Assembly (NCBI GenBank): GCA_030278955.1
Contig: JAOANR010000001.1
Coordinates: 23,753,635-23,817,634, forward strand
Reading direction: 5' to 3'
Source of the DNA: Hygrophila difformis
Lineage: Eukaryota; Streptophyta; Magnoliopsida; Lamiales; Acanthaceae
Length of the DNA: 64,000 nt
Below, piece by piece: positions 1 to 64,000 of the stretch. Both the position numbers and the translations under genes were made by a program. How positions within the stretch are numbered: position 1 is the first letter of the stretch; each line of letters starts with the position of its first letter. The notes beneath the pieces are model-generated. The model was not told the DNA's origin, did no database searches, and worked only from the letters and a program-made list of their open reading frames with translations.

Positions 1-339
1 CACTAGCAAGTGGGGACTCAAATTAATATATGATGAATATGAATTAATTTAGGATACAAAAAAAAAATGTGTTGAAGATGAAATTTTTTAACAAATTGTG
101 AGTTTTAATATTCTGTTTAATGCTTATATTTAAAATTTTGTTTGCTTTTATATGATTTCAAATTAAATAAAAATATTATTTTAATATTTATCGGGGATAA
201 AAGAAGACATTTTAATATGGTTTATCTATTAGTTTTATTTAAAAAATAATTGAATTATATTATATTACATACATCATCTTTCGAATATATATAATTATTA
301 GATATTTTTCTATTATTGAAAATATATTTTTTATTACAT
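1..339. other. AT-rich stretch, no gene seen
   Basis: Strongly AT-rich sequence with short homopolymer runs. I see no coding frame, RNA gene or clear repeat boundary here. Confidence 0.5.
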
Positions 340-978
340 TCATATATTGGGGAAAAAAATACCGAATATACCATATATACCGCACATGTCATAATGAAAA
401 AATACCGGGCATGGCGAAATGTTCGGTATACTGTAATTTTCGGTACAATATGATATATGTAAGATATCGTTATAGTAGCGGTATATATTTTTTGATGCCA
501 CGATATACCATTACTGTACCGAACTTCGTTATACTTCATTCGTCTCATTGTTCTACGGACCCACCTATCACGTTTGTCGATACACATTTTTAATTGTTAT
601 GACTTAAATTGTGTACAATGAAAATTTATAAAAAGTTGATATTATAAAACTACAAGATTGGACGAATCTAACAAGATCTCACCTGACCATGTTTTTTTTA
701 TACGTAACTATGATAAAAAAAATTGAATCAAAGTTAAACAGTGAATAGTGCCAAAAGACCCTCCGTAATGAAAACACCGAGATGAAGGAATATACCGTAG
801 TATCTGTATGTCGGTATATACCGAAAGTTTTGGTATGCCGTTATATACCGCAATAAGGGTATGTCGATATATACATTTCGATACATCAGGTTCCGTATCA
901 CAATTCATCCATAAATTTTGGTATGGTATACGATATGACGATAATTTTTCGGCATATCATACCGACACATCCCAATAT
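340..978. repeat. GGTATA/TATACC-rich palindromic repeat, split by a MITE
   Basis: Two blocks (about 340-533 and 791-978) are full of short inverted motifs such as ATACCG, CGGTATA and GGTATATACCG, giving self-complementary sequence in both halves. A Stowaway-like MITE (534-790) splits the blocks, so they were probably one element before that insertion. The composition resembles foldback or hAT-type MITEs. Outer boundaries and superfamily cannot be fixed by eye. Confidence 0.45.
534..790. mobile_element. Stowaway-like MITE, copy 1
   Basis: Starts CTTCATTCGTCTCA and ends with the imperfect reverse complement TGAGATGAAG-like sequence, flanked by TA on both sides (532-533 and 791-792). It shares an internal stretch (acgaatctaacaagat followed by cacctgac, about 660-690) with three other copies at 23,472, 28,321 and 30,264. 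TA duplication, about 257 bp length and terminal similarity fit a Stowaway (Tc1/mariner-derived) MITE. Confidence 0.6.
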
Positions 979-983
979 ATTAT

Positions 984-1474
984 TGTTAACCAAGTAAATT
1001 TAATGGTCTAATTTAATGGCCTATTAAGTATATTTGGTGGCCCATTGCATACAATTAGTGGTCCAGAAGGTGGAAGCCCATTCCATGTACAAGCCCCGTT
1101 CTTCATGTGAAGGCCAGCCCAGGAGTCACGAAGAGATTAGGACAGGAGGTTTCTCTAGACGGGAAGTTTCTTGAAGACATCTGTAGGAATGCTAGCAGGA
1201 TGGTCGGCAAGATGACACCTGGCCTAGGAGGGATCGTGGGATTGCTTGACAGTTGAGGAACTCCGCATATAAAAACCAAAGGGTTGCTCACTTTTGACCC
1301 CCCGGACAATTCTACACAACAATTGCACTTTTATTTCTTTAAAGTTTCTGTAATTCCTTTGTTTTCTGCATTTTTAGTTTTCTTGCAAGGTTCCTTTCGA
1401 CAGTTCTTTGTAATTCACCCAATATTGTCAATCAAAGAAGAGACTTTCGTTCTATACAAATTTCACGCACAACA
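984..1474 (+). repeat. 5' LTR of the Tat element
   Basis: Begins TGTTAACC and ends CACAACA. It matches 14,646-15,136 base for base in my reading. A TATA-like TATAAAAA at 1268-1275 lies about 200 bp from the LTR end and is the likely core promoter of the genomic transcript. Confidence 0.93.
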
Positions 1475-1476
1475 AA

Positions 1477-1495
1477 TTGGCACGCCCAGTGGGAC
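1477..1495 (+). other. Primer-binding site of the Tat element
   Basis: Two bases after the LTR comes TTGGCACGCCCAGTGGGAC, the position and style of Tat-lineage primer-binding sites (TTGGCGCC...GGG type) rather than the initiator-Met TGGTATCAGAGC type. I cannot name the primer tRNA with confidence. Confidence 0.6.
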
Positions 1496-1530
1496 ACGAG
1501 ATTAAAGCCATATCCGCTTTAAAGAAGTGT

Positions 1531-4500
1531 ATGCGTCTAAGATCAGGACGTCTGGTAAGTGATCTTACACAGAAATTCGAAGAAATGTCTCTGCAAGAGA
1601 AGACACCTGTTCGAACGTCGTCTGGAGAGGTGACTGAGACGACGACTGTTGCACAACCACAACAGGGGATCATACAGACCCCTACATTTGCAGAACAAAT
1701 GCGGCTTTCGATGACAGAATCGATGGCCGAGTTCATGCCTCTACTAACGAGGCATCTTATGGATGTTTTGCGGCCTGCTATGGCCGATCAAATTGACAGG
1801 GGCATCAATGCCTTGCGGACTCAACAGGAAGCAACTACTCCCGCAACCGTTCCTGCAAACGGCGCTAACTTGCTGCCGTGTTCAGGGCCGTCAGGCGGTC
1901 AGTTAAGAACTTGGGGTACAGCACCCAACAACCAGCCGCCAATCCCCGATGTGGGAGGCTTAGTCAATCCACTGGTGAATCATTTCCAGACAACCTATGC
2001 TTCCAACCCAGCGGCACCCCTGATGCCGAACCCTGGATTTGTAGCGCCCCCAACACCCATTTATGCGGCGCCAGGTTGTTTGGTGGCTTCCAGTGTATCT
2101 CCAGGCTGTACAGCGGCCTCTGGTGGCATTGGTATGCAGCCACGCCAAGCGGCACCTCACGTGCCGAACGTTTCGGTGGGACCCTTCGTGACAACGCAGC
2201 CTTGGGGACAAGCGCCCCAACCCTGGGGACAGACGCCACTACAAGGGGGGCAGACACCGCAACCAGCCGCCGTGGCTCCTCTTTCACCCCCAGTGGCGTT
2301 ACCACCTGCGCAGACGCCAGCAGTATCGCCCGAGTTGCTTGCTGACATGATGCAGCAACACTTTGGCATCCAATTGAGGCCGATGGAGCGGCCTACGTAC
2401 CGTAAACCGTACCCTGATTGGGTAGATAGCATGCAACCCTACCCACGAGGATTTAAGATGCCCGAATTTTCCACGTTCTCAGGGGATGATGGCAGGTCCA
2501 CCGTGGAACACGTGGGGAGGTTCACTGCACAATGTGGGGAAGCAGCATCCAACGACTGGCTCAAATTGAGACTTTTTAGCTCATCCCTTACTGGTCCTGC
2601 TTTCGCATGGTATGCATCGTTGCGGTCTAATTCCATTCAGAATTGGGCTGACTTGGAGCGAGCTTTTCATGACAGGTTTTATACACCATTGTCACAGGTT
2701 AGCCTCGCAGACCTGACTAACGCAAAACAATATGCCGATGAAACGGCAAATGCTTTCATTAATAGGTTACAGCGGCTTAAAGGCCGATGTACAATGGCAA
2801 TTCCTGAAAGGGAAATAGCCAATATAGCAGTAACTAACATGTTGCCTAAATTGAAGGAACATTTGATTGTGCAGGATGCGATTGACCTTGCCCAGTTGGC
2901 CGAGAGAGCGGCCCGACTGGAAAAGTTCCTGGAGGAACAGGAAGAAAAACGTCCCACACGTAGAGTCCACTTTGAAGAGGTGAGGTTCGACGATGAGGAG
3001 GACGAACCTCTGGAGGTGGCTGTAGCGGAATTGGTCCAGGCAGCCAAGCCACACACTTGTACGGCCCTCAGGCCGCCCAAACAGAAGGAGGCCAAGTACA
3101 GGCCTGAGGAGGATCTCTTTGACATGAGCAGGGCGGACCAAGTGTTTGATGCCCTACTCAAGGACGGAGTTATTAAGCTGCCCGAAGGGCAGAAGTTGCC
3201 AGCGACCGAAGAAATTCGAGGCCGGTCATTCTGTAAGTGGCACAACTCCTATACTCATAGCATTACTAAGTGCAGGAGTTTTAGAAGTGCTATTCAGAAT
3301 AAGATTAAAGAGGGACGGCTAAAAATTGCAGGTATGAAGGTGGACATAGACCCCTTCCCTCAGCTTCACGTTGGTGCTTCTGGGTTCATCCCAAATCCAG
3401 AAGTTGGCGGCTCTAGTAGCCGGACTGATGAAGGAAGCGAATGTGTTCAGATCAGTGAGCAGGATGAGGACTTGTTGTCTGATGAATCCGAGACTGAAAA
3501 AGAAAAGGAATTATTTAGCAAGCAGCCTAAGTTTAAAAGTATGTCCAAAGAGGAGTTCAAGAAAGTCCTCGATGCTGAAGAGAAAGAGTATCAGAAGAAG
3601 CAGAAGCCTCCATTGAAGGTTGAGATCCCAAAACCGGCATTAGAGATCCGTGAAAATGGTAGACATCAGCCTATAACTCGGGACTACAGGCCGGGAGTAC
3701 ATGTAGTACCAACTTTGATGAGACGTCCTGAGCAACCCGCGGAGGCTGAAAGGTGGATGATGAATCGGGCAGAGAGGAGATCCGCTCCGAGGGAGCCGCC
3801 AGCCATGACCAAAGGCCAATTCAGGAGGGCTCAAAGAAGGTATGCCGAGGAAATGCGGCAATGGGAGGCTCAGCTTTATAAGTTGAAGTCATCTAGGCCT
3901 CGGAAGCCAATTCAACCAACCTATTTCAGGTCTCAAGGTGAGACTTCTGAACGGCAAAGGCCTGTTCATGAGAGGTTACAACACCCTCAGGGAAGACATA
4001 CTACTAGGAGGCCTAATTCCCCTGTACCACCTCGCAGACCAGTTCATGAGCGGCTTCAACCGAGCCGAGAAGGTGATAGGAGGGGGTCACATAAGACACC
4101 CAGGGAGGCACTCCAGTCGCCACTTTCTTCCACTAGAAGACCAATTCGGGAAAGGCTTCAGTGGGCAGAACGTGAACCATCATCATCTCAGCCTAGGGTG
4201 ACAGAGGTGGAATCTACTCAGATTAAAATTCAGTCGCCTTCATCCCAAGACAAGGGCAAAGCGACCGCCTTGGCTGAATCGAGTAATGAGAAAAGGGTGA
4301 CTATGTCCTGGGCAGATAAGTTCATGGAGAGATTTGAGCATATGGGCGAGCCGGGTACAGCCAGTACAAGGGAGATGGCCATGATGAAGGTGCTCACTAG
4401 ATACTTCGCATACATAGCGGCCCACCAGGCCGGTGAATTGGGAAGTGAACCGGATAGCTATGAGGGATTCCTGGCTTACTGTAAGACAGTAGATGGTCCT

Positions 4501-5571
4501 GAACAGGCGAAGTCACAGCCGGAGTTTCAGCCTGCCCATGAGGCTGCGCGGGTGAACTTTGGGGCGGTCACCCCTAAGGAAGTGGAAGCCGCTATGGACG
4601 CCAACATAGAGGAGCCTAAGGTTGGGATTAGCGCCTTGGGAATCATGCCTGACGACATTAACATGTTGGATGGTATGGATCTGGATGAAGAGGCTAACAT
4701 GGATGCTTTCTGGGAGGATCTGGAAAATAAGTTAAAGGAAGAAGGTTACGAGTACGGGCAAGAAAAAGAACCGACGGACCCAGCGGTGTCCATGCAAGTC
4801 GTGGGGTTGGCAGCAGACGAAGATGTCAGTGATGTGGAGTCCGAAGTGTGGGATGAAGAGGAGCCGCCATTTGCCAAATTGATTGAAGAAATGGATGAAA
4901 TGATAGCCGAGTTGTCTCACCCGGCTAGATGTTTGCTGGAGGAGTTAGGTGGTCAATCAGTTCAGAGGCCAGCCTCGGCTCACTTCGCCAAGCCCGAGGT
5001 GTCTCAAACGAGACAGTTGAAACCCTTGTATGTCAAGGCCCATATTGATGGACGTCCCTTCACCAGGGTGTTCGTCGACAATGGGGCAGCGGCAAATGTA
5101 CTCCCGATGTCAACTCTGAAGAAGTTGGGAAAGAGCGAGAAGGATTTGATCCCCACCAGGGTCAGGATGTGTAGCTTCGTGGGAGAAGCGACCCAACCTG
5201 CAGGGTTCATAACGGCGGACGTCACTGTGGGGTCTAAGACTATCAAAGTGGCTTTCTTTGTGGTAAAGTCAAAGACCTGTTATTCGGCATTGTTAGGGCG
5301 TGATTGGATCCATATGGCAGAATGTGTGCCTTCCACCCTACACCAACAGTTACTCATATGGGATGGTAATCACGTTGAATTGGTGGAGGCAGATCCTCAG
5401 CCCTTTATAGGGCCAAACAACAATAATGATGAGGCCGTTTTCTACTTAGAAGACATTCAGCCTGCTTCAGCTCTAATTGGCGTCGATGTGGACTTGGAGT
5501 CCATTGATTTTACTTCAAGCGGTTTCAAGCTTCACTCAGCGGATGGCCGGCAAGAGGTATCAAGTTTTTGA
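1531..5571 (+). CDS. gag-pro: Gag-protease polyprotein of the Tat element
   Basis: The frame is open from the primer-binding site, and the first ATG is at 1531 (reading MRLRSGRL), giving about 1346 residues. The structural Gag domain lies around residues 310-440 and includes FSGDDG, a WYASL-like segment and an RFYTPL stretch. After it come charged, proline- and arginine-rich linkers. The C-terminal 170 residues form a retropepsin-like aspartic protease with VFVDNGAAANVLP (catalytic Asp about residue 1183) and a later LLGRDWI. The active-site triad reads D-N-G instead of D-S/T-G. No CCHC knuckle is obvious. The gene ends TGA at 5569-5571, two bases before the pol ATG and in a different frame, so pol needs frameshifting, reinitiation or splicing. 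Confidence 0.92.
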   Translation: MRLRSGRLVSDLTQKFEEMSLQEKTPVRTSSGEVTETTTVAQPQQGIIQTPTFAEQMRLSMTESMAEFMPLLTRHLMDVLRPAMADQIDRGINALRTQQEATTPATVPANGANLLPCSGPSGGQLRTWGTAPNNQPPIPDVGGLVNPLVNHFQTTYASNPAAPLMPNPGFVAPPTPIYAAPGCLVASSVSPGCTAASGGIGMQPRQAAPHVPNVSVGPFVTTQPWGQAPQPWGQTPLQGGQTPQPAAVAPLSPPVALPPAQTPAVSPELLADMMQQHFGIQLRPMERPTYRKPYPDWVDSMQPYPRGFKMPEFSTFSGDDGRSTVEHVGRFTAQCGEAASNDWLKLRLFSSSLTGPAFAWYASLRSNSIQNWADLERAFHDRFYTPLSQVSLADLTNAKQYADETANAFINRLQRLKGRCTMAIPEREIANIAVTNMLPKLKEHLIVQDAIDLAQLAERAARLEKFLEEQEEKRPTRRVHFEEVRFDDEEDEPLEVAVAELVQAAKPHTCTALRPPKQKEAKYRPEEDLFDMSRADQVFDALLKDGVIKLPEGQKLPATEEIRGRSFCKWHNSYTHSITKCRSFRSAIQNKIKEGRLKIAGMKVDIDPFPQLHVGASGFIPNPEVGGSSSRTDEGSECVQISEQDEDLLSDESETEKEKELFSKQPKFKSMSKEEFKKVLDAEEKEYQKKQKPPLKVEIPKPALEIRENGRHQPITRDYRPGVHVVPTLMRRPEQPAEAERWMMNRAERRSAPREPPAMTKGQFRRAQRRYAEEMRQWEAQLYKLKSSRPRKPIQPTYFRSQGETSERQRPVHERLQHPQGRHTTRRPNSPVPPRRPVHERLQPSREGDRRGSHKTPREALQSPLSSTRRPIRERLQWAEREPSSSQPRVTEVESTQIKIQSPSSQDKGKATALAESSNEKRVTMSWADKFMERFEHMGEPGTASTREMAMMKVLTRYFAYIAAHQAGELGSEPDSYEGFLAYCKTVDGPEQAKSQPEFQPAHEAARVNFGAVTPKEVEAAMDANIEEPKVGISALGIMPDDINMLDGMDLDEEANMDAFWEDLENKLKEEGYEYGQEKEPTDPAVSMQVVGLAADEDVSDVESEVWDEEEPPFAKLIEEMDEMIAELSHPARCLLEELGGQSVQRPASAHFAKPEVSQTRQLKPLYVKAHIDGRPFTRVFVDNGAAANVLPMSTLKKLGKSEKDLIPTRVRMCSFVGEATQPAGFITADVTVGSKTIKVAFFVVKSKTCYSALLGRDWIHMAECVPSTLHQQLLIWDGNHVELVEADPQPFIGPNNNNDEAVFYLEDIQPASALIGVDVDLESIDFTSSGFKLHSADGRQEVSSF

Positions 5572-5573
5572 TC

Positions 5574-8500
5574 ATGAGCAGCCAAGACATCTACAAAGAC
5601 TTGTTGCGGCGGCTGGTAGATACTGAAGTGATGATGGGCGCCGAGGACAAGTCTCAAAATTTGGTAGACAGTAGGCCATCCGAGTGGCCCTCACCTGTGA
5701 AGCGGATACTACCTAGTCCAGAAGCTAAGGAACCACTTGTGGATATCAATCTCGGGACGGAGGCGGAGCCAAGGCTGACCAAAATAAGTGCGTCTCTGCC
5801 TGATAAAGAGCGGCACCAACTAGTGGAGCTGATTCAGAAGTATAAGGATTGTTTTGCGTGGCAATACTCGGATATGCCAGGACTTCCAAGGGAGCTCGTG
5901 GAACACCAGTTACCCACTCATCCCGAGTTCAGACCTCACAAGCAGCCGCCTAGACGGTTTGATCCAGACACCATCCCAAAAATAAAGACTGAGATCGAAA
6001 AACTTCTTAGAGCAGGTTACATTAGAACTTGTCGTTATGTAGAATGGCTTGCAAACATTGTACCTGTTGTAAAGAAGAATGGTCAATTAAGAGTCTGTAT
6101 AGACTTTAGGAATTTAAACTTGGCTACGCCCAAGGATGAATATGTAATGCCAATGGCTGACATGCTGGTTGATGCGGCTGCCGGCCACAAATTTTTATCA
6201 TTAATGGATGGTTATTCTGGATATAATCAAATCTTTATTTCTGAAAATGATGTTCACAAAACAGCTTTTCGTTGTCCAGGACCAGTTGGCATCTTTGAAT
6301 GGGTAGTGATGCCGTTTGGTTTGAAGAATGCTGGGGCAACATATCAAAGGGCTATGAACATGATCTTTCATGATTTAATTGGCCATATGCTTGAAGTGTA
6401 CATCGACGATATTGTGGTTAAATCGTGTGAATTTGGCCAACACTTGGATCACCTTGAGCAAGCCTTCATCAGGATGAGACAACATGGGCTTAAAATTAAT
6501 CCCGCTAAGTGTGCCTTCGGAGTGGCGGCTGGGAACTTTTTAGGTTTCCTGGTTCATGAGAGGGGCATCGAGGTGGATCAGAATAAAGCCAAGGCCATCC
6601 TGGAAGCTCGCGCACCGTCTAATCTTAAGGAACTACAGTCGTTAATGGGCAAGATTAACTTCTTAAGGAGATTCATTGCCAACGCGGCAGGGAAGATGAA
6701 AGCGTTCACCACCTTGCTCAAAGGAAGGAAGAACGACGTATTCAATTGGACGGCTGAACATCAAGCGGCCTTTGAAGAAATTAAAAGAATGTTAGCCAAT
6801 CCTCCAGTATTGATGCCACCCAGACTTGGCGAACCTCTGAAATTGTATGTGTCAGCCGCTGAGGAGTCTATTGGATGCTTGCTCGCACAAGATGATGAGT
6901 ATGGGAAGGAAAGGGCCATCTATTACCTCAGCAAGACACTGCAGGGTCCAGAAGCGAGATATACAGCTTTAGAGAAGTCGTGTTATGCGTTGGTGTACGC
7001 TTGCAACAAGTTGGAACATTACATGTTACCACGTACAGTCCATGTGGTGGCCCCATTCGATTTGGTTAAGACATTGCTCCAGAGACCAGCCTTGAAAGGC
7101 CGACATGCTAAATGGGCTATGAAAATTAGTCCTTTTACTCTCGTTCATGTTCCTCAGAAGGCGGTTAAGGGACAAGCCCTAGCGGACTTCTTAGCTCAGC
7201 ACCCTTCAGTGATGTTGCCCGAAGAACCCGAAGAATCATTTATAGGATTCGAACCTTGGGAGTTAACGTTCGATGGGTCTTGCGCAAGTAGCGGCTCAGG
7301 GGCCGGTATTACTATCACTAGTCCTTTCGGGGAGCATTGGAAGCTGGCTCGGGAGTTGGAGCCTGGTACGACTAATAATCAAGCTGAATATGAGGCTTTG
7401 ATTTTCGGCCTGGAGACAGCATTGATGAAGGGTGCAAGGTCCATTGTAGTTTTTGGAGATTCTCAAGTCATCTTAAAGCAATTGACAGGAGAGTATGAAT
7501 GCAAAAGTCCGAGGTTGATCAGATGTTATGAAACTGCGCTAGAACTGTTAGGTAAATTCTCGGAGGCTACTATCAAACATGTGCCTAGAGAACAAAATAA
7601 GGAGGCCAACGAAGCTGCTCAATTAGCTTCCGGCTGGTACGCTGATTGCCCTAGGGGGGCAACAGATATTGCTGTCCTCACCAATGGTTATGAAGATCAA
7701 GAAGAGATTCAACCTCAAAACCCAGTTGGTGATTGGAGGACAGATATTACGAAATACCTTGAGAACCCATCGTCTGGAGGAGATAGCTCTATGAAGGTAA
7801 AAGTTTTAAGATATACGTTGGTTGATGGTGAGTTGTTCCGAAGGGCGCTCGACGGTTTGTTACTTAAATGCATCGGTCCTGAGGAGGCTAAGTTAGTGAT
7901 GGGAGAAGTCCATGAAGGAATTTGTGGCTCCCATAGAGCGGGACCTAGCATGAGATGGAGTATTCACCGGTACGGGTATTTTTGGCCAACAATCATGGAG
8001 GATTGTATTACTTATGCTCGAGGTTGCGAGGCTTGCCAGAAGCATGGTCCCATTCAAAGAGTACCGGCGGAGGAATTGCATTCAGTCGTGAAGCCTTGGC
8101 CGTTCCGTGGCTGGGGTATGGACATCATTGGGAAGATTCATCCGCCTTCATCTAAGAACCACGCGTTCATACTCGTGGCCACTGATTATTTTACCAAGTG
8201 GGTAGAGGCATGGCCAATGAGAAAGATTGATCAAAGCGATGTTATTAAATTTGTGACTGAGCTAATACATCGATTTGGGATACCTCAGACTATTACTGCC
8301 GATCAAGGAACGGTATTCACAGGTGAGAAGTTCATGGCTTTCGCTAAGCAATTTGGGATTCGCATATATCATTCTACCCCATACTATCCCCAAGCGAATG
8401 GTCAAGCCGAGGCTACTAACAAGATCTTGGTAAGCATGATCAAGAAGGCAGTGGGAGACAAGCCAAGGAAGTGGCATGAGGCCTTATCAGAGGTCCTGTG

Positions 8501-8987
8501 GGCATATAGAAATTCTAAGTCTACTGCCACTGGATTCACACCATATTACCTGACGTATGGACATGACGCTGTCCTACCTTTAGAGATCACGGTTCCATCG
8601 CTGAGGGTGGCCCAGCAACATCACTTAGAGTTGGCCAAGTATGAAGAGGCCATGTTGCAAGAGTTGGAGACGGCAGATGGTGACAAGCTTGTCGCTTTGG
8701 AGAATATCCGACGTCATAAAGCTAAAATTGCAAAACATTATGACAAGAAGGTTCGAAGCAAAATGTTCAGTGAAGGGGACCTAGTGTGGAAGGTAATTTT
8801 GCCTTCAGGGGTACGCGATAATGAAACGGGGAAGTGGTCTCCAAACTGGGAAGGACCTTTCATTGTTACTCAGAGGTTGATAAATGGTGCATACAAATTG
8901 ATGGATATTGATGGACAAGAGCATAAACAAAGTATCAATGCAAAATATCTTAAAACGTATTATCCATCAGTTTGGGAATCGGAGTAA
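5574..8987 (+). CDS. pol: Pol polyprotein: RT, RNase H, archaeal-type RNase H, integrase
   Basis: About 1137 residues without a stop. Domains in order: reverse transcriptase with YIDDIV (Tyr about residue 276); the ordinary gypsy RNase H region (LYVSAAEESIGCLL to ALVYACNKLEHY); a second, archaeal-like RNase H starting LTFDGSC with candidate acidic residues near D567, E605 (NNQAEYEAL) and D629 (FGDSQ); then integrase with an HHCC zinc module (EVHEGICGSH...CEACQKHG), a D-D-E core (ATDYFTKW, ADQGTVF, NGQAEATNK) and a C-terminal GPF segment. No chromodomain is seen. The dual RNase H order places the element in the Tat lineage. The ATG at 5574 is the first in frame; an upstream TTG at 5568 is not a plausible eukaryotic start. 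Confidence 0.93.
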   Translation: MSSQDIYKDLLRRLVDTEVMMGAEDKSQNLVDSRPSEWPSPVKRILPSPEAKEPLVDINLGTEAEPRLTKISASLPDKERHQLVELIQKYKDCFAWQYSDMPGLPRELVEHQLPTHPEFRPHKQPPRRFDPDTIPKIKTEIEKLLRAGYIRTCRYVEWLANIVPVVKKNGQLRVCIDFRNLNLATPKDEYVMPMADMLVDAAAGHKFLSLMDGYSGYNQIFISENDVHKTAFRCPGPVGIFEWVVMPFGLKNAGATYQRAMNMIFHDLIGHMLEVYIDDIVVKSCEFGQHLDHLEQAFIRMRQHGLKINPAKCAFGVAAGNFLGFLVHERGIEVDQNKAKAILEARAPSNLKELQSLMGKINFLRRFIANAAGKMKAFTTLLKGRKNDVFNWTAEHQAAFEEIKRMLANPPVLMPPRLGEPLKLYVSAAEESIGCLLAQDDEYGKERAIYYLSKTLQGPEARYTALEKSCYALVYACNKLEHYMLPRTVHVVAPFDLVKTLLQRPALKGRHAKWAMKISPFTLVHVPQKAVKGQALADFLAQHPSVMLPEEPEESFIGFEPWELTFDGSCASSGSGAGITITSPFGEHWKLARELEPGTTNNQAEYEALIFGLETALMKGARSIVVFGDSQVILKQLTGEYECKSPRLIRCYETALELLGKFSEATIKHVPREQNKEANEAAQLASGWYADCPRGATDIAVLTNGYEDQEEIQPQNPVGDWRTDITKYLENPSSGGDSSMKVKVLRYTLVDGELFRRALDGLLLKCIGPEEAKLVMGEVHEGICGSHRAGPSMRWSIHRYGYFWPTIMEDCITYARGCEACQKHGPIQRVPAEELHSVVKPWPFRGWGMDIIGKIHPPSSKNHAFILVATDYFTKWVEAWPMRKIDQSDVIKFVTELIHRFGIPQTITADQGTVFTGEKFMAFAKQFGIRIYHSTPYYPQANGQAEATNKILVSMIKKAVGDKPRKWHEALSEVLWAYRNSKSTATGFTPYYLTYGHDAVLPLEITVPSLRVAQQHHLELAKYEEAMLQELETADGDKLVALENIRRHKAKIAKHYDKKVRSKMFSEGDLVWKVILPSGVRDNETGKWSPNWEGPFIVTQRLINGAYKLMDIDGQEHKQSINAKYLKTYYPSVWESE

Positions 8988-9154
8988 GGAAAATAGAAAT
9001 GCATCGAGTCAAAAGTGGCCGTATCAGGGCCAAATGTGGCAAGAAATATATAATAAAGACAATCGGAAGATGTCTACCAGTTTCCCACCACAAGCCGGTG
9101 AGCTAGCCCAAGAAAATGTACCAAAAGAAAAACGCTGTGCGACCCCTAAAGCTA

Positions 9155-12100
9155 CTAAGAAGAAGGTGGCATCCTACTACCAAGTATGCGGCCTCGCATG
9201 ACTGCCCAACGATCGCATGTACGCCTAAAGGTGTCGGTAATACGATGAAAAGCAGCGTCGGCAACACGAGCGCGAGCATCCGCCCGGGGTCGAAGACCCT
9301 TCGACAACTCAGCTGATAGGTCGCGCTGGTCGGCGACTAAGCGGTCGTAAGTGGTCTGCAAAACAGCGGCCTGTGTAGAAGTCTCGGTCCAGCTAGACTC
9401 GAGAGAAGTAAGCCCATCCTTGGCCTCCTGAATAGTACGCTCCCTATCTGCAATGGAGCGTCTCTCGTGAGCGATAGCACGTTCTGCCTCTGCAATAATC
9501 CTCTCTGACTCTCTGATATCGCCCTCTGCACGTGTGATGGCACTCTCCAGCTGTGATTTCTGTTTTTCTTGAGCCGCACGAGCCTGAGATAACTGCGCAT
9601 GCTGAGGACGAATCGCCTCCAACTGAGAAAGAGTCTCACGGTGTCGTAACTCAAGGTCATCAATAAGGGTCAACACCTCAGCAGACTCATCTGCAATACT
9701 CCTGTAACTGGGAAAAAAGAAAGACAGCTCGGAGATAAGATATGAAAAATCCTGGAAGTCGGCATCCTCAACAAAGGTGGAGGCCGAGCTGATAGCAATG
9801 AGCAAGTCGTCCAGACCGGAGACTATCTCGGCGGTCACGGGGCCAGTATGGGAGGTAAGAAAGCGGTCAAACGCCTCACACGCTCTAGCAATATCGCCAC
9901 TGAGAGGAGTATGGGTGCTCGAAATCATAGGATCTGCAGAGGGAACCTGGGGCACCTGCAAGTGAGGACATATTAAAATTAGCAATAGAGAGAGCTAACT
10001 ATAACGAGGACAAGAAAGAATAATACCTGAGGAGTCGGGGCGTGGTCGACTGAAGCAGCTGAATGTGCGGCAGAATCGATAACTGAAAGTGGCGTCTGAC
10101 TAGTAAGGGCCTATGGTTGAAACAAGCGAACATTCCTTAGCATATGTTCCTCCGCAAAGATGAAGGCAGACAGGGGAATGAAAATATTATGAGGCTAGTA
10201 ATACCTGAGAGGCCAGCGTGGGAGTCGGCTTAACTGCAGAGGTATGAGACGCAGCCTGAGCGGAAGGCGGACAATCTCCCTGATCCAAAGAGACCTGGAA
10301 GAATGAGGCGTGAGGATTCGTTATGTCTCGAGAAATAAGTCGAAATTAAGAGCAAAATAATCAATAAATACCTGAGAGGCCCGATCGATGTTAGTGGAGA
10401 TATCATCAGTAGAGGGGAGAGATGGATCCACGTGGGCCTGAAAGTAAAAAGAATGTCGCAATAAGTTATCAAGACAGAGACAAACTACTACTAAAGAATA
10501 CAAGGTAGCCAAACATACCTGTGAGAGATCCTCAACCGCGGTCTCCTGGGCATCAGTGTGGTATCTGGGATCATCCACCCCATGAGCACATATGTAGTCA
10601 GCACGAGCCGGTAGCTCGTCATCATGAGCTGCGCCAACCCCCTCACATGAGTGATCATCATCGGGGTCAACTGGGTCGGTATCAGGGCGAGCATCATCTC
10701 CAGCGCCGTCCTCGCTCATCTGATCCTCGTCCTCATCTGAACTCGCGGATTCACCCTCGTCGTCATCACGATCTTCGGTGCCGTCAGTAACATCTTCATC
10801 AGTTTCTCCATCATGGGCTAAAGAGCTCGAACTACTACCGGCAGACGCCCCGCGAGATCCAGGGGATGAATCTGTATAAGTTAACAGGGGTTAGGCGACA
10901 ACAGAGGGAGATGGAAGAGAACATATGAGACGTATGATGAACTTACCTCGTTGGCGTTTGCGAGATAGATGAGACGCATATGATTTCTTCTTGGCAACGT
11001 CATGAGTCGCAGGCACGGGAGCTGACCATATAGCAACACCACGAGTACTAGGGGCCGGATCAGGCGGCGGGCAAGCCGGAGGCCTAGACGAAGACTGTCC
11101 TGTGGTGTTAGGGACTGGATGTGAAGATGCAAGTCCGAAACGCGCTACGAGGCTGTCCTCAGTCGGCAAGAGCTTGGCGATGTACGGTGTCCACCAAGCC
11201 ATAAACTGAGTAGCAAGCGTCCCTGAAGGAGTGAATGGCAAATATGATGAATCTGGCAGGCGACTCAGCAACGTGAGTATAGCGTGGAGATCTGAATCAG
11301 TCAACCCCGAGCCTCTCCTAGCTGGCCACGCTACTCCACGTGGAAGACCAAGTCGACATCCGAACTGGCGAGCTAGTAAGTGAGGACAATAAGACTCAGC
11401 ATTGAGCGGGTTGGACTTGTCGTTTTGCCGAAGACCACTCAATAGTAGGTGTGGCTTCAAAGCAGCGTTCCATGTGTCCTCGCCAAAGTTGGCGTCTGGC
11501 TCGAGTGGCGAACATATCAGAGCAGCCAACAGTGTACCCCGCTGGGCGTAGGGGAACAAACCAAGGGGACCCGGCTTGTAAGCTAGAAGCCAGCGCATGA
11601 TCTGCAGTCCATCCTTGTCTAAGAGTTTACCTTCGCGAATTCGCAAAGATTGATTGGCTAGAGGAAAACACAAGGGTGTGTTCGGCCTGCAATCTTGCGG
11701 GGAAGGACGAGCCACATCACGAAACAGACGTGGGAAGTACAGCTGAATCCAGAGCTGCATAAACCATAAAGGGCCTGAAGCCTTGATCCCAGGATCTGTA
11801 CCCTTGGCAAGCAAAGTGGCTACCTTTGACAGGCCACTGAACAAAGTGGCGAGAAGATATGAGCCAATCGCCCAAGTATCGTCCCCGTCGCTATCCACGA
11901 TGGCTTGAACATAGGGTAACGCCATACGTAATACTGTCCGGGCACTAGAACAGACAATGAACCGACTGAACCACATCAAAAGGAATGCAACATGCTCTCT
12001 GCGTGTCGGAGGTCCGTTCACCCTATTATGGTCGATGAAAGCTGCGTATCGCTTGGATGCCTTGCCTACGGGGCAGATCAGGTCGCCAAGATGAGAATCC

Positions 12101-14447
12101 TCTGATCCAACGGACTGTGTCAACTCCAGACCAACAACAGACAGTCTCGTAATCATCATAACGTCTAAAAGGGTAGGACCTACGAATCCACAAGGAAGCT
12201 GGAACGCGTTCACTGAGGAATTCCAGAAGCCCATAAAATAGTATAACAGGTGATGGTCGAGAGCAATAGGCTTGATGGATAAGAGGATGGCATCCTTGAT
12301 TCCCCATTTTTCCCAGTCTCTATGAAAGGATCTCTGCATCCGATGAGCCCAGTCAATATATCGCTCCGTGCAATTACTTTCGGTCTGAGTCGTCTTTGAG
12401 GTTTTCTTTTTACGCTTGGACACTGACTTAGATGCAGCCGACTGGTGAGACTTAATGATCTTAGTACGGGTAATGAAAGCCCTAGTAAACACCGCCTGAG
12501 TAATGGGAAGCGAGCAAGATAGGAAGTCATGGACAGTGGCGGTTCCATGTACACCAGTATGATGAAAGGGTCGGAGGACAGGCACCGGTTCCTCCCTAGT
12601 AAAGTCATAAGCTTCATCATCAGATGAAGGGAGGTCCTCCATGTCCTATATCATTGAAGAGAGGGATAAGAAATTATATGAGGAAAACCAAGTTAGATAG
12701 GTGATAAGGAAGAGTCATACACTAACCTGGGGAGACGGAACACGAGGATGACCGGGACCAGAGAAGCCAGGCGTACTAACTAAGGTGTGACCTAGCTGGA
12801 AGGCTGTTGACGCCTGAGCGGCTGCTTTGAGCTTAAGTATAGTGTCCGGTAATTCTTTTGTGGCACCTGGTACACTGGAACTCACCAAAGCCTACATAGT
12901 AAATCATGATTAAACCCTCATCGATTGGGAACCACGTTAAGGAAAAGAAGATTGAATGCCAACGTATCTAAGGCAAACCTGAAAGGCTGGTGTGCGAGAC
13001 GACAAGGCTGCGAAACTCGAACCTGCAGGTGGCAGGGTGGCGGCCTGCATCACTGATGTAGCGACTGATCCTCCTTGTGTGGAGACTGATGTGGTGGCAG
13101 TTGAGTCTCGAAATAAAGTTCGAGGTTCCTTCCCTACACCGTGGCCGGAAAGTGGTGTAGTGATAACCCGGTTTGGCAATGAGGTGACCTATAGTACAAT
13201 CTCGTTAAGTCCTGAGGAGTACGGGTGTTGCTCGAAAGAGCTTCATTGATAAAACGAAAAGAGTGACATTACATATCGAGATGTACCTGAGCAGTGGTCG
13301 AACGCGGAGCAACAGTCCCAAAGGGCTGCGAAGTGGCTGCCAAAGGTCTCTCAATGGCGGCCAAGATCTTGGAAATGGCGGCCTGGGTAGGGAGTTTTGT
13401 CAAGATTTATGTCACGGAGCATATTGATAGGATATGTGGATTTAGATTGATCTGATAACCAAATAAAGTGGTATGTAGCAAAACAAACCTGAGTAGTAGA
13501 TGAGCGTGGAGCAACGCTTGAAGATCCTCCAGCGGCCGAGGTGTCTTCCGTGGCGGCCGCGGGTTTTGAAGCCACAAGTGGTGTAGGTGATTTTGTTGAG
13601 TCCTAAGTAATCAAACAACACGATAAGCATGCGTCCAGGGAGATTATAAGCATGATTTGTTAAGACAGGAGGTATATCTTGGGCGGCCCTATGACCCTAA
13701 GTTAGCCTATCAACGTGAGCTATTAAAGTGAGCCTCAACGTGAGTTATCAAAGTGAGCCTTTTGAGGTGAGCCTATCAAAGTGAGCCTTTTGAGGTGAGC
13801 CTATCAACGTGAGCTATTAAAGTGAGCCTCAACGTGAGTTATCAAAGTGAGCCTTTTGAGGTGAGCCTATCAACGTGAGCTACTAAAGTGAGCCTCAACG
13901 TGAGTTATCAAAGTGAGCCTTTTGAGGTGAGCCTATCGACGTGAGCTATTAAAGTGAGCCTCAATGTGAGTCATCAAAGTGAGCCTTTTTGAGGTCAGCT
14001 ATTAAAGTGAGCCTATTAAAGTGAGCCTCGACGTGAGTTATTAAAGTGAGCCTAACAGTGTGGTGGTCAAGATTTTCTTGGCGTATGTTATTTTTTCTAA
14101 GTTCTAATTTAACAATATCAAGCGACCTACTCTTATAGATTGCAAACCGTACATTGGCGGAAAATATATCTTATAAAAAAGATTGAATTTTATCTCATAA
14201 AATTTTGAGTCATCCGACAACATGTACTAAATATGCGATCAAAGGAAAATATAGATTGCACATAACATGGCCAGCAAAAGTAGACAACATGAAAACAAGA
14301 GATGAGACCAACCTGGGTGGTCGCGACATCGGCGGACAGCGTGCCTGGGAGGGCGGTTGAGGCGGCCAGGGTTTCGTGAGTGGTGGCCTGAAGGCTTTGC
14401 GCGGCAGATGGTTCGGAGCAAGGAGAGGTTCGCGGTGAGGAGCTCAT
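9155..14447 (-). CDS. Antisense spliced gene in the Tat element: plant mobile domain protein with coiled coil
   Basis: Eleven exons can be joined: 14447-14313, 13602-13489, 13382-13287, 13188-12979, 12891-12727, 12645-10947, 10871-10519, 10437-10372, 10279-10205, 10110-10027 and 9955-9155. Every intron is GT-AG, exon phases agree, and the total is 3798 nt (1265 residues plus TAG). Exons 1-5 encode Ala/Ser/Thr/Pro-rich segments. Exon 6 holds a plant mobile domain (about residues 300-700; HLLYYFMGFW, GFVGPTLLDVMMITRL, REHVAFLLMWFSRFI). Exon 7 is acidic (SSDEDEDQMSEDG). The last exon is a long coiled coil (residues about 1050-1240). The domain is known from MAIN/MAIL1-type nuclear proteins and from transposons. 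Its role here is unknown; silencing evasion or control of sense expression is speculation. The ATG at 14,447 and the splicing are predictions. Confidence 0.8.
13703..14055. repeat. GTGAG-rich tandem array in intron 1 of the antisense gene
   Basis: About five copies of a unit of roughly 65 bp built from shorter blocks: GTGAGCCTATCAACGTGAGC, TATTAAAGTGAGCC, TCAACGTGAG and TTATCAAAGTGAGCC. GTGAGC/GTGAGT recurs more than twenty times. Units differ by small substitutions and by one inserted half-unit. The array lies wholly inside the predicted first intron of the antisense gene. Confidence 0.85.
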
Positions 14448-14634
14448 GACGACGGTCAGAGAGGCGGTCAGCAACGGTGGCCAACACGAAGTGGCGGCCG
14501 AAAGTGGGATTAGAAAAAAAAAAAAAAAAAAATTTTTTGCAATTGTGACTTTGTCTTTTTATAATGGCTTAATGGGCCAGGCCTAGGTTAAAATGCGCAA
14601 ATTCGTCTGAAAAACCCCAACAGACAAATCGCGC

Positions 14635-14641
14635 AAGGGGG
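14635..14641 (+). other. Polypurine tract of the Tat element
   Basis: AAGGGGG ends four bases before the 3' LTR (CATC intervenes), which is the expected place for plus-strand priming. The tract is short. Confidence 0.55.
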
Positions 14642-14645
14642 CATC

Positions 14646-15136
14646 TGTTAACCAAGTAAATTTAATGGTCTAATTTAATGGCCTATTAAGTATATTTGGT
14701 GGCCCATTGCATACAATTAGTGGTCCAGAAGGTGGAAGCCCATTCCATGTACAAGCCCCGTTCTTCATGTGAAGGCCAGCCCAGGAGTCACGAAGAGATT
14801 AGGACAGGAGGTTTCTCTAGACGGGAAGTTTCTTGAAGACATCTGTAGGAATGCTAGCAGGATGGTCGGCAAGATGACACCTGGCCTAGGAGGGATCGTG
14901 GGATTGCTTGACAGTTGAGGAACTCCGCATATAAAAACCAAAGGGTTGCTCACTTTTGACCCCCCGGACAATTCTACACAACAATTGCACTTTTATTTCT
15001 TTAAAGTTTCTGTAATTCCTTTGTTTTCTGCATTTTTAGTTTTCTTGCAAGGTTCCTTTCGACAGTTCTTTGTAATTCACCCAATATTGTCAATCAAAGA
15101 AGAGACTTTCGTTCTATACAAATTTCACGCACAACA
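14646..15136 (+). repeat. 3' LTR of the Tat element
   Basis: A 491-bp TG...CA repeat, identical by eye to 984-1474, with the copied TATA-like box at 14,930-14,937. It is followed at once by the ATTAT target duplication. Confidence 0.93.
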
Positions 15137-15179
15137 ATTATATTATAAATATACATTATATATAAAATATATAATTATG

Positions 15180-15210
15180 CCCGTCGAATTTCGACGGGTT
15201 AATTACTAGT
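15180..15210 (+). mobile_element. Helitron 3' terminus
   Basis: An 8-bp stem (CCCGTCGA at 15,180-15,187 and TCGACGGG at 15,191-15,198) with a 3-nt loop is followed by TTAATTA, CTAG (15,206-15,209) and T. A short GC-rich hairpin a few bases before a terminal CTAG, inserted next to T, is the diagnostic 3' end of plant Helitrons. The 5' TC end is not identified; the Tat element lies about 40 bp upstream and probably split the Helitron, putting the rest left of 979. Confidence 0.7.
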
Positions 15211-15829
15211 TCCCTTATCAAAATTGCAAACTTAAAGTCTGAGAATTGTCAGGCATGAGGTCGTTCGAAGGTCGTTACTAATTTTACAAATATACACACA
15301 GACGCACACAAGTTTCACCAGGATATAAACGGAGAAGGGGAAGAGAGAGATAAGGAGCGGGATTTTGGCGGCGTGCCCACTTTTCTGCTGCCGTTCTGTG
15401 GCATTCTTGTCGAAAAGGGGAAAATGAGCTAGGGTTTTCAACTGATCTGGTGAATTGGTGAGCTGACTGAGTGATATTATGTTGATTTTTTTGTATTGAT
15501 GATTTATAGGGAAGAAAATGCTGGCCAATTGACCATAATAAGGCGAGTAATTTGTCTGTCATCACACGGTATGATCATGTGTGTGATGAATAGTTTGGAG
15601 TTTTCCATGTTTTAGGATTTAGTACTATCGTGTTAAGTTGGTGTGATTTGTTAATACGATGTACTCCTACTAATATTTTGCCCAGTTAAACACCCATTCA
15701 TTTCGTCGGTTTAATTTTCTGCACAAAGCAATAAAGCGCAGTTTCAAAAGTTGTACGAGATTATTACTAAAAACTTTTGGTTTGATGTACAAATCTCCAG
15801 TATCTAGGGCTGTGGCCTGTGTGGCGGCG

Positions 15830-18634
15830 ATGGCAGGCAAGAGGAAGAGGAAAAGCACTGCTGAACGCCTAGGAATCCATCCGCGGAACAAATATTGCGA
15901 TAACCCTCCGGATTTTGGGTTATTGGCCTCTTTGTACCCCAGTTTCGAGCCTTACGTTTTCTACTCACGCGAGGGCTGGCCAAAAATCGATTGGACAGAC
16001 TTTAATGCTACTCGCGAGTTGACACGGGTCTTGCTGCACCATGATCATTCTCTCAACTGGTATAATGTTTGTTTAAATTGGTTTCCTGATTGAATTCTAC
16101 TTGTGCTAGTGTTTCCAAGTACAACAATTTAACTGTTTTGAAATTGGAGTTGATCCTTTAGAACGACCATTGGATCCATCACGTCTGTTGTGGAGATGGC
16201 CCAAGTTTCTTGCTTTCTGTTTTGTATGACATTTATTCTTGGTAAACCTATTATTTTAGAATATGGCTAATTTTTGGATATAATCATAGTATGGTGTGAT
16301 TTGTTTATTTACTCAATTTTTTACACAGTTGATTGTTTTTGTGTGGATTCTTAGTGAAAGGTTAATTAAGTAAGGTTTATTAATGCTGTCATTATGTAGT
16401 TTCGATTCAGTGAAAATTTTACGTTTGTAGGTGGATTCCTGATGGGCAGCTCTGCCCTACAGTGCCTAACAGATCAAATTACATACATTGGATTGAGGAT
16501 CTTTTGGTTTCAAAGATCATTCCTGCCACCCGGGATGATGGTGATATCAAAGGTTTTGATATTGGTACTGGAGCAAATTGTATTTATCCCCTTCTTGGTG
16601 CTTCCCTTCTTGGTTGGAAGTTTGTTGGTTCAGGTAGTTTGTTCAATACCTTTTACCTGGTCTGTCATGGTATTTCGTTTGTATGCTAAGGTTTAAGAAT
16701 GCTATTTCCTGTGCTTTTGGAAGATATTACTGATGTAGCTATAGAGTGGGCAAATCAAAATATCAACAGCAATCCACACATCTCCAATTTGATTGAAATC
16801 AGAAAGGTTTGTGCTGTCAACAAAATTGATGATCTCAAGGATTTGCAAAATGTTTCCATACATAGCAGCGGAGCCAATGTTGATGCTAGCACCAATACTG
16901 AAGACAATGGATTCCTTCAATCATCTGTACTTACAACTCCTTCTAGGCTGAAGAAATGTTATAATGGCTTGCCTATACTTCTAGATGTTGTCAAGGATGG
17001 AGAAGTATTTGATTTTTGTATGTGCAATCCCCCATTCTTCGAGTCAATGGAGGAAGCTGGTTTAAACCCCAAGACATCCTGTGGCGGGACTCCAGAAGAG
17101 ATGGTTTGCTCTGGCGGTGAACTTGCCTTTATCACTCGCATCATTGAGGACAGCACTAAGCTGAAGCATGCATTTCGGTACAATGTTCATTAAGTGTCCA
17201 AAACTTGAAAGTTGAAATTTCATTTAAGATGTCATTAAATTGGATTGATCTCAAACTTTTTCTCAATCATTAAGGTGGTACACTTCTATGGTTGGAAGAA
17301 AAGTCAACCTGAATATTCTGGTATCCCAACTCTGGAATGTTGGAGCCACTGTCGTGAAGACAACGGAATTTGTCCAGGGAAGGACTTCAAGATGGGGACT
17401 TGCTTGGTCATTTTTGGCTCCTTTGAGGAAGATGATAGCACCCCTAAAGATTGAGGAGAACAATCTGTCTTTCATGCTAGAGGTCAGGGCCTATATTTAT
17501 GTTGCTCTACTATTTTGTTTGTCTCTTTATTTTATTTTATTTTGATTACTTTTATCATCTGTGATTCTTGTGGAGATATCATCTTATGGTGCAGTTTTGC
17601 TGTTTCATTAGGGCCTTCAGCGGCAGCATGCAGCTTTCCATGTGTTGCAGTTTGTGGAATCCTACCTTTCTAATGGTGGTGCCTCTTGTAAACTAGATGC
17701 AGCTGCTTTCCATGTTGATGTATGCTCAATAATTCTTCTCTTTAACCAAAATTATGGGTGTGTTTTGCACGCAGCTTTTGAGAGGTTTTGGTAGCTTTAG
17801 ATTCTATACCAAAATAGAAGTCTTGTTATTTACACTAGCTTTTAAAGACCGTAGCTGCGAAAAAGAACTCAGCAAAAAGAAGCTACCCGTAGTAGCTTTC
17901 GGGACTTTCGAAAGCTACTTTCCAATTTAATTAATTTTTTCAATTGTTTATTTTAAAACTACGGCTTCTAAAAAAACACTTTATAGCTACAGCTTGTTGT
18001 GCAAAACAAACCCTATATATTCATTGTCAGCTTTGATAATATCGTATTAAATCCTGACCGATGACTGAGTTGTAGTATAATGCTGAAGGTCATTATTTCA
18101 AAGGATCAAATTAGTGCAATTTTGGATGGTCCGTCACTTGAGGAAAGCAGGACTACTAATTCCCATCCCGAGCTGAACACCTCCAATGCAATAAGTGATG
18201 AGCACAGAAAACCAGATGATGCCCTGCGATTTCGCATTTTGGTATCATAGTTATGGCTTCATATTTTGTTTTGCCCTCTCTTATTTGCGCCTGAATTGTT
18301 GTTTATTTTCCTTGTACAGGTTTTTCAGCAAATTCCAGGGAGTTTTTTGGTGAGAGGAACATTGCTTGATAGAGCAAGCACCATCTCAGGTATCATTTTT
18401 TCTTCCTTTTTGAAAAAAAAAAGAATTCTTATTTTTCTGTCCTAGTGCCAAATATGAAAGCTCCATGGTGAATTGAATAAACCATTGTACCGGGCTCCAA
18501 TTCTCCATATTGTTTTAGATCATTTGTCTACTCACACTCACTCTAGAAGCAATCTTATACTGGGATTTAATCCTTAAGTGTGCTGTATCTTTTGCTGTTG
18601 TTTCTCACTGCTAACACAATAATATTTGTTAATG

Positions 18635-18665
<31 letters not shown>

Positions 18666-19071
18666 TTGTCTCTTCTATCTATTTAATGGTTAAGTTAGTA
18701 AGCTAATGCTGCTGCGTTATATGCAGATAAGCTGTTAAGTTTTATGATGGCTTTACTTGTGCTTGTATTAATGATTCCCTATAATAATATGCAGGTCTAT
18801 TTACATCAGTTTTCCGCCATCTTGAAGAAGTTGTAATGGGTAGGTTTTGCTCTGGAAGGGCATTAGTTGATGCTCCCAGCTCCAGTCTGCGAACATAAGT
18901 GCGCAAACAGGATATCTGCTTAAATGCTTTCTCTTTACAGGCCAGCATCATCCATCAATTCGAGTGAATGTTGTTGCACAAATTTGGCCTGTCTATTTGA
19001 GAATCTTGAAGCAATGCATCTCATCGGAGTGTTGTTTGGACACGGGCTTTGCATGTAGACCTGTGACTTAG
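15830..19071 (+). CDS. FIO1: METTL16/FIONA1-type U6 snRNA m6A methyltransferase, 9 exons
   Basis: Joined exons 15830-16059, 16431-16633, 16724-17177, 17275-17482, 17612-17719, 18089-18241, 18320-18389, 18795-18839 and 18941-19071 give 1602 nt, a 533-residue protein. All junctions are GT-AG with agreeing phases. The N-terminus ([22 protein letters not shown]) and the segments [31 protein letters not shown] (SAM site) and NPPF (about residues 246-249, catalytic) define the METTL16 family. The family methylates adenosine in U6 snRNA and some mRNAs; the Arabidopsis homologue FIONA1 affects flowering and splicing. I chose ATG 15,830 because the protein then starts like its homologues; an in-frame ATG at 15,785 also exists. 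A TAGGGTTT motif at 15,430 may belong to the promoter. Intron 5 carries a MITE. Confidence 0.93.
17756..18013. mobile_element. Tourist-like MITE in intron 5 of the FIO1-like gene
   Basis: Ends are near-perfect inverted repeats: GGGTGTGTTTTGCA at the left and TGCAAAACAAACCC at the right, flanked by TAT on both sides. Length is 258 bp with no coding capacity. GGG(T/C)xTGTTT-type ends and a 3-bp duplication suggest PIF/Harbinger; TAT is not the canonical TWA, so the assignment is moderate. A related copy lies at 20,921-21,236. Confidence 0.65.
18634..18668. repeat. (TTTTG)n microsatellite
   Basis: Six or so TTTTG units followed by a T run, within intron 7 of the FIO1-like gene. Confidence 0.85.
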
Positions 19072-20920
19072 GTTTAGGATAATGTGCAAGAGGGAAGTAT
19101 GCATTTTATTATTGCACTGTGAATTACAGTACATTTCTTCAAAAGGGTGACAATTTGTTGGACCCATTGCATGGGGGCTGAAAATGAGTTATTAGACACG
19201 AAAATATTAAAACCTACAGGTCTTTAGTCTTTAAATTACAAGTAAAAAATCACGCATTACACTGTTGCCTGAATTCTTTTTCCTTCTCAAGTTCTTGCCA
19301 TCAATTTCTGATTGAAAAATAGAAAGTACAATTTTGTCTTGAATTTCAACGACTTCAATCGGTAACTCAAGTTTTGTTCAATAAAACCCCTCACCAGATG
19401 ATTGCTTCTCTGTAGACTCTCGTTTTATCTTATTTGAAGGTTGGTTTTTGTTTAGTGTTGATTGCGGTTTTGTGGGGGATTATAAATTACTTGAACTCTG
19501 ATTTATTCTGTTCTGTATTATCAATTGATTATCTTCTGTAATATCAATTGGATTGCTTCGGGACTGTGTTGTATTCTCCATTTTCTTATTTTTATATGAA
19601 TGGTCTTTTGTCCTTGTTTTCCTATGGTCTTCAATTGCTGTGTTTGTCCCTCAATGGTGCTGGGGGCCACAAGCGAGGCTGAGTGTGGCTGGCTGGACCA
19701 ATGGTGTCGCTGGCATTACTATTCTACCCATGCTTCTGGTGATTTTGAAAGGTTTTATGAAGTCTACTTGAGATGAAATAAATGAGGGGAAAACCCCATG
19801 CCAGAATTTTCAACCGGGAGGAAGAGTAGGAGAAACAAACAGGGTGCCAAACACAATCACCAGTGGATTAGCCAGCAGAGGGTATCAAGCGTGGGAAAAG
19901 TCATCGATGAAGGCTTCCCTCGCTGGATACAGAGAAATTGAAGATGTTATATAGGTTTGCAAATGGGTAACTCGTTATCACAACACCATAGGATTTGCTG
20001 GTGAGATCTTCTGCATGTACTGATTTTTTATTTTTATTGTTTTCCCTTTGGTGTTTCGCTAATTCTATATTTTAATAGTTAGATAGTTGGTGAGGTCTAT
20101 TGTAGTTCTACATTGATTTCTTTTGATTTCCTGGATAAAATGTAGTTTAAGGGGAGAACGGCAGAAGCATAGGAAAATTTGATAATTTGATACTTGTGGT
20201 GATAGTTGGGCAGGCTGTAAGTGTTGTTTTTATAATCTTCTTGATCTCAACATTGATATTTTTGTTACTTTTCTCTTGGTGAATCATAGGTTATGTTATG
20301 ACATGTCATGACATTATGTCATGTCATTGTTTCATGTATTCAATTCCTGTCATTGGACGAAACAGAGGAACATGAATTATGAGTTTGGATTTATGCGAAT
20401 CAGCATTCACTTGGGCAGTTAAGCTGATCTGTTCTTTGCATGATGAGAATTAAAAAGTGAGGTCCGCAAGGGGGAAATTCTTAAAGAAAAGATGTTATGA
20501 TTGATATAATTAGTTGCTGTTTGTACTACTACCATTTGTGACAATTTTTAATGTGTATTTATTATTTAAATGCACCTTTTTCTAACTATGAGATAGAAAT
20601 TCCCCTTCTGATTGTGGTTTTATAATGTCTCAGTTTAACCAATGGAACAGGTGCACCAACTGCAGGTTTTGAAGTTGATGGGATTGAGCAAGTTGGTAAG
20701 AAAACCACATAGTCTTCATAATGTGCGTGTGAGAAAAAATATCATTATACTTGGGTTTTCTATATTTCATATATGCAGAAATTTATTCTTGGAAAAAAAT
20801 TATACTAACTAGAATCAAGAAAGTATTTTTGGTTCTCATAAAAAAAGAAAGTATTTTTGGCTAATAGAGTGTGGATTTCGAAAATCAGCTTGAATATGTC
20901 TTGGACTGAATATTTAATTA
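19072..20920. other. 3' flank of the FIO1-like gene
   Basis: T-rich sequence expected to include the 3' UTR. A 72-codon open frame at 19,553-19,771 shows no family I recognise. A palindromic patch with TGACATGTCATGACA lies at about 20,299-20,330. No gene can be supported. Confidence 0.4.
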
Positions 20921-21236
20921 GGGTCTCTTATGCACGTAAAGCTGTAGCCGCGAGCTGGAGCTATAGGGAGTTGTTGGGAGGTGTAGTTATGAGTTTTACA
21001 AAAGTGTTTTGTAGAAGTAGTTGTAGCTGTCATAAATTGTAATTTGAGTAATTAAATTGGAAAGTAGCTGCCGAAAGCTCTCAGAAGCAACTCAGAGTAG
21101 CTTCTGTTTGTAGAGCTTTTCGAAGTTTCAATTTACAGGTGTAACCTTTAAAAGCTAGTGTAAAAGAACGAGACTATTGTTTTCATATAAAATCTAAAGT
21201 TCCCTAAAGCTTTCAAAAGCTGCTTTGCCCATACCC
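20921..21236. mobile_element. Second, inverted copy of the Tourist-like MITE
   Basis: Starts GGGTCTCTTATGCAC and ends GCTGCTTTGCCCATACCC. Read in reverse it follows the copy at 17,756 (shared blocks: atctaaag, tcaaaagctgc, aaattggaaagtagct, aagctgtag). It is more diverged, and I see no convincing flanking duplication. Confidence 0.55.
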
Positions 21237-22138
21237 TTGACTTTATGATTTAACTAACTCATTTAGGTTATTTAGAGGAGTACTAAATTACCTGTATTAA
21301 TATGAAGTGCACTTTTATGACAACCGAACCCAGTGCAGTGTTGCTCCGAACTAGGTTTGTTTGCATACCATATTCCCGGCTGAGTTAGTATGCAGACTTC
21401 CTATCAAACTGCACATGCAGTCATGATGACATACATGCATTTTGTGATGTTTTCAAGCAATAAGCATAAACTGTCGATGTCGATGGCGTGCTGACAAATG
21501 TTATTATTGTGATGTGCGCGACATATTTTGTGATGACGGACATAAATTTTACGATGTCTGATAAAAATTCATTTACAAAAAGAGAACTGAAATTTTTAAA
21601 AGTCAAAATCAAAACATCATAAATATGATCCGGCACATCATACTGTATAAAAACATCACAAAAAATACTTCATAATCTAACAGCATAGCTGCAAAGGGCT
21701 GCACTGTAATCATGCCCCCATATTCCAGTCCAGTGGGACTTCGTACTATAGGAAAGTTGAGTATGAGATTTGAACCTCTAACATCCTTTTATTATCCAAT
21801 TAGGATATACTTTGATGATATAATTTGGACGTCTTATTTATTCCTTTCCACATTGCGTTCTACCAATGAAAACTAAAATACAAACTTGACATATGTTTAG
21901 CCTTATTATTCTAAAGCATCAATTGCATACAAAAGTACAAAATGACTATCCTATGAATTTAAACCTACTGATTGTAAACTCGACATCACTTAACACACAC
22001 AATTATTAAAAGACCGTTACAACATGATGGCCGCATTCTAAGGGAAACGAACTAAACAACCAATTATCAAACAATTACCAAAAGAAGGTAAATTAAATCC
22101 ACTGATCATAGGAAAATAATCAAGAATTTTGAAGCATT
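21237..22138. other. Intergenic region, no gene seen
   Basis: About 900 bp without a supportable gene. The part at 21,420-21,670 has scattered TGATGT/ACATCA motifs in both orientations and could be a decayed inverted-repeat element, but no boundary is clear. Confidence 0.35.
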
Positions 22139-23237
22139 TTACTTGGTTGTCGTGGGGCCGCTAGGCTGATTGACAGTTGTCGTGGTGGTGTTGCTAGGCC
22201 GATCCATGGTTGTCGAGGATACGTTACTTGGTTGGTTTGTTAATGCTGCATTAGTTTCTCTATTAGACGGATTCATAGCTGCATTCGCGGTGGATGGGGG
22301 CAAAAGACTTTCACTACTACCCGAGGTGTTAGGATTGTTCAATCCCAAGGTATTTTTAACAGCGTCGGCTGCTCCTTGGACCATGTTGGCTGCAATACTT
22401 GTCGCGCCTTGCACCATGTTCATAGCTTGTGTGCCGGTCTTTGATATGCACGCAAGATTAATAGGGCGAGGTTATTTGTATAGAATTTTTTTGTTAGGTA
22501 TTATATAGATTCAGACTTAAAAATGATAATTTGATATGGAATAATTACAAGTTTTTGTCTAATTTAAGATTCAAGATTAATTTAGTGTACCTCTTGGAGA
22601 AAGCTTGTGGCTTGTCCTTGTTCTTGGCCTTGACTGTGGACATCAGATGGCTGGTTCACTACTTCATTTCTCCTCATCTGCAGTTGATGATTAATATTTA
22701 TTCTGTATTTTAAAAACGTCCTTATTTTTCATCTTTTAAAGAACAATATTACCAAGATATTATATCATAGGAGATATACATATTTTTCGCCCTGATTTGA
22801 GTTTGAAGTTTGATTTATCAATCATTAACATAAAGATTAATTGTTCTATGTTATGAATTCATAACAAAATTGTTGATGGCATTTAAAGTTTTATTTTAAA
22901 AAAACGACAAGAAAATGAAAATAAAATCATGGTTGAGCCCAAGTATCTTTGATTTGGGAAGAGGACTTAGCCCAAGTAGTTAAGTCCATTGACTTCCAAA
23001 ACGGAAGGTTGGAGGTTCGATTCTCACCGACCCCCTATCCATCCCCTTTATTCTACTTTGTAATTGTGTAGCATGGGCTCCCGCCACCCCTTTCTCAGAC
23101 CTTCAATGGCTCATCCAAAAAAAAAAGTATCTTTGATTTGATGATGAAGAAAATATAGTGCAAAATGTTACCTGTTCTTGACCTGTAGATTCTCCAGTGG
23201 TTGGCTGCTGCTGCTGCTGATGACCCTGGTTTTCCAT
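22139..23237 (-). CDS. LEA-like small hydrophilic protein, 3 exons
   Basis: Exons 23237-23172, 22677-22591 and 22438-22139 join in phase to a 150-residue protein. The N-terminus (MENQGHQ, then a Gln run) and exon 2 are Gln-rich and polar. Exon 3 starts TGTQAMNMVQGA and contains two related blocks ending NMVQGA and a GAADAVKNTLGL segment typical of small late-embryogenesis-abundant proteins. The tail is Asn/Thr/Ser/Pro-rich. No signal peptide or membrane segment is seen. LEA proteins protect cells in drying seeds or stressed tissue; this role is inferred from similarity only. A TATATAAG box lies about 95 nt upstream of the ATG. Intron 1 contains a SINE. Confidence 0.7.
22957..23124 (+). mobile_element. 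tRNA-derived SINE with 16-bp target duplication
   Basis: The head carries polymerase III-type boxes: an A-box-like TAGCCCAAGTAGTTAAG (about 22,968) and a B box GGTTCGATTCT (about 23,016). A T/C-rich body and an A-rich tail (about 23,116-23,126) follow. The exact 16-bp duplication AAGTATCTTTGATTTG lies at 22,941-22,956 and 23,125-23,140. The element sits in intron 1 of the LEA-like gene, antisense to it. Confidence 0.9.
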
Positions 23238-23330
23238 TTCTCTTAATTGCTTTTGGGAAATTTGCTTTTATTTTGCGATGAAAAGAAATAAAAGGGAAAA
23301 GGAATGGAACTTTGATTGTCTCAAGATGAA

Positions 23331-23340
23331 CTTATATAAG
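23331..23340 (-). promoter_or_regulatory. TATA box of the LEA-like gene
   Basis: CTTATATAAG read on the minus strand lies about 95 nt upstream of the predicted ATG at 23,237, a normal TATA spacing with a short 5' UTR. Confidence 0.6.
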
Positions 23341-23471
23341 ATTCCTAGATTTATTGTTAGTATAGTAATTTGTCTAAATGTGTGCATAACTTAACACATG
23401 GAGTGACAACAATGAGCCCTTGCCCATTGGCTTCGGTTAATGATGTTTTAAGGTCGGTAATGAAGTATATA

Positions 23472-23722
23472 CTTCCTCTATTTTTTAAAGTTTGCTACGG
23501 ATCCACCCAACACGCAGTCCAATTCACATTTTAAATCATTAATAATTCAAATTCGATACAAGTAAAAATTCTAAAAGTTCGATATTTAAAAACTACAAGA
23601 CATGACGAATCTAACAAGATACCACTTGACTATATTTTAACTTGTATAATCATGATAAAATTTTAAATCAAAGTATATGAGTGAACAATAACCATTTGTC
23701 AAATGTAGCTAAAAAAATGAAG
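23472..23722. mobile_element. Stowaway-like MITE, copy 2
   Basis: Left end CTTCCTCTATTTTTTAAAG and right end with reverse-complement CTTCATTTTTTTAGC, flanked by TA at 23,470-23,471 and 23,723-23,724. The internal run acgaatctaacaagat is shared with the copies at 534, 28,321 and 30,264. Confidence 0.65.
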
Positions 23723-23910
23723 TACATTATTTTAAATAATTAAAGTAATGAACACTTAAAATTTTACTGCTATATTTGATTTCATTCTTAATTATTTTGT
23801 TTTGATCATTGTTTAGTGTGACTGAGACATCATTTTAATATAAAACACATTCTTTATATAATTTCGGAAAAATAAATAAAAATTACTACTAATATACAAT
23901 TAGGAATTTA

Positions 23911-23956
23911 GGATGGGAGAAATTAGGGTGTGAGGATGGGAGAAATTAGGGTGTGA
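23911..23956. repeat. 23-bp tandem duplication
   Basis: Two exact adjacent copies of a 23-bp unit that starts GGATGGGAGAAATTAGG and ends GTGTGA. Confidence 0.9.
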
Positions 23957-24086
23957 CTAAGGGATATGCCATGATGTACTGCGGCGTTCTCCCACCATTG
24001 ATTAATTTTTAAAATCAATTGTTGAGATGAACTGGACGGGTAAAATGGTAATCTTGCCATATTATTTCAAAATATACTTTAGTAGA

Positions 24087-24477
24087 TTTCAGCGATAAGG
24101 TATGTATATTTTTCAGCGATTTTTTATTAATATATTATTTTCAGCGACATGCATATTATTTTCAGCGCGCCTTCCGTGTATTTTTCAGCGAAGTAATATA
24201 GTATATATTCCAGCGACGCATTATACCATATTTCAGCGACAGGCTATAGTATTTTTCAGCGACTTGATATTGTGCATTCAGCGCCTTCATAAAAGTTGAA
24301 ATATCAATTCTTTGGTTTAATATATTTCAGCGAGCGCCTTCATAAAAGTTGAAACCCCAATTCTTTGGTTTAATATATTTCAGCGACGAGGTAAGTGTAT
24401 TTAAGCGACGAGCTGTGTTTTTTCAGCGACATACATGGTGTTCTTCAGCGATAACCTTGTATGTATTTTTCAGCGAC
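24087..24477. repeat. Periodic TTTCAGCGAC array
   Basis: About 15 copies of TTTCAGCGA(C) or close variants start near 24,087, 24,111, 24,139, 24,160, 24,183, 24,208, 24,231, 24,254, 24,276, 24,325, 24,378, 24,399, 24,421, 24,444 and 24,468. Most spacings are 21-28 bp; the wider gaps come from an embedded 53-bp tandem duplication (24,281-24,333 and 24,334-24,386). The spacers are unrelated AT-rich sequence, so this is not a simple satellite. Function is unknown; binding-site arrays in transposon subterminal regions look similar. Confidence 0.85.
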
Positions 24478-24930
24478 TTAGACATTATATTTTTTTTTGG
24501 ATTTAATAATAAATAAATAAAAATAAAATAAATAAAAGGATATCTAATAGGGAAGAGAGTTGGAAATGTGGGGAGGAGGAGATTGGTATCCATGCCCTTA
24601 GGGACTGCCGGGGGTCGGAACAGGTCTGCATACGCCTGAGGTATGCTTCTTCATGGCCTGAGAGTTCAGGAGGAGCAAAAATCTGAGAGATAGATAGATG
24701 GATATTATTATTGTCTATGCGAAGTAACAGAGTTGGGGTGGGGAGAAGGAAGGAAGCGGCAGGCAATGTTCGGGATGGATGGATGGATGGGATTATTATG
24801 GTTGGTCGATATGGAAGACCTGCAGATGTAAAGAAAGAGTGAGTAGCCTATTCGCACGGTGTAAGGAAAGAATATAATGATGGAAGTCACTACTACACAT
24901 GCGAATCAACCGTAGATGCCAAGAATTCAT

Positions 24931-24958
24931 GGGGGGGGGGGGGGGGGGGGGGGGGGGG
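24931..24958. repeat. G28 homopolymer
   Basis: Twenty-eight consecutive G residues (exact length may be affected by sequencing). Nearby are GGAT repeats (24,771-24,790), an AT dinucleotide run (25,066-25,087) and a TGCA run (25,163-25,179). Confidence 0.8.
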
Positions 24959-25129
24959 CAAGGGACGACAGAGTGCAAATCACAAGGTGGTGCAGCAGAA
25001 ACGCCCCCCAGATGGGACCGAGGAGGGATGGATGAAAAGCAAATTGCGACGACCCAGCAGCCAGCATATATATATATATATATATATGTCTGCTTAGCTC
25101 CCAAACATTCCCACAATCCAGATTGGTAG

Positions 25130-26433
25130 ATGGACAACAGGTAGTGAAACCTTCTCTTTGGATGCATGCATGCATGCAGACACAAATTGCTTGAGGTGCT
25201 GTTGGCCGTTGTTTGCCTTGGGTAAAAATATGCAATCTCGAAAACCAGCCCCACTCTGAAAGGTTATGCAAGGTTGGATATTCCAAAAAGTTCTCTTTTC
25301 CTCTACCCAATCGGATCATCCAGGTCACGAATTGTATGGATTCATTCCATAACCCACTGAGGTTTGGGAGTGAGTGGTTGTGCCCCACTCTCAAAAACCA
25401 ATTGATCTTTTGATGCCTTTAGAACGAACTGTACTACTCACTATGGCTTTCAATCCTCTCAAAGGGTCCATAACTAGATCATTTTATTCAAGGTTATTAT
25501 TGCGGTTCACTTATATTGTTGATCCCAACTACTACTTTAGCTGGCAACCTTGGCATTTTGAAAGAAATCATGTTGTCCTTGGCGCCGCCTCCATTGATAT
25601 AAATCCAAGTGATGTAGACTCGACTATCGCCCCTTCATGATACAGGGTTGTGTGGCTTGTCCTGCGGGTTGGAAGGACTTCAACCCTCCATAGACTAGAA
25701 CAAAGTATTCCCTACATCCAATCTTATTTGTGCGGCTTCTCCCGCAGGTTGGGAGGACTTCCTCACTATGGTTTGCCCTCCTCAGAAAACTACTGCCACT
25801 TTATATCATGATCCAGGCAGCTCTGATCAAACACTAGTTCCTAAGGAGATTATCACTTTCCAGGAAGATTACATATATCAGCAACATGCGACTCTACTGA
25901 AATTTGAACTCCTGTTTGTATACTGAATGAAGCTCACTCTAATGTGCCTCTGAGGTTCCACCTAGGAATGACAAAGGCAAGCAGGTAGCAGAATGCCCTT
26001 TCACTTTGGAGAATATTGGAGAACCAAATTTCAAAGTCTCGAATTTTATTTAGCTTCCAAAATACCCTTTGTTGGCTGTTTAAATTATTTATACTACTAT
26101 TTGAAAGTACATATTTCAGATCGACTTTAACGAAAGCAAGATATGCATATAATAATCACATCATCATATGCAATGCAACGGATGAGCATTAAATACAGAT
26201 CAAAAGAACCACATGCAATAATCGGGTATGTCTGAGACCAGAGAGCCTGGAAAACTGAGAGCACAGGTAAATTTGATTCCAATAAAGAAATAAGTCCAAT
26301 AGAAGAATCTAAAAATCTCCAAATGCTAACATAAGACATTTAACACACATGAAATACTTGCGAGGATCCAAAACCAACAATATAGGACTTACCAAACAAA
26401 ATTTCCTGTTTAACAAGCTATGTATTCTCCGCT
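25130..26433. other. Unassigned region with short open frames
   Basis: Open frames at 25,213-25,640 (+) match no family I recognise. A diverged duplication of a phrase resembling tgcgg(g/c)tt...ggaggacttc occurs at about 25,655 and 25,740, suggesting degenerate repeat sequence. The last ~300 bp is probably the 3' flank of the uL13 gene. No gene is claimed. Confidence 0.35.
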
Positions 26434-27829
<1,396 letters not shown>

Positions 27830-27889
27830 CTAAAAAAATTGTGGCCGCCGAGTAGAGAGAAGTTTGTCTGGGACATACTTATAGTTAGC

Positions 27890-27995
27890 TAGGGTTTTAG
27901 AATATTGGGTCAAGGCCTTCACAACATGGGCTGAATTTTGCAAATAATAATAATTCAAGTGGCCCAATTGTTAAGCCCAATTCAATTACTGGGCC
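27890..27995 (-). promoter_or_regulatory. Telo-box and site II motifs of the uL13 gene
   Basis: A telo-box (AAACCCTA on the minus strand, 27,890-27,897) lies about 106 bp upstream of the ATG. GGCCCA (27,961-27,966) and TGGGCC (27,990-27,995) are site II-type elements bound by TCP factors. This combination is characteristic of plant translation-machinery promoters. Confidence 0.7.
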
Positions 27996-28320
27996 GCGGA
28001 TAAGAAGTCCTGCTGACTGCTGTTGTCGTTTCGTTTCACTGACCAAAAAAGGGAACGCAAGCAGTCTCAGTTTGTTCTCTTTACAGAGTACATAATTACC
28101 TGTATTTTATAGTAGTATTTTATTCTGTTGTGCATGTTTTAATTTTACTTAATTAATGGCCTTCAAAATTTGCATTGAAACTCTTAAACAGTACAATCAC
28201 AAGAAGTGTGCAATATCCCCACAAAGGGACCCAAAAACCGGTATGAATATATTATTATACGTAGTGGTGTATAATTCTTACCAGCTGTTAGATGCTTATT
28301 ATAGACTACTATAATAAGTA

Positions 28321-28583
28321 CTACCTCCGTTCTCAAATAAGTGATCCATTTGCATAGTATTAGTAACTATTCATTGAGTAACTTTGATTAATTATTTTAA
28401 CATAGTTATATAAGAAAAAACATAGTCAAGTGAGATCTTGTTAGATTCATCTAATCACGTAGTTTTAGAATATTAAATTTTTATAATTTTTATCTATGTA
28501 CAATTTGATGTATTAACCTTTAAAAATGTGTCTTGGACGGCGTGAAATGCAGAAATGGTGCATTTAAAAGAGAACAGAGGAAG
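28321..28583. mobile_element. Stowaway-like MITE, copy 3
   Basis: Left end CTACCTCCGTTCTCAAATAAG and right end whose reverse complement is CTTCCTCTGTTCTCTTTTAAA, flanked by TA at 28,319-28,320 and 28,584-28,585. This is the best-preserved of the four copies. Confidence 0.8.
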
Positions 28584-28796
28584 TAATAGATTAAGTTTTT
28601 GTTCCTGTTCTTCCTAATTGGGTGAATTCACTCAAGCCTTCTGCACACATGCCCAGACATTAAGCTCAAGGTAGAAAGAAAAAAAGCTTAGAAAAACTCA
28701 GCCTAATTCGTATGAACAAAGAGCCCTGCAACTGCATATATTTATTTTTAAGAAGGTTTAAGGTATTTTGAATGGGAAAAAAATGCAACAACAACA

Positions 28797-28801
28797 CAAA
28801 A

Positions 28802-28844
<43 letters not shown>

Positions 28845-28845
28845 A
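28797..28845. repeat. (AAAT)n microsatellite
   Basis: About twelve AAAT units downstream of the receptor-kinase remnant. Confidence 0.9.
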
Positions 28846-28869
28846 AAGGTTTCATTTCCAAAGGTTTCT

Positions 28870-30088
28870 TCATTCATCCACTAAACCATCATCATCATCA
28901 TCCAAGCTTGCTGTTGAAGTAGTAGTTGATTCTGGTTCCCATCCTTGAAATTCATTAATAACGCCTCCATGTTTCACAAATAGAGGAGATTTTGAAGGGT
29001 GGGGAGGCATTCGTATGTTCTCCGTTTCTTCGCCCTCAAGCAATTTCACGACTTCATGATGCATTGACGGTCTATTGCGTGGACTCATTTGAATGCACCA
29101 CAAGCCAACGATTGTAAGTAATCCTTTTCATCACCTTCCCCGCATATTCTTCATCAATAATAACGTTTCCTCCAATATTTTCTGTTTCAATATCTACACA
29201 TCGCTCCAAATGGTCATAAATCCAGTCGGGAAAATATTGGCTAGACGCACCTTCTTTTGGCACAATATCCTTCTTCAAACCTACCATATCCAAGAGTAAC
29301 ATTCCGAAACTATAAACATCAGCTTTCGATGAAACGGTTCCAAAGCTCCTATTGATGAGTTCCGGAGCAACATAGCCTATTGTTCCTGGAGGAGCAGTTA
29401 ATGTCACCATAGATCTTTCAGTTGAATAATATTTTGCGAGCCCAAAATCAGATAGTTTTGGGGCGAATTTATCATCCAGGAGTATATTGTGCATGTGGTT
29501 TGATATCGAAATGCAGGATTCTAATGTCACAACCTTCATGCAAATATTCGATTCCTCTAGCCACGCCAATGGCAATTTCGTATCGTCTCCTCAAGCTTAA
29601 TGAACTAGATGATCTTTCTCGACGAAAGAGATAGTACTTGTCAAGTGAACCATTGGGCATGAAGTCATACACCAGAGCACATTTTGATCATTGGAAACAA
29701 ATATCCAATGAGCTTAATAACATTTGTGTGGTGGATCCTCCCAATAGTCGCGATTTCGTTGATGAAATCTTGGGGATTTGTTTTAGGCTTGTTGAGCAAT
29801 TTCACAGCTACATATCGTATCCACTATGCAGCTTTCCTTTGTAAACAGAACCATAACCTCCTTCACCCAATTTGTCACAAAAAATCCTCTTGTCATTCGC
29901 TTCACTTTTGGGTCGGCATGCATTAGATTGCTGCTGCTTCCTTGTAGAAAACTTTCTATTGCATCCAACATTGATAAATGAAAGACCTCAACAATAGTTG
30001 GATTCGAAGTGCAACCTCTGCAAACCTGAGGAGAATAGTCATCAATAATCTTAATAGTATCTATTTCGAAGATAATGATCACTGTCAT
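28870..30088 (-). pseudogene. LRK10-type receptor-like kinase, kinase part, decayed
   Basis: Minus-strand fragments give a Ser/Thr kinase in order but in different frames: IESFLQG, VKRMTRGF and a glycine loop GEGGYGSV, then [32 protein letters not shown], catalytic [63 protein letters not shown] and an acidic tail. HFDIKPHN in place of HRDLKPxN is typical of the LRK10-like (rust-resistance kinase Lr10-related) group. At least four reading-frame breaks occur, near 29,860, 29,810, 29,490 and 29,105. No extracellular domain is found upstream. A small ATG frame with a GT donor at about 31,650-31,730 might be a leader exon, but this is weak. Confidence 0.8.
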
Positions 30089-30263
30089 TTAATATATATA
30101 TTTTTTAAAAAAGTCAATGTGAACTCATTTTTCTTAATCAACATAGTAACCTATTCCTATTAATAAAAATACAATTTATAAAGAAATTGAATGGGAAACA
30201 ATAAATACTAGTACTTGCCAAGTGCATCCTAATTTCATTTCTAAATTAATAATAACATAAATA

Positions 30264-30521
30264 CCCCCTCCTTTCCCAAAATATTAACATTCCATGTTTT
30301 CACGCAATCTAATACAAATGTTTAATGATTAATATCTCAAATTGTATAAATGTAAAAGTTATAAAAGTTTTAATATTATACAACTATGTAATTAGACGAA
30401 TATAACAACATTTCAATTGACTATATATTATCTTATGTAACTGTGTTAGAAAATCGAATCAAAATAACTGAATGAATAGTGTTTACTATGCAAATGTTAA
30501 TAATATTAATAACGGAGTGAG
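30264..30521. mobile_element. Stowaway-like MITE, copy 4
   Basis: Left end CCCCCTCCTTTCCCAAAATA and right end with reverse complement CTCACTCCGTTATTAATATT, with TA at the left edge. The internal run resembling agacgaatataacaac to tcaattgactatat corresponds to the family core. Right boundary is approximate. Confidence 0.6.
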
Positions 30522-31048
30522 AACAATAGATAGATCACCAGTTTACTACTCCATATTCCTCCATTCCTTAAATGAGCTAAAAACAATACTATAAAAATGT
30601 GGCATTTATAATATATAAAGACTCTTGATCGTATAAATAGTGATGTTCCATTAATGGGCTTAAAGAATAATTAAGTTTAATTGTTAGTTTTAATACTTAA
30701 TTGGACTTTAATTAAAAAAATTATAACAGAAGTATATTTTACTAGTATTATTTTTAATTTATAATTAGTACTTTTAATTTAAAAGAATATATTTTAATAA
30801 AATATTATAGAAAATTATACATATTTAGTGTTAAAAATAATTAAATAATGCGAATTGATTGTTTAAATTAATTAAATATATATATATTAAAATTAAAAGT
30901 TAACTAAAAATAATATGAAAGTTGTTCAAGAAAAATTATTTGCATTGTTTAATAAATAATAATATTTTATCAATTAATCGGTTCCGCTAAGACCCAAGAC
31001 TCGACCCAAGGCTCGGGTTCGGTTCGGTTCCGGGTCTGATGTCATCCT

Positions 31049-31159
31049 TAGGGATGGCAACGGGTCGGTTCTGGGTACATTTTTGTAAGACCCAAGACCC
31101 GACCCAAGCTCGGGTCTTTCTCGGTTCTCGGTTCTGACCCGGTCTCATTGCCATCCCTA
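31049..31159. mobile_element. Short inverted-repeat element with TAGGGATGGCAA ends
   Basis: TAGGGATGGCAA at the left and TTGCCATCCCTA at the right are perfect inverted termini of a 111-bp segment. ATCCT directly flanks both sides (31,044-31,048 and 31,160-31,164). The interior is rich in GACCC/GGGTC. It is probably a DNA-transposon MITE; a 5-bp duplication does not settle the superfamily. Confidence 0.5.
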
Positions 31160-31260
31160 ATCCTATCCCCTACCCCTCTCATTTGTCTATTTGTAATTTG
31201 TGTGGCATGACCTTCCGCAACTCCCTTTCGCAATAAAGTCCTTGAAACCAAAAAAAATAA
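31160..31260 (+). repeat. SINE 3'-domain-like remnant
   Basis: The stretch cctatcccctacccc...tttgtaatttgtgtggcatg...ccctttc with an A-rich tail resembles the body and tail of the SINE at 22,957-23,124 (ccccctatcc...tttgtaattgtgtagcatgg). No tRNA-like head is visible, so it looks like a truncated copy interrupted by the 111-bp element. Confidence 0.4.
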
Positions 31261-31799
31261 AAATAGCATTTATATTTAAATAATGCACTATTGTTGCCTG
31301 AGTAGACTGTTCAACAAAAAAAATAAGATAATGCATTATTGTTTAAACTATTAAAAATAATAATCTATATTTGAAAAATTAATATTTCATATTTAATTAT
31401 TGTTGAATCAACAAATAAATACTATTAAATTTCTATATTTCATTATTAAAACTATATTAATCTATCGTTCGAGATCATATCCTGGACCATTCGGGCTGGG
31501 GTAATACTAGTAAATATTTAAAACGACAATTATTGTGTATGTTTTTTAATTTTTAAAGAGGACACTATATAGAAATTGAGGGAGTATATAAGTAATAGTG
31601 TAAGCAATAAATGAAGTACAAATAAAGATAAGAAAAAAAGTTCTTACCATCAACAACCACGGAGAACCAAAGAGGCCAGCTATCTACAACATTTAAAAGG
31701 GGCATTTCACTATCACTACCCATTTAAATAAGAAAAAGCTTTGTTGACCTCAATATAACCAATACTCTTTTTTTGCCCTCCTACGATTGACTTGCCAGT

Positions 31800-32160
31800 T
31801 AGCCACCGAGTGGGATTCTAGTGGGCTACGAGTGGCATTCTAGTGGGATTCTAGTGGGCACGAGTGGGGTTCTAGTGGGCTTCTAGTGGGATTCTAATGG
31901 GCTACGAGAATCGTTACACAATCGTTGATGGAGGAACATTATTTATTGTTTCAAATCAAAATGGATGAATGGGGTTCTAGTGGGCTTCTAGTGGGATTCT
32001 AATGGGCTACGATTGCACAATCGTTAATGGAGGAACATTATTTATTGTTTCAAATCAAAATGGATGAATCATGTTTAATGGATGAATCGTTACACAATCG
32101 TTACATAGTTACACAATCGTTACATGTTTAATGGATGAATCGTTACACAATCGTTACAGC
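31800..32160. repeat. Local tandem repeats (TCTAGTGGG and ATCGTTACA units)
   Basis: GTGGGATTCTAGTGGGC-type phrases recur between 31,810 and 32,010, including a roughly 110-bp duplication (about 31,866 and 31,976). TGGATGAATCGTTACACAAT-type phrases recur at 32,060-32,160. This may be the terminal region of the Mutator-like element next to it. Confidence 0.6.
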
Positions 32161-32338
32161 AGACGAATGGATTGGCACGAAGAATCTTCGATTGGCACAT
32201 GTTTTTAAGGTTGTTGAAGCATTAAATTTGGTTGTTGGAACATTTAATGGATGAATTTAACATATTCGGATTGTAGTGTAATGGATGAACATTGTTTACT
32301 GTTTCAAATCAAAAAACTGATAAATCATTAGAAAGACA

Positions 32339-35228
32339 TTGAGAAAAATATGTTCCATTGGAAGGAAGAAATGGCATCATCCTCATCAAAAATGCCCCCC
32401 GATCATGGAGCAGAGGTATATTCATTGTCCACTATATACGATAGAATTTTTGGAACACCTTTTATTAATGTCGATGGAGTTTTTGAGAATGGAGAATATG
32501 GTGGTGTGGAAAAAAATATTTCCAATGTAGGAGATAAGGAAAAAAATGTTTGGTGGTGATAATGTTGGTAGAGAGTACAATGATAATATGTTTATGAACG
32601 ATGAAGTTGTTGTCGATGGCAGTGATAATATGTTTATGAACGATGAAGTTGTTGCCAATGGTAGCGATGATATGTTTATGCATGATGAAGTTGTTGCCGA
32701 TGGTAGTAACGAGCAGGAAGAAATTATTTATGATGATGATAGTAATAGTGATCCAGAGTATGTTGTTGAAGAGGAGGACAATGGGGAAGATGTAGATGAG
32801 GAAGTAGAGGATTCGGAAGACGATGAAAAAATATGGGAGGAGATACAAGATTTTATGATTCGTGCCCATTCGTATGTCGATCGAGCGGACTCGATGTTCC
32901 GTTAAGAAAATCGGAACACACCTCACAAATTCCCGAAGTAGAACCGTGCAGATACTATGACGGAGCAGATGGGAACACAGGAGTTGGCTCCCGACAAGAT
33001 AGGTGGATATTGCCACAGCAGCCTGATTTTGATCCTCTGGTGGATGTTACGGACGTACAATTTGATCCGTATAGGCAACAAGGTTTGGGCATCAGATCGA
33101 TCTTCCCGACGAAGGATAAATTGAAGAATAAAGTGGTGCAATATCTACTTGGAAACAATCTCGGGTTTCGGACTGAGAAATCTGAACCGTCTCGGTATTG
33201 GCTGAAGTGTCGACAGGATGATTGTGCTTTTAAAGTCCGAGCTGCCGGATCATCTTCTACTTGGAGAGTGTATCAGTTCGTGGAGCATACATGCGAGTTC
33301 AACTCAACTATGGGTACAGCACACACATTACCAGCCCGACAGTTAGGCGAGATTATTGCAAATCAGAAGTGATGAAAGGGCAATTTATGATCCCAGAAGC
33401 AGTGCGGAAGGAACTTTTGAACACACATGGATTACGGGTTAGAAATACCATCATATATAATAATTTTAAAATTTTTATTCTTTAGTTTGTTTTGTTTTTT
33501 TAAAAGTAATTAAATATTTGAGGATTTGTTTATTACAGGTTAGCTACGCAATTAGCCGCAGAATAAGGGACTACGGATTGAAGCCACATATGGTTCTGGG
33601 GATCAGTCTTTTAAGGATTTGCCTAAGTACCTTTTTATGCTGCCGGAAGCTAATCCTGGTACAATTGTGGATCTAATGGTTGACAAAAGTACCAATCAGT
33701 TTAAGTACGCATTTATGGCGCTGGGGGGGTCGATTGTTGTATTTTCCAGTGCCAGACCATACATCGCAGTAGATGCAACACACTTGAAATCAAAGTATCG
33801 GGGAGTACTATTTGTGGCCGTAACTAAGGATGCAAACAACCAAATATTTCCACTTGCATTCGGTATTGGGGACGTGGAGGATTTAGATTCGTGGACATGG
33901 TTCATGCAGCATCTGAAGCTATCACTGCCCAGTCATAGAGGGATGTTGATAGTATCAGATGGATCGACATCCATTCGTGGAGCAGCTGCGGAGGTATTCC
34001 CGGATGCGCATCATGCCTTATGCATATGTCACATTCAGAAAAACCTTTCGAAGTATGGGACTCATGTGGTTGAACTGTTTAATCGTGCTGCGAGAAGCTA
34101 CAGTGAGTCCGATTACAACAAAATAATGGCAGATTTGGAAGGATATTGTCCAGCAGCAGCACGGCACCTAAAGATTTCAGTCGGTGAAGAACGGTTTGCT
34201 CGCATCAGATGTCCGGTACTATTTTCACAGCTTAACATCTTTTTAAATTGTATTATTTTTATTTGAATTGTTTTATTATTTAAATGGTGCAACTTTTTTA
34301 TAGCCCACCATTTCTTAGTCCAGTTATTTATACCCATTACTTTTTTTGTTAGGTACGTCGATACGATATCATGACAACGAATATTGTGGAGAGCATGAAC
34401 AGTGCATTACTGTGGGCTAGACGGTTACCTGTATGTTCATGTCTAAAAACTGCTAGGTGTATTGTTGAAAAATGGTTCGCCTATCGGTACGATCGGGCCA
34501 TGAGGAGCGAAACCTATCTTATGGAATATGCGACGGTGAAACTGTGCGCGTCTATGAATGCTGGCTCAAAACTAGAGGTTAATCGACTCTCAAGTGTAGA
34601 ATATCGGGTAAAGCATCAGTACAACACGTACAAGGTTAATTTGGATGAAAAAAAATGTGTTCTTGCAATGTTTATCAACACGAGTTGATTTCATGTGTCC
34701 ACGCTGCTGCAGTCATTAGGTATGATTTACAGTTTATTGTGAATTGTTGCCCATTTATAAAACATGATATTGTCATTCAAATATTGCAGGAAGCTTAAAC
34801 ATACACCACACACGTATGTGGATGAACATTATAAGTTGGAGAACCTACGTAAAATGTGGAGTGGTATTATCACTCCAGTTCCGTGCAAGGATGATTGGGC
34901 AGTGCCAAGTGCAATAAGTGACATGAAATGCTTACCCCCTGACAATCCAAGGCAGGCCGGGAGGCCAAAGATGACGAGATACCCCAGCGGACCAGAAAAA
35001 TCAAACCGTGGACGTAAGACAAAAAAATGTCGCATGTGTGGAGCGATAGGTCATAACACAAAAAGATGCACTGTGGAGATGCCATCGCGTGAAGAAATGC
35101 CTAGGGAGAACATGGGTGAAAGAAGACGTAGACCCAAGAAGTGTAGGATTTGCAAAATAGAAGGCCACACCGCACCAAAATGTCCTATGCGGGCGCATTT
35201 TGATTTGAACGAAGAACCTACTTTTTAA
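32339..35228 (+). pseudogene. Mutator-like element (MULE) transposase, decayed
   Basis: Segments in order: an acidic N-terminal part with four related 14-residue repeats (NMFMNDEVV...GSD, 32,580-32,710); a MuDR-type DNA-binding region (DPYRQQGLGIRSIF, WLKCRQDDCAFKVRAAG); the MULE transposase core (33,619-34,220) with YIAVDATHLKSKY, VSDGSTSIRGA and CICHIQKNL; a SWIM zinc finger (CSC...ISCVHAAAVIR) readable only after a frame change at about 34,655; and two C-terminal zinc knuckles (CRMCGAIGHNTKRC, CRICKIEGHTAPKC) ending at 35,228. Frame changes near 32,545, 32,900, 33,370, 33,570 and 34,655 cannot all be introns, so the copy looks inactive. Terminal repeats were not located. Confidence 0.8.
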
Positions 35229-35414
35229 TTTACAAGTGGTAAAAATTTTCTTATTATATTAATTATATTGTTTTAATTACAAGAACTAAAAAAATTACAA
35301 AATAATCACATCTTACAAACTGGATAAATTTGCAAACATGGGCAGTATAGTTTACAAGTTTATGTCTTCATCTGCATATCTATACTGCATCTGTAAACTG
35401 GATAAATTTACAAA

Positions 35415-35534
35415 CTAAAGTTCAAGTTTATCCTCAATAGATGCCACCACCACATCTGCTTTTGCTCGCCGGAGTATTTCAGTGATGATAACAACTTCCA
35501 TCTCCTCAACTCCATCAACAATTGGTATAAGAAT
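35415..35534 (-). pseudogene. DJ-1/PfpI exon fragment next to the MULE
   Basis: The minus strand, after an AG acceptor at 35,535-35,536, reads 39 codons: ILIPIVDGVEEMEVVI then LRRAKADVVVASIEDKLEL and a stop. This matches the first beta-alpha-beta part of plant DJ-1-like proteins (IPIADGSEEMEAV...LRRA.A.V.VAS). The rest of the domain, including the nucleophile-elbow cysteine, is absent. A lone exon with its splice acceptor, directly after a MULE transposase, suggests a gene fragment captured by a transposon. Confidence 0.65.
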
Positions 35535-36531
35535 CTAGCAAGGACATAAGAAATGTCATTATGGCAAATAATATAATTTAACAGATTGAACATATAGTAA
35601 ATTTCTAAGAGAAACACTTTTGACTTAGAAAAATTAGGCTTCAGTTGCTCAGTAACATACAGGCTTCACAAAGAATTTAAAATATTGGTATCAAGAAGAA
35701 AAGAGTAACATAAATTGAAAGCAAAGATGTAGCTACCATACAGGATAAAATGTGACAATGAAAATCAAATCAGGATAAAATGCTAGAAGGATCCAGTAGC
35801 TCCGGCTATTGAGGTCTTATGTCGACACCTGCTATATGTAAAACAAACAATTGTTATTTTTAATACCATAACATCAAGACCAAGTATTCATAAAAGTTAA
35901 TAACACGTATGCAGTGGCGATTCCAGGATTTGAAGTGAGGGTGTGCGAATTTTTGAAAAAAATTATAGACATTTCTTGGAAAAAATCATAATTTAATCTA
36001 CATCTATTTCATTAAGTATTTCTTTTTTTCAACATAAAATAATATTGAATGATTTAACATATTTTTACCACTTAAAACAATTAAACTATCCTTATATATA
36101 ATTAGCTTCATAATAATCTTAGCCCATACTTAAAGGTTGGAATAAGTCATGCTACCCGACATCACCTACGATCTAGCCTACTTCAGGTGAAGCCAGGGCA
36201 AGCCTTTTTTTATACAAATGCTAGGCTCAGGTAATTTTGAAAGTCTATTTAGCTTAATATATTTAAATCAGACTTTATAAATGACCTATTAGTATGTTTA
36301 TTGTATAGGAATATTTCGTATTATTATTATTATTATTTTATGTAGAAGAAACAATTAATTTGATCTTGCATAAGTTTTTAAACCATTAAAAGATTTTTTT
36401 AAATATGTAATTATGTTATATTGTGACACACGTATGAAAAAAATAAAAATTTAATATGATTTATTTGTAAAAGACTTAAAGTGCGGCCTATTTATAATAT
36501 TTATATAAATAGACCAGCTTAGACCTATAAT

Positions 36532-36750
36532 CACTACAAGAAAGATCCGGATTACCGACCCCAATTACCGACCAACAGTCTACGGGTCCATTACCGACCC
36601 CAAGGGTGGGTCGGTAAAAACTAGCCATTTTTGGGCCCCCCACTTAAAAACGACCAGCCGACCGACCACACTTAATGTGGTCGGTTTTACCGACGCACTT
36701 ACCGACCCCATATTGGGGTCGGTAACCTAGGGCATAAATGCCCAAATCGT
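36532..36750. repeat. Left subterminal repeats of the CACTA element
   Basis: About eight copies of ACCGACCCC, GGGTCGGTAA or shortened forms follow the left terminus in both orientations. In En/Spm such repeats bind the TNPA-type protein. Confidence 0.85.
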
Positions 36751-36772
36751 GACTGGCAAAACAGACCCCCTC

Positions 36773-39527
36773 TGTAACACCCCAGATTTGATAACCCAGG
36801 CCGGGATGTCACCGCCACATCTCTCTAGCAAGACACGGATTCTCCGAGCTTACCAAAGAGATGCAAGGCTATAGGTATTGCAAAAGATTTAAAAACAAGT
36901 CCGGAATCTATTTAAAAATAATAATAAGTGGCATCCACACATATAGTAGTAGTAATAATATATCGCAGCGGAAAAATGTAAAGTGGGCCGACATGGCCAA
37001 AACTCGGGATTTACATGCCCGTTATGCAAGTATCGTAAAAGCAATAAAAACAATGTTTAAGTTTTTTTCCATCCCCCAATGCATATGCTCATGCATTATC
37101 TTCATACTCTGAAAGGAAAAGAGAAAACAACAATTTTATCAGTATATAAAATACTGAGTAAGTCGATCCTAACATAGCAATAAAAGGGATTTAATTAGAT
37201 AATTTAAAATTTCACTCCTAACATGCATTCACAAAATTTAAAGGAAATAATAATTTTAATTGTGTACTTGAATATGCATCTAATCCACAATAACAATTTA
37301 GTCATGATATGAAATTTAAAGACATAATTTAAATGCATAATTTAAAGGCATGCATAAATAAATAAATACTCAAAAATATTAAATCTTTTATTTTCCCCGT
37401 TACGTAACCATTTCTCAGTGTTTTGTATAGCCGGTGATCCGGCGGCCGCAACCGTTTCATAAGTATCTCGTTTAGCCAGTGATCCGGCGGCCGCAGCCGT
37501 ATCTGCCATACCCAGTACCACTCCGGAGCCTCGAGAAATCCATACGGACAACCCGAGAGAGTAGGCCATGTATTTCCCGCCGATTGGCGTAATATCTCAT
37601 CACATTCTCTCGTCCATCATAGGCCCGAAGAGAAAGGCTAGAGGGGCACCCTGCAGAGCACTCACCCTCCACCAAGTATCTCATGTATCGTTTAGATTTA
37701 ATGTATCGGGGTTTTTCAAAAGTATATGTGTATCGTATTTCAAATCTTTGATCGTTCGTTTCGAAATTTCAAAATCCTTCGATTTAAAAGTATCTTGGCG
37801 TCACAGTTTGCGCCTTTTCAATTTAAAAATTCGGTTTAAGTCCGAAAAATCTGAAAACTTCACAGTTTATGCAAAACACCCTAACGAACAACTTTCGTGT
37901 TTTAACTTTCTCGAAATAAGTTGAGGAAACATGTCAAAAATCGAGTTTATTACGGAAACAGTTTACTGTCTCAAAACAGATTTGTCACAGTTCGGAAAAT
38001 TGGCTTTTTGACATATCAAATGGACTCCAAAAATTCTGAAATTTTAACCACATATACTAGACATTATTATCTACAACTTTCATTTAGATTGTAAAGACCA
38101 AATCGGACTACAAAGTATAGAAACAAACTCACTAAGTTCGAACATGTTCATAGGCAGATTTCAAACACGTTTTGTCAAAACAGTTTCTTTTCGAAGCGAT
38201 TTAAAATAGCAAACGTTAAAAACAATGTCTGAAATTTTTACACAACCTAGATTTATGTGTTAGGATTAAAAGTCTAGTTTTGAGTTTCTCGGATTGAATC
38301 CTCGAAATATGAGTTTTAGGCCGATTACAGAAACTGCGCAAGTTGGGGTTTTTAATTTCGATTTTTACGTTTCGTTACATTACGCCTATACCAGACGCCC
38401 CTAAATCACCCGTATTGATATGGAAGGCTCAACTTACAGTGGTTGTGTTCTTGAGTAGTCTTAGGGTCGCTCGGCTCGTCCAAAATCCTACGAACGGATC
38501 TACGAAACGCAAAGTTCCCGACTTTGGCCACGATCGTATTTGCAACCAACGATTCGAGAGTTAGATTGGGAATTTGAGAGGAAAAACGAGAATGAAAATC
38601 TGTTTGAAGGCTTACCAATGAATCTATCACTGAAATCCTTGTTCCACTCCCTTGCTTGGTCGTTGTAGGTTGCCGGAAAGTCGCCGGAAGCCCGTCGGAA
38701 GTTCGTCGGGAGAGTGTTTTGGCTTGGGAGAGTTTGAGAGAGCTTTAGGAGGTTGTTGTGACTGCTTATGGGGTGGGGAGACAACCCTAGGTCGACCTTA
38801 TTCACCTTCCCCCGTCCAAAATCCACTTTCCAAAGTCGGGGGGTCGAATTATGGTAAGAAATCGCCGAAAACGCGCAAGTTGCCAAAACCTGTAGAGCCA
38901 CGCGGGGTTGGCGCGCCTTTTGGCCAAACCCCACCCGGCCAGCGCGCGGTCCCCGCCTGGATTGCGGTCCGGGCGGGTCCGTGCGATCCGATCCGTCGGG
39001 TCTTTTTCTCCTCTCTTTCGGACTTCTATCCTTCCACGTTTTCGCGCTCGATTTTCCGGGTCATTTTCGGATTATGCTTCTCATCATAAATTTATTCCGA
39101 CTTAATTCGATTTCACGTCTGAAATCTTAGGTTTAGGTCCGTCGGGTTCTAAATCGTCGTCTTTTGATTTCCGAGCATTTTCGAGTTTATGGGTTCTCGG
39201 AAACAAAACTTTCTTTCCTATTGGATTAATTCCTATTTTTATATTCTAAAATTTACGGGTATTACAGTCTACCCCCCTTAAGAACCAACTTCGTCCTCGA
39301 AGTTGTACTTCATCCTCTCGCGAGTTCGGGAATTGTTTGACTAAGCGATTGTATTATTGTGTGTCGTTGTTTGTTATTATTTGACTGAACCTAGAATTGA
39401 AATTTCCGAGTTGCCTACGTACCCCGTGAAGGGATCAAGTCATTACGTAGTTCAAAACAATTTGAATTTGTTTCTTTGGGGTACAAAGTATTCGTATAAA
39501 ACATCCGGAAATATTCGGGTTGTCACA
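36773..39527 (-). repeat. 3' LTR of the chromovirus
   Basis: Direct repeat starting TGTAACACCCC and ending GTTGTCACA on the plus strand. It contains a local duplication, two copies of GTGATCCGGCGGCCGCA (37,433 and 37,480). Apparent open frames inside are chance products conserved because both LTRs are copies. Confidence 0.92.
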
Positions 39528-39540
39528 TCCTCCCCCTCTT
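39528..39540 (-). other. Polypurine tract of the chromovirus
   Basis: On the minus strand AAGAGGGGGAGGA abuts the 3' LTR directly. Confidence 0.85.
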
Positions 39541-39550
39541 AAGATTACAG

Positions 39551-42500
39551 TTATGTCCCCATAACTGTTGTTGCACTGTCTTGGAATAGGGTTGGGTAAC
39601 GATCCTTCATGTCTGCTTCTAACTCCCACGTTGCCGTCTCGGCTTCGTGGTTAGACCAAAGAACCTTGACCATTCTCACGGTCTTATTCCTTGTTACCCT
39701 CTCCTTCTTGTCGAGTATTCGCACCGGAATTTCTTCGTAGCTCAAGTCATCGTCCAGCTCAATTTCCTCCGGTTGGAGTATGTGGGTCGGATCATGGACG
39801 TATTTCTTCAGTTGTGAGACGTGGAACACGTCGTGGACACGAGCAAATTGTGGCGGTAATGCTAGTCGGTATGCAAGATTCCCCACTCTTTCTAGGATCT
39901 CGTATGGTCCTATGTACCGTGGGCTCAATTTTCCCCGCTTGCCAAAGCGCATCACACCCTTCATCGGTGATACCTTCAACATGACCTTATCGCTTATTTT
40001 GAATTCTAAATCATGCCGTCTCACGTCGGCATAGCTCTTTTGTCGGTCTTGCGCGGCTCTCATCTTTCCTTGGATTATTTTGACTTGTTGAGCCATGTCC
40101 TCAACAAGTTGCGGTCCAATTACCATAGTCCTCTCGCCCTCTTCCCAGCTCAATGGGCTTCGGCATTTGCGTCCATACAGTGCCTCGAAAGGTGCCATGC
40201 CAATGCTAGCATGGTAGCTGTTGTTGTAGGAAAATTCGATCAAGGGTAAGTGATTTTCCCAACTTCCTTTAAACTCTAATACACATGCCCTCAGCATGTC
40301 TTCCAAAGTTTGGATCGTCCTTTCCGTTTGTCCATCCGTCATGGGATGGAACGCGGTACTCATCTTTATCTTCGTACCGAGGGCTTCTTGTAGTTTTGTC
40401 CAAAAATGTGAGACGAATCTACTGTCTCTGTCCGAGATGATGTCATGTGGTACTCCATGTCGTCGTACCACGTTGTCGACATATGCCCTTGCCAATTGGT
40501 CCATGGACCAGGTATCCTTCATGGGGATAAATATGGCAGCTTTTGTCAACCTATCCACGATCACCCAGATTTTATTCATCCCCTTCGGTGAACGTGGTAG
40601 CCCCGAAACGAAGTCCATTGAAATGCTATCCCATTTCCAACTTGGGATTTCCAATGGCTGCATTAATCCTAAGGGTTTCTGCCGTACGGCCTTGACCTTC
40701 TGGCAGGTGAGGCATCTTGCTACAAACTCGGCTATTTCTCTCTTCATGTTCGGCCACCAATAGTTCTTCTTTATGTCCTTGTATAGCTTCTCGCCTCCGG
40801 GATGGACCGAGAATGGGGTATTATGGCCTTCCTCCATCACTCTTTGCTTCAGGTCCTCGCATTTTCGCGGTATGCACCACCTTCCCTTGAAGCGGATGCT
40901 TCCGTCCTCATGGATTTTAAAATCCATTGCCTTTCCTTCAGCAATGTTCTTCCTAATTTCCTCCAGCTTTTCATCACCCTGTTGTGCTAGTCGTATCTCA
41001 TCGAGTATGGTAGATCCTACTACCATCGTGTTGACGACCTCACTTACTTCGCCAGAGTGTACCAACTCCAGACTTGACTTTGCCAAGTCTCTGTACAATT
41101 CGGCCGGTACCACAAGTGAATTCACCATGTGTTGAGTCTTTCAACTCAAGGCATCGGCCACCACGTTGGCTTTTCCTTCGTGATACGCGATTTCCAGGTC
41201 GTAATCCTTAATCAGCTCCAACCACCTCCTTTGCCTCAAATTCAGCTCTTTTTGTGTGAATATATACTTGAGGCTCTTATGGTCGGTGAACATCCGACAC
41301 TTTCGCCCATAGAGGTAGTGCCTCCATATCTTTAGAGCGAACACGACTGCGGCTAGCTCCAAGTCGTGGATAGTTCTCTTCGTGTGGCTTTAGTTGACGT
41401 GATGCATATGCTATAACCCTTTGATCTTGCATTAGCACGCATCCCAATCCTTCCTTCGAGGCGTCGCTGTACACCTCGAAGTCTCCATCCTTCGATGGTA
41501 ATGCCAACACCGGCGCTGTAGTAAGCCGTTTCTTCAATTCTTGGAATGCGGAATCACACTCACTGGTCCAGTCGTATTTCACCCCTTTCTTTAGCAGCTG
41601 TGTCAATGGGCGAGCGATCCTTGAGAAATCCTTTACGAACCTTCGGTAGTACCCTGCCAATCCGAGAAAACTTTTTATCTCGGTTGGATTCTTCGGTGGC
41701 ACCCATTCGGTCACTGCCGAGATCTTTGCTGGGTCCACTGCCACTCCGTTGGCGGATACGATATGTCCCAGAAATGCCACTTCTCTTAGCCAGAAGTCGC
41801 ATTTGGACAGTTTGCCATACAGCTGATTCACTCGTAAGATCCCTAACACTTTGTGTAAGTGTTCGGAATGTTCTTCTTCGCTTTTCGAGTAGATCAGGAT
41901 GTCATCTATAAACACCACTACGCATTAATCTAATAATTCCCGAAACACGTTGTTCATGAGGTTCATGAACATCGCTGGGGCGTTCGTCAGCCCGAATGAT
42001 AGCACCGTGAATTCGTAGTGCCCGTAGCGAGTCCTGAATGCCGTCTTTGGGATATCCTTTTCGGCGATCCTTAACTGGTGATATCCAGATCATAGGTAGA
42101 TCTTTGAAAATACTGAAGCTCCCTTCAGTTGGTCAAACAAATCCTCGATTCTGGGCAAAGGGTACTTGTTCTTGACCGTGACTTGGTTAAGTCCTCTATA
42201 ATCGATGCATAGTCGTAGACCTCCATCTTTCTTCTTCACGAATAAGACCGGGGCTCCCCATGGGGACGTGCTCGGCCTTATGTAGCCCTTCTCTAGCAAC
42301 TCCTCGAGTTGTTCTTTTAGTTCCTTCATTTCTAGCGGCGCCATACGGTAAGGAGCCTTTGAGACAGGCTCCGTTCCCGGGATGAGATCTATGGTGAATT
42401 CCAGATCTCTCTCAGGCGGCATGCCGGGAACGTCTTCCGGAAATACATCCGGGTATTCTCTCACCACCGGAATGTTATCCACCTTGACCTCTTCGGCCTC

Positions 42501-44264
42501 AAGGTTATGAATGTAGCATGCATATAACGCGTAACCCTTACGCATTAAGCTACATAGCTTAATGGCGTTAACTATCTTGGTAGACTTCTTAGGTGGTTGG
42601 GAGTAAAAGATGACTCTCCTTCCCCTACTCTTTGACAACGTGATCTTTTGTTTTTGGCAATCGATCACGGCTTTATATCGGGTTAGCCAGTCCATCCCTA
42701 GTATGACGTCAAAATCCTGTAGTTCGAATTCTACCAAGTTCGCGAAAAACTCTACGTTCTTTATAACTATCGGAATTCCGTTATATCGCTTAGAGCATGA
42801 TACTACCTCTCCCGATGGAAGTTGAATCCCTAAGTTAATCAATTCGCACTTAGGTAGATCTAGTTCAGGTAAGACTTTAGATGATATTATCGAACAACTA
42901 GCTCCTGAGTCAAACAGAACTCTAAGGGGTGTACTTAAGACATGGAACGTACCTCCCATTACGTTCCCCTGCATAGGCACATCTGTCTCATTGATGACAT
43001 TCAATCGCCCCATTGGACGTCCCGGGTTGCCTTGCTGATCCCGGTTCGGGTTCTGATTCTGTTGCTGATTTGGATTCTGTGGGGGACGTTGATTCTGATT
43101 GAGATTCTGGTTTTGAGGGGGTCTATACCCCTGGTTGTTCCCATTCCGTGCATCTTGATTGCGAGACTGAGTTGGCCCCGTGCCTAAGTCCTCCCTCTTG
43201 GTGATGTTTTCCAGTCGAGTGCGGCACTCATTCGCCATGTGGCCGTTGCGACCACACCTGTAGCAGGCGCCCTGTTGGGGGCACCCTCTGGCCAAATGAG
43301 GCCTGCCGCATCTCGGGCAAGGTGGTACCGGGTTACCCTGAAAAAGGGTTCTATCGTCATATCCTCTGTTGTTGTTTTGAGGGGGTCTGTTCAGATCTCC
43401 CCGAAAGTTGTTCCCTACAGCATTGTTACCGGAACGGTTGTCTCTACCCCTCTTATCCTGACCCTGAGATCCTCGGCTGGGTTCTCCGCTCACTTTCCTT
43501 TTTAGTTGTTGCACCCTTGCAACAGCTACCGCACGATCATACACCGATTGCAGGTCTGGGTATGGGACGCCAGTGATCACCTCTCGTATAGTCAAGTTTA
43601 GCCCCATTTCAAATTTCTGTGCCTTCTCCACATCTGTCGGCACGAGTCTCGGTGCGAAACGCCCCAACTCCTTGAAACGGGTGTAGTATTCCTGGACTGT
43701 TTGCCCTCCTTGCTTCAGAGATAAGAACTCCTCGTACATGGCTGACTTTGTGCTCATGGGATAAAAGCGATCCCTGATCAGACCCATGAATTCTTCCCAA
43801 GAATAGGGTTCCTCGTCCTCGGCTAACTTATCTTGCATGGCACGCCACCAGTCATCCGCCTCCCCTCCGAGATAGTACGATGCCACAGGCACCTTCTCGC
43901 CAATTGGGCACTTCACCGCGTTTAGCAGCTTGTCGAATGTTCGGATCCATTCTTCAAGTTTAGCCGGGTCCTCTTCTCCGGCGTAGTTCGGCGGACGATA
44001 TGAGTTCACCATAGCTAAGTAGTTAATGCGGGCCTCGGGTGGAGGTACCGCAGCGGCCTGGCCTTGGTTTACATGCGCGTTCCCTATCGCAATGAGAACC
44101 TCTTCTAGAGTGCGTAGGCGCGCGTCCATGTTGTTTGGCATGGGGTTTGCCGGCTCCTCTTGAGCGTGTACCCCTTCGCCGGGTATAGGCATTTCTGGTT
44201 GCATGGGGGTTTCGTTGGTGTTTGGAGTAGTGGGCTGGGCGCGTGGTCTTCCTCTCGGTGCCAT
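39551..44264 (-). pseudogene. gag-pol: Chromovirus gag-pol polyprotein, inactivated
   Basis: From ATG 44,264 ([10 protein letters not shown]) come Gag ([25 protein letters not shown]), a CCHC knuckle ([14 protein letters not shown]), protease ([11 protein letters not shown]), RT ([10 protein letters not shown]), RNase H, integrase with HHCC and D-D-E core (FVSGLPRSPKG, SDRDSRF, TDGQTERT) and a chromodomain-like tail (VLWSNHEAETATWE, YPTLF) ending at 39,551. The frame is broken by stops at 42,090-42,092 (TGA where Arg CGA is expected), 41,925-41,927 (TAA) and 41,141-41,143 (TGA for CGA), plus a small deletion with frameshift near 41,375. Two of the three stops fit C-to-T change at CpG, as expected of methylated, silenced DNA. 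Confidence 0.92.
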
Positions 44265-44894
44265 GCTGTTGCAAGAACAAGAGAGTTTAAATCCTTTTTG
44301 TTGAAGTATTATGTAATGCTTATGAAATAATTTGACTAAATAAATGACGATATTAACAGGTATCAATCTGTTGGAACCTGTTAGTATAGGTTGTTGGAGT
44401 TTAGCGTATTGTTTGTTGTTATTTGGGGTTGGTTCTACTCACTGCTTTGTTTTTGTTTTGTTTTGTTTTTTGTTTTTTTTTTTCGTGAACAGTAACCTGT
44501 TCAGGTTTTTTTTTTTGAGACCCTAGGGTTCAGGGTTTAGGGTTGGAGATACCCTTGTTCGATAATTATCTCCATATAATGTATATGTATATATATTTAC
44601 TACTTGTATTTTTGTTTAGTTGTTATCTATAGGTCATTGATTATTATTACCTTGTTCATTTGTTTGATCGGGTTTTAGCAGGGTATTCGAAGAGAAATAA
44701 TTTAATTAAAATGTAAGGAATACTTTAAATATACTTGTATAAAATAAATGCTTGTAGATTTATTACTCAAGAGAAAATTTTTCAGTTGATTAGAAGCGTT
44801 CGTAACAGGAATGAAATAGTAGTGCTGGTACTAGTTTGAAAAAAAAAGAGCATAGATAGTAGTGCATCAGTATGGGCTCCTAAGTCTAGGGTGA
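44265..44894. other. Chromovirus leader between gag and the extra ORF
   Basis: AT-rich, with T and TTTTG runs (44,450-44,515). No gene seen. It would be transcribed as part of the 5' leader. Confidence 0.4.
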
Positions 44895-45272
44895 CTAGGC
44901 AGGTACATCCTCGACGGGATCGTCCTCGTCGCTGGATACGTCAATGGCAATGGGTGTCCCCACCAGGCTCGGGCTCGGAGGAAATATGTCAGCCTCTAGG
45001 CCTAGCAGCTCAGCTCCTAAGTGTCCTATTTGCATCATCCGTTCGTTGTCCTTGTTTTGGAGTGTGACCACTTGGGTTTGGAGTTCGGCGACTTGGGCCT
45101 TGAGTTGGGTTATTTCATGATGGTCAGCTTCCCTAAGATGTCTCAAATAGTCCACGTTATTCTCTAGATGCCCTACTCGAGCCTTGAAGTGATTGATATG
45201 CTGTTGGGATTCGAGGTATGCGTTGGTCAGTTTCATCATCAGATTAGTCATATTCGCGTTGGGTTCGGCCAT
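44895..45272 (-). CDS. Extra coiled-coil ORF upstream of gag in the chromovirus
   Basis: A 125-residue frame in the sense direction of the element, between the primer site and gag. It begins MAEPNANMTNLMMKLTNAYL. Residues about 20-90 form a heptad-rich coiled coil (HFKARVGHLENNVDYLRHL, ITQLKAQVAELQTQVVTLQ), followed by an acidic tail (DVSSDEDDPVEDVPA). It has no stop although gag-pol nearby has several. It matches no retroviral domain I know. It could be a structural accessory protein, a captured host fragment or a chance frame; the regular heptads argue against chance. Confidence 0.55.
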   Translation of the reverse strand: MAEPNANMTNLMMKLTNAYLESQQHINHFKARVGHLENNVDYLRHLREADHHEITQLKAQVAELQTQVVTLQNKDNERMMQIGHLGAELLGLEADIFPPSPSLVGTPIAIDVSSDEDDPVEDVPA

Positions 45273-45705
45273 CTAATGTCAACAAGGAGGTTAGAGTTAG
45301 AGTAGGTTTCGAATAAAAGTTAGGATATGCAGGAATTTAAATCTATATGGATATGCACATGCAATCCCCACAAAATAAATTTTAATGTATTTTAAATTTA
45401 ATCATGGATTTAAAAAGTTGGGCCTCTATATTGGCCAAAAATAATAATTTGGACTTAAGAAATAAAACATGGGTATTTGGGCCGAAATGGTTGGGCTTAA
45501 AATAAATATTTATAATTATTGGGTCAAATAATTTAACCCCCTTTGGGCTCAAAATATTATACTAATTGGGTAAGAAAATTTTTGGGCTCAAATTTTGGGC
45601 TAAAATACTAGTAGTCTTAAAAATAATAATGATAATAATAAATTTAAAAGTAATACTTAGTTCAAAATATTTTAAAATAATAATAGTAGCTTAAAAATAT
45701 TTCGG

Positions 45706-45717
45706 GCTCTGATACCA
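45706..45717 (-). other. Primer-binding site of the chromovirus
   Basis: On the minus strand TGGTATCAGAGC lies three bases after the 5' LTR, complementary to the 3' end of plant initiator Met-tRNA. Confidence 0.92.
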
Positions 45718-45720
45718 ACT

Positions 45721-48474
45721 TGTAACACCCCGGATTTGATAACCCAGGTCGGGATGTCACCGCCACATCTCTCTAGCAAGACACGGATTCTCCGAGCTTA
45801 CCAAAGAGATGCAAGGCTATAGGTATTGCAAAAGATTTAAAAACAAGTCCGGAATCTATTTAAAAATAATAATAAGTGGCATCCACACATATAGTAGTAG
45901 TAATAATATATCGCAGCGGAAAAATGTAAAGTGGGCCGACATGGCCAAAACTCGGGATTTACATGCCCGTTATGCAAGTATCGTAAAAGCAATAAAAACA
46001 ATGTTTAAGTTTTTTTCCATCCCCCAATGCATATGCTCATGCATTATCTTCATACTCTGAAAGGAAAAGAGAAAACAACAATTTTATCAGTATATAAAAT
46101 GCTGAGTAAGTCGATCCTAACATAGCAATAAAGGGATTTAATTAGATAATTTAAAATTTCACTCCTAACATGCATTCACAAAATTTAAAGGAAATAATAA
46201 TTTTAATTGTGTACTTGAACATGCATCTAATCCACAATAACAATTTAGTCATGATATGAAATTTAAAGACATAATTTAAATGCATAATTTAAAGGTATGC
46301 ATAAATAAATAAATACTCAAAAATATTAAATCTTTTATTTTCCCCGTTACGTAACCATTTCTCAGTGTTTTGTATAGCCGGTGATCCGGCGGCCGCAGCC
46401 GTTTCGTAAGTATCTCGTTTAGCCGGTGATCCGGCGGCCGCAGCCGTATCTGCCATACCCAGTATCACTCCGGAGCCTCGAGAAATCCATACGGACAACC
46501 CGAGAGAGTAGGCCATGTATTTCCCGCCGATTGGCGTAATATCTCATCACATTCTCTCGTCCATCATAGGCCCGAAGAGAAAGGCTAGAGGGGCACCCTG
46601 CAGAGCACTCACCCTCCACCAAGTATCTCATGTATCGTTTAGATTTAATGTATCGGGGTTTTTCAAAAGTATATGTGTATCGTATTTCAAATCTTTGATC
46701 GTTCGTTTCGAAATTTCAAAATCCTTCGATTTAAAAGTATCTTGGCGTCACAGTTTGCGCCTTTTCAATTTAAAAATTCAGTTTAAGTCCGAAAAATCTG
46801 AAAACTTCACAGTTTATGCAAAACACCCTAACGAACAACTTTCGTGTTTTAACTTTCTCGAAATAAGTTGAGGAAACATGTCAAAAATCGAGTTTATTAC
46901 GGAAACAGTTTACTGTCTCAAAACAGATTTGTCACAGTTCGGAAAATTGGCTTTTTGACATATCAAATGGACTCCAAAAATTCTGAAATTTTAACCACAT
47001 ATACTAGACATGATTATCTACAACTTTCATTTAGATTATAAAGACCAAATCGGACTACAAAGTATAGAAACAAACTCACTAAGTTCGAACATGTTCATAG
47101 GCAGATTTCAAACACGTTTTGTCAAAACAGTTTCTTTTCGAAGCGATTTAAAATAGCAAACGTTAACGAAAATGTCTGAAATTTTTACACAACCTAGATT
47201 TATGTGTTAGGATTAAAAGTCTAGTTTTGAGTTTCTCGGATTGAATCCTCGAAATATGAGTTTTAGGCCGATTACAGAAACTGCGCAAGTTGGGGTTTTT
47301 AATTTCGATTTTTACGTTTCGTTACATTACGCCTATACCGGACGCCCCTAAATCACCCGTATTGATATGGAAGGCTCAACTTACAGTGGTTGTGTTCTTG
47401 AGTAGTCCTAGGGTCGCTCGGCTCGTCCAAAATCCTACGAACGGATCTACGAAACGCAAAGTTCCCGACTTTAGCCACGATCGTATTTGCAACCAACGAT
47501 TCGAGAGTTAGATTGGGAATTTGAGAGGAAAAACGAGAATGGAAATATGTTTGAAGGCTTACCAATGAATCTATCACTGAAATCCTTGTTCCACTCCCTT
47601 GCTTGGTCGTTGTAGGTTGCCGGAAAGTCGCCGGAAGCCCGTCGGAAGTTCGTCGGGAGAGTGTTTTGGCTTGGGAGAGTTTGAGAGAGCTTTAGGAGGT
47701 TGTTGTGGCTGCTTATGGGGTGGGGAGACAACCCTAGGTCGACCTTATTCACATTCCCCCGTCCAAAATCCACTTTCCAAAGTCGGGGGGTCGAATTATG
47801 GTAAGAAATCGCCGAAAACGCGCAAGTTGCCAAAACCTGTAGAGCCACGCGGGGTTGGCGCGCCTTTTGGCCAAACCCCGCCCGGCCAGCGCGCGGTCCC
47901 CGCTTGGACTGCGGTCCGGGCGGGTCCGTGCAATCCGATCCGTCGGGTCTTTTTCTCCTCTCTTTCGGACTTCTATCCTTCCACGTTTTCGCGCTCGATT
48001 TTCCGGGTCATTTTCGGATTATGCTTCTCATCATAAATTTATTCCGACGTAATTCGATTTCACGTCTGAAATCTTAGGTTTAGGTCCGTCGGGTTCTAAA
48101 TCGTCGTCTTTTGATTTCCGAGCATTTCCGAGTTTATGGGTTCTCGGAAACAAAACTTTCTTTCCTATTGGATTAATTCCTATTTTTATATTCTAAAATT
48201 TACGGGTATTACAGTCTACCCCCCTTAAGAACCAACTTCGTCCTCGAAGTTGTACTTCATCCTCTCGCGAGTTCGGGAATTGTTTGACTAAGCGATTGTA
48301 TTATTGTGTGTCGTTGTTTGTTATTATTTGACTGAACCCAGAATTGAAATTTCCGAGTTGCCTACGTACCCCGTGAAGGGATCAAGTCATTACGTAGTTC
48401 AAAACAATTTGAATTTGTTTCTTTGGGGTACAAAGTATTCGTATAAAACATCCGGAAATATTCGGGTTGTCACA
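45721..48474 (-). repeat. 5' LTR of the chromovirus
   Basis: Direct copy of 36,773-39,527 with scattered, mostly transition-type differences and one single-base length change in an A run. The CCCTC duplication follows at 48,475-48,479. Confidence 0.92.
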
Positions 48475-49882
48475 CCCTCCCCCAAATAAACGAGCGATTC
48501 CCGATCCCCTCCCCATCCATCTCCGCCCGACCCCCCCGCCGCCGCCGAGACCGCCGCCGCCGCCGCCGCCGCCGACCCGATGCCCCTGTTCGAGTGGAGC
48601 CGCCGTTCGAGCACCACCGCTGCCGCCCGCGATTTCCACCCCCTTTCATTCGATCCATGGTTTTGAACCGGTCTTCCAATCGAGTGAACAATCTTCATTC
48701 CATTCATGTACTCGTTCAAGGTATTCGATTGAGCATCCCTTTTACTTTAAACCGTTCGATTGTTGGAAAAATTTTATCAAATGCAATGTGTTTACGTTTC
48801 TTAACTCCATTTGCCTCCCAATAATTTTGGAATTGATATTGATACCTCAATTTTGGAGCATAATGTATTTTGAATAGCTAATTTTGTGGTATTATGTGTG
48901 TTCATTTGCCAAATGATTTAAAAAAAAATCGAATATGGACACTCAGTGGCAGCAAGCTGTTTTTGTTATTTCCGCGCTCAATATTTGGATTCTTAAAATT
49001 CTATGCACATAATTAGAAATCTCTCGTCGTGTAGATGAATTTTCATATATGATATGTTCAATTTGGAGTTGATATGAGAAAGTTATGGCATTTTGATTTG
49101 TATGTATTGTTCTTGTTCAATTTGGATTATATATTACATATATGTTCTTTCTATATGTTCCCATGTGAGATATATTTTTTTTGGTGTTTTTTGGATGTAG
49201 TATTGAACTTCTTTTAATTTGAGTTGGATTAGCTAGTTGGTTGAAATATTGATTTGTATGTATTGTTCTTGTTTTTTTGTTGCTATAGGGATACTTTGTT
49301 TTAAGTTGAGTTGGATTAGCTAGTTGGTTGAAATATTGGATTAGTGTATTTTGGAGTGAGTACTCATTAGTTGAGCCAACAGTGACATAATTCGAACTAT
49401 TAGACATCTTTAATTTTAAAAAATATGTAATGAGATTGCGTAATGTAGGGATACTTTGTTCACATTAGAGTTGGATTAGTTGGTTGAAATTTTGGACAAA
49501 TGTGTTTTGGAGTTGTAAGAGGTAAAACTCACGAGTTTTACTCTTATTTTCTTCATCACTTATAGGAATATTAGATTTTCTAACCTAAAACAATAAACAA
49601 TCCAAGTAGTATATGTGTTTTCGGTTCCTCATTGAAATTTTTGTCACTAAGCCAAAAATCAAATATTTAATTTTAATTTAACCTCTTACCCTCTGAAAAC
49701 CTCAAATCAAACAACTCCAAGTGCACTAAAAGATTAATTTACCTCTTTCCCTCTGAAAACCTCAAATCAAACCACGAAGCTTATGTTTTTGTTTCCTTGT
49801 CGTATTCCTCCTTTTAATTCCTTCCTCCTTATAATTATAAAGATTTATAATTAAGACACATTTAACAAACCACAGGCAAAGT
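48475..49882 (+). other. CACTA 5' leader with (CCG)n tract
   Basis: The CACTA element resumes here. A GC-rich patch with CCG repeats (about 48,536-48,575) gives proline- or arginine-rich frames with no recognisable domain. It resembles the CpG-rich promoter/leader of CACTA transposase genes. From 48,900 on the sequence is AT-rich with a diverged repeat (gagttggattagctagttgg at about 49,221 and 49,308) and looks like leader or intron. Confidence 0.45.
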
Positions 49883-52800
49883 ATGGACCGGAGTTGGATG
49901 TACCGCTCCCGTCGTGAAATTGGGGAGGTCACGTCCGAATTTATTAATGGGGTTGAATTGTTCTTGCGTATGTCTCATCAAAACCCAGATGTCGATAGAG
50001 CCCAGGGAAAATTGAGGTGTCCGTGTTCTAAGTGTAGGAATAAATGTTATCGTCCTGACGATGAAATAAAGTGTCATCTACAGAAATTTGGTTTTGTCCC
50101 CAATTACGAAAGATGGACGTGTCACGGGGAGCGACACCAATTTAGTCGGTGGGATGATAGCGAGCCTCGAGCATCTACTGTGTCCTCGACTGAAGATGCA
50201 TACATTCAAATGGTGTGCGATGGAATGGGATTCGGTATTCCGGATACAACACCTCATGATCAAGGTGATGAACAGAATAGACCTGAAACTTTTGACAAAT
50301 TTCATTAACACGAGTAATTTCTAAAATATCCCAGGTTAAATTTATTAAATGAAAAGAGTTATGATTTATGGGAAAGGGGTTTAAGGATATATTTCACTTT
50401 TTATTACTCATGTGGGAAACTTTGATTTCAAACGGCGCTGTGGACCTCCCCGGCATGAAACTTTTGACAATTTCGTGCCTTGAAGATCCTTGCCATGAAA
50501 CTTTTGACAAGTTCCCACTCCATGAGTATTTTCTGAAAAATCATGATCCTGGTTTTCAATTTTATTTAATGAAACCAATTTATGAAGGCGGAGTTGGGAT
50601 TAGGGATGTATTTATAAGTTGTCACGTTTTTATTATTCGTGTTAAGAAACTGTGCCCCCGAAAGCGCACGGAGTCAAAAATTGCAGTATTTATAGTAAGT
50701 ACCGGATCGTTCACTGGAGGATGTGCGATGGAAGCAGGGCCCACGTCGTTTACTAAGATTTTCCACTCGGTTACTCGATTCAAGTTCGTGTTTGAATTAC
50801 CAACTACTTGACAGAATTGAAACTAAGTTATGAAAGCAATTAAAATGAAGCAGATAAAATTATTCTAGAAAGCGAATTAAATTTAATCTAAGAAAGCGAT
50901 AAAATTAATCTAAGAAAGCAATAAAATTATTCTAAGAAAGCATATTTAAAATATGACAGAAGGGACAGGAAGAAAAGAATAAAAATTGGACAAGATTCAG
51001 ATGAAACACAATTAAACTTCCATTTTGTTACACAGATCTTAGCTTGGGATAATCCATCAGATAGCTAACTCTCATGCTCTCTATACCATGTTCCCTTTAA
51101 CAGACAGGTACTTACAGTAAGAGTTTACATGCTCTTAAGGCAACAAATTCTAAGATACCACAAGCTCACAACTGCTCCCGTCAGAGCGTGTCATTTATCT
51201 GTGGTGGACAAGCAACACCTGACACTCCATAGATTGAAATGCCAAGTACTCCCATCATTCCCCCATGTCACACCCAAAGATTCTAATCAAGCCCTGAACT
51301 ATCCCTTAACTCTCAGTCCTAGTAGCAATTACGCAACTCTCAATACAACCGAGTGACATCTAACGAAAGCATTTAAAAGAAAGCGATAAAGAAAGCATTT
51401 AAAATCCTATCACTCGAAGGTTTTTGAAAGTTTGACCCTGGTAGTAAAAGAAAGCCCCCAGTCAGAATGACCGGGTGTGGATCAAGAATTCCCTATTGTC
51501 GGTGAACCGCTCGCAGTGTTCACTTCCCGTCAGGTGGTTATGAGATACAAACTAATGAAACGAACTAATAAATTAGTTCGTTCCGGATGCACTCACTCAG
51601 GACTCAAAAATAGGCTCTGGCAGAAGAGGATAGCAGTTGAAAGAATACTCAACCCTATCTTAGAAAATAACCAAGGCCTATGCATTGTTCCTCTAGAATT
51701 ACCTATCACACTGTATTTGAATCCAAGTGGATCCCATCTCGGTGCAATAGTTAAAACTAAATTCCCAATGCACAACAATTTCGGAAAATAATTGATTTGA
51801 GAACCATTCCCTAAACAGGTACTAGACTCTCAATTAAAACACAAATCCTTTCAGTCTAGATGAGACCTAATCGCTGACTCTGCTTCTAATTCCCCAAAAT
51901 CGACCCCAGTCGGATATGAATTAGTCATAACTGAGGAATTTATCCCTTACTTAGATCCGGATTTTATAAATGAATTTTTGTTGGAAATTTATCATGAGAC
52001 ATCTGATTTAAATCATGACTTCTATGTCCAAGGGAAGGATCCCAAAATAATTATGACCACAATATTTACATAATAATATCATGCATAAATTTATAGAGAA
52101 GTGTAAAATAAAATAACCCAAAATATAAGGCGGGTTTAGACAGAAGTTGGTACACAGAGATGAAATAGCCGGAGATGAGAAGAATTTATTTTGGCTAAAA
52201 AGATGGCAAAATAATTAGGGTTAATTGGATTGCAGTTATCTGTGGTCCAATTCCCTAATTATTAAGGTGAGATGATTTTTAGACAGTGGAATGCCCTAAA
52301 TGACAGTTTCCGCCGTCATCTTAGACTCCACTATCTGTGAATTGGATAAAAACCCACATGTTCTATTACTACAATAATTATTAGATGACATTGGCATATA
52401 TCATCTAACATTACTACAGCTCCAGATTCGGGTTTGAAATTAAAATAAAGAAAAGAAAACTGTATCCGGATAGGAGTCAGCTGAGCAGCTATTATAATCC
52501 CGGATGGACGAACCGCCAAGGCTTCCACCGACCACTATCCAGACCATGCAAAATAACATCTAATAATTAATATACAGACCACGAGCTAGTTTATCCGTGT
52601 GGGAATACCCGCCAACATTAGTCTGTGATATCTCTTACTAGCTGTTTCACACAACACGGGTAAAGACAAAATAAATAAAAGAAAATATTTTTGGGTCATC
52701 TTGCATGAGAGACATTGGTTTCTCATGCAAGGGTATGGAAATTATTCCATAATCACTCTTTATGTCTAAATAATCACTCATTCCATAATTAATTAATTAA

Positions 52801-53022
52801 TCACAGTCCGGATTATATACTTAGATCATTAGAGTTTAATCTTTGTAGAAGAATCTTTTAATTGAAAATTGAACAAAGTTCTTTATATCAAATTAATCAT
52901 GGGTTGAGATCATTGGATTTCAACCTCAAAATATTAATATAAAGGTTCAATTAATTAATGGGGTGAGATGGAGAATAAAAATTTGGCAAAAAGGTGCCAA
53001 GCCTGTCGCGGAACAGAGTTTG

Positions 53023-54737
53023 TGTCGCGGACCGTGGGTCCGCGACAGGGGGATCTCGACAGAAAGGTGGGAAATAAGATAAATGGGATATTTTGGAAAT
53101 TAGGGTTGTTGTGTCGCGGAACAAGGAGTGTGTCGCGGACCGTCGGTCCGCGACACAAGGTTAGAAAATCCAACAAGGGCATAATTCCTGGTCGCGGAAC
53201 GAGGGGTGTGTCGCGGACCGTGGGTCCGCGACAGGGGTTCCGCGACCAGAGCCCTTCCAGAATAAAATTGCAAGAATTTGGTTCCTCTGTCGCTAATCAA
53301 GGGGTGTGTCGCGGACCGTGGGTCCGCGACAGGGGTTTCGCGACAGAGGTATTTTGAAAAATTTTATAAAAATTTTGGCAGCATAACGCCTTAAATTGCA
53401 TTGCATGGAAGTGCGTTGTGATCCGTGGGATCACAACGGGAAAATTACGTTGCAGCCCGTGGGGTTACAACGTGATGCAATACAATATAGGTGATGCAAT
53501 TTTTAATATGCACAAACACTCAAATATCATCCCTAGTTAGATCTAATGCACTAGGAATTAAAAAAATAAAGAAAAATAAAATACTACCTAAACTAAAGAC
53601 AAGAAAAAGAAAACAGAGCAGAATGAATAAAATAAAAAGGACAAAAGCCTATCCTAAAACTAAAAACAAGAACAGAATAAAAAAAAATAAAGCTTACTGG
53701 TGGCATAATTTAAATACAAACTATCCTAACAACATAAATAAAAATAAAAATTACACTAAATCTAGCATGGGAGAATGAACAAGTGTTTATGCATTTTATT
53801 AAATATAATAAAGCAATAAACCTAACTAAAAATAATAAAAATGGTCAAGTGACCAAAAATGAAAAAATAGAGCAATAAATATTATGGAAATGATCCATAA
53901 CAAATTTTTGGTGGAACATTTTCTTTATAACATCAAAAACCAAAAATGGGTTAAACACACCCATTGATTAAGTGTTTTCAACCCAAAAATACAAAAATAT
54001 AAACTGAAAAATAAAAGTGAACACTAGCTACACTAATTTATTACAAAGCATAAATTAACACTAAACTAGAGTCTATCTCTACATTGCATAAAATTAAAAT
54101 AAACTAAACTATCTAGTCTAATAAATTCTTGGAGAGCACAGTGGTGCCTCCAAGAACAATGAAACAAACTAAAGTGTAGGTTACTGTTCAAGAGTGTAGG
54201 AGGTTATATTTATAGAGTAGGATTAAGCCCTAGGCCCATTCAAGGCCCACCCAGTCGCTAAACAATTATGCCTGTCGCGGAACAAAATCTGGTTCAGGAC
54301 ACACTTTTTAGCTCCAGGATGACGCGCAGGAGGGGGCGGGAGCTCGAGGTCCAGGAGGAAAAGACAAACATTTTTGTTCTGCAGGACTTCAAGTCCAGGG
54401 ACCTTCCAGCTATTTAGGCATGTGGGAAATAAATTGAGGGGGGTCACGTGACCTGTCACCATCTCTGTTGTTTTCTTTCTCTCCTGTCGCGGAACTGCCT
54501 GGCGCGAGACTGCTCTCCCAGTCGCTAGGCCATGCCTAGCGACTGGGTCTCTGTCTTGATACTCAATTTTATCTGTCTCTAAACACCCTCAGTCTTTAAG
54601 CTATTTTTTTCTGTCCTTAGGCTCCTGTCGCTAAGCGTGGCCTCGCGACAGGGATTTGTGTCTTGAGCTCCTCTCACAGTCCCTAAACAATTTTCCTGTC
54701 CCTAGACTCCGTGTAGCTAAACATGGTCTCGTGACAC
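53023..54737. repeat. Family of short hairpins with diverged but complementary stems
   Basis: At least nine inverted repeats share one layout: 11-12-bp stem, 3-nt loop (GTG, GTC, ATG or CAT). TGTCGCGGACC stems lie at 53,023-53,047, 53,131-53,155, 53,209-53,233 and 53,307-53,331. A CGTTGTGATCC stem (53,414-53,438) and an AGTCGCTAGGC stem (54,520-54,544) are perfect with other sequences. Imperfect members lie at 53,448-53,472, 54,625-54,651 and 54,711-54,737. Outer arms GGTCGCGGAAC and GTTCCGCGACC (53,190 and 53,238) enclose the third hairpin. Confidence 0.85.
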
Positions 54738-54778
54738 GGATTTTGTCTAGCGCCACCGGGGTCCCGAGGTCCGGATAA

Positions 54779-55010
54779 ATTTTATCTCTCTTTTTCTTTT
54801 CTCTTTCTCTTTCTCTTTCCTTATTCTTCTTTCCTCCATTATTCTTTCATTCTCTTCTTTCTTTCTTCTTTTTTCTTCTTTCTCCTCCATTTCTCTCTGT
54901 TCGTTTCTTCTTCCAGTTTTCTTTTCTTTCATCTTCTTCTTCTTTCATTTCTTCTCTGTTTTCTGTTCTCTTTCTTCAATTTTTATTGCTTTCTTTTCTT
55001 TTGTTTTTCT
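54779..55010. repeat. Pyrimidine-rich tract in the 5.8-kb insertion
   Basis: Almost uninterrupted CTTT/TTCTTC sequence on the plus strand. The charged frames it yields on the minus strand (Lys/Glu-rich) are composition artefacts. Confidence 0.8.
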
Positions 55011-55472
55011 GTTGGGATCTGAGGATGGTGGTTGTCCGGCGGTGGTAGTGCGACGGAGATGGTGGCGGAGCAGCGGCGGTGGGAAGATGGTGGACGGAGG
55101 AGAGATCGGCGATGGGATGGAGAGCTCGGGGGAGTGACGGAGGTCGGACTTGGGGGCCTCGGTGGTGCGAGCGCTGGGAGGTGGAGCTGCGGAGACTGAG
55201 ATGGGGCGGTGGGCGGCGGCGATGAGATCGGAGATGGAGGCTGCGAGCTTGGAGTTGGCCGCGCGTGCAGTGGCTGAGTCGGAAGGAGGGAGATGGAGGA
55301 TGGATGGCTGAAATGGAGACTGAGATGGGGTTGGCTGGAGATGGCGGATACGCCGGAGAAGAGAGGGCGGCAGCGGAGGACTGGAGTTTGGTGGTGGTTT
55401 GGCGGTGATGGGAGTCGGAGATAGACAGGGTGGTGGCGGCCGGCGGCGGCGGCACCGCCGGCGGCAGGTTGG

Positions 55473-55490
55473 GGTTAGGGTTAGGGTTGG
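55473..55490 (+). repeat. Short GGGTTA telomere-like run
   Basis: GGGGTTAGGGTTAGGGTT, only about three units and of the TTAGGG rather than the plant TTTAGGG type. It is part of the GC-rich segment of the insertion and not a telomere. Confidence 0.6.
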
Positions 55491-58400
55491 TGGTTGTTGT
55501 GATTGTGGGCTTGAAGTGGTTTGGGCTAAGGAAATTGTATTGGGCTTGGACAATTGCTGCTCCTGGGCCAAATCAAATTGGACTGGGTCAATAATCTTTT
55601 GGACCAAATTAATCCATCTGCAATCAATTTAAATAAATGGATTAGTGGACCAATTAATTTTAAGTAATGCAGAAAACATAAATAAAAATAGATAAACATA
55701 AAAACTAAAAATATATACATCAAAATTATAGAATATATAAAAATATAATAAATAAGGATATTTGCTCCACTTGATACTTTGTTTGTGTTCCGTTTAATGG
55801 ATCCGTGTTCCACCGAACAGATACTACCAAACCATAGTTATCAAATGTGGAATTTTTAATATTTTATCATGTTTTTGGATTTTTTGACATAAAATTAATA
55901 AAAATAACAATATTTTTGTGTTTTTCAATACCAGCTTATTATTTATACAAACTTGCATAAATCTGTCAAATTCGACTGCTTTCTTATTTAAATAAAACCG
56001 GAATGCGATCAAATGTCCGTATTAGACACGGAAATAGATTGAAAATAATGGTCAATTTTGGCCATTATCAAGACCCGAGGAACCTAACGCACAAGAGAGA
56101 TTGTTCTATCGTATGTTGGAGGCGGCAGATAAAGATTTGTGGCCTGGATGTAAGAAAATGACATTATTGTCAACAGTTGCCAGGTTATTAAATATTAAAG
56201 CCGAACACAACTTATCGGAGAGGTGCTTCGATACTTTATGCCAACTCATTATTGATACACTCCCCGAGGACAATGCTATGGTTAAGAACTTTTATGAGGC
56301 GAAGAAGCTACTCGAAGGATTGGGCCTACCTGTTCAGAAAATTGATTGTTGTATTAAGGGTTGTATGTTATTTTGGCGTGACGATGAAATGTTAGATAAG
56401 TGCAAATTCTGCGACGAGCCTCGGTATAGGGAAACAAATTCTACCTCACGGATAGGACGGAAATACATGTTCTATTTCCCACTTAAGAACAGACTAAAGA
56501 GGTTGTATGCATCGGAGGCGACTGCTGAGCATATGAGTTGGCATGTTGGACATGAGCATGGGTCGTCTAGAGAGATGTGTCATCCCTGCGACTCGGAGGC
56601 ATGGAAGCACTTTGACACCATTCATCCAGAGTTTGGTGCTGAGGGATGGGATGCCCGTTTAGGATTATGTACGGATGGTTTCCAACCATTTGGTCAGTCG
56701 GGTTCTCAATACTCATGTTGGCCGGTCATCCTAACCCCATACAACCTCCCACCCTACATGTGTATGAAAAATGAATACATGTTCCTTACTTGCATAATTC
56801 CAGGGAGATCAAGCCCAAAACAGGGGATCGATGTGTACTTACAGCTATTGATAGCCGAGTTATTAGAGTTGTGGGATGTTGGGATCACAACTTACGACTG
56901 TTATGCCAAACAAAACTTTCAGATGAAGGCGGCCTTGATGTGGACCATCGGAGACTTCCCGGCATATTCTATGTTGTCAGGTTGGAGCACATACAGGAAA
57001 ACTGCATGCCCAATATGTATGGAAGGAACAGAATCAATAAGGCTTAAAGAGGGTGGCAAACAGTCGTGGTTTGATGCTCACAGGAGGTTCCTCCCTTCTG
57101 ATCATCCTTTCAGAGTGGATAAGTCCAAATTCATTAAGGATCGGGCGGAGCACGGACTGCCACTAAGGTATAAGAGCGGTGAAGAAGTGTTGGAGGACAT
57201 TAAAATTAATGGTCTACATCGTGTAAGCGAATTAGGCGCAGCTGAAGCGAATTCAGTAATCAGCAAGTCCTGTTGATGGAAAAAAAGGAGTATATTCTGG
57301 GATCTTCCTTATTGGAAGACGAATTTGGTTCGTCACAACTTGGATGTCATGCACATTGAGAAGAATGTGTTTGAGAATATTTTCAACACTGTCATGGACG
57401 TGCAGGGGAAGACAAGGATAATGCGAAAGCACGAGATGATATCGTGACCTTGTGTAATAGGCCTGAACTACATAAGGATAGTCGCACCGGCAAGTATCCA
57501 AAAGCGGTGTACACGATGAACAGGGATAGAAGGGATGTATTTTTGAGATGGGTTGCAGGGTTAAAGTTCCCTGATGGATGTGTGTCCAATCTCGGCAGAT
57601 GCATAGACATGAATAAACATAGGATGTTTGGAATGAAAAGTCATGACTGCCATATTTTCTTACAACGTCTATTACCGATAGGATGGTGGGATCTCCTTCC
57701 TAAAAGTGTGTGGGAACCGATAACAGAACTGAGCAACTTTTTCCGGGCCTTGATTGTAAAAACTATCAAAGTTCAGGACTTGGAGAAATTGGCCATTGAC
57801 ATTCCAGTCATTATATGTAAGTTGGAGACAATCTTCCCACCCGTCTTTTTCAACTGTATGGAGCATCTTCTTGTACACCTACCACACGAATGTTCCCTTG
57901 CCGGTCCAGTTCAGTTCAGATGGATGTATCCGTATGAGAGGTAAAAATTTAATAATGTTACTTTGTTAGGATACCTATTAAACATTTGATTGTATTCCGT
58001 ACCTCATACGAATATGTGCATTATGTAAATATCAAACAGGTATCTGAATCGATTGAAAAGAACAGTGCGCAACAAGGCATACGTTGAAGGTAGTATTTGC
58101 AATTCATACATGGTCCGTGAGGCATCGATCTTCTGTTCTCATTATTTTGAAAAGCATGTTTTTACTCGAGGGAGGAACGTGCCGAGGAATGATGATGGTG
58201 GCATCATTCCGTATGACGATGCCCTGCCCAGTGTATTCAAGTACTCAGCACGAGCCCAAAGAAAGTAAAAAAAGAGGCGTTTGTCTGAACAAGAGCTGAA
58301 AGCGATACACAAGTACCTCATCTTAAACTGCAAAGACTTCGAGCCGTATTTGGGGTAAGTGTTAATTTATATAAATATTTCCTTACATAGTGTTCAATGT

Positions 58401-59348
58401 GGATGTTAATGTATAAATCTTCTTAATAACAAGAAATTCATGCAACACCTGCTCAATGAACGACCTGGTTTAAGTGAACAAGATATTTGGGTTGCGCAAT
58501 CAGAGGACTTTCCGGAATGGTTCCTCTCGCATGTGGTAGAAAATCCACCCGAAAATCCTTGCATTGGTCATGTGGCACAAGGACCACTTCCCGTTGGGAC
58601 ATCATATCCGATGTATTTTATAAATGGGATGAAATTTCACACAGAATCTCACGGTGGCCAAAGATCGACATATAACAGTGGCGTATGTATCACGTCGTCA
58701 CAATACGGAGACTATTATGGTATAATCGAAGAGATAATAGTCATAGAGTATCCCGCATTGCCTGTCAAGCAAACTGCTTTTTTCAAATATAGATGGTTTG
58801 ATCCCCGTGAAGGAATTGGGATGCGCACACATTCGAACTACAACCTTGTAGAAATTAACAAGTCAAAGTCCTTGAACGTGTATGAACCTTTCATATTCGC
58901 TAATCAAGCCGAACAGGTGTGCTACGTACCGTTCCCAACCATAAGACCTACTGCGATTAGGAATGAATGGTTGGCTGTGTGTAAGGTCAAACCAAGAGGT
59001 GTGGTGACAGTCAGACCAGGGGAAGAACCACAAGCGTTCCAGATCGATGTTCCGGAACATGTTGGTGTAGAAACAACAACTATCACGTCAAGGCGGGAGC
59101 CACTAACAGATGACGTCATTCAACCTATTGACCTACCTCCCGATGAGAGTTTAGATTCAGAATCATCTATGGACACTGATTCTAGTACAAACGAGCTTGA
59201 TCCGAATGATCCTTCAACGGACACTTTGGACTATGATTTCCGAATTTGAAAAGTGATGAACATAATTTAATTTTACTTACCAATTGATTGCATATACATT
59301 TGATTTGGATAGACCGTGTTGTATTCTGATTACATTTAAATTTTGCAG

Positions 59349-61169
59349 ATGACAGACCGAGGGCGTGGTTCGTCTTCGAGCGGGCAGCGTGGGACAGGGT
59401 CCCAAGGACAGTTACCGGTGCATGAATTGACACCTTCTCAGCTCGCGGTAGCTATCCGGGAGGCGACCGAGGCGGTAAACCGACAGATGGCAAGTATTCG
59501 GGTGAAAAACCCCTTTAAATCAGCTTACATTCACATATATTATTCCTATATTGATTGTATTTTGATTGTATTCACATTTGTAATGTTTTTTTACCACAGT
59601 TGATGCAGCCAACTCGGATGAGCAGCCCCATGATACACTGCCGACATCTTCGGCCGTACCAGAGACACCACCGCCTTGCACTCCAGGTAAAATGTGTATT
59701 AAGTCGTGTTCCTTTGGATTCTTACTAACCCCTATCATGTTCTGGATGTTAGGTTCGGTGGGATCTACACAGGGGGGTTCTCCCGCTTCTCAGTTAAGAG
59801 ACAATCGGCTGCTGATTTCTCCCAGGGTTAGAGATGGGGTGTAAGTGCATTAATTTTTACAATCATATACATTTAACTATGCAATACAACCATTTTGTCT
59901 GATTAAATCCTAAACCCATAATCTCTCGCTTCTGTCTTTCAGCATTGAATTCACGAACTCACTTGTCAGAAAAATCACTGACATATATCCCTTGCGTGCT
60001 GATATGGAGGGGATAAGCTGGGGAAAGTTCTCCAAAGAGACAAAGGACTTCTATTGGGGCGAGTTTCAGGTATTTAGTAACCTTTAGACTTCTGTTAGTA
60101 CATTTTTTGAATAAGTTTATGAGTTTATCAAATTCATTTAACCTACAGAAAGTAGCACGCTGGGCACCTGAGCACGCTTTTTCAGTACGGAAGGAGTGGG
60201 AGAAGAAAAATATTGCCCGGTACATTATAAAATTAAATAAAAATGTTTAAATATGATATACGAATATGAATAGTTTGACCGTTTGGATATTTCAGGTACA
60301 AGGATTACACACTCGACATGAGGAAGAAAAAGAGGGCGATGCCTGCAGACCCACTGGTGGCGGAGCACTGGCAGCGGATTCGGGATTCCCAGGCGTTTAA
60401 GGAGAAATCAAAACGAGGAAAGTTGAACATGCGCCGGGGTCAGGAGGATGCACAGGCCCTCCCCACACACACAGCGGGCTCCAAGACACACCTTGCCACT
60501 GCCGACACATTGGTATGATCTCCCTATTTACTTAAAGTGTAACGATGGGCTTTAATTTGAAGCTGTCATCATTTCTTTCTTTGAATTTTGCAGACGGCTG
60601 AGCATAATAGGCCTGTCCACTTGCACGAGCTACATCAGCATACGCATACTAGAGGACATCAAAAGGATAACTGGATTAGACCCAAGTCGCAGCAGCTACA
60701 TGTGAGTATCTTAAAATTAGTAAATGCTATGTTTACCTAATCAGAATTAACTATGAACTGTTCCTGTAATTTTTCCCCTTTTGGTCTACAGGAGAAATTC
60801 GAAGCTGTGGCAGATCGGTTGACCCAGAACCCCACAATTGGGCCTAACTTTGATCCAGATAGCGTCTTCCTCAACGTCGCTAGTGGACATGACCGGCGCA
60901 AAAATGTATATGGCATAAGATCAATGGCCAAGGCGGTTAGGCCGACACCCGATGTTGGTTCCACTCCTCCCCCATCTGGATCAGGATATGTGACACAGGA
61001 GCAGTTCGATGCATATACAGCGACTCTAGAGAGACTGTTACAGACTCAGATGACCATGGTCGAGCAAATGGAGAGACTTCTTGGAGTTCGGAGGCCTCGA
61101 TCCCCAGGCGGGGATGGGGATGATGACTTTGGAGGCGGCTTGGGTGGAGATGACATTGGGGTTCATTGA
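59349..61169 (+). CDS. CACTA second gene: Transposase_24 (Ptta/En/Spm) family protein
   Basis: Multi-exon frame starting at ATG 59,349 (MTDRGRGSSSSGQ) after an AG. Recognisable pieces: LTPSQLAVAIREATEAVNRQM; GIEFTNSLVRKITDIYPLRADMEGISWGKFS then FYWGEFQ; KVARWAPEHAFSVRKEWEKK; YKDYTLDMRKKK; PLVAEHWQRIRDSQAFKEKSKRGKLNM; EKFEAVADRLTQNPTIG then NVYGIRSMAKAVRP; and a final coiled stretch and Gly/Asp tail ending TGA at 61,169. This is the plant transposase Ptta/En/Spm architecture, the accessory protein of CACTA elements that probably binds the subterminal repeats. Exact exon borders were not resolved, so I do not claim an intact frame. Confidence 0.8.
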
Positions 61170-61510
61170 TTCAGGTGCCCGTGTGGTTAGTATTATATGT
61201 GTGTCCCTTGTTTATGTGGATGGTTGTAGTATTGGACTTACGTACGTTTAAACTTGTTTAAAGACTTTGGTTTATTAGAGTTTGTAGATGTGGAGTGGTT
61301 TTAGACTTTGGGAAACTTGTTGGAAGTACTATGCTTTACAAACTTGGATGTTTTTGTGGATTAATAGCGATGGATGTTTATTAGACTTTTGTTGAAGTTT
61401 TGGAAGTGCATTGGTTGTATTTTGGTTGTTTGGAATATTTGTAAATATTATTTGGTGTGTTGTGGCAGGGGGATGGCTGTGAAAACAGCTATTTCTGGCC
61501 ACAATTACAG
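61170..61510 (+). other. 3' UTR region of the CACTA second gene
   Basis: T/G-rich sequence with no further domain between the stop codon and the first subterminal repeat. Confidence 0.4.
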
Positions 61511-61867
61511 GTTTTACCGACCCCATTACCGACCCCAAATGGGGTCGGTAAGCTAAAGACCGAGGACCTCCTGGTCCAGCATTACCGACCCCACCTGGGG
61601 GTCGGTAAAACCCGGGCCAGGAGGTCCATGATCCTCGATTTACCGACCCCATTTGGGGTCGGTAACGGGGTCGGTAAACTTACCGACCCCGACTGGGTCG
61701 GTATACATACCGACCCGAGGCCTCGGCGGTCGACTTGTATATACCTACCATCACTTTACCGACCTCATTTTGGGGTCGGTAATGGAGTCGGTAAAGCCCA
61801 ATCCGACCCGTAAAACCCTTTTACCGACCCCATTTTGGGGTTGGTAATCCAGATTTTTCTTGTAGTG
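61511..61867. repeat. Right subterminal repeats of the CACTA element
   Basis: About fifteen copies of TTACCGACCCC/GGGGTCGGTAA and variants, several arranged head to head so they form short hairpins (for example around 61,641-61,680). The core matches the left end. Confidence 0.9.
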
Positions 61868-62348
61868 AATGTAGGCCTATCAAAAGTATAGACTAGATTC
61901 AGACCTTAGAAAATTAAAGTAGGCTTAGGTGTTTAAAAAAAGCTTGGCCTGACCTATTTCCATCATTACGCATACTCAATATAAGCTCAAACTAAGTGGC
62001 AAAGAAGAACTTCACGGAATAATTTTATAGAATGTTTGAAACACTAACTATTTCAGAAAATATTCAATTATTTATCCCTTATTATTTACATAGTGTAAAA
62101 CAACTATCATTTGCTCTTAGCATTTACTAGACATCAACATTGCATTACTGAAAGTAAAATAATTTTAGTAGCCTATTAAATTATGATGATGTTCAAACAT
62201 ATACTCCCAACCAAACTAGTACATATAGATTCTTCAATCCAAATCAACAAAACAACTTTTAATATTAACACATATTAACAAACTAATTATTTATATAAAA
62301 TTTATAATAAAATTTTAAAAAACTAATTAAAAAATACAAAAAAAAAAC

Positions 62349-62372
62349 CAGGGGCGTCAGCTGACGCCCCTG
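62349..62372. repeat. 24-bp perfect palindrome near the hAT right end
   Basis: CAGGGGCGTCAG followed directly by its reverse complement CTGACGCCCCTG, 22 bp from the terminus. It could form a cruciform or be a transposase site. Confidence 0.9.
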
Positions 62373-62394
62373 TACCTAGCCAGATTCGCCACTG

Positions 62395-63197
62395 CATGTA
62401 TGTGTGGTCACAGGCTCCAAAAAATCGGCAAAGTTAAAATCTTGGAGTACGGGCAATTGTTGCTCATCAGCTGTTATGAGTTTTGCGAATCCAGTCACCA
62501 AAATTAAAAAAAAAAAATTGTATTCAAATAAAAAAGAACCAGTAGATTAAAATAATTTATTGTACTAAAAACATAACACATACGAGTTGTATTCATGTCG
62601 AATAATACAGGAGTCGCCTTGAGATCAATGTGCTCGTTGAACTTCCGATCAGTACTTGTTTAATGTTGCGCAAAGCCTTAATTCCTAAATGGTTTCTAAA
62701 ACGGTGGCAAGAAAATATATTAATTACACGTACCCCAGGTCGTGTGATTGTAATCAGATGTAGTCTGGGCATTTGTATCATCACCTGAACGGTGCTCTAC
62801 AACTGTTACATTGCAACACCATACCACAATTATAAGATTAGATGTTGAAAAATTGCAAAAAATAATGTATTAAAAAGATTAGACAAAGCAGGAAAAATCA
62901 AGTCAAGTGCAAAATTTAAATTAGAAAAATAATTTATTACAATTATCAGTGGCAGTATGTTCGCAATGCCATATCCTCCGTGCATTTGTATCATCACGTG
63001 AATGATGCTCTGGGTCTGTTACATACAACAACACCAGACCACGCATGTGTCATCCGGGCATTTGTATCATCACATGCGTGGTGCTCGGAAGCTGTTACAT
63101 ACAACACCAGATCATAATTATAAGGTATATTGTATTTCTCAGTATAAAAATCAAAAAAAAATAAAATACACATTTCAATTACAGGAAAACAAAAATT
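62395..63197. repeat. Right flank of the hAT with a threefold repeat
   Basis: GCATTTGTATCATCAC followed by a variable stretch and CTGTTACAT occurs three times (about 62,771, 62,987 and 63,058). On the minus strand each copy reads VT..EH...DDTNA, so these could be duplicated exons of a minus-strand gene. An open stretch at 62,396-62,500 (VTGFAKLITADEQQLPVLQD, minus) might be another exon. No family recognised. Confidence 0.45.
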
Positions 63198-64000
63198 TTA
63201 AATCAACGTACTGAGTGCCCGAAAACCCCGCCTAATTTCTTCTTTCAGCAAATTGTTCTCCTCCCTTAGTTTAACTAACTCATCATGAATATACTCCTTC
63301 TGCTTAGCGAATTCATCCTGCATCTCTGCCCTCATTCGGTTACTCATTCCGCATGCGATCAGTTCCATGTACTGCACGGTCTCCCTCCCGCCTTACATCA
63401 TCCGTAATGTGTTGTCTCTCCTCAGTGAGCATCAATGCAATCCGGTACAATAAAGCCTCCTGAGCAAGATCTGCCCTCTGAGTACGTGGATCATCCTCAT
63501 CCCTGCGCGCATCTACCCTCTCCTTATCCACTCGTTCATCAACTTTACCCGTCCCCGAGACATCACCAATAATCCCCCCACAAACCCCCCTAATTGGCAC
63601 CTCCCCAACCCGACTATGCATCCCCTGCCGGACAGGCTCATGCGCACGTGCTCGGGTGCACACTCTCTTGCGTGCAGGCTAGCGTGGCGTCCTGCTCACC
63701 ACCATAATCATCATCATCAAAATCAGGAACATTAGTATTCTTAGGAGCTTTATGTTGCAATTTTTTTGGGGCAGCAATATGCATGTAACAAGCACAGGGG
63801 GAGAGTCACATCCAACTGTCGTAAATACACAGCCGCCTCTTCATCCGGACTTGGGACCAGCCTCTCTAAACACTCTTTCTAAAAATAAAATAAAATGAAA
63901 AATAAAGTAAAACTTAGCCACTTAATATAAGGGATTTATAAATAGTAAATTAGGATTAAACTTGCATGTATTTTATGTTACCTCTGAATCGAAATAGGCG
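63198..64000 (-). CDS. Unidentified minus-strand coding remnant, coiled coil, runs off the window
   Basis: Minus-strand pieces: an exon-like AYFDSE followed by a GT donor at the window edge; KECLERLVPSPDEEAAVYLRQL (about 63,890-63,820); a charged frame 63,663-63,340 (ADLAQEALLYRIALMLTEER); and a 49-residue heptad-rich end (63,347-63,198; MQDEFAKQKEYIHDELVKL, REENNLLKEEI). The last two are in different frames, so splicing or decay is involved. The composition resembles accessory proteins of plant DNA transposons, but I cannot assign a family. It may belong to the same element as the MULE transposase left of the hAT insertion. Confidence 0.4.

What the first reader, a model, noticed from the sequence alone, without database searches (positions are those of the whole stretch)
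9155..14447. Intact 11-exon antisense gene (plant mobile domain + coiled coil) inside a young Tat retrotransposon
All ten introns are GT-AG, phases agree and the joined frame is about 1265 codons with no stop, opposite in direction to gag-pol. I recall that extra antisense ORFs, some with plant mobile domains, are known in Tat elements. A complete multi-exon gene with N-terminal repeat exons, an acidic tract and a long C-terminal coiled coil goes beyond a simple ORF. Introns on the antisense strand survive retrotransposition because genomic RNA is transcribed from the other strand, so the gene can be kept intact. An anti-silencing or regulatory role is a hypothesis.
Basis: partly seen in the sequence, partly recalled or inferred. 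Interest (0 to 1): 0.88.

Follow-up and report, generated by a model that had tools for sequence, protein, structure and literature searches.

The report
Spliced antisense gene inside plant retrotransposon
A recently inserted plant jumping gene carries, on its opposite strand, a many-exon gene for a plant-mobile-domain protein; relatives in the same plant keep most of its exon boundaries and evolve like protein-coding sequence, so it looks like a real, old accessory gene whose job is still unknown.

Summary
A 14,153-bp Tat-type Ty3/gypsy element (984-15136, identical 491-bp LTRs) carries an antisense gene, 14447 to 9155: 11 exons, ten GT-AG introns, 1,270 codons, no stop. It encodes a full-length plant mobile domain (PF10536), an acidic stretch and a long predicted coiled coil. 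A gene finder trained on the sense gag-pol found nine exons exactly. I fetched 32 relatives from the plant's own 915-Mb genome. In the most divergent group, all 20 fetched loci have PMD and coil exons opposite to pol; splice dinucleotides are kept in 237 of 240 cells; 15 of 20 joined frames are open; dN/dS of PMD plus coil is 0.27 (18 copies; shifted frames 0.92 and 1.71). Seven introns match the window's in position and phase (L010). PMD and pol synonymous sites are both saturated between groups, so the gene is old and inherited with pol. Antisense PMD ORFs in Tat elements are published; I found no description of an intron-rich gene with conserved splice sites under purifying selection in the papers I could search. 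There is no RNA evidence; exons 1-2 and the promoter are least secure; an anti-silencing role is inference.

The parts
984..15136 (+). whole LTR retrotransposon (Tat group of Ty3/gypsy), 14,153 bp
   Evidence: identical LTRs, 5-bp TSD, gag-pol domains
979..983 (.). target-site duplication ATTAT, left copy (right copy 15137-15141)
   Evidence: sequence printed
984..1474 (+). 5' LTR, 491 bp, TG...CA
   Evidence: 100% identical to the 3' copy; ends read
1478..1495 (+). primer-binding-site-like sequence just after the 5' LTR (tRNA not identified)
   Evidence: sequence printed
1477..5571 (+). gag-protease ORF, 1,364 aa by mechanical start
   Evidence: Retrotrans_gag and gag-asp_proteas
5568..8987 (+). 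pol ORF: RT, RNase H, additional RNase H (RVT_3), integrase
14556..14563 (-). TATAAAAA, candidate antisense promoter; the next ATG downstream is 14447
   Evidence: kept in close copy L040
14313..14447 (-). exon 1 (135 bp), start codon at 14447; least secure exon
13603..14312 (-). intron 1 (710 bp), holding the tandem array
13699..14053 (.). tandem repeat array, about 66-bp unit x 5, wholly inside intron 1
13489..13602 (-). exon 2 (114 bp); length varies between copies
13287..13382 (-). exon 3 (96 bp); the gene finder gives a 96-bp exon here in five of nine divergent copies
12979..13188 (-). exon 4 (210 bp); in the window and the three close copies the gene finder prefers a shorter exon (start 13044 in the window)
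   Evidence: 213-225 bp in six of nine divergent copies
12727..12891 (-). exon 5 (165 bp)
10947..12645 (-). exon 6 (1,699 bp), plant mobile domain
   Evidence: PF10536 90.3 bits, profile positions 1-346 of 347
10519..10871 (-). exon 7 (353 bp), acidic stretch
10372..10437 (-). exon 8 (66 bp mini-exon)
10205..10294 (-). exon 9 (90 bp mini-exon)
10027..10110 (-). exon 10 (84 bp mini-exon)
9155..9955 (-). exon 11 (801 bp with stop), long predicted coiled coil
   Evidence: single-sequence AlphaFold2: one helix over residues 82-218 of 266; ten-residue means 71-98, 92-98 over residues 101-180; mean pLDDT 76.8, pTM 0.37
14635..14641 (+). polypurine-tract-like run AAGGGGG just before the 3' LTR
   Evidence: sequence printed
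14646..15136 (+). 3' LTR, 491 bp

Best explanation
The region between pol and the 3' LTR is one protein-coding gene of the retrotransposon, on the antisense strand and rich in introns. Shown by sequence: a chain of exons with conserved splice sites, conserved phases and purifying selection, co-inherited with pol. Inferred: the plant's RNA polymerase II transcribes it from a promoter near the 3' LTR, the spliceosome removes the introns, and a protein of about 1,270 residues is made, with an Ala/Ser/Thr/Pro-rich start, a plant mobile domain, basic stretches that could be nuclear signals, an acidic stretch and a coiled coil that could oligomerise. Its introns persist because the RNA that is reverse-transcribed is the sense strand, on which they are not introns; a spliced antisense mRNA lacks the ends needed for reverse transcription. 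Most likely function (my probability about 0.35, not shown): a nuclear trans-acting protein that counters or diverts host chromatin silencing, related in domain to the host silencing factors MAIN and MAIL1. The confidence below is for the gene, not for that function.
For: Gene structure. Nine of nine smaller exons score best in the assigned frame out of six with a codon model trained on exons 6 and 11. PMD. Coil. Relatives: 20 of 20 fetched loci of the most divergent group carry both PMD (47-56% aa) and coil (44-46%) on one strand and the pol C-terminus (87-90%) on the other. Against L010 seven introns agree in position and phase and nearly in length. Splice dinucleotides kept in 237 of 240 cells; exon indels multiples of three in 22 of 27 against 3 of 35 in introns, p 5e-9. 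dN/dS (as piN/piS, 18 copies) PMD 0.27, coil 0.27, all exons 0.34 (0.26-0.44); PMD plus coil in shifted frames 0.92 (0.69-1.30) and 1.71 (1.14-2.86); pol control 0.15. Nine copies at 78-86%: exon 6 dN/dS 0.19-0.25, shifted frames 1.04-1.72; splice dinucleotides of introns 2, 3, 5, 6, 7, 9, 10 kept in 112 of 126, other intronic GT or AG in about 25%. Between groups (5 of the 20 loci compared) pS is 0.74-0.76 in the PMD exon and 0.72-0.80 in pol, while pN is 0.32 against 0.05-0.07.
Against: No RNA or protein data. Exons 1-2 and the TATA box lie in a stretch that varies between copies; one TATA hexamer is weak evidence. The acceptors of introns 2 and 9 are weak. With the gag-pol codon model the assigned frame is best of six in only four of nine small exons (best of the three same-strand frames in nine). 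The small exons have dN/dS intervals that include 1 (three mini-exons 0.67, 0.32-1.61; exon-5 equivalent 0.82, 0.31-2.34). In the three close copies there are few changes and the +1 shifted frame also gives ratios below 1 (0.50-0.64). Mini-exon number varies: intron 8 is absent in nine of nine 78-86% copies. The gene finder splits the PMD exon in 8 of 20 loci of the divergent group, three of them (L018, L022, L023) with open frames. Five of those 20 copies are broken; eight of the nine 78-86% copies have stops or frameshifts in exon 6 or 11; of three close copies only L040 has open exons 2-11. The 20 loci were the highest-scoring 20 of 33 by PMD score, which favours intact PMDs, though not intact coils or introns. 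Nothing tested here bears on function; the PMD model was unusable (pLDDT 38.8).
Confidence: 0.85

Rival explanations
1. Two or more separate antisense proteins (a PMD protein from exon 6 and a coiled-coil protein from exon 11), each from its own unspliced transcript, as single-ORF surveys would report them.
For: On the antisense strand between pol and LTR an ATG-to-stop scan sees two ORFs of at least 150 codons, 583 and 257 aa.
Against: Exon 6 and exon 11 are joined by short exons and five introns whose splice sites are conserved across groups (intron 8 is missing in one group). Similarity of the 20 divergent loci starts at residue 245 (19 of 20) and at 1003-1007 (20 of 20), close to the predicted starts of exon 6 (241) and exon 11 (1005).
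Confidence: 0.07
2. A host PMD gene captured recently by this one element, introns and all.
For: Other intact PMD loci exist in the genome (L001-L003); I take them for host genes but did not test that.
Against: The window protein is only 23-24% identical to L001-L003; relatives across groups share the gene next to pol with saturated synonymous sites in PMD and pol; all 14 LTR pairs of 13.5-14.6 kb listed carry it.
Confidence: 0.03
3. The antisense transcript acts as RNA (double-stranded RNA or phased small RNAs that tune the element), and the protein matters little.
For: Antisense regulation is proposed in PMC7264820; PMD genes in tea are reported as phasiRNA sources (PMC10673657).
Against: Codon-level purifying selection and frame-preserving indels point to a protein. 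Both roles could coexist.
Confidence: 0.05
4. The protein is an accessory of replication or integration (nuclear import of the pre-integration complex, choice of insertion sites) rather than an anti-silencing factor.
For: Nuclear location is reported for maize Grande gene23 (PMC7264820); basic runs and an acidic stretch here.
Against: PMD relatives with known roles act in silencing and gene expression (PMC5418596; PMC7156037); about six-fold higher non-synonymous divergence than the pol C-terminus would suit a protein facing changing host partners, though relaxed constraint also fits.
Confidence: 0.3

Closest known systems
PMD-encoding extra ORFs of Tat elements (Ogre lineage 57% with PMD, PMC6317226; gypsy-only clades PMD-A1/A2, PMC5418596; original report Steinbauerova et al. 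2011, not held, known only through citing papers)
   Same: same domain, same broad element group
   Different: the passages seen describe them as ORFs (getorf, 250 codons or more, in PMC6317226) and mention no intron in them; here one gene of 11 exons also takes in the acidic stretch and coiled coil. PMC5418596 used Fgenesh, so multi-exon models may exist in its supplement, which I could not read
Antisense aORF-3R of Retand, Grande gene23 and RIRE2 (PMC11963269, PMC7264820)
   Same: antisense, between pol and 3' LTR, tandem arrays nearby; Smc-domain antisense ORFs are reported in some Retand elements
   Different: 97% of those Retand clusters encode TRP28 (PF04195); none in the spliced protein here, and none found in the genome, though that search's controls were silent too; they were read as uninterrupted ORFs, mostly of 600 bp or more
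Host PMD proteins MAIN, MAIL1, MAIL2, MAIL3 of Arabidopsis
   Same: same Pfam domain
   Different: host genes; the window PMD is 23-24% identical to the three strongest PMD loci of this genome (that these are host genes is my reading)
Antisense gene HBZ of HTLV-1 (recalled, and named in PMC11963269)
   Same: a retroelement accessory gene on the antisense strand
   Different: animal retrovirus; comparison of layout only, sequences not compared
Sense-strand introns of Ogre and EVADE (PMC12786077, PMC6317226)
   Same: retrotransposon genes with introns
   Different: those are introns of sense RNA; here all ten are antisense

Membership tests
Tat group of Ty3/gypsy (angiosperm Ogre/Retand) | additional RNase H between RNase H and integrase | tested here: met
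   pol residues: RT 169-327, RT_RNaseH 394-523, RVT_3 568-686, H2C2 771-827, rve 845-941; feature from PMC6317226
[quoted passage not shown]
   LTRs and TSD; 5,658 bp between pol stop (8987) and 3' LTR (14646)
Ogre lineage | gag-prot and RT-INT ORFs parted by a region of about 274 bp (an intron) | tested here: not met
   an ATG in the pol frame at 5574 lies two bases after the gag-prot stop at 5569-5571
Ogre lineage | PMD-encoding extra ORF (57% of elements) | tested here: met
   prevalence from PMC6317226
Ogre lineage | placement in an RT/RH/INT tree | not tested
   no lineage-labelled reference sequences in the tools; pol relatives bear species names at most, best 55-56% over the full length
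Retand lineage | antisense TRP28 (PF04195) domain | tested here: not met
   no hit at E 1 in the spliced protein and four other ORFs; no hit in the own genome, but the control genomes gave none either
aORF-3R (antisense gene between pol and 3' LTR) | location and orientation | tested here: met
   also opposite to pol in 20 of 20 relatives and antisense in 14 of 14 LTR pairs of 13.5-14.6 kb
aORF-3R (antisense gene between pol and 3' LTR) | own promoter and antisense transcript | tested here: inconclusive
   TATAAAAA at 14563, next ATG is 14447; no RNA available
Plant mobile domain PF10536 | match over the curated cut-off along the whole domain | tested here: met
   90.3 bits against 34.9, positions 1-346 of 347
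PMD-A clade (gypsy-borne PMDs) | position in the PMD tree of PMC5418596 | not tested

The most novel reading that the evidence does not exclude
The antisense 'extra ORFs' of Tat elements are, in general, exons of one ancient intron-rich gene that the elements have carried, and host machinery has spliced, since long before the present families split; surveys that looked for uninterrupted ORFs saw its large exons as separate ORFs and missed the rest. Its protein is a nuclear factor in a continuing contest with the host's PMD-based silencing.
Probability: 0.35. Interest if true: 0.82.

Novelty: new variant of a known kind. Interest (0 to 1): 0.68.

Why it matters
A 2025 review says that plant LTR retrotransposons generally lack introns, with Ogre and EVADE as exceptions (PMC12786077, passage). 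Here is a retrotransposon gene with ten introns, most of them kept on the antisense strand through divergence that saturates synonymous sites. It shows how a retroelement can own and keep a spliced gene, suggests that published antisense ORF catalogues may list exons rather than genes, offers a reason why a tandem array can be tolerated (it sits in an intron), and makes the proposed contest between element-borne and host PMD proteins testable with a defined gene model.

Tried and rejected
Homologues of the spliced protein and of exon 6 in the large protein database: none at E 0.001 among the 7,992 and 7,996 candidates scored, although pol finds 2,835; I take this as fast divergence plus the word filter, not absence. 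Viral contigs: no relative for PMD or pol. AlphaFold2 of the PMD exon: unusable, so no fold search. Solved structures: nothing below E 0.3. Exon duplication: adjacent small exons are more alike than shuffles (exons 2/3, 8/9, 9/10: 0 of 300 shuffles each, out of 28 pairs tested), but shared splice consensus contributes, so I make no strong claim. Recent host-gene capture: rejected. Gene-finder start of exon 4 at 13044: set aside in favour of 13188 after relatives (the 13188 acceptor AG is kept in 11 of 12 relatives), yet the 13044 acceptor AG is also kept in 9 of 12, so alternative splicing is possible. TRP28 in the genome: no hit, but silent in the controls too.

Papers: passages found by term, for PMC11963269, PMC7264820, PMC6317226 (its section 13 read whole), PMC9289625, PMC8616336, PMC7156037, PMC5418596, PMC12786077, PMC6123737, PMC12477314, PMC11152179, PMC9899485 and PMC10673657; PMC11728184 gave no match to the terms. 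Supplements could not be read. Steinbauerova 2011, the Grande gene23 paper and PMC2596294 are not held. 'Not described' rests on ten answered searches of an open-licence library and on those passages.


Full report
WHAT IS THERE. The window holds a complete LTR retrotransposon at 984-15136. The LTRs (984-1474, 14646-15136) are identical over 491 bp, begin TG and end CA, and are flanked by ATTAT on both sides. With no difference in 491 sites the rule-of-three bound on LTR divergence is 0.6%, below 0.24 million years at the rate quoted in PMC6123737 for rice; the host's own rate is unknown. On the plus strand are a gag-protease ORF (1477-5571) and a pol ORF (5568-8987) with RT, RNase H, a second RNase H and integrase in the order reported for angiosperm Tat elements.

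THE ANTISENSE GENE. Introns 2-10 are 71-106 bp; intron 1 is 710 bp and contains the element's tandem array. Exons are 51-66% G+C, introns 33-43%. PF10536 matches exon 6 in full length at 90.3 bits; exon 7 is acidic; exon 11 is predicted as one long helix.

IS IT MORE THAN CHANCE. A small gene finder, with codon preferences from the sense gag-pol only and splice matrices recalled from general knowledge, gave nine of the 11 exons exactly; it skipped exon 3 and began exon 4 at 13044. Loosening the acceptor threshold, under which intron 2's acceptor had been barred, gave 11 exons with only the start of exon 4 differing, at intron penalties of -3 to -7; at the weakest penalty, -1, it split exon 6 and gave 12. 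Score 197.7 against shuffle maxima of 16.1 and 32.3, 100 shuffles each. The same region on the sense strand scored 11-20. Thirty-six other stretches of the window scored up to 118.9; the top ones overlap other transposon ORFs. With a codon model from exons 6 and 11, nine of nine smaller exons score best in their assigned frame out of six; with the gag-pol model, four of nine out of six frames, nine of nine out of the three same-strand frames.

RELATIVES IN THE SAME GENOME. After 13 unanswered tries the plant's own assembly (915 Mb, 246 contigs, unnamed) was searched: 146 PMD matches, 117 of 3,306 candidates scored. All 20 also carry the coil exon on the same strand, and the C-terminus of pol, 87-90% identical to the window's, on the opposite strand directly beyond it. 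The homology-free gene finder gave the PMD exon whole in 12 of 20 and split in 8 (L015, L018, L019, L021-L024, L028), and the coil exon whole in 17 of 20; three of the eight (L018, L022, L023) have open frames, so the finder is not perfect. Its exons upstream of the exon-4 equivalent differ from copy to copy and I do not rely on them. Between the window and L010 seven introns (4-10) agree in position, phase (0,0,1,0,0,0,0) and nearly in length (87/86, 81/78, 75/74, 81/79, 77/75, 94/70, 71/69). The two groups are about 53% (PMD exon) and 48% (coil exon) identical in protein.

SELECTION. Among the 20, the twelve splice dinucleotides examined are kept in 237 of 240 cells; diversity at codon positions 1, 2, 3 is 0.029, 0.027, 0.056 and in introns 0.075; 22 of 27 exon indels but 3 of 35 intron indels are multiples of three (Fisher p 5e-9; runs are counted per copy against L010, so shared events count more than once). 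Fifteen of 20 copies have an open joined frame from the exon-5 equivalent through the coil exon; L015, L019, L021, L024 and L028 do not. Leaving out the two most divergent (L021, L028), dN/dS (as piN/piS) is 0.34 (0.26-0.44) over all exons, 0.27 for PMD and 0.27 for coil; PMD plus coil give 0.27 (0.20-0.37) in frame, 0.92 (0.69-1.30) and 1.71 (1.14-2.86) in shifted frames; the pol C-terminus of the same copies gives 0.15. With all 20 the ratio over all exons is 0.31. The small exons alone are not significant (mini-exons 0.67, exon-5 equivalent 0.82, both intervals include 1).

THE WINDOW'S OWN FAMILY. An exon-6 DNA search listed the window copy, 18 at 98-99%, one at 86% and 20 at 78-82%, with 40 of 493 candidates scored. 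I fetched 12 of the 39 others: three close (L034, L035, L040) and nine at 78-86%. In those nine, third positions match the window about as often as introns do, and first and second positions more often. Exon 6 dN/dS is 0.19-0.25 in all nine, exon 11 0.29-0.45, and exon 6 in shifted frames 1.04-1.72; in the three close copies, with few changes, exon 6 gives 0.25-0.48 and shifted frames 0.50-0.64 and 1.27-1.77. Splice dinucleotides of introns 2, 3, 5, 6, 7, 9 and 10 are kept in 112 of 126 cells in the nine, while other GT or AG are kept in 25% in introns and 55-57% in exons. I left introns 1, 4 and 8 out of that count: intron 1 is badly aligned or cut by the fetch, intron 4's acceptor column falls on non-AG in seven of nine where exon 5 differs in length, and intron 8 is absent in nine of nine, which have one mini-exon fewer. 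Eight of the nine have stops or frameshifts in exon 6 or 11; the ninth, L039, lacks intron 3's dinucleotides at the aligned columns; one (L033) has no coil match to the window protein. Of the three close copies, L040 has open exons 2-11 but a deletion in exon 1, L035 has one stop outside exons 6 and 11, and L034 has a frameshift in exon 6. The LTR search (41 matches, capped) gave 14 LTR pairs of 13.5-14.6 kb including the window's; all 14 contain the exon, antisense. Two shorter pairs (7.8 and 11.9 kb) and one of 45 kb have no listed match; two pairs of 29 and 34 kb do.

AGE AND TEMPO. Between the two groups, in the five loci compared, synonymous differences are near saturation in the PMD exon (pS 0.74-0.76) and in pol (0.72-0.80), and somewhat lower in the coil exon (0.57-0.62, four loci), so gene and pol look about equally old; non-synonymous difference is 0.32 in PMD and 0.31-0.32 in coil against 0.05-0.07 in pol. 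The gene has been inherited with pol and changes about six times faster at non-synonymous sites. This speaks against a recent capture and fits either an arms race or weaker constraint; the dN/dS values below 1 show that it is not free to drift.

HOW IT WORKS. Established knowledge: introns on the strand opposite to the genomic RNA cannot be spliced from it, so retrotransposition copies them. What the sequence shows is a gene that has stayed spliceable through many such cycles. The promoter is probably just inside the 3' LTR (TATA at 14563, first ATG at 14447), as in maize Grande gene23, reported to have its own promoter (PMC7264820); this is not shown here. The protein may enter the nucleus (KRKKK at 317, KKKSYASHLSRKRQR at 792; reading them as nuclear signals is from memory) and may oligomerise. 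Because host PMD proteins MAIN and MAIL1 work in silencing (PMC5418596, PMC7156037), a counter-silencing role is my leading guess, at about 0.35; a replication or integration accessory is close behind.

WHAT IS NEW. PMD extra ORFs in Tat elements, antisense ORFs beside the 3' LTR, and the counter-silencing idea are all in print. The two surveys whose ORF methods I saw used uninterrupted ORFs (getorf 250 codons, PMC6317226; ORF Finder, 600 bp or more, PMC11963269), and PMC7264820 itself asks that spliced antisense transcripts be looked for. PMC5418596 used Fgenesh around TE-borne PMDs, so multi-exon models may exist in its supplement, which I could not read. Within ten searches of an open-licence library I found no description of such a gene with conserved introns.

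Noticed in passing
window 5563-5576: gag-prot ends AGT TTT TGA and an ATG in the pol frame follows two bases later (TGATCATG); the pol frame is also reachable by a -1 shift on a run of five T. Could be frameshifting or reinitiation.
   Followed up: partly
window 15137-17545: The element sits about 650 bp upstream of, and in the same orientation as, ORFs matching Methyltransf_10, probably a METTL16/FIO1-like gene (name recalled).
   Followed up: no
window 38500-48100: An interrupted Ty3/gypsy element on the minus strand (gag-protease 42090-44366, integrase with a sub-threshold chromodomain match 39551-41128); nearly identical ORFs at 38652-39089 and 47599-48036 are probably in its LTRs.
   Followed up: no
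window 32833-35228: MULE transposase pieces (DBD_Tnp_Mut, MULE).
   Followed up: no
window 56101-59249: CACTA-type transposon pieces (Transposase_21 and DUF4216; the type name is recalled).
   Followed up: no
G000:C7:40796039-40810642: A copy whose LTRs are 88-89% identical to the window's but whose exon 6 is 99% identical: possible recombination between families.
   Followed up: no
G000:C10:57287160-57294961 and C9:43352317-43364201: Shorter LTR pairs (7.8 and 11.9 kb) without a listed PMD exon: possible derivatives that lost the antisense gene (the lists are capped).
   Followed up: no
G000, PMD list: Other PMD groups: one with a steady set of in-frame stops (reads like an intron inside the domain), and inverted pairs such as C8:61904700 (-) and C8:61906252 (+).
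   Followed up: no
window 10372-10437, 10205-10294, 10027-10110: Mini-exon number differs between groups (three here and in L010, one fewer in the nine 78-86% copies), so the linker seems to grow and shrink by whole exons.
   Followed up: partly
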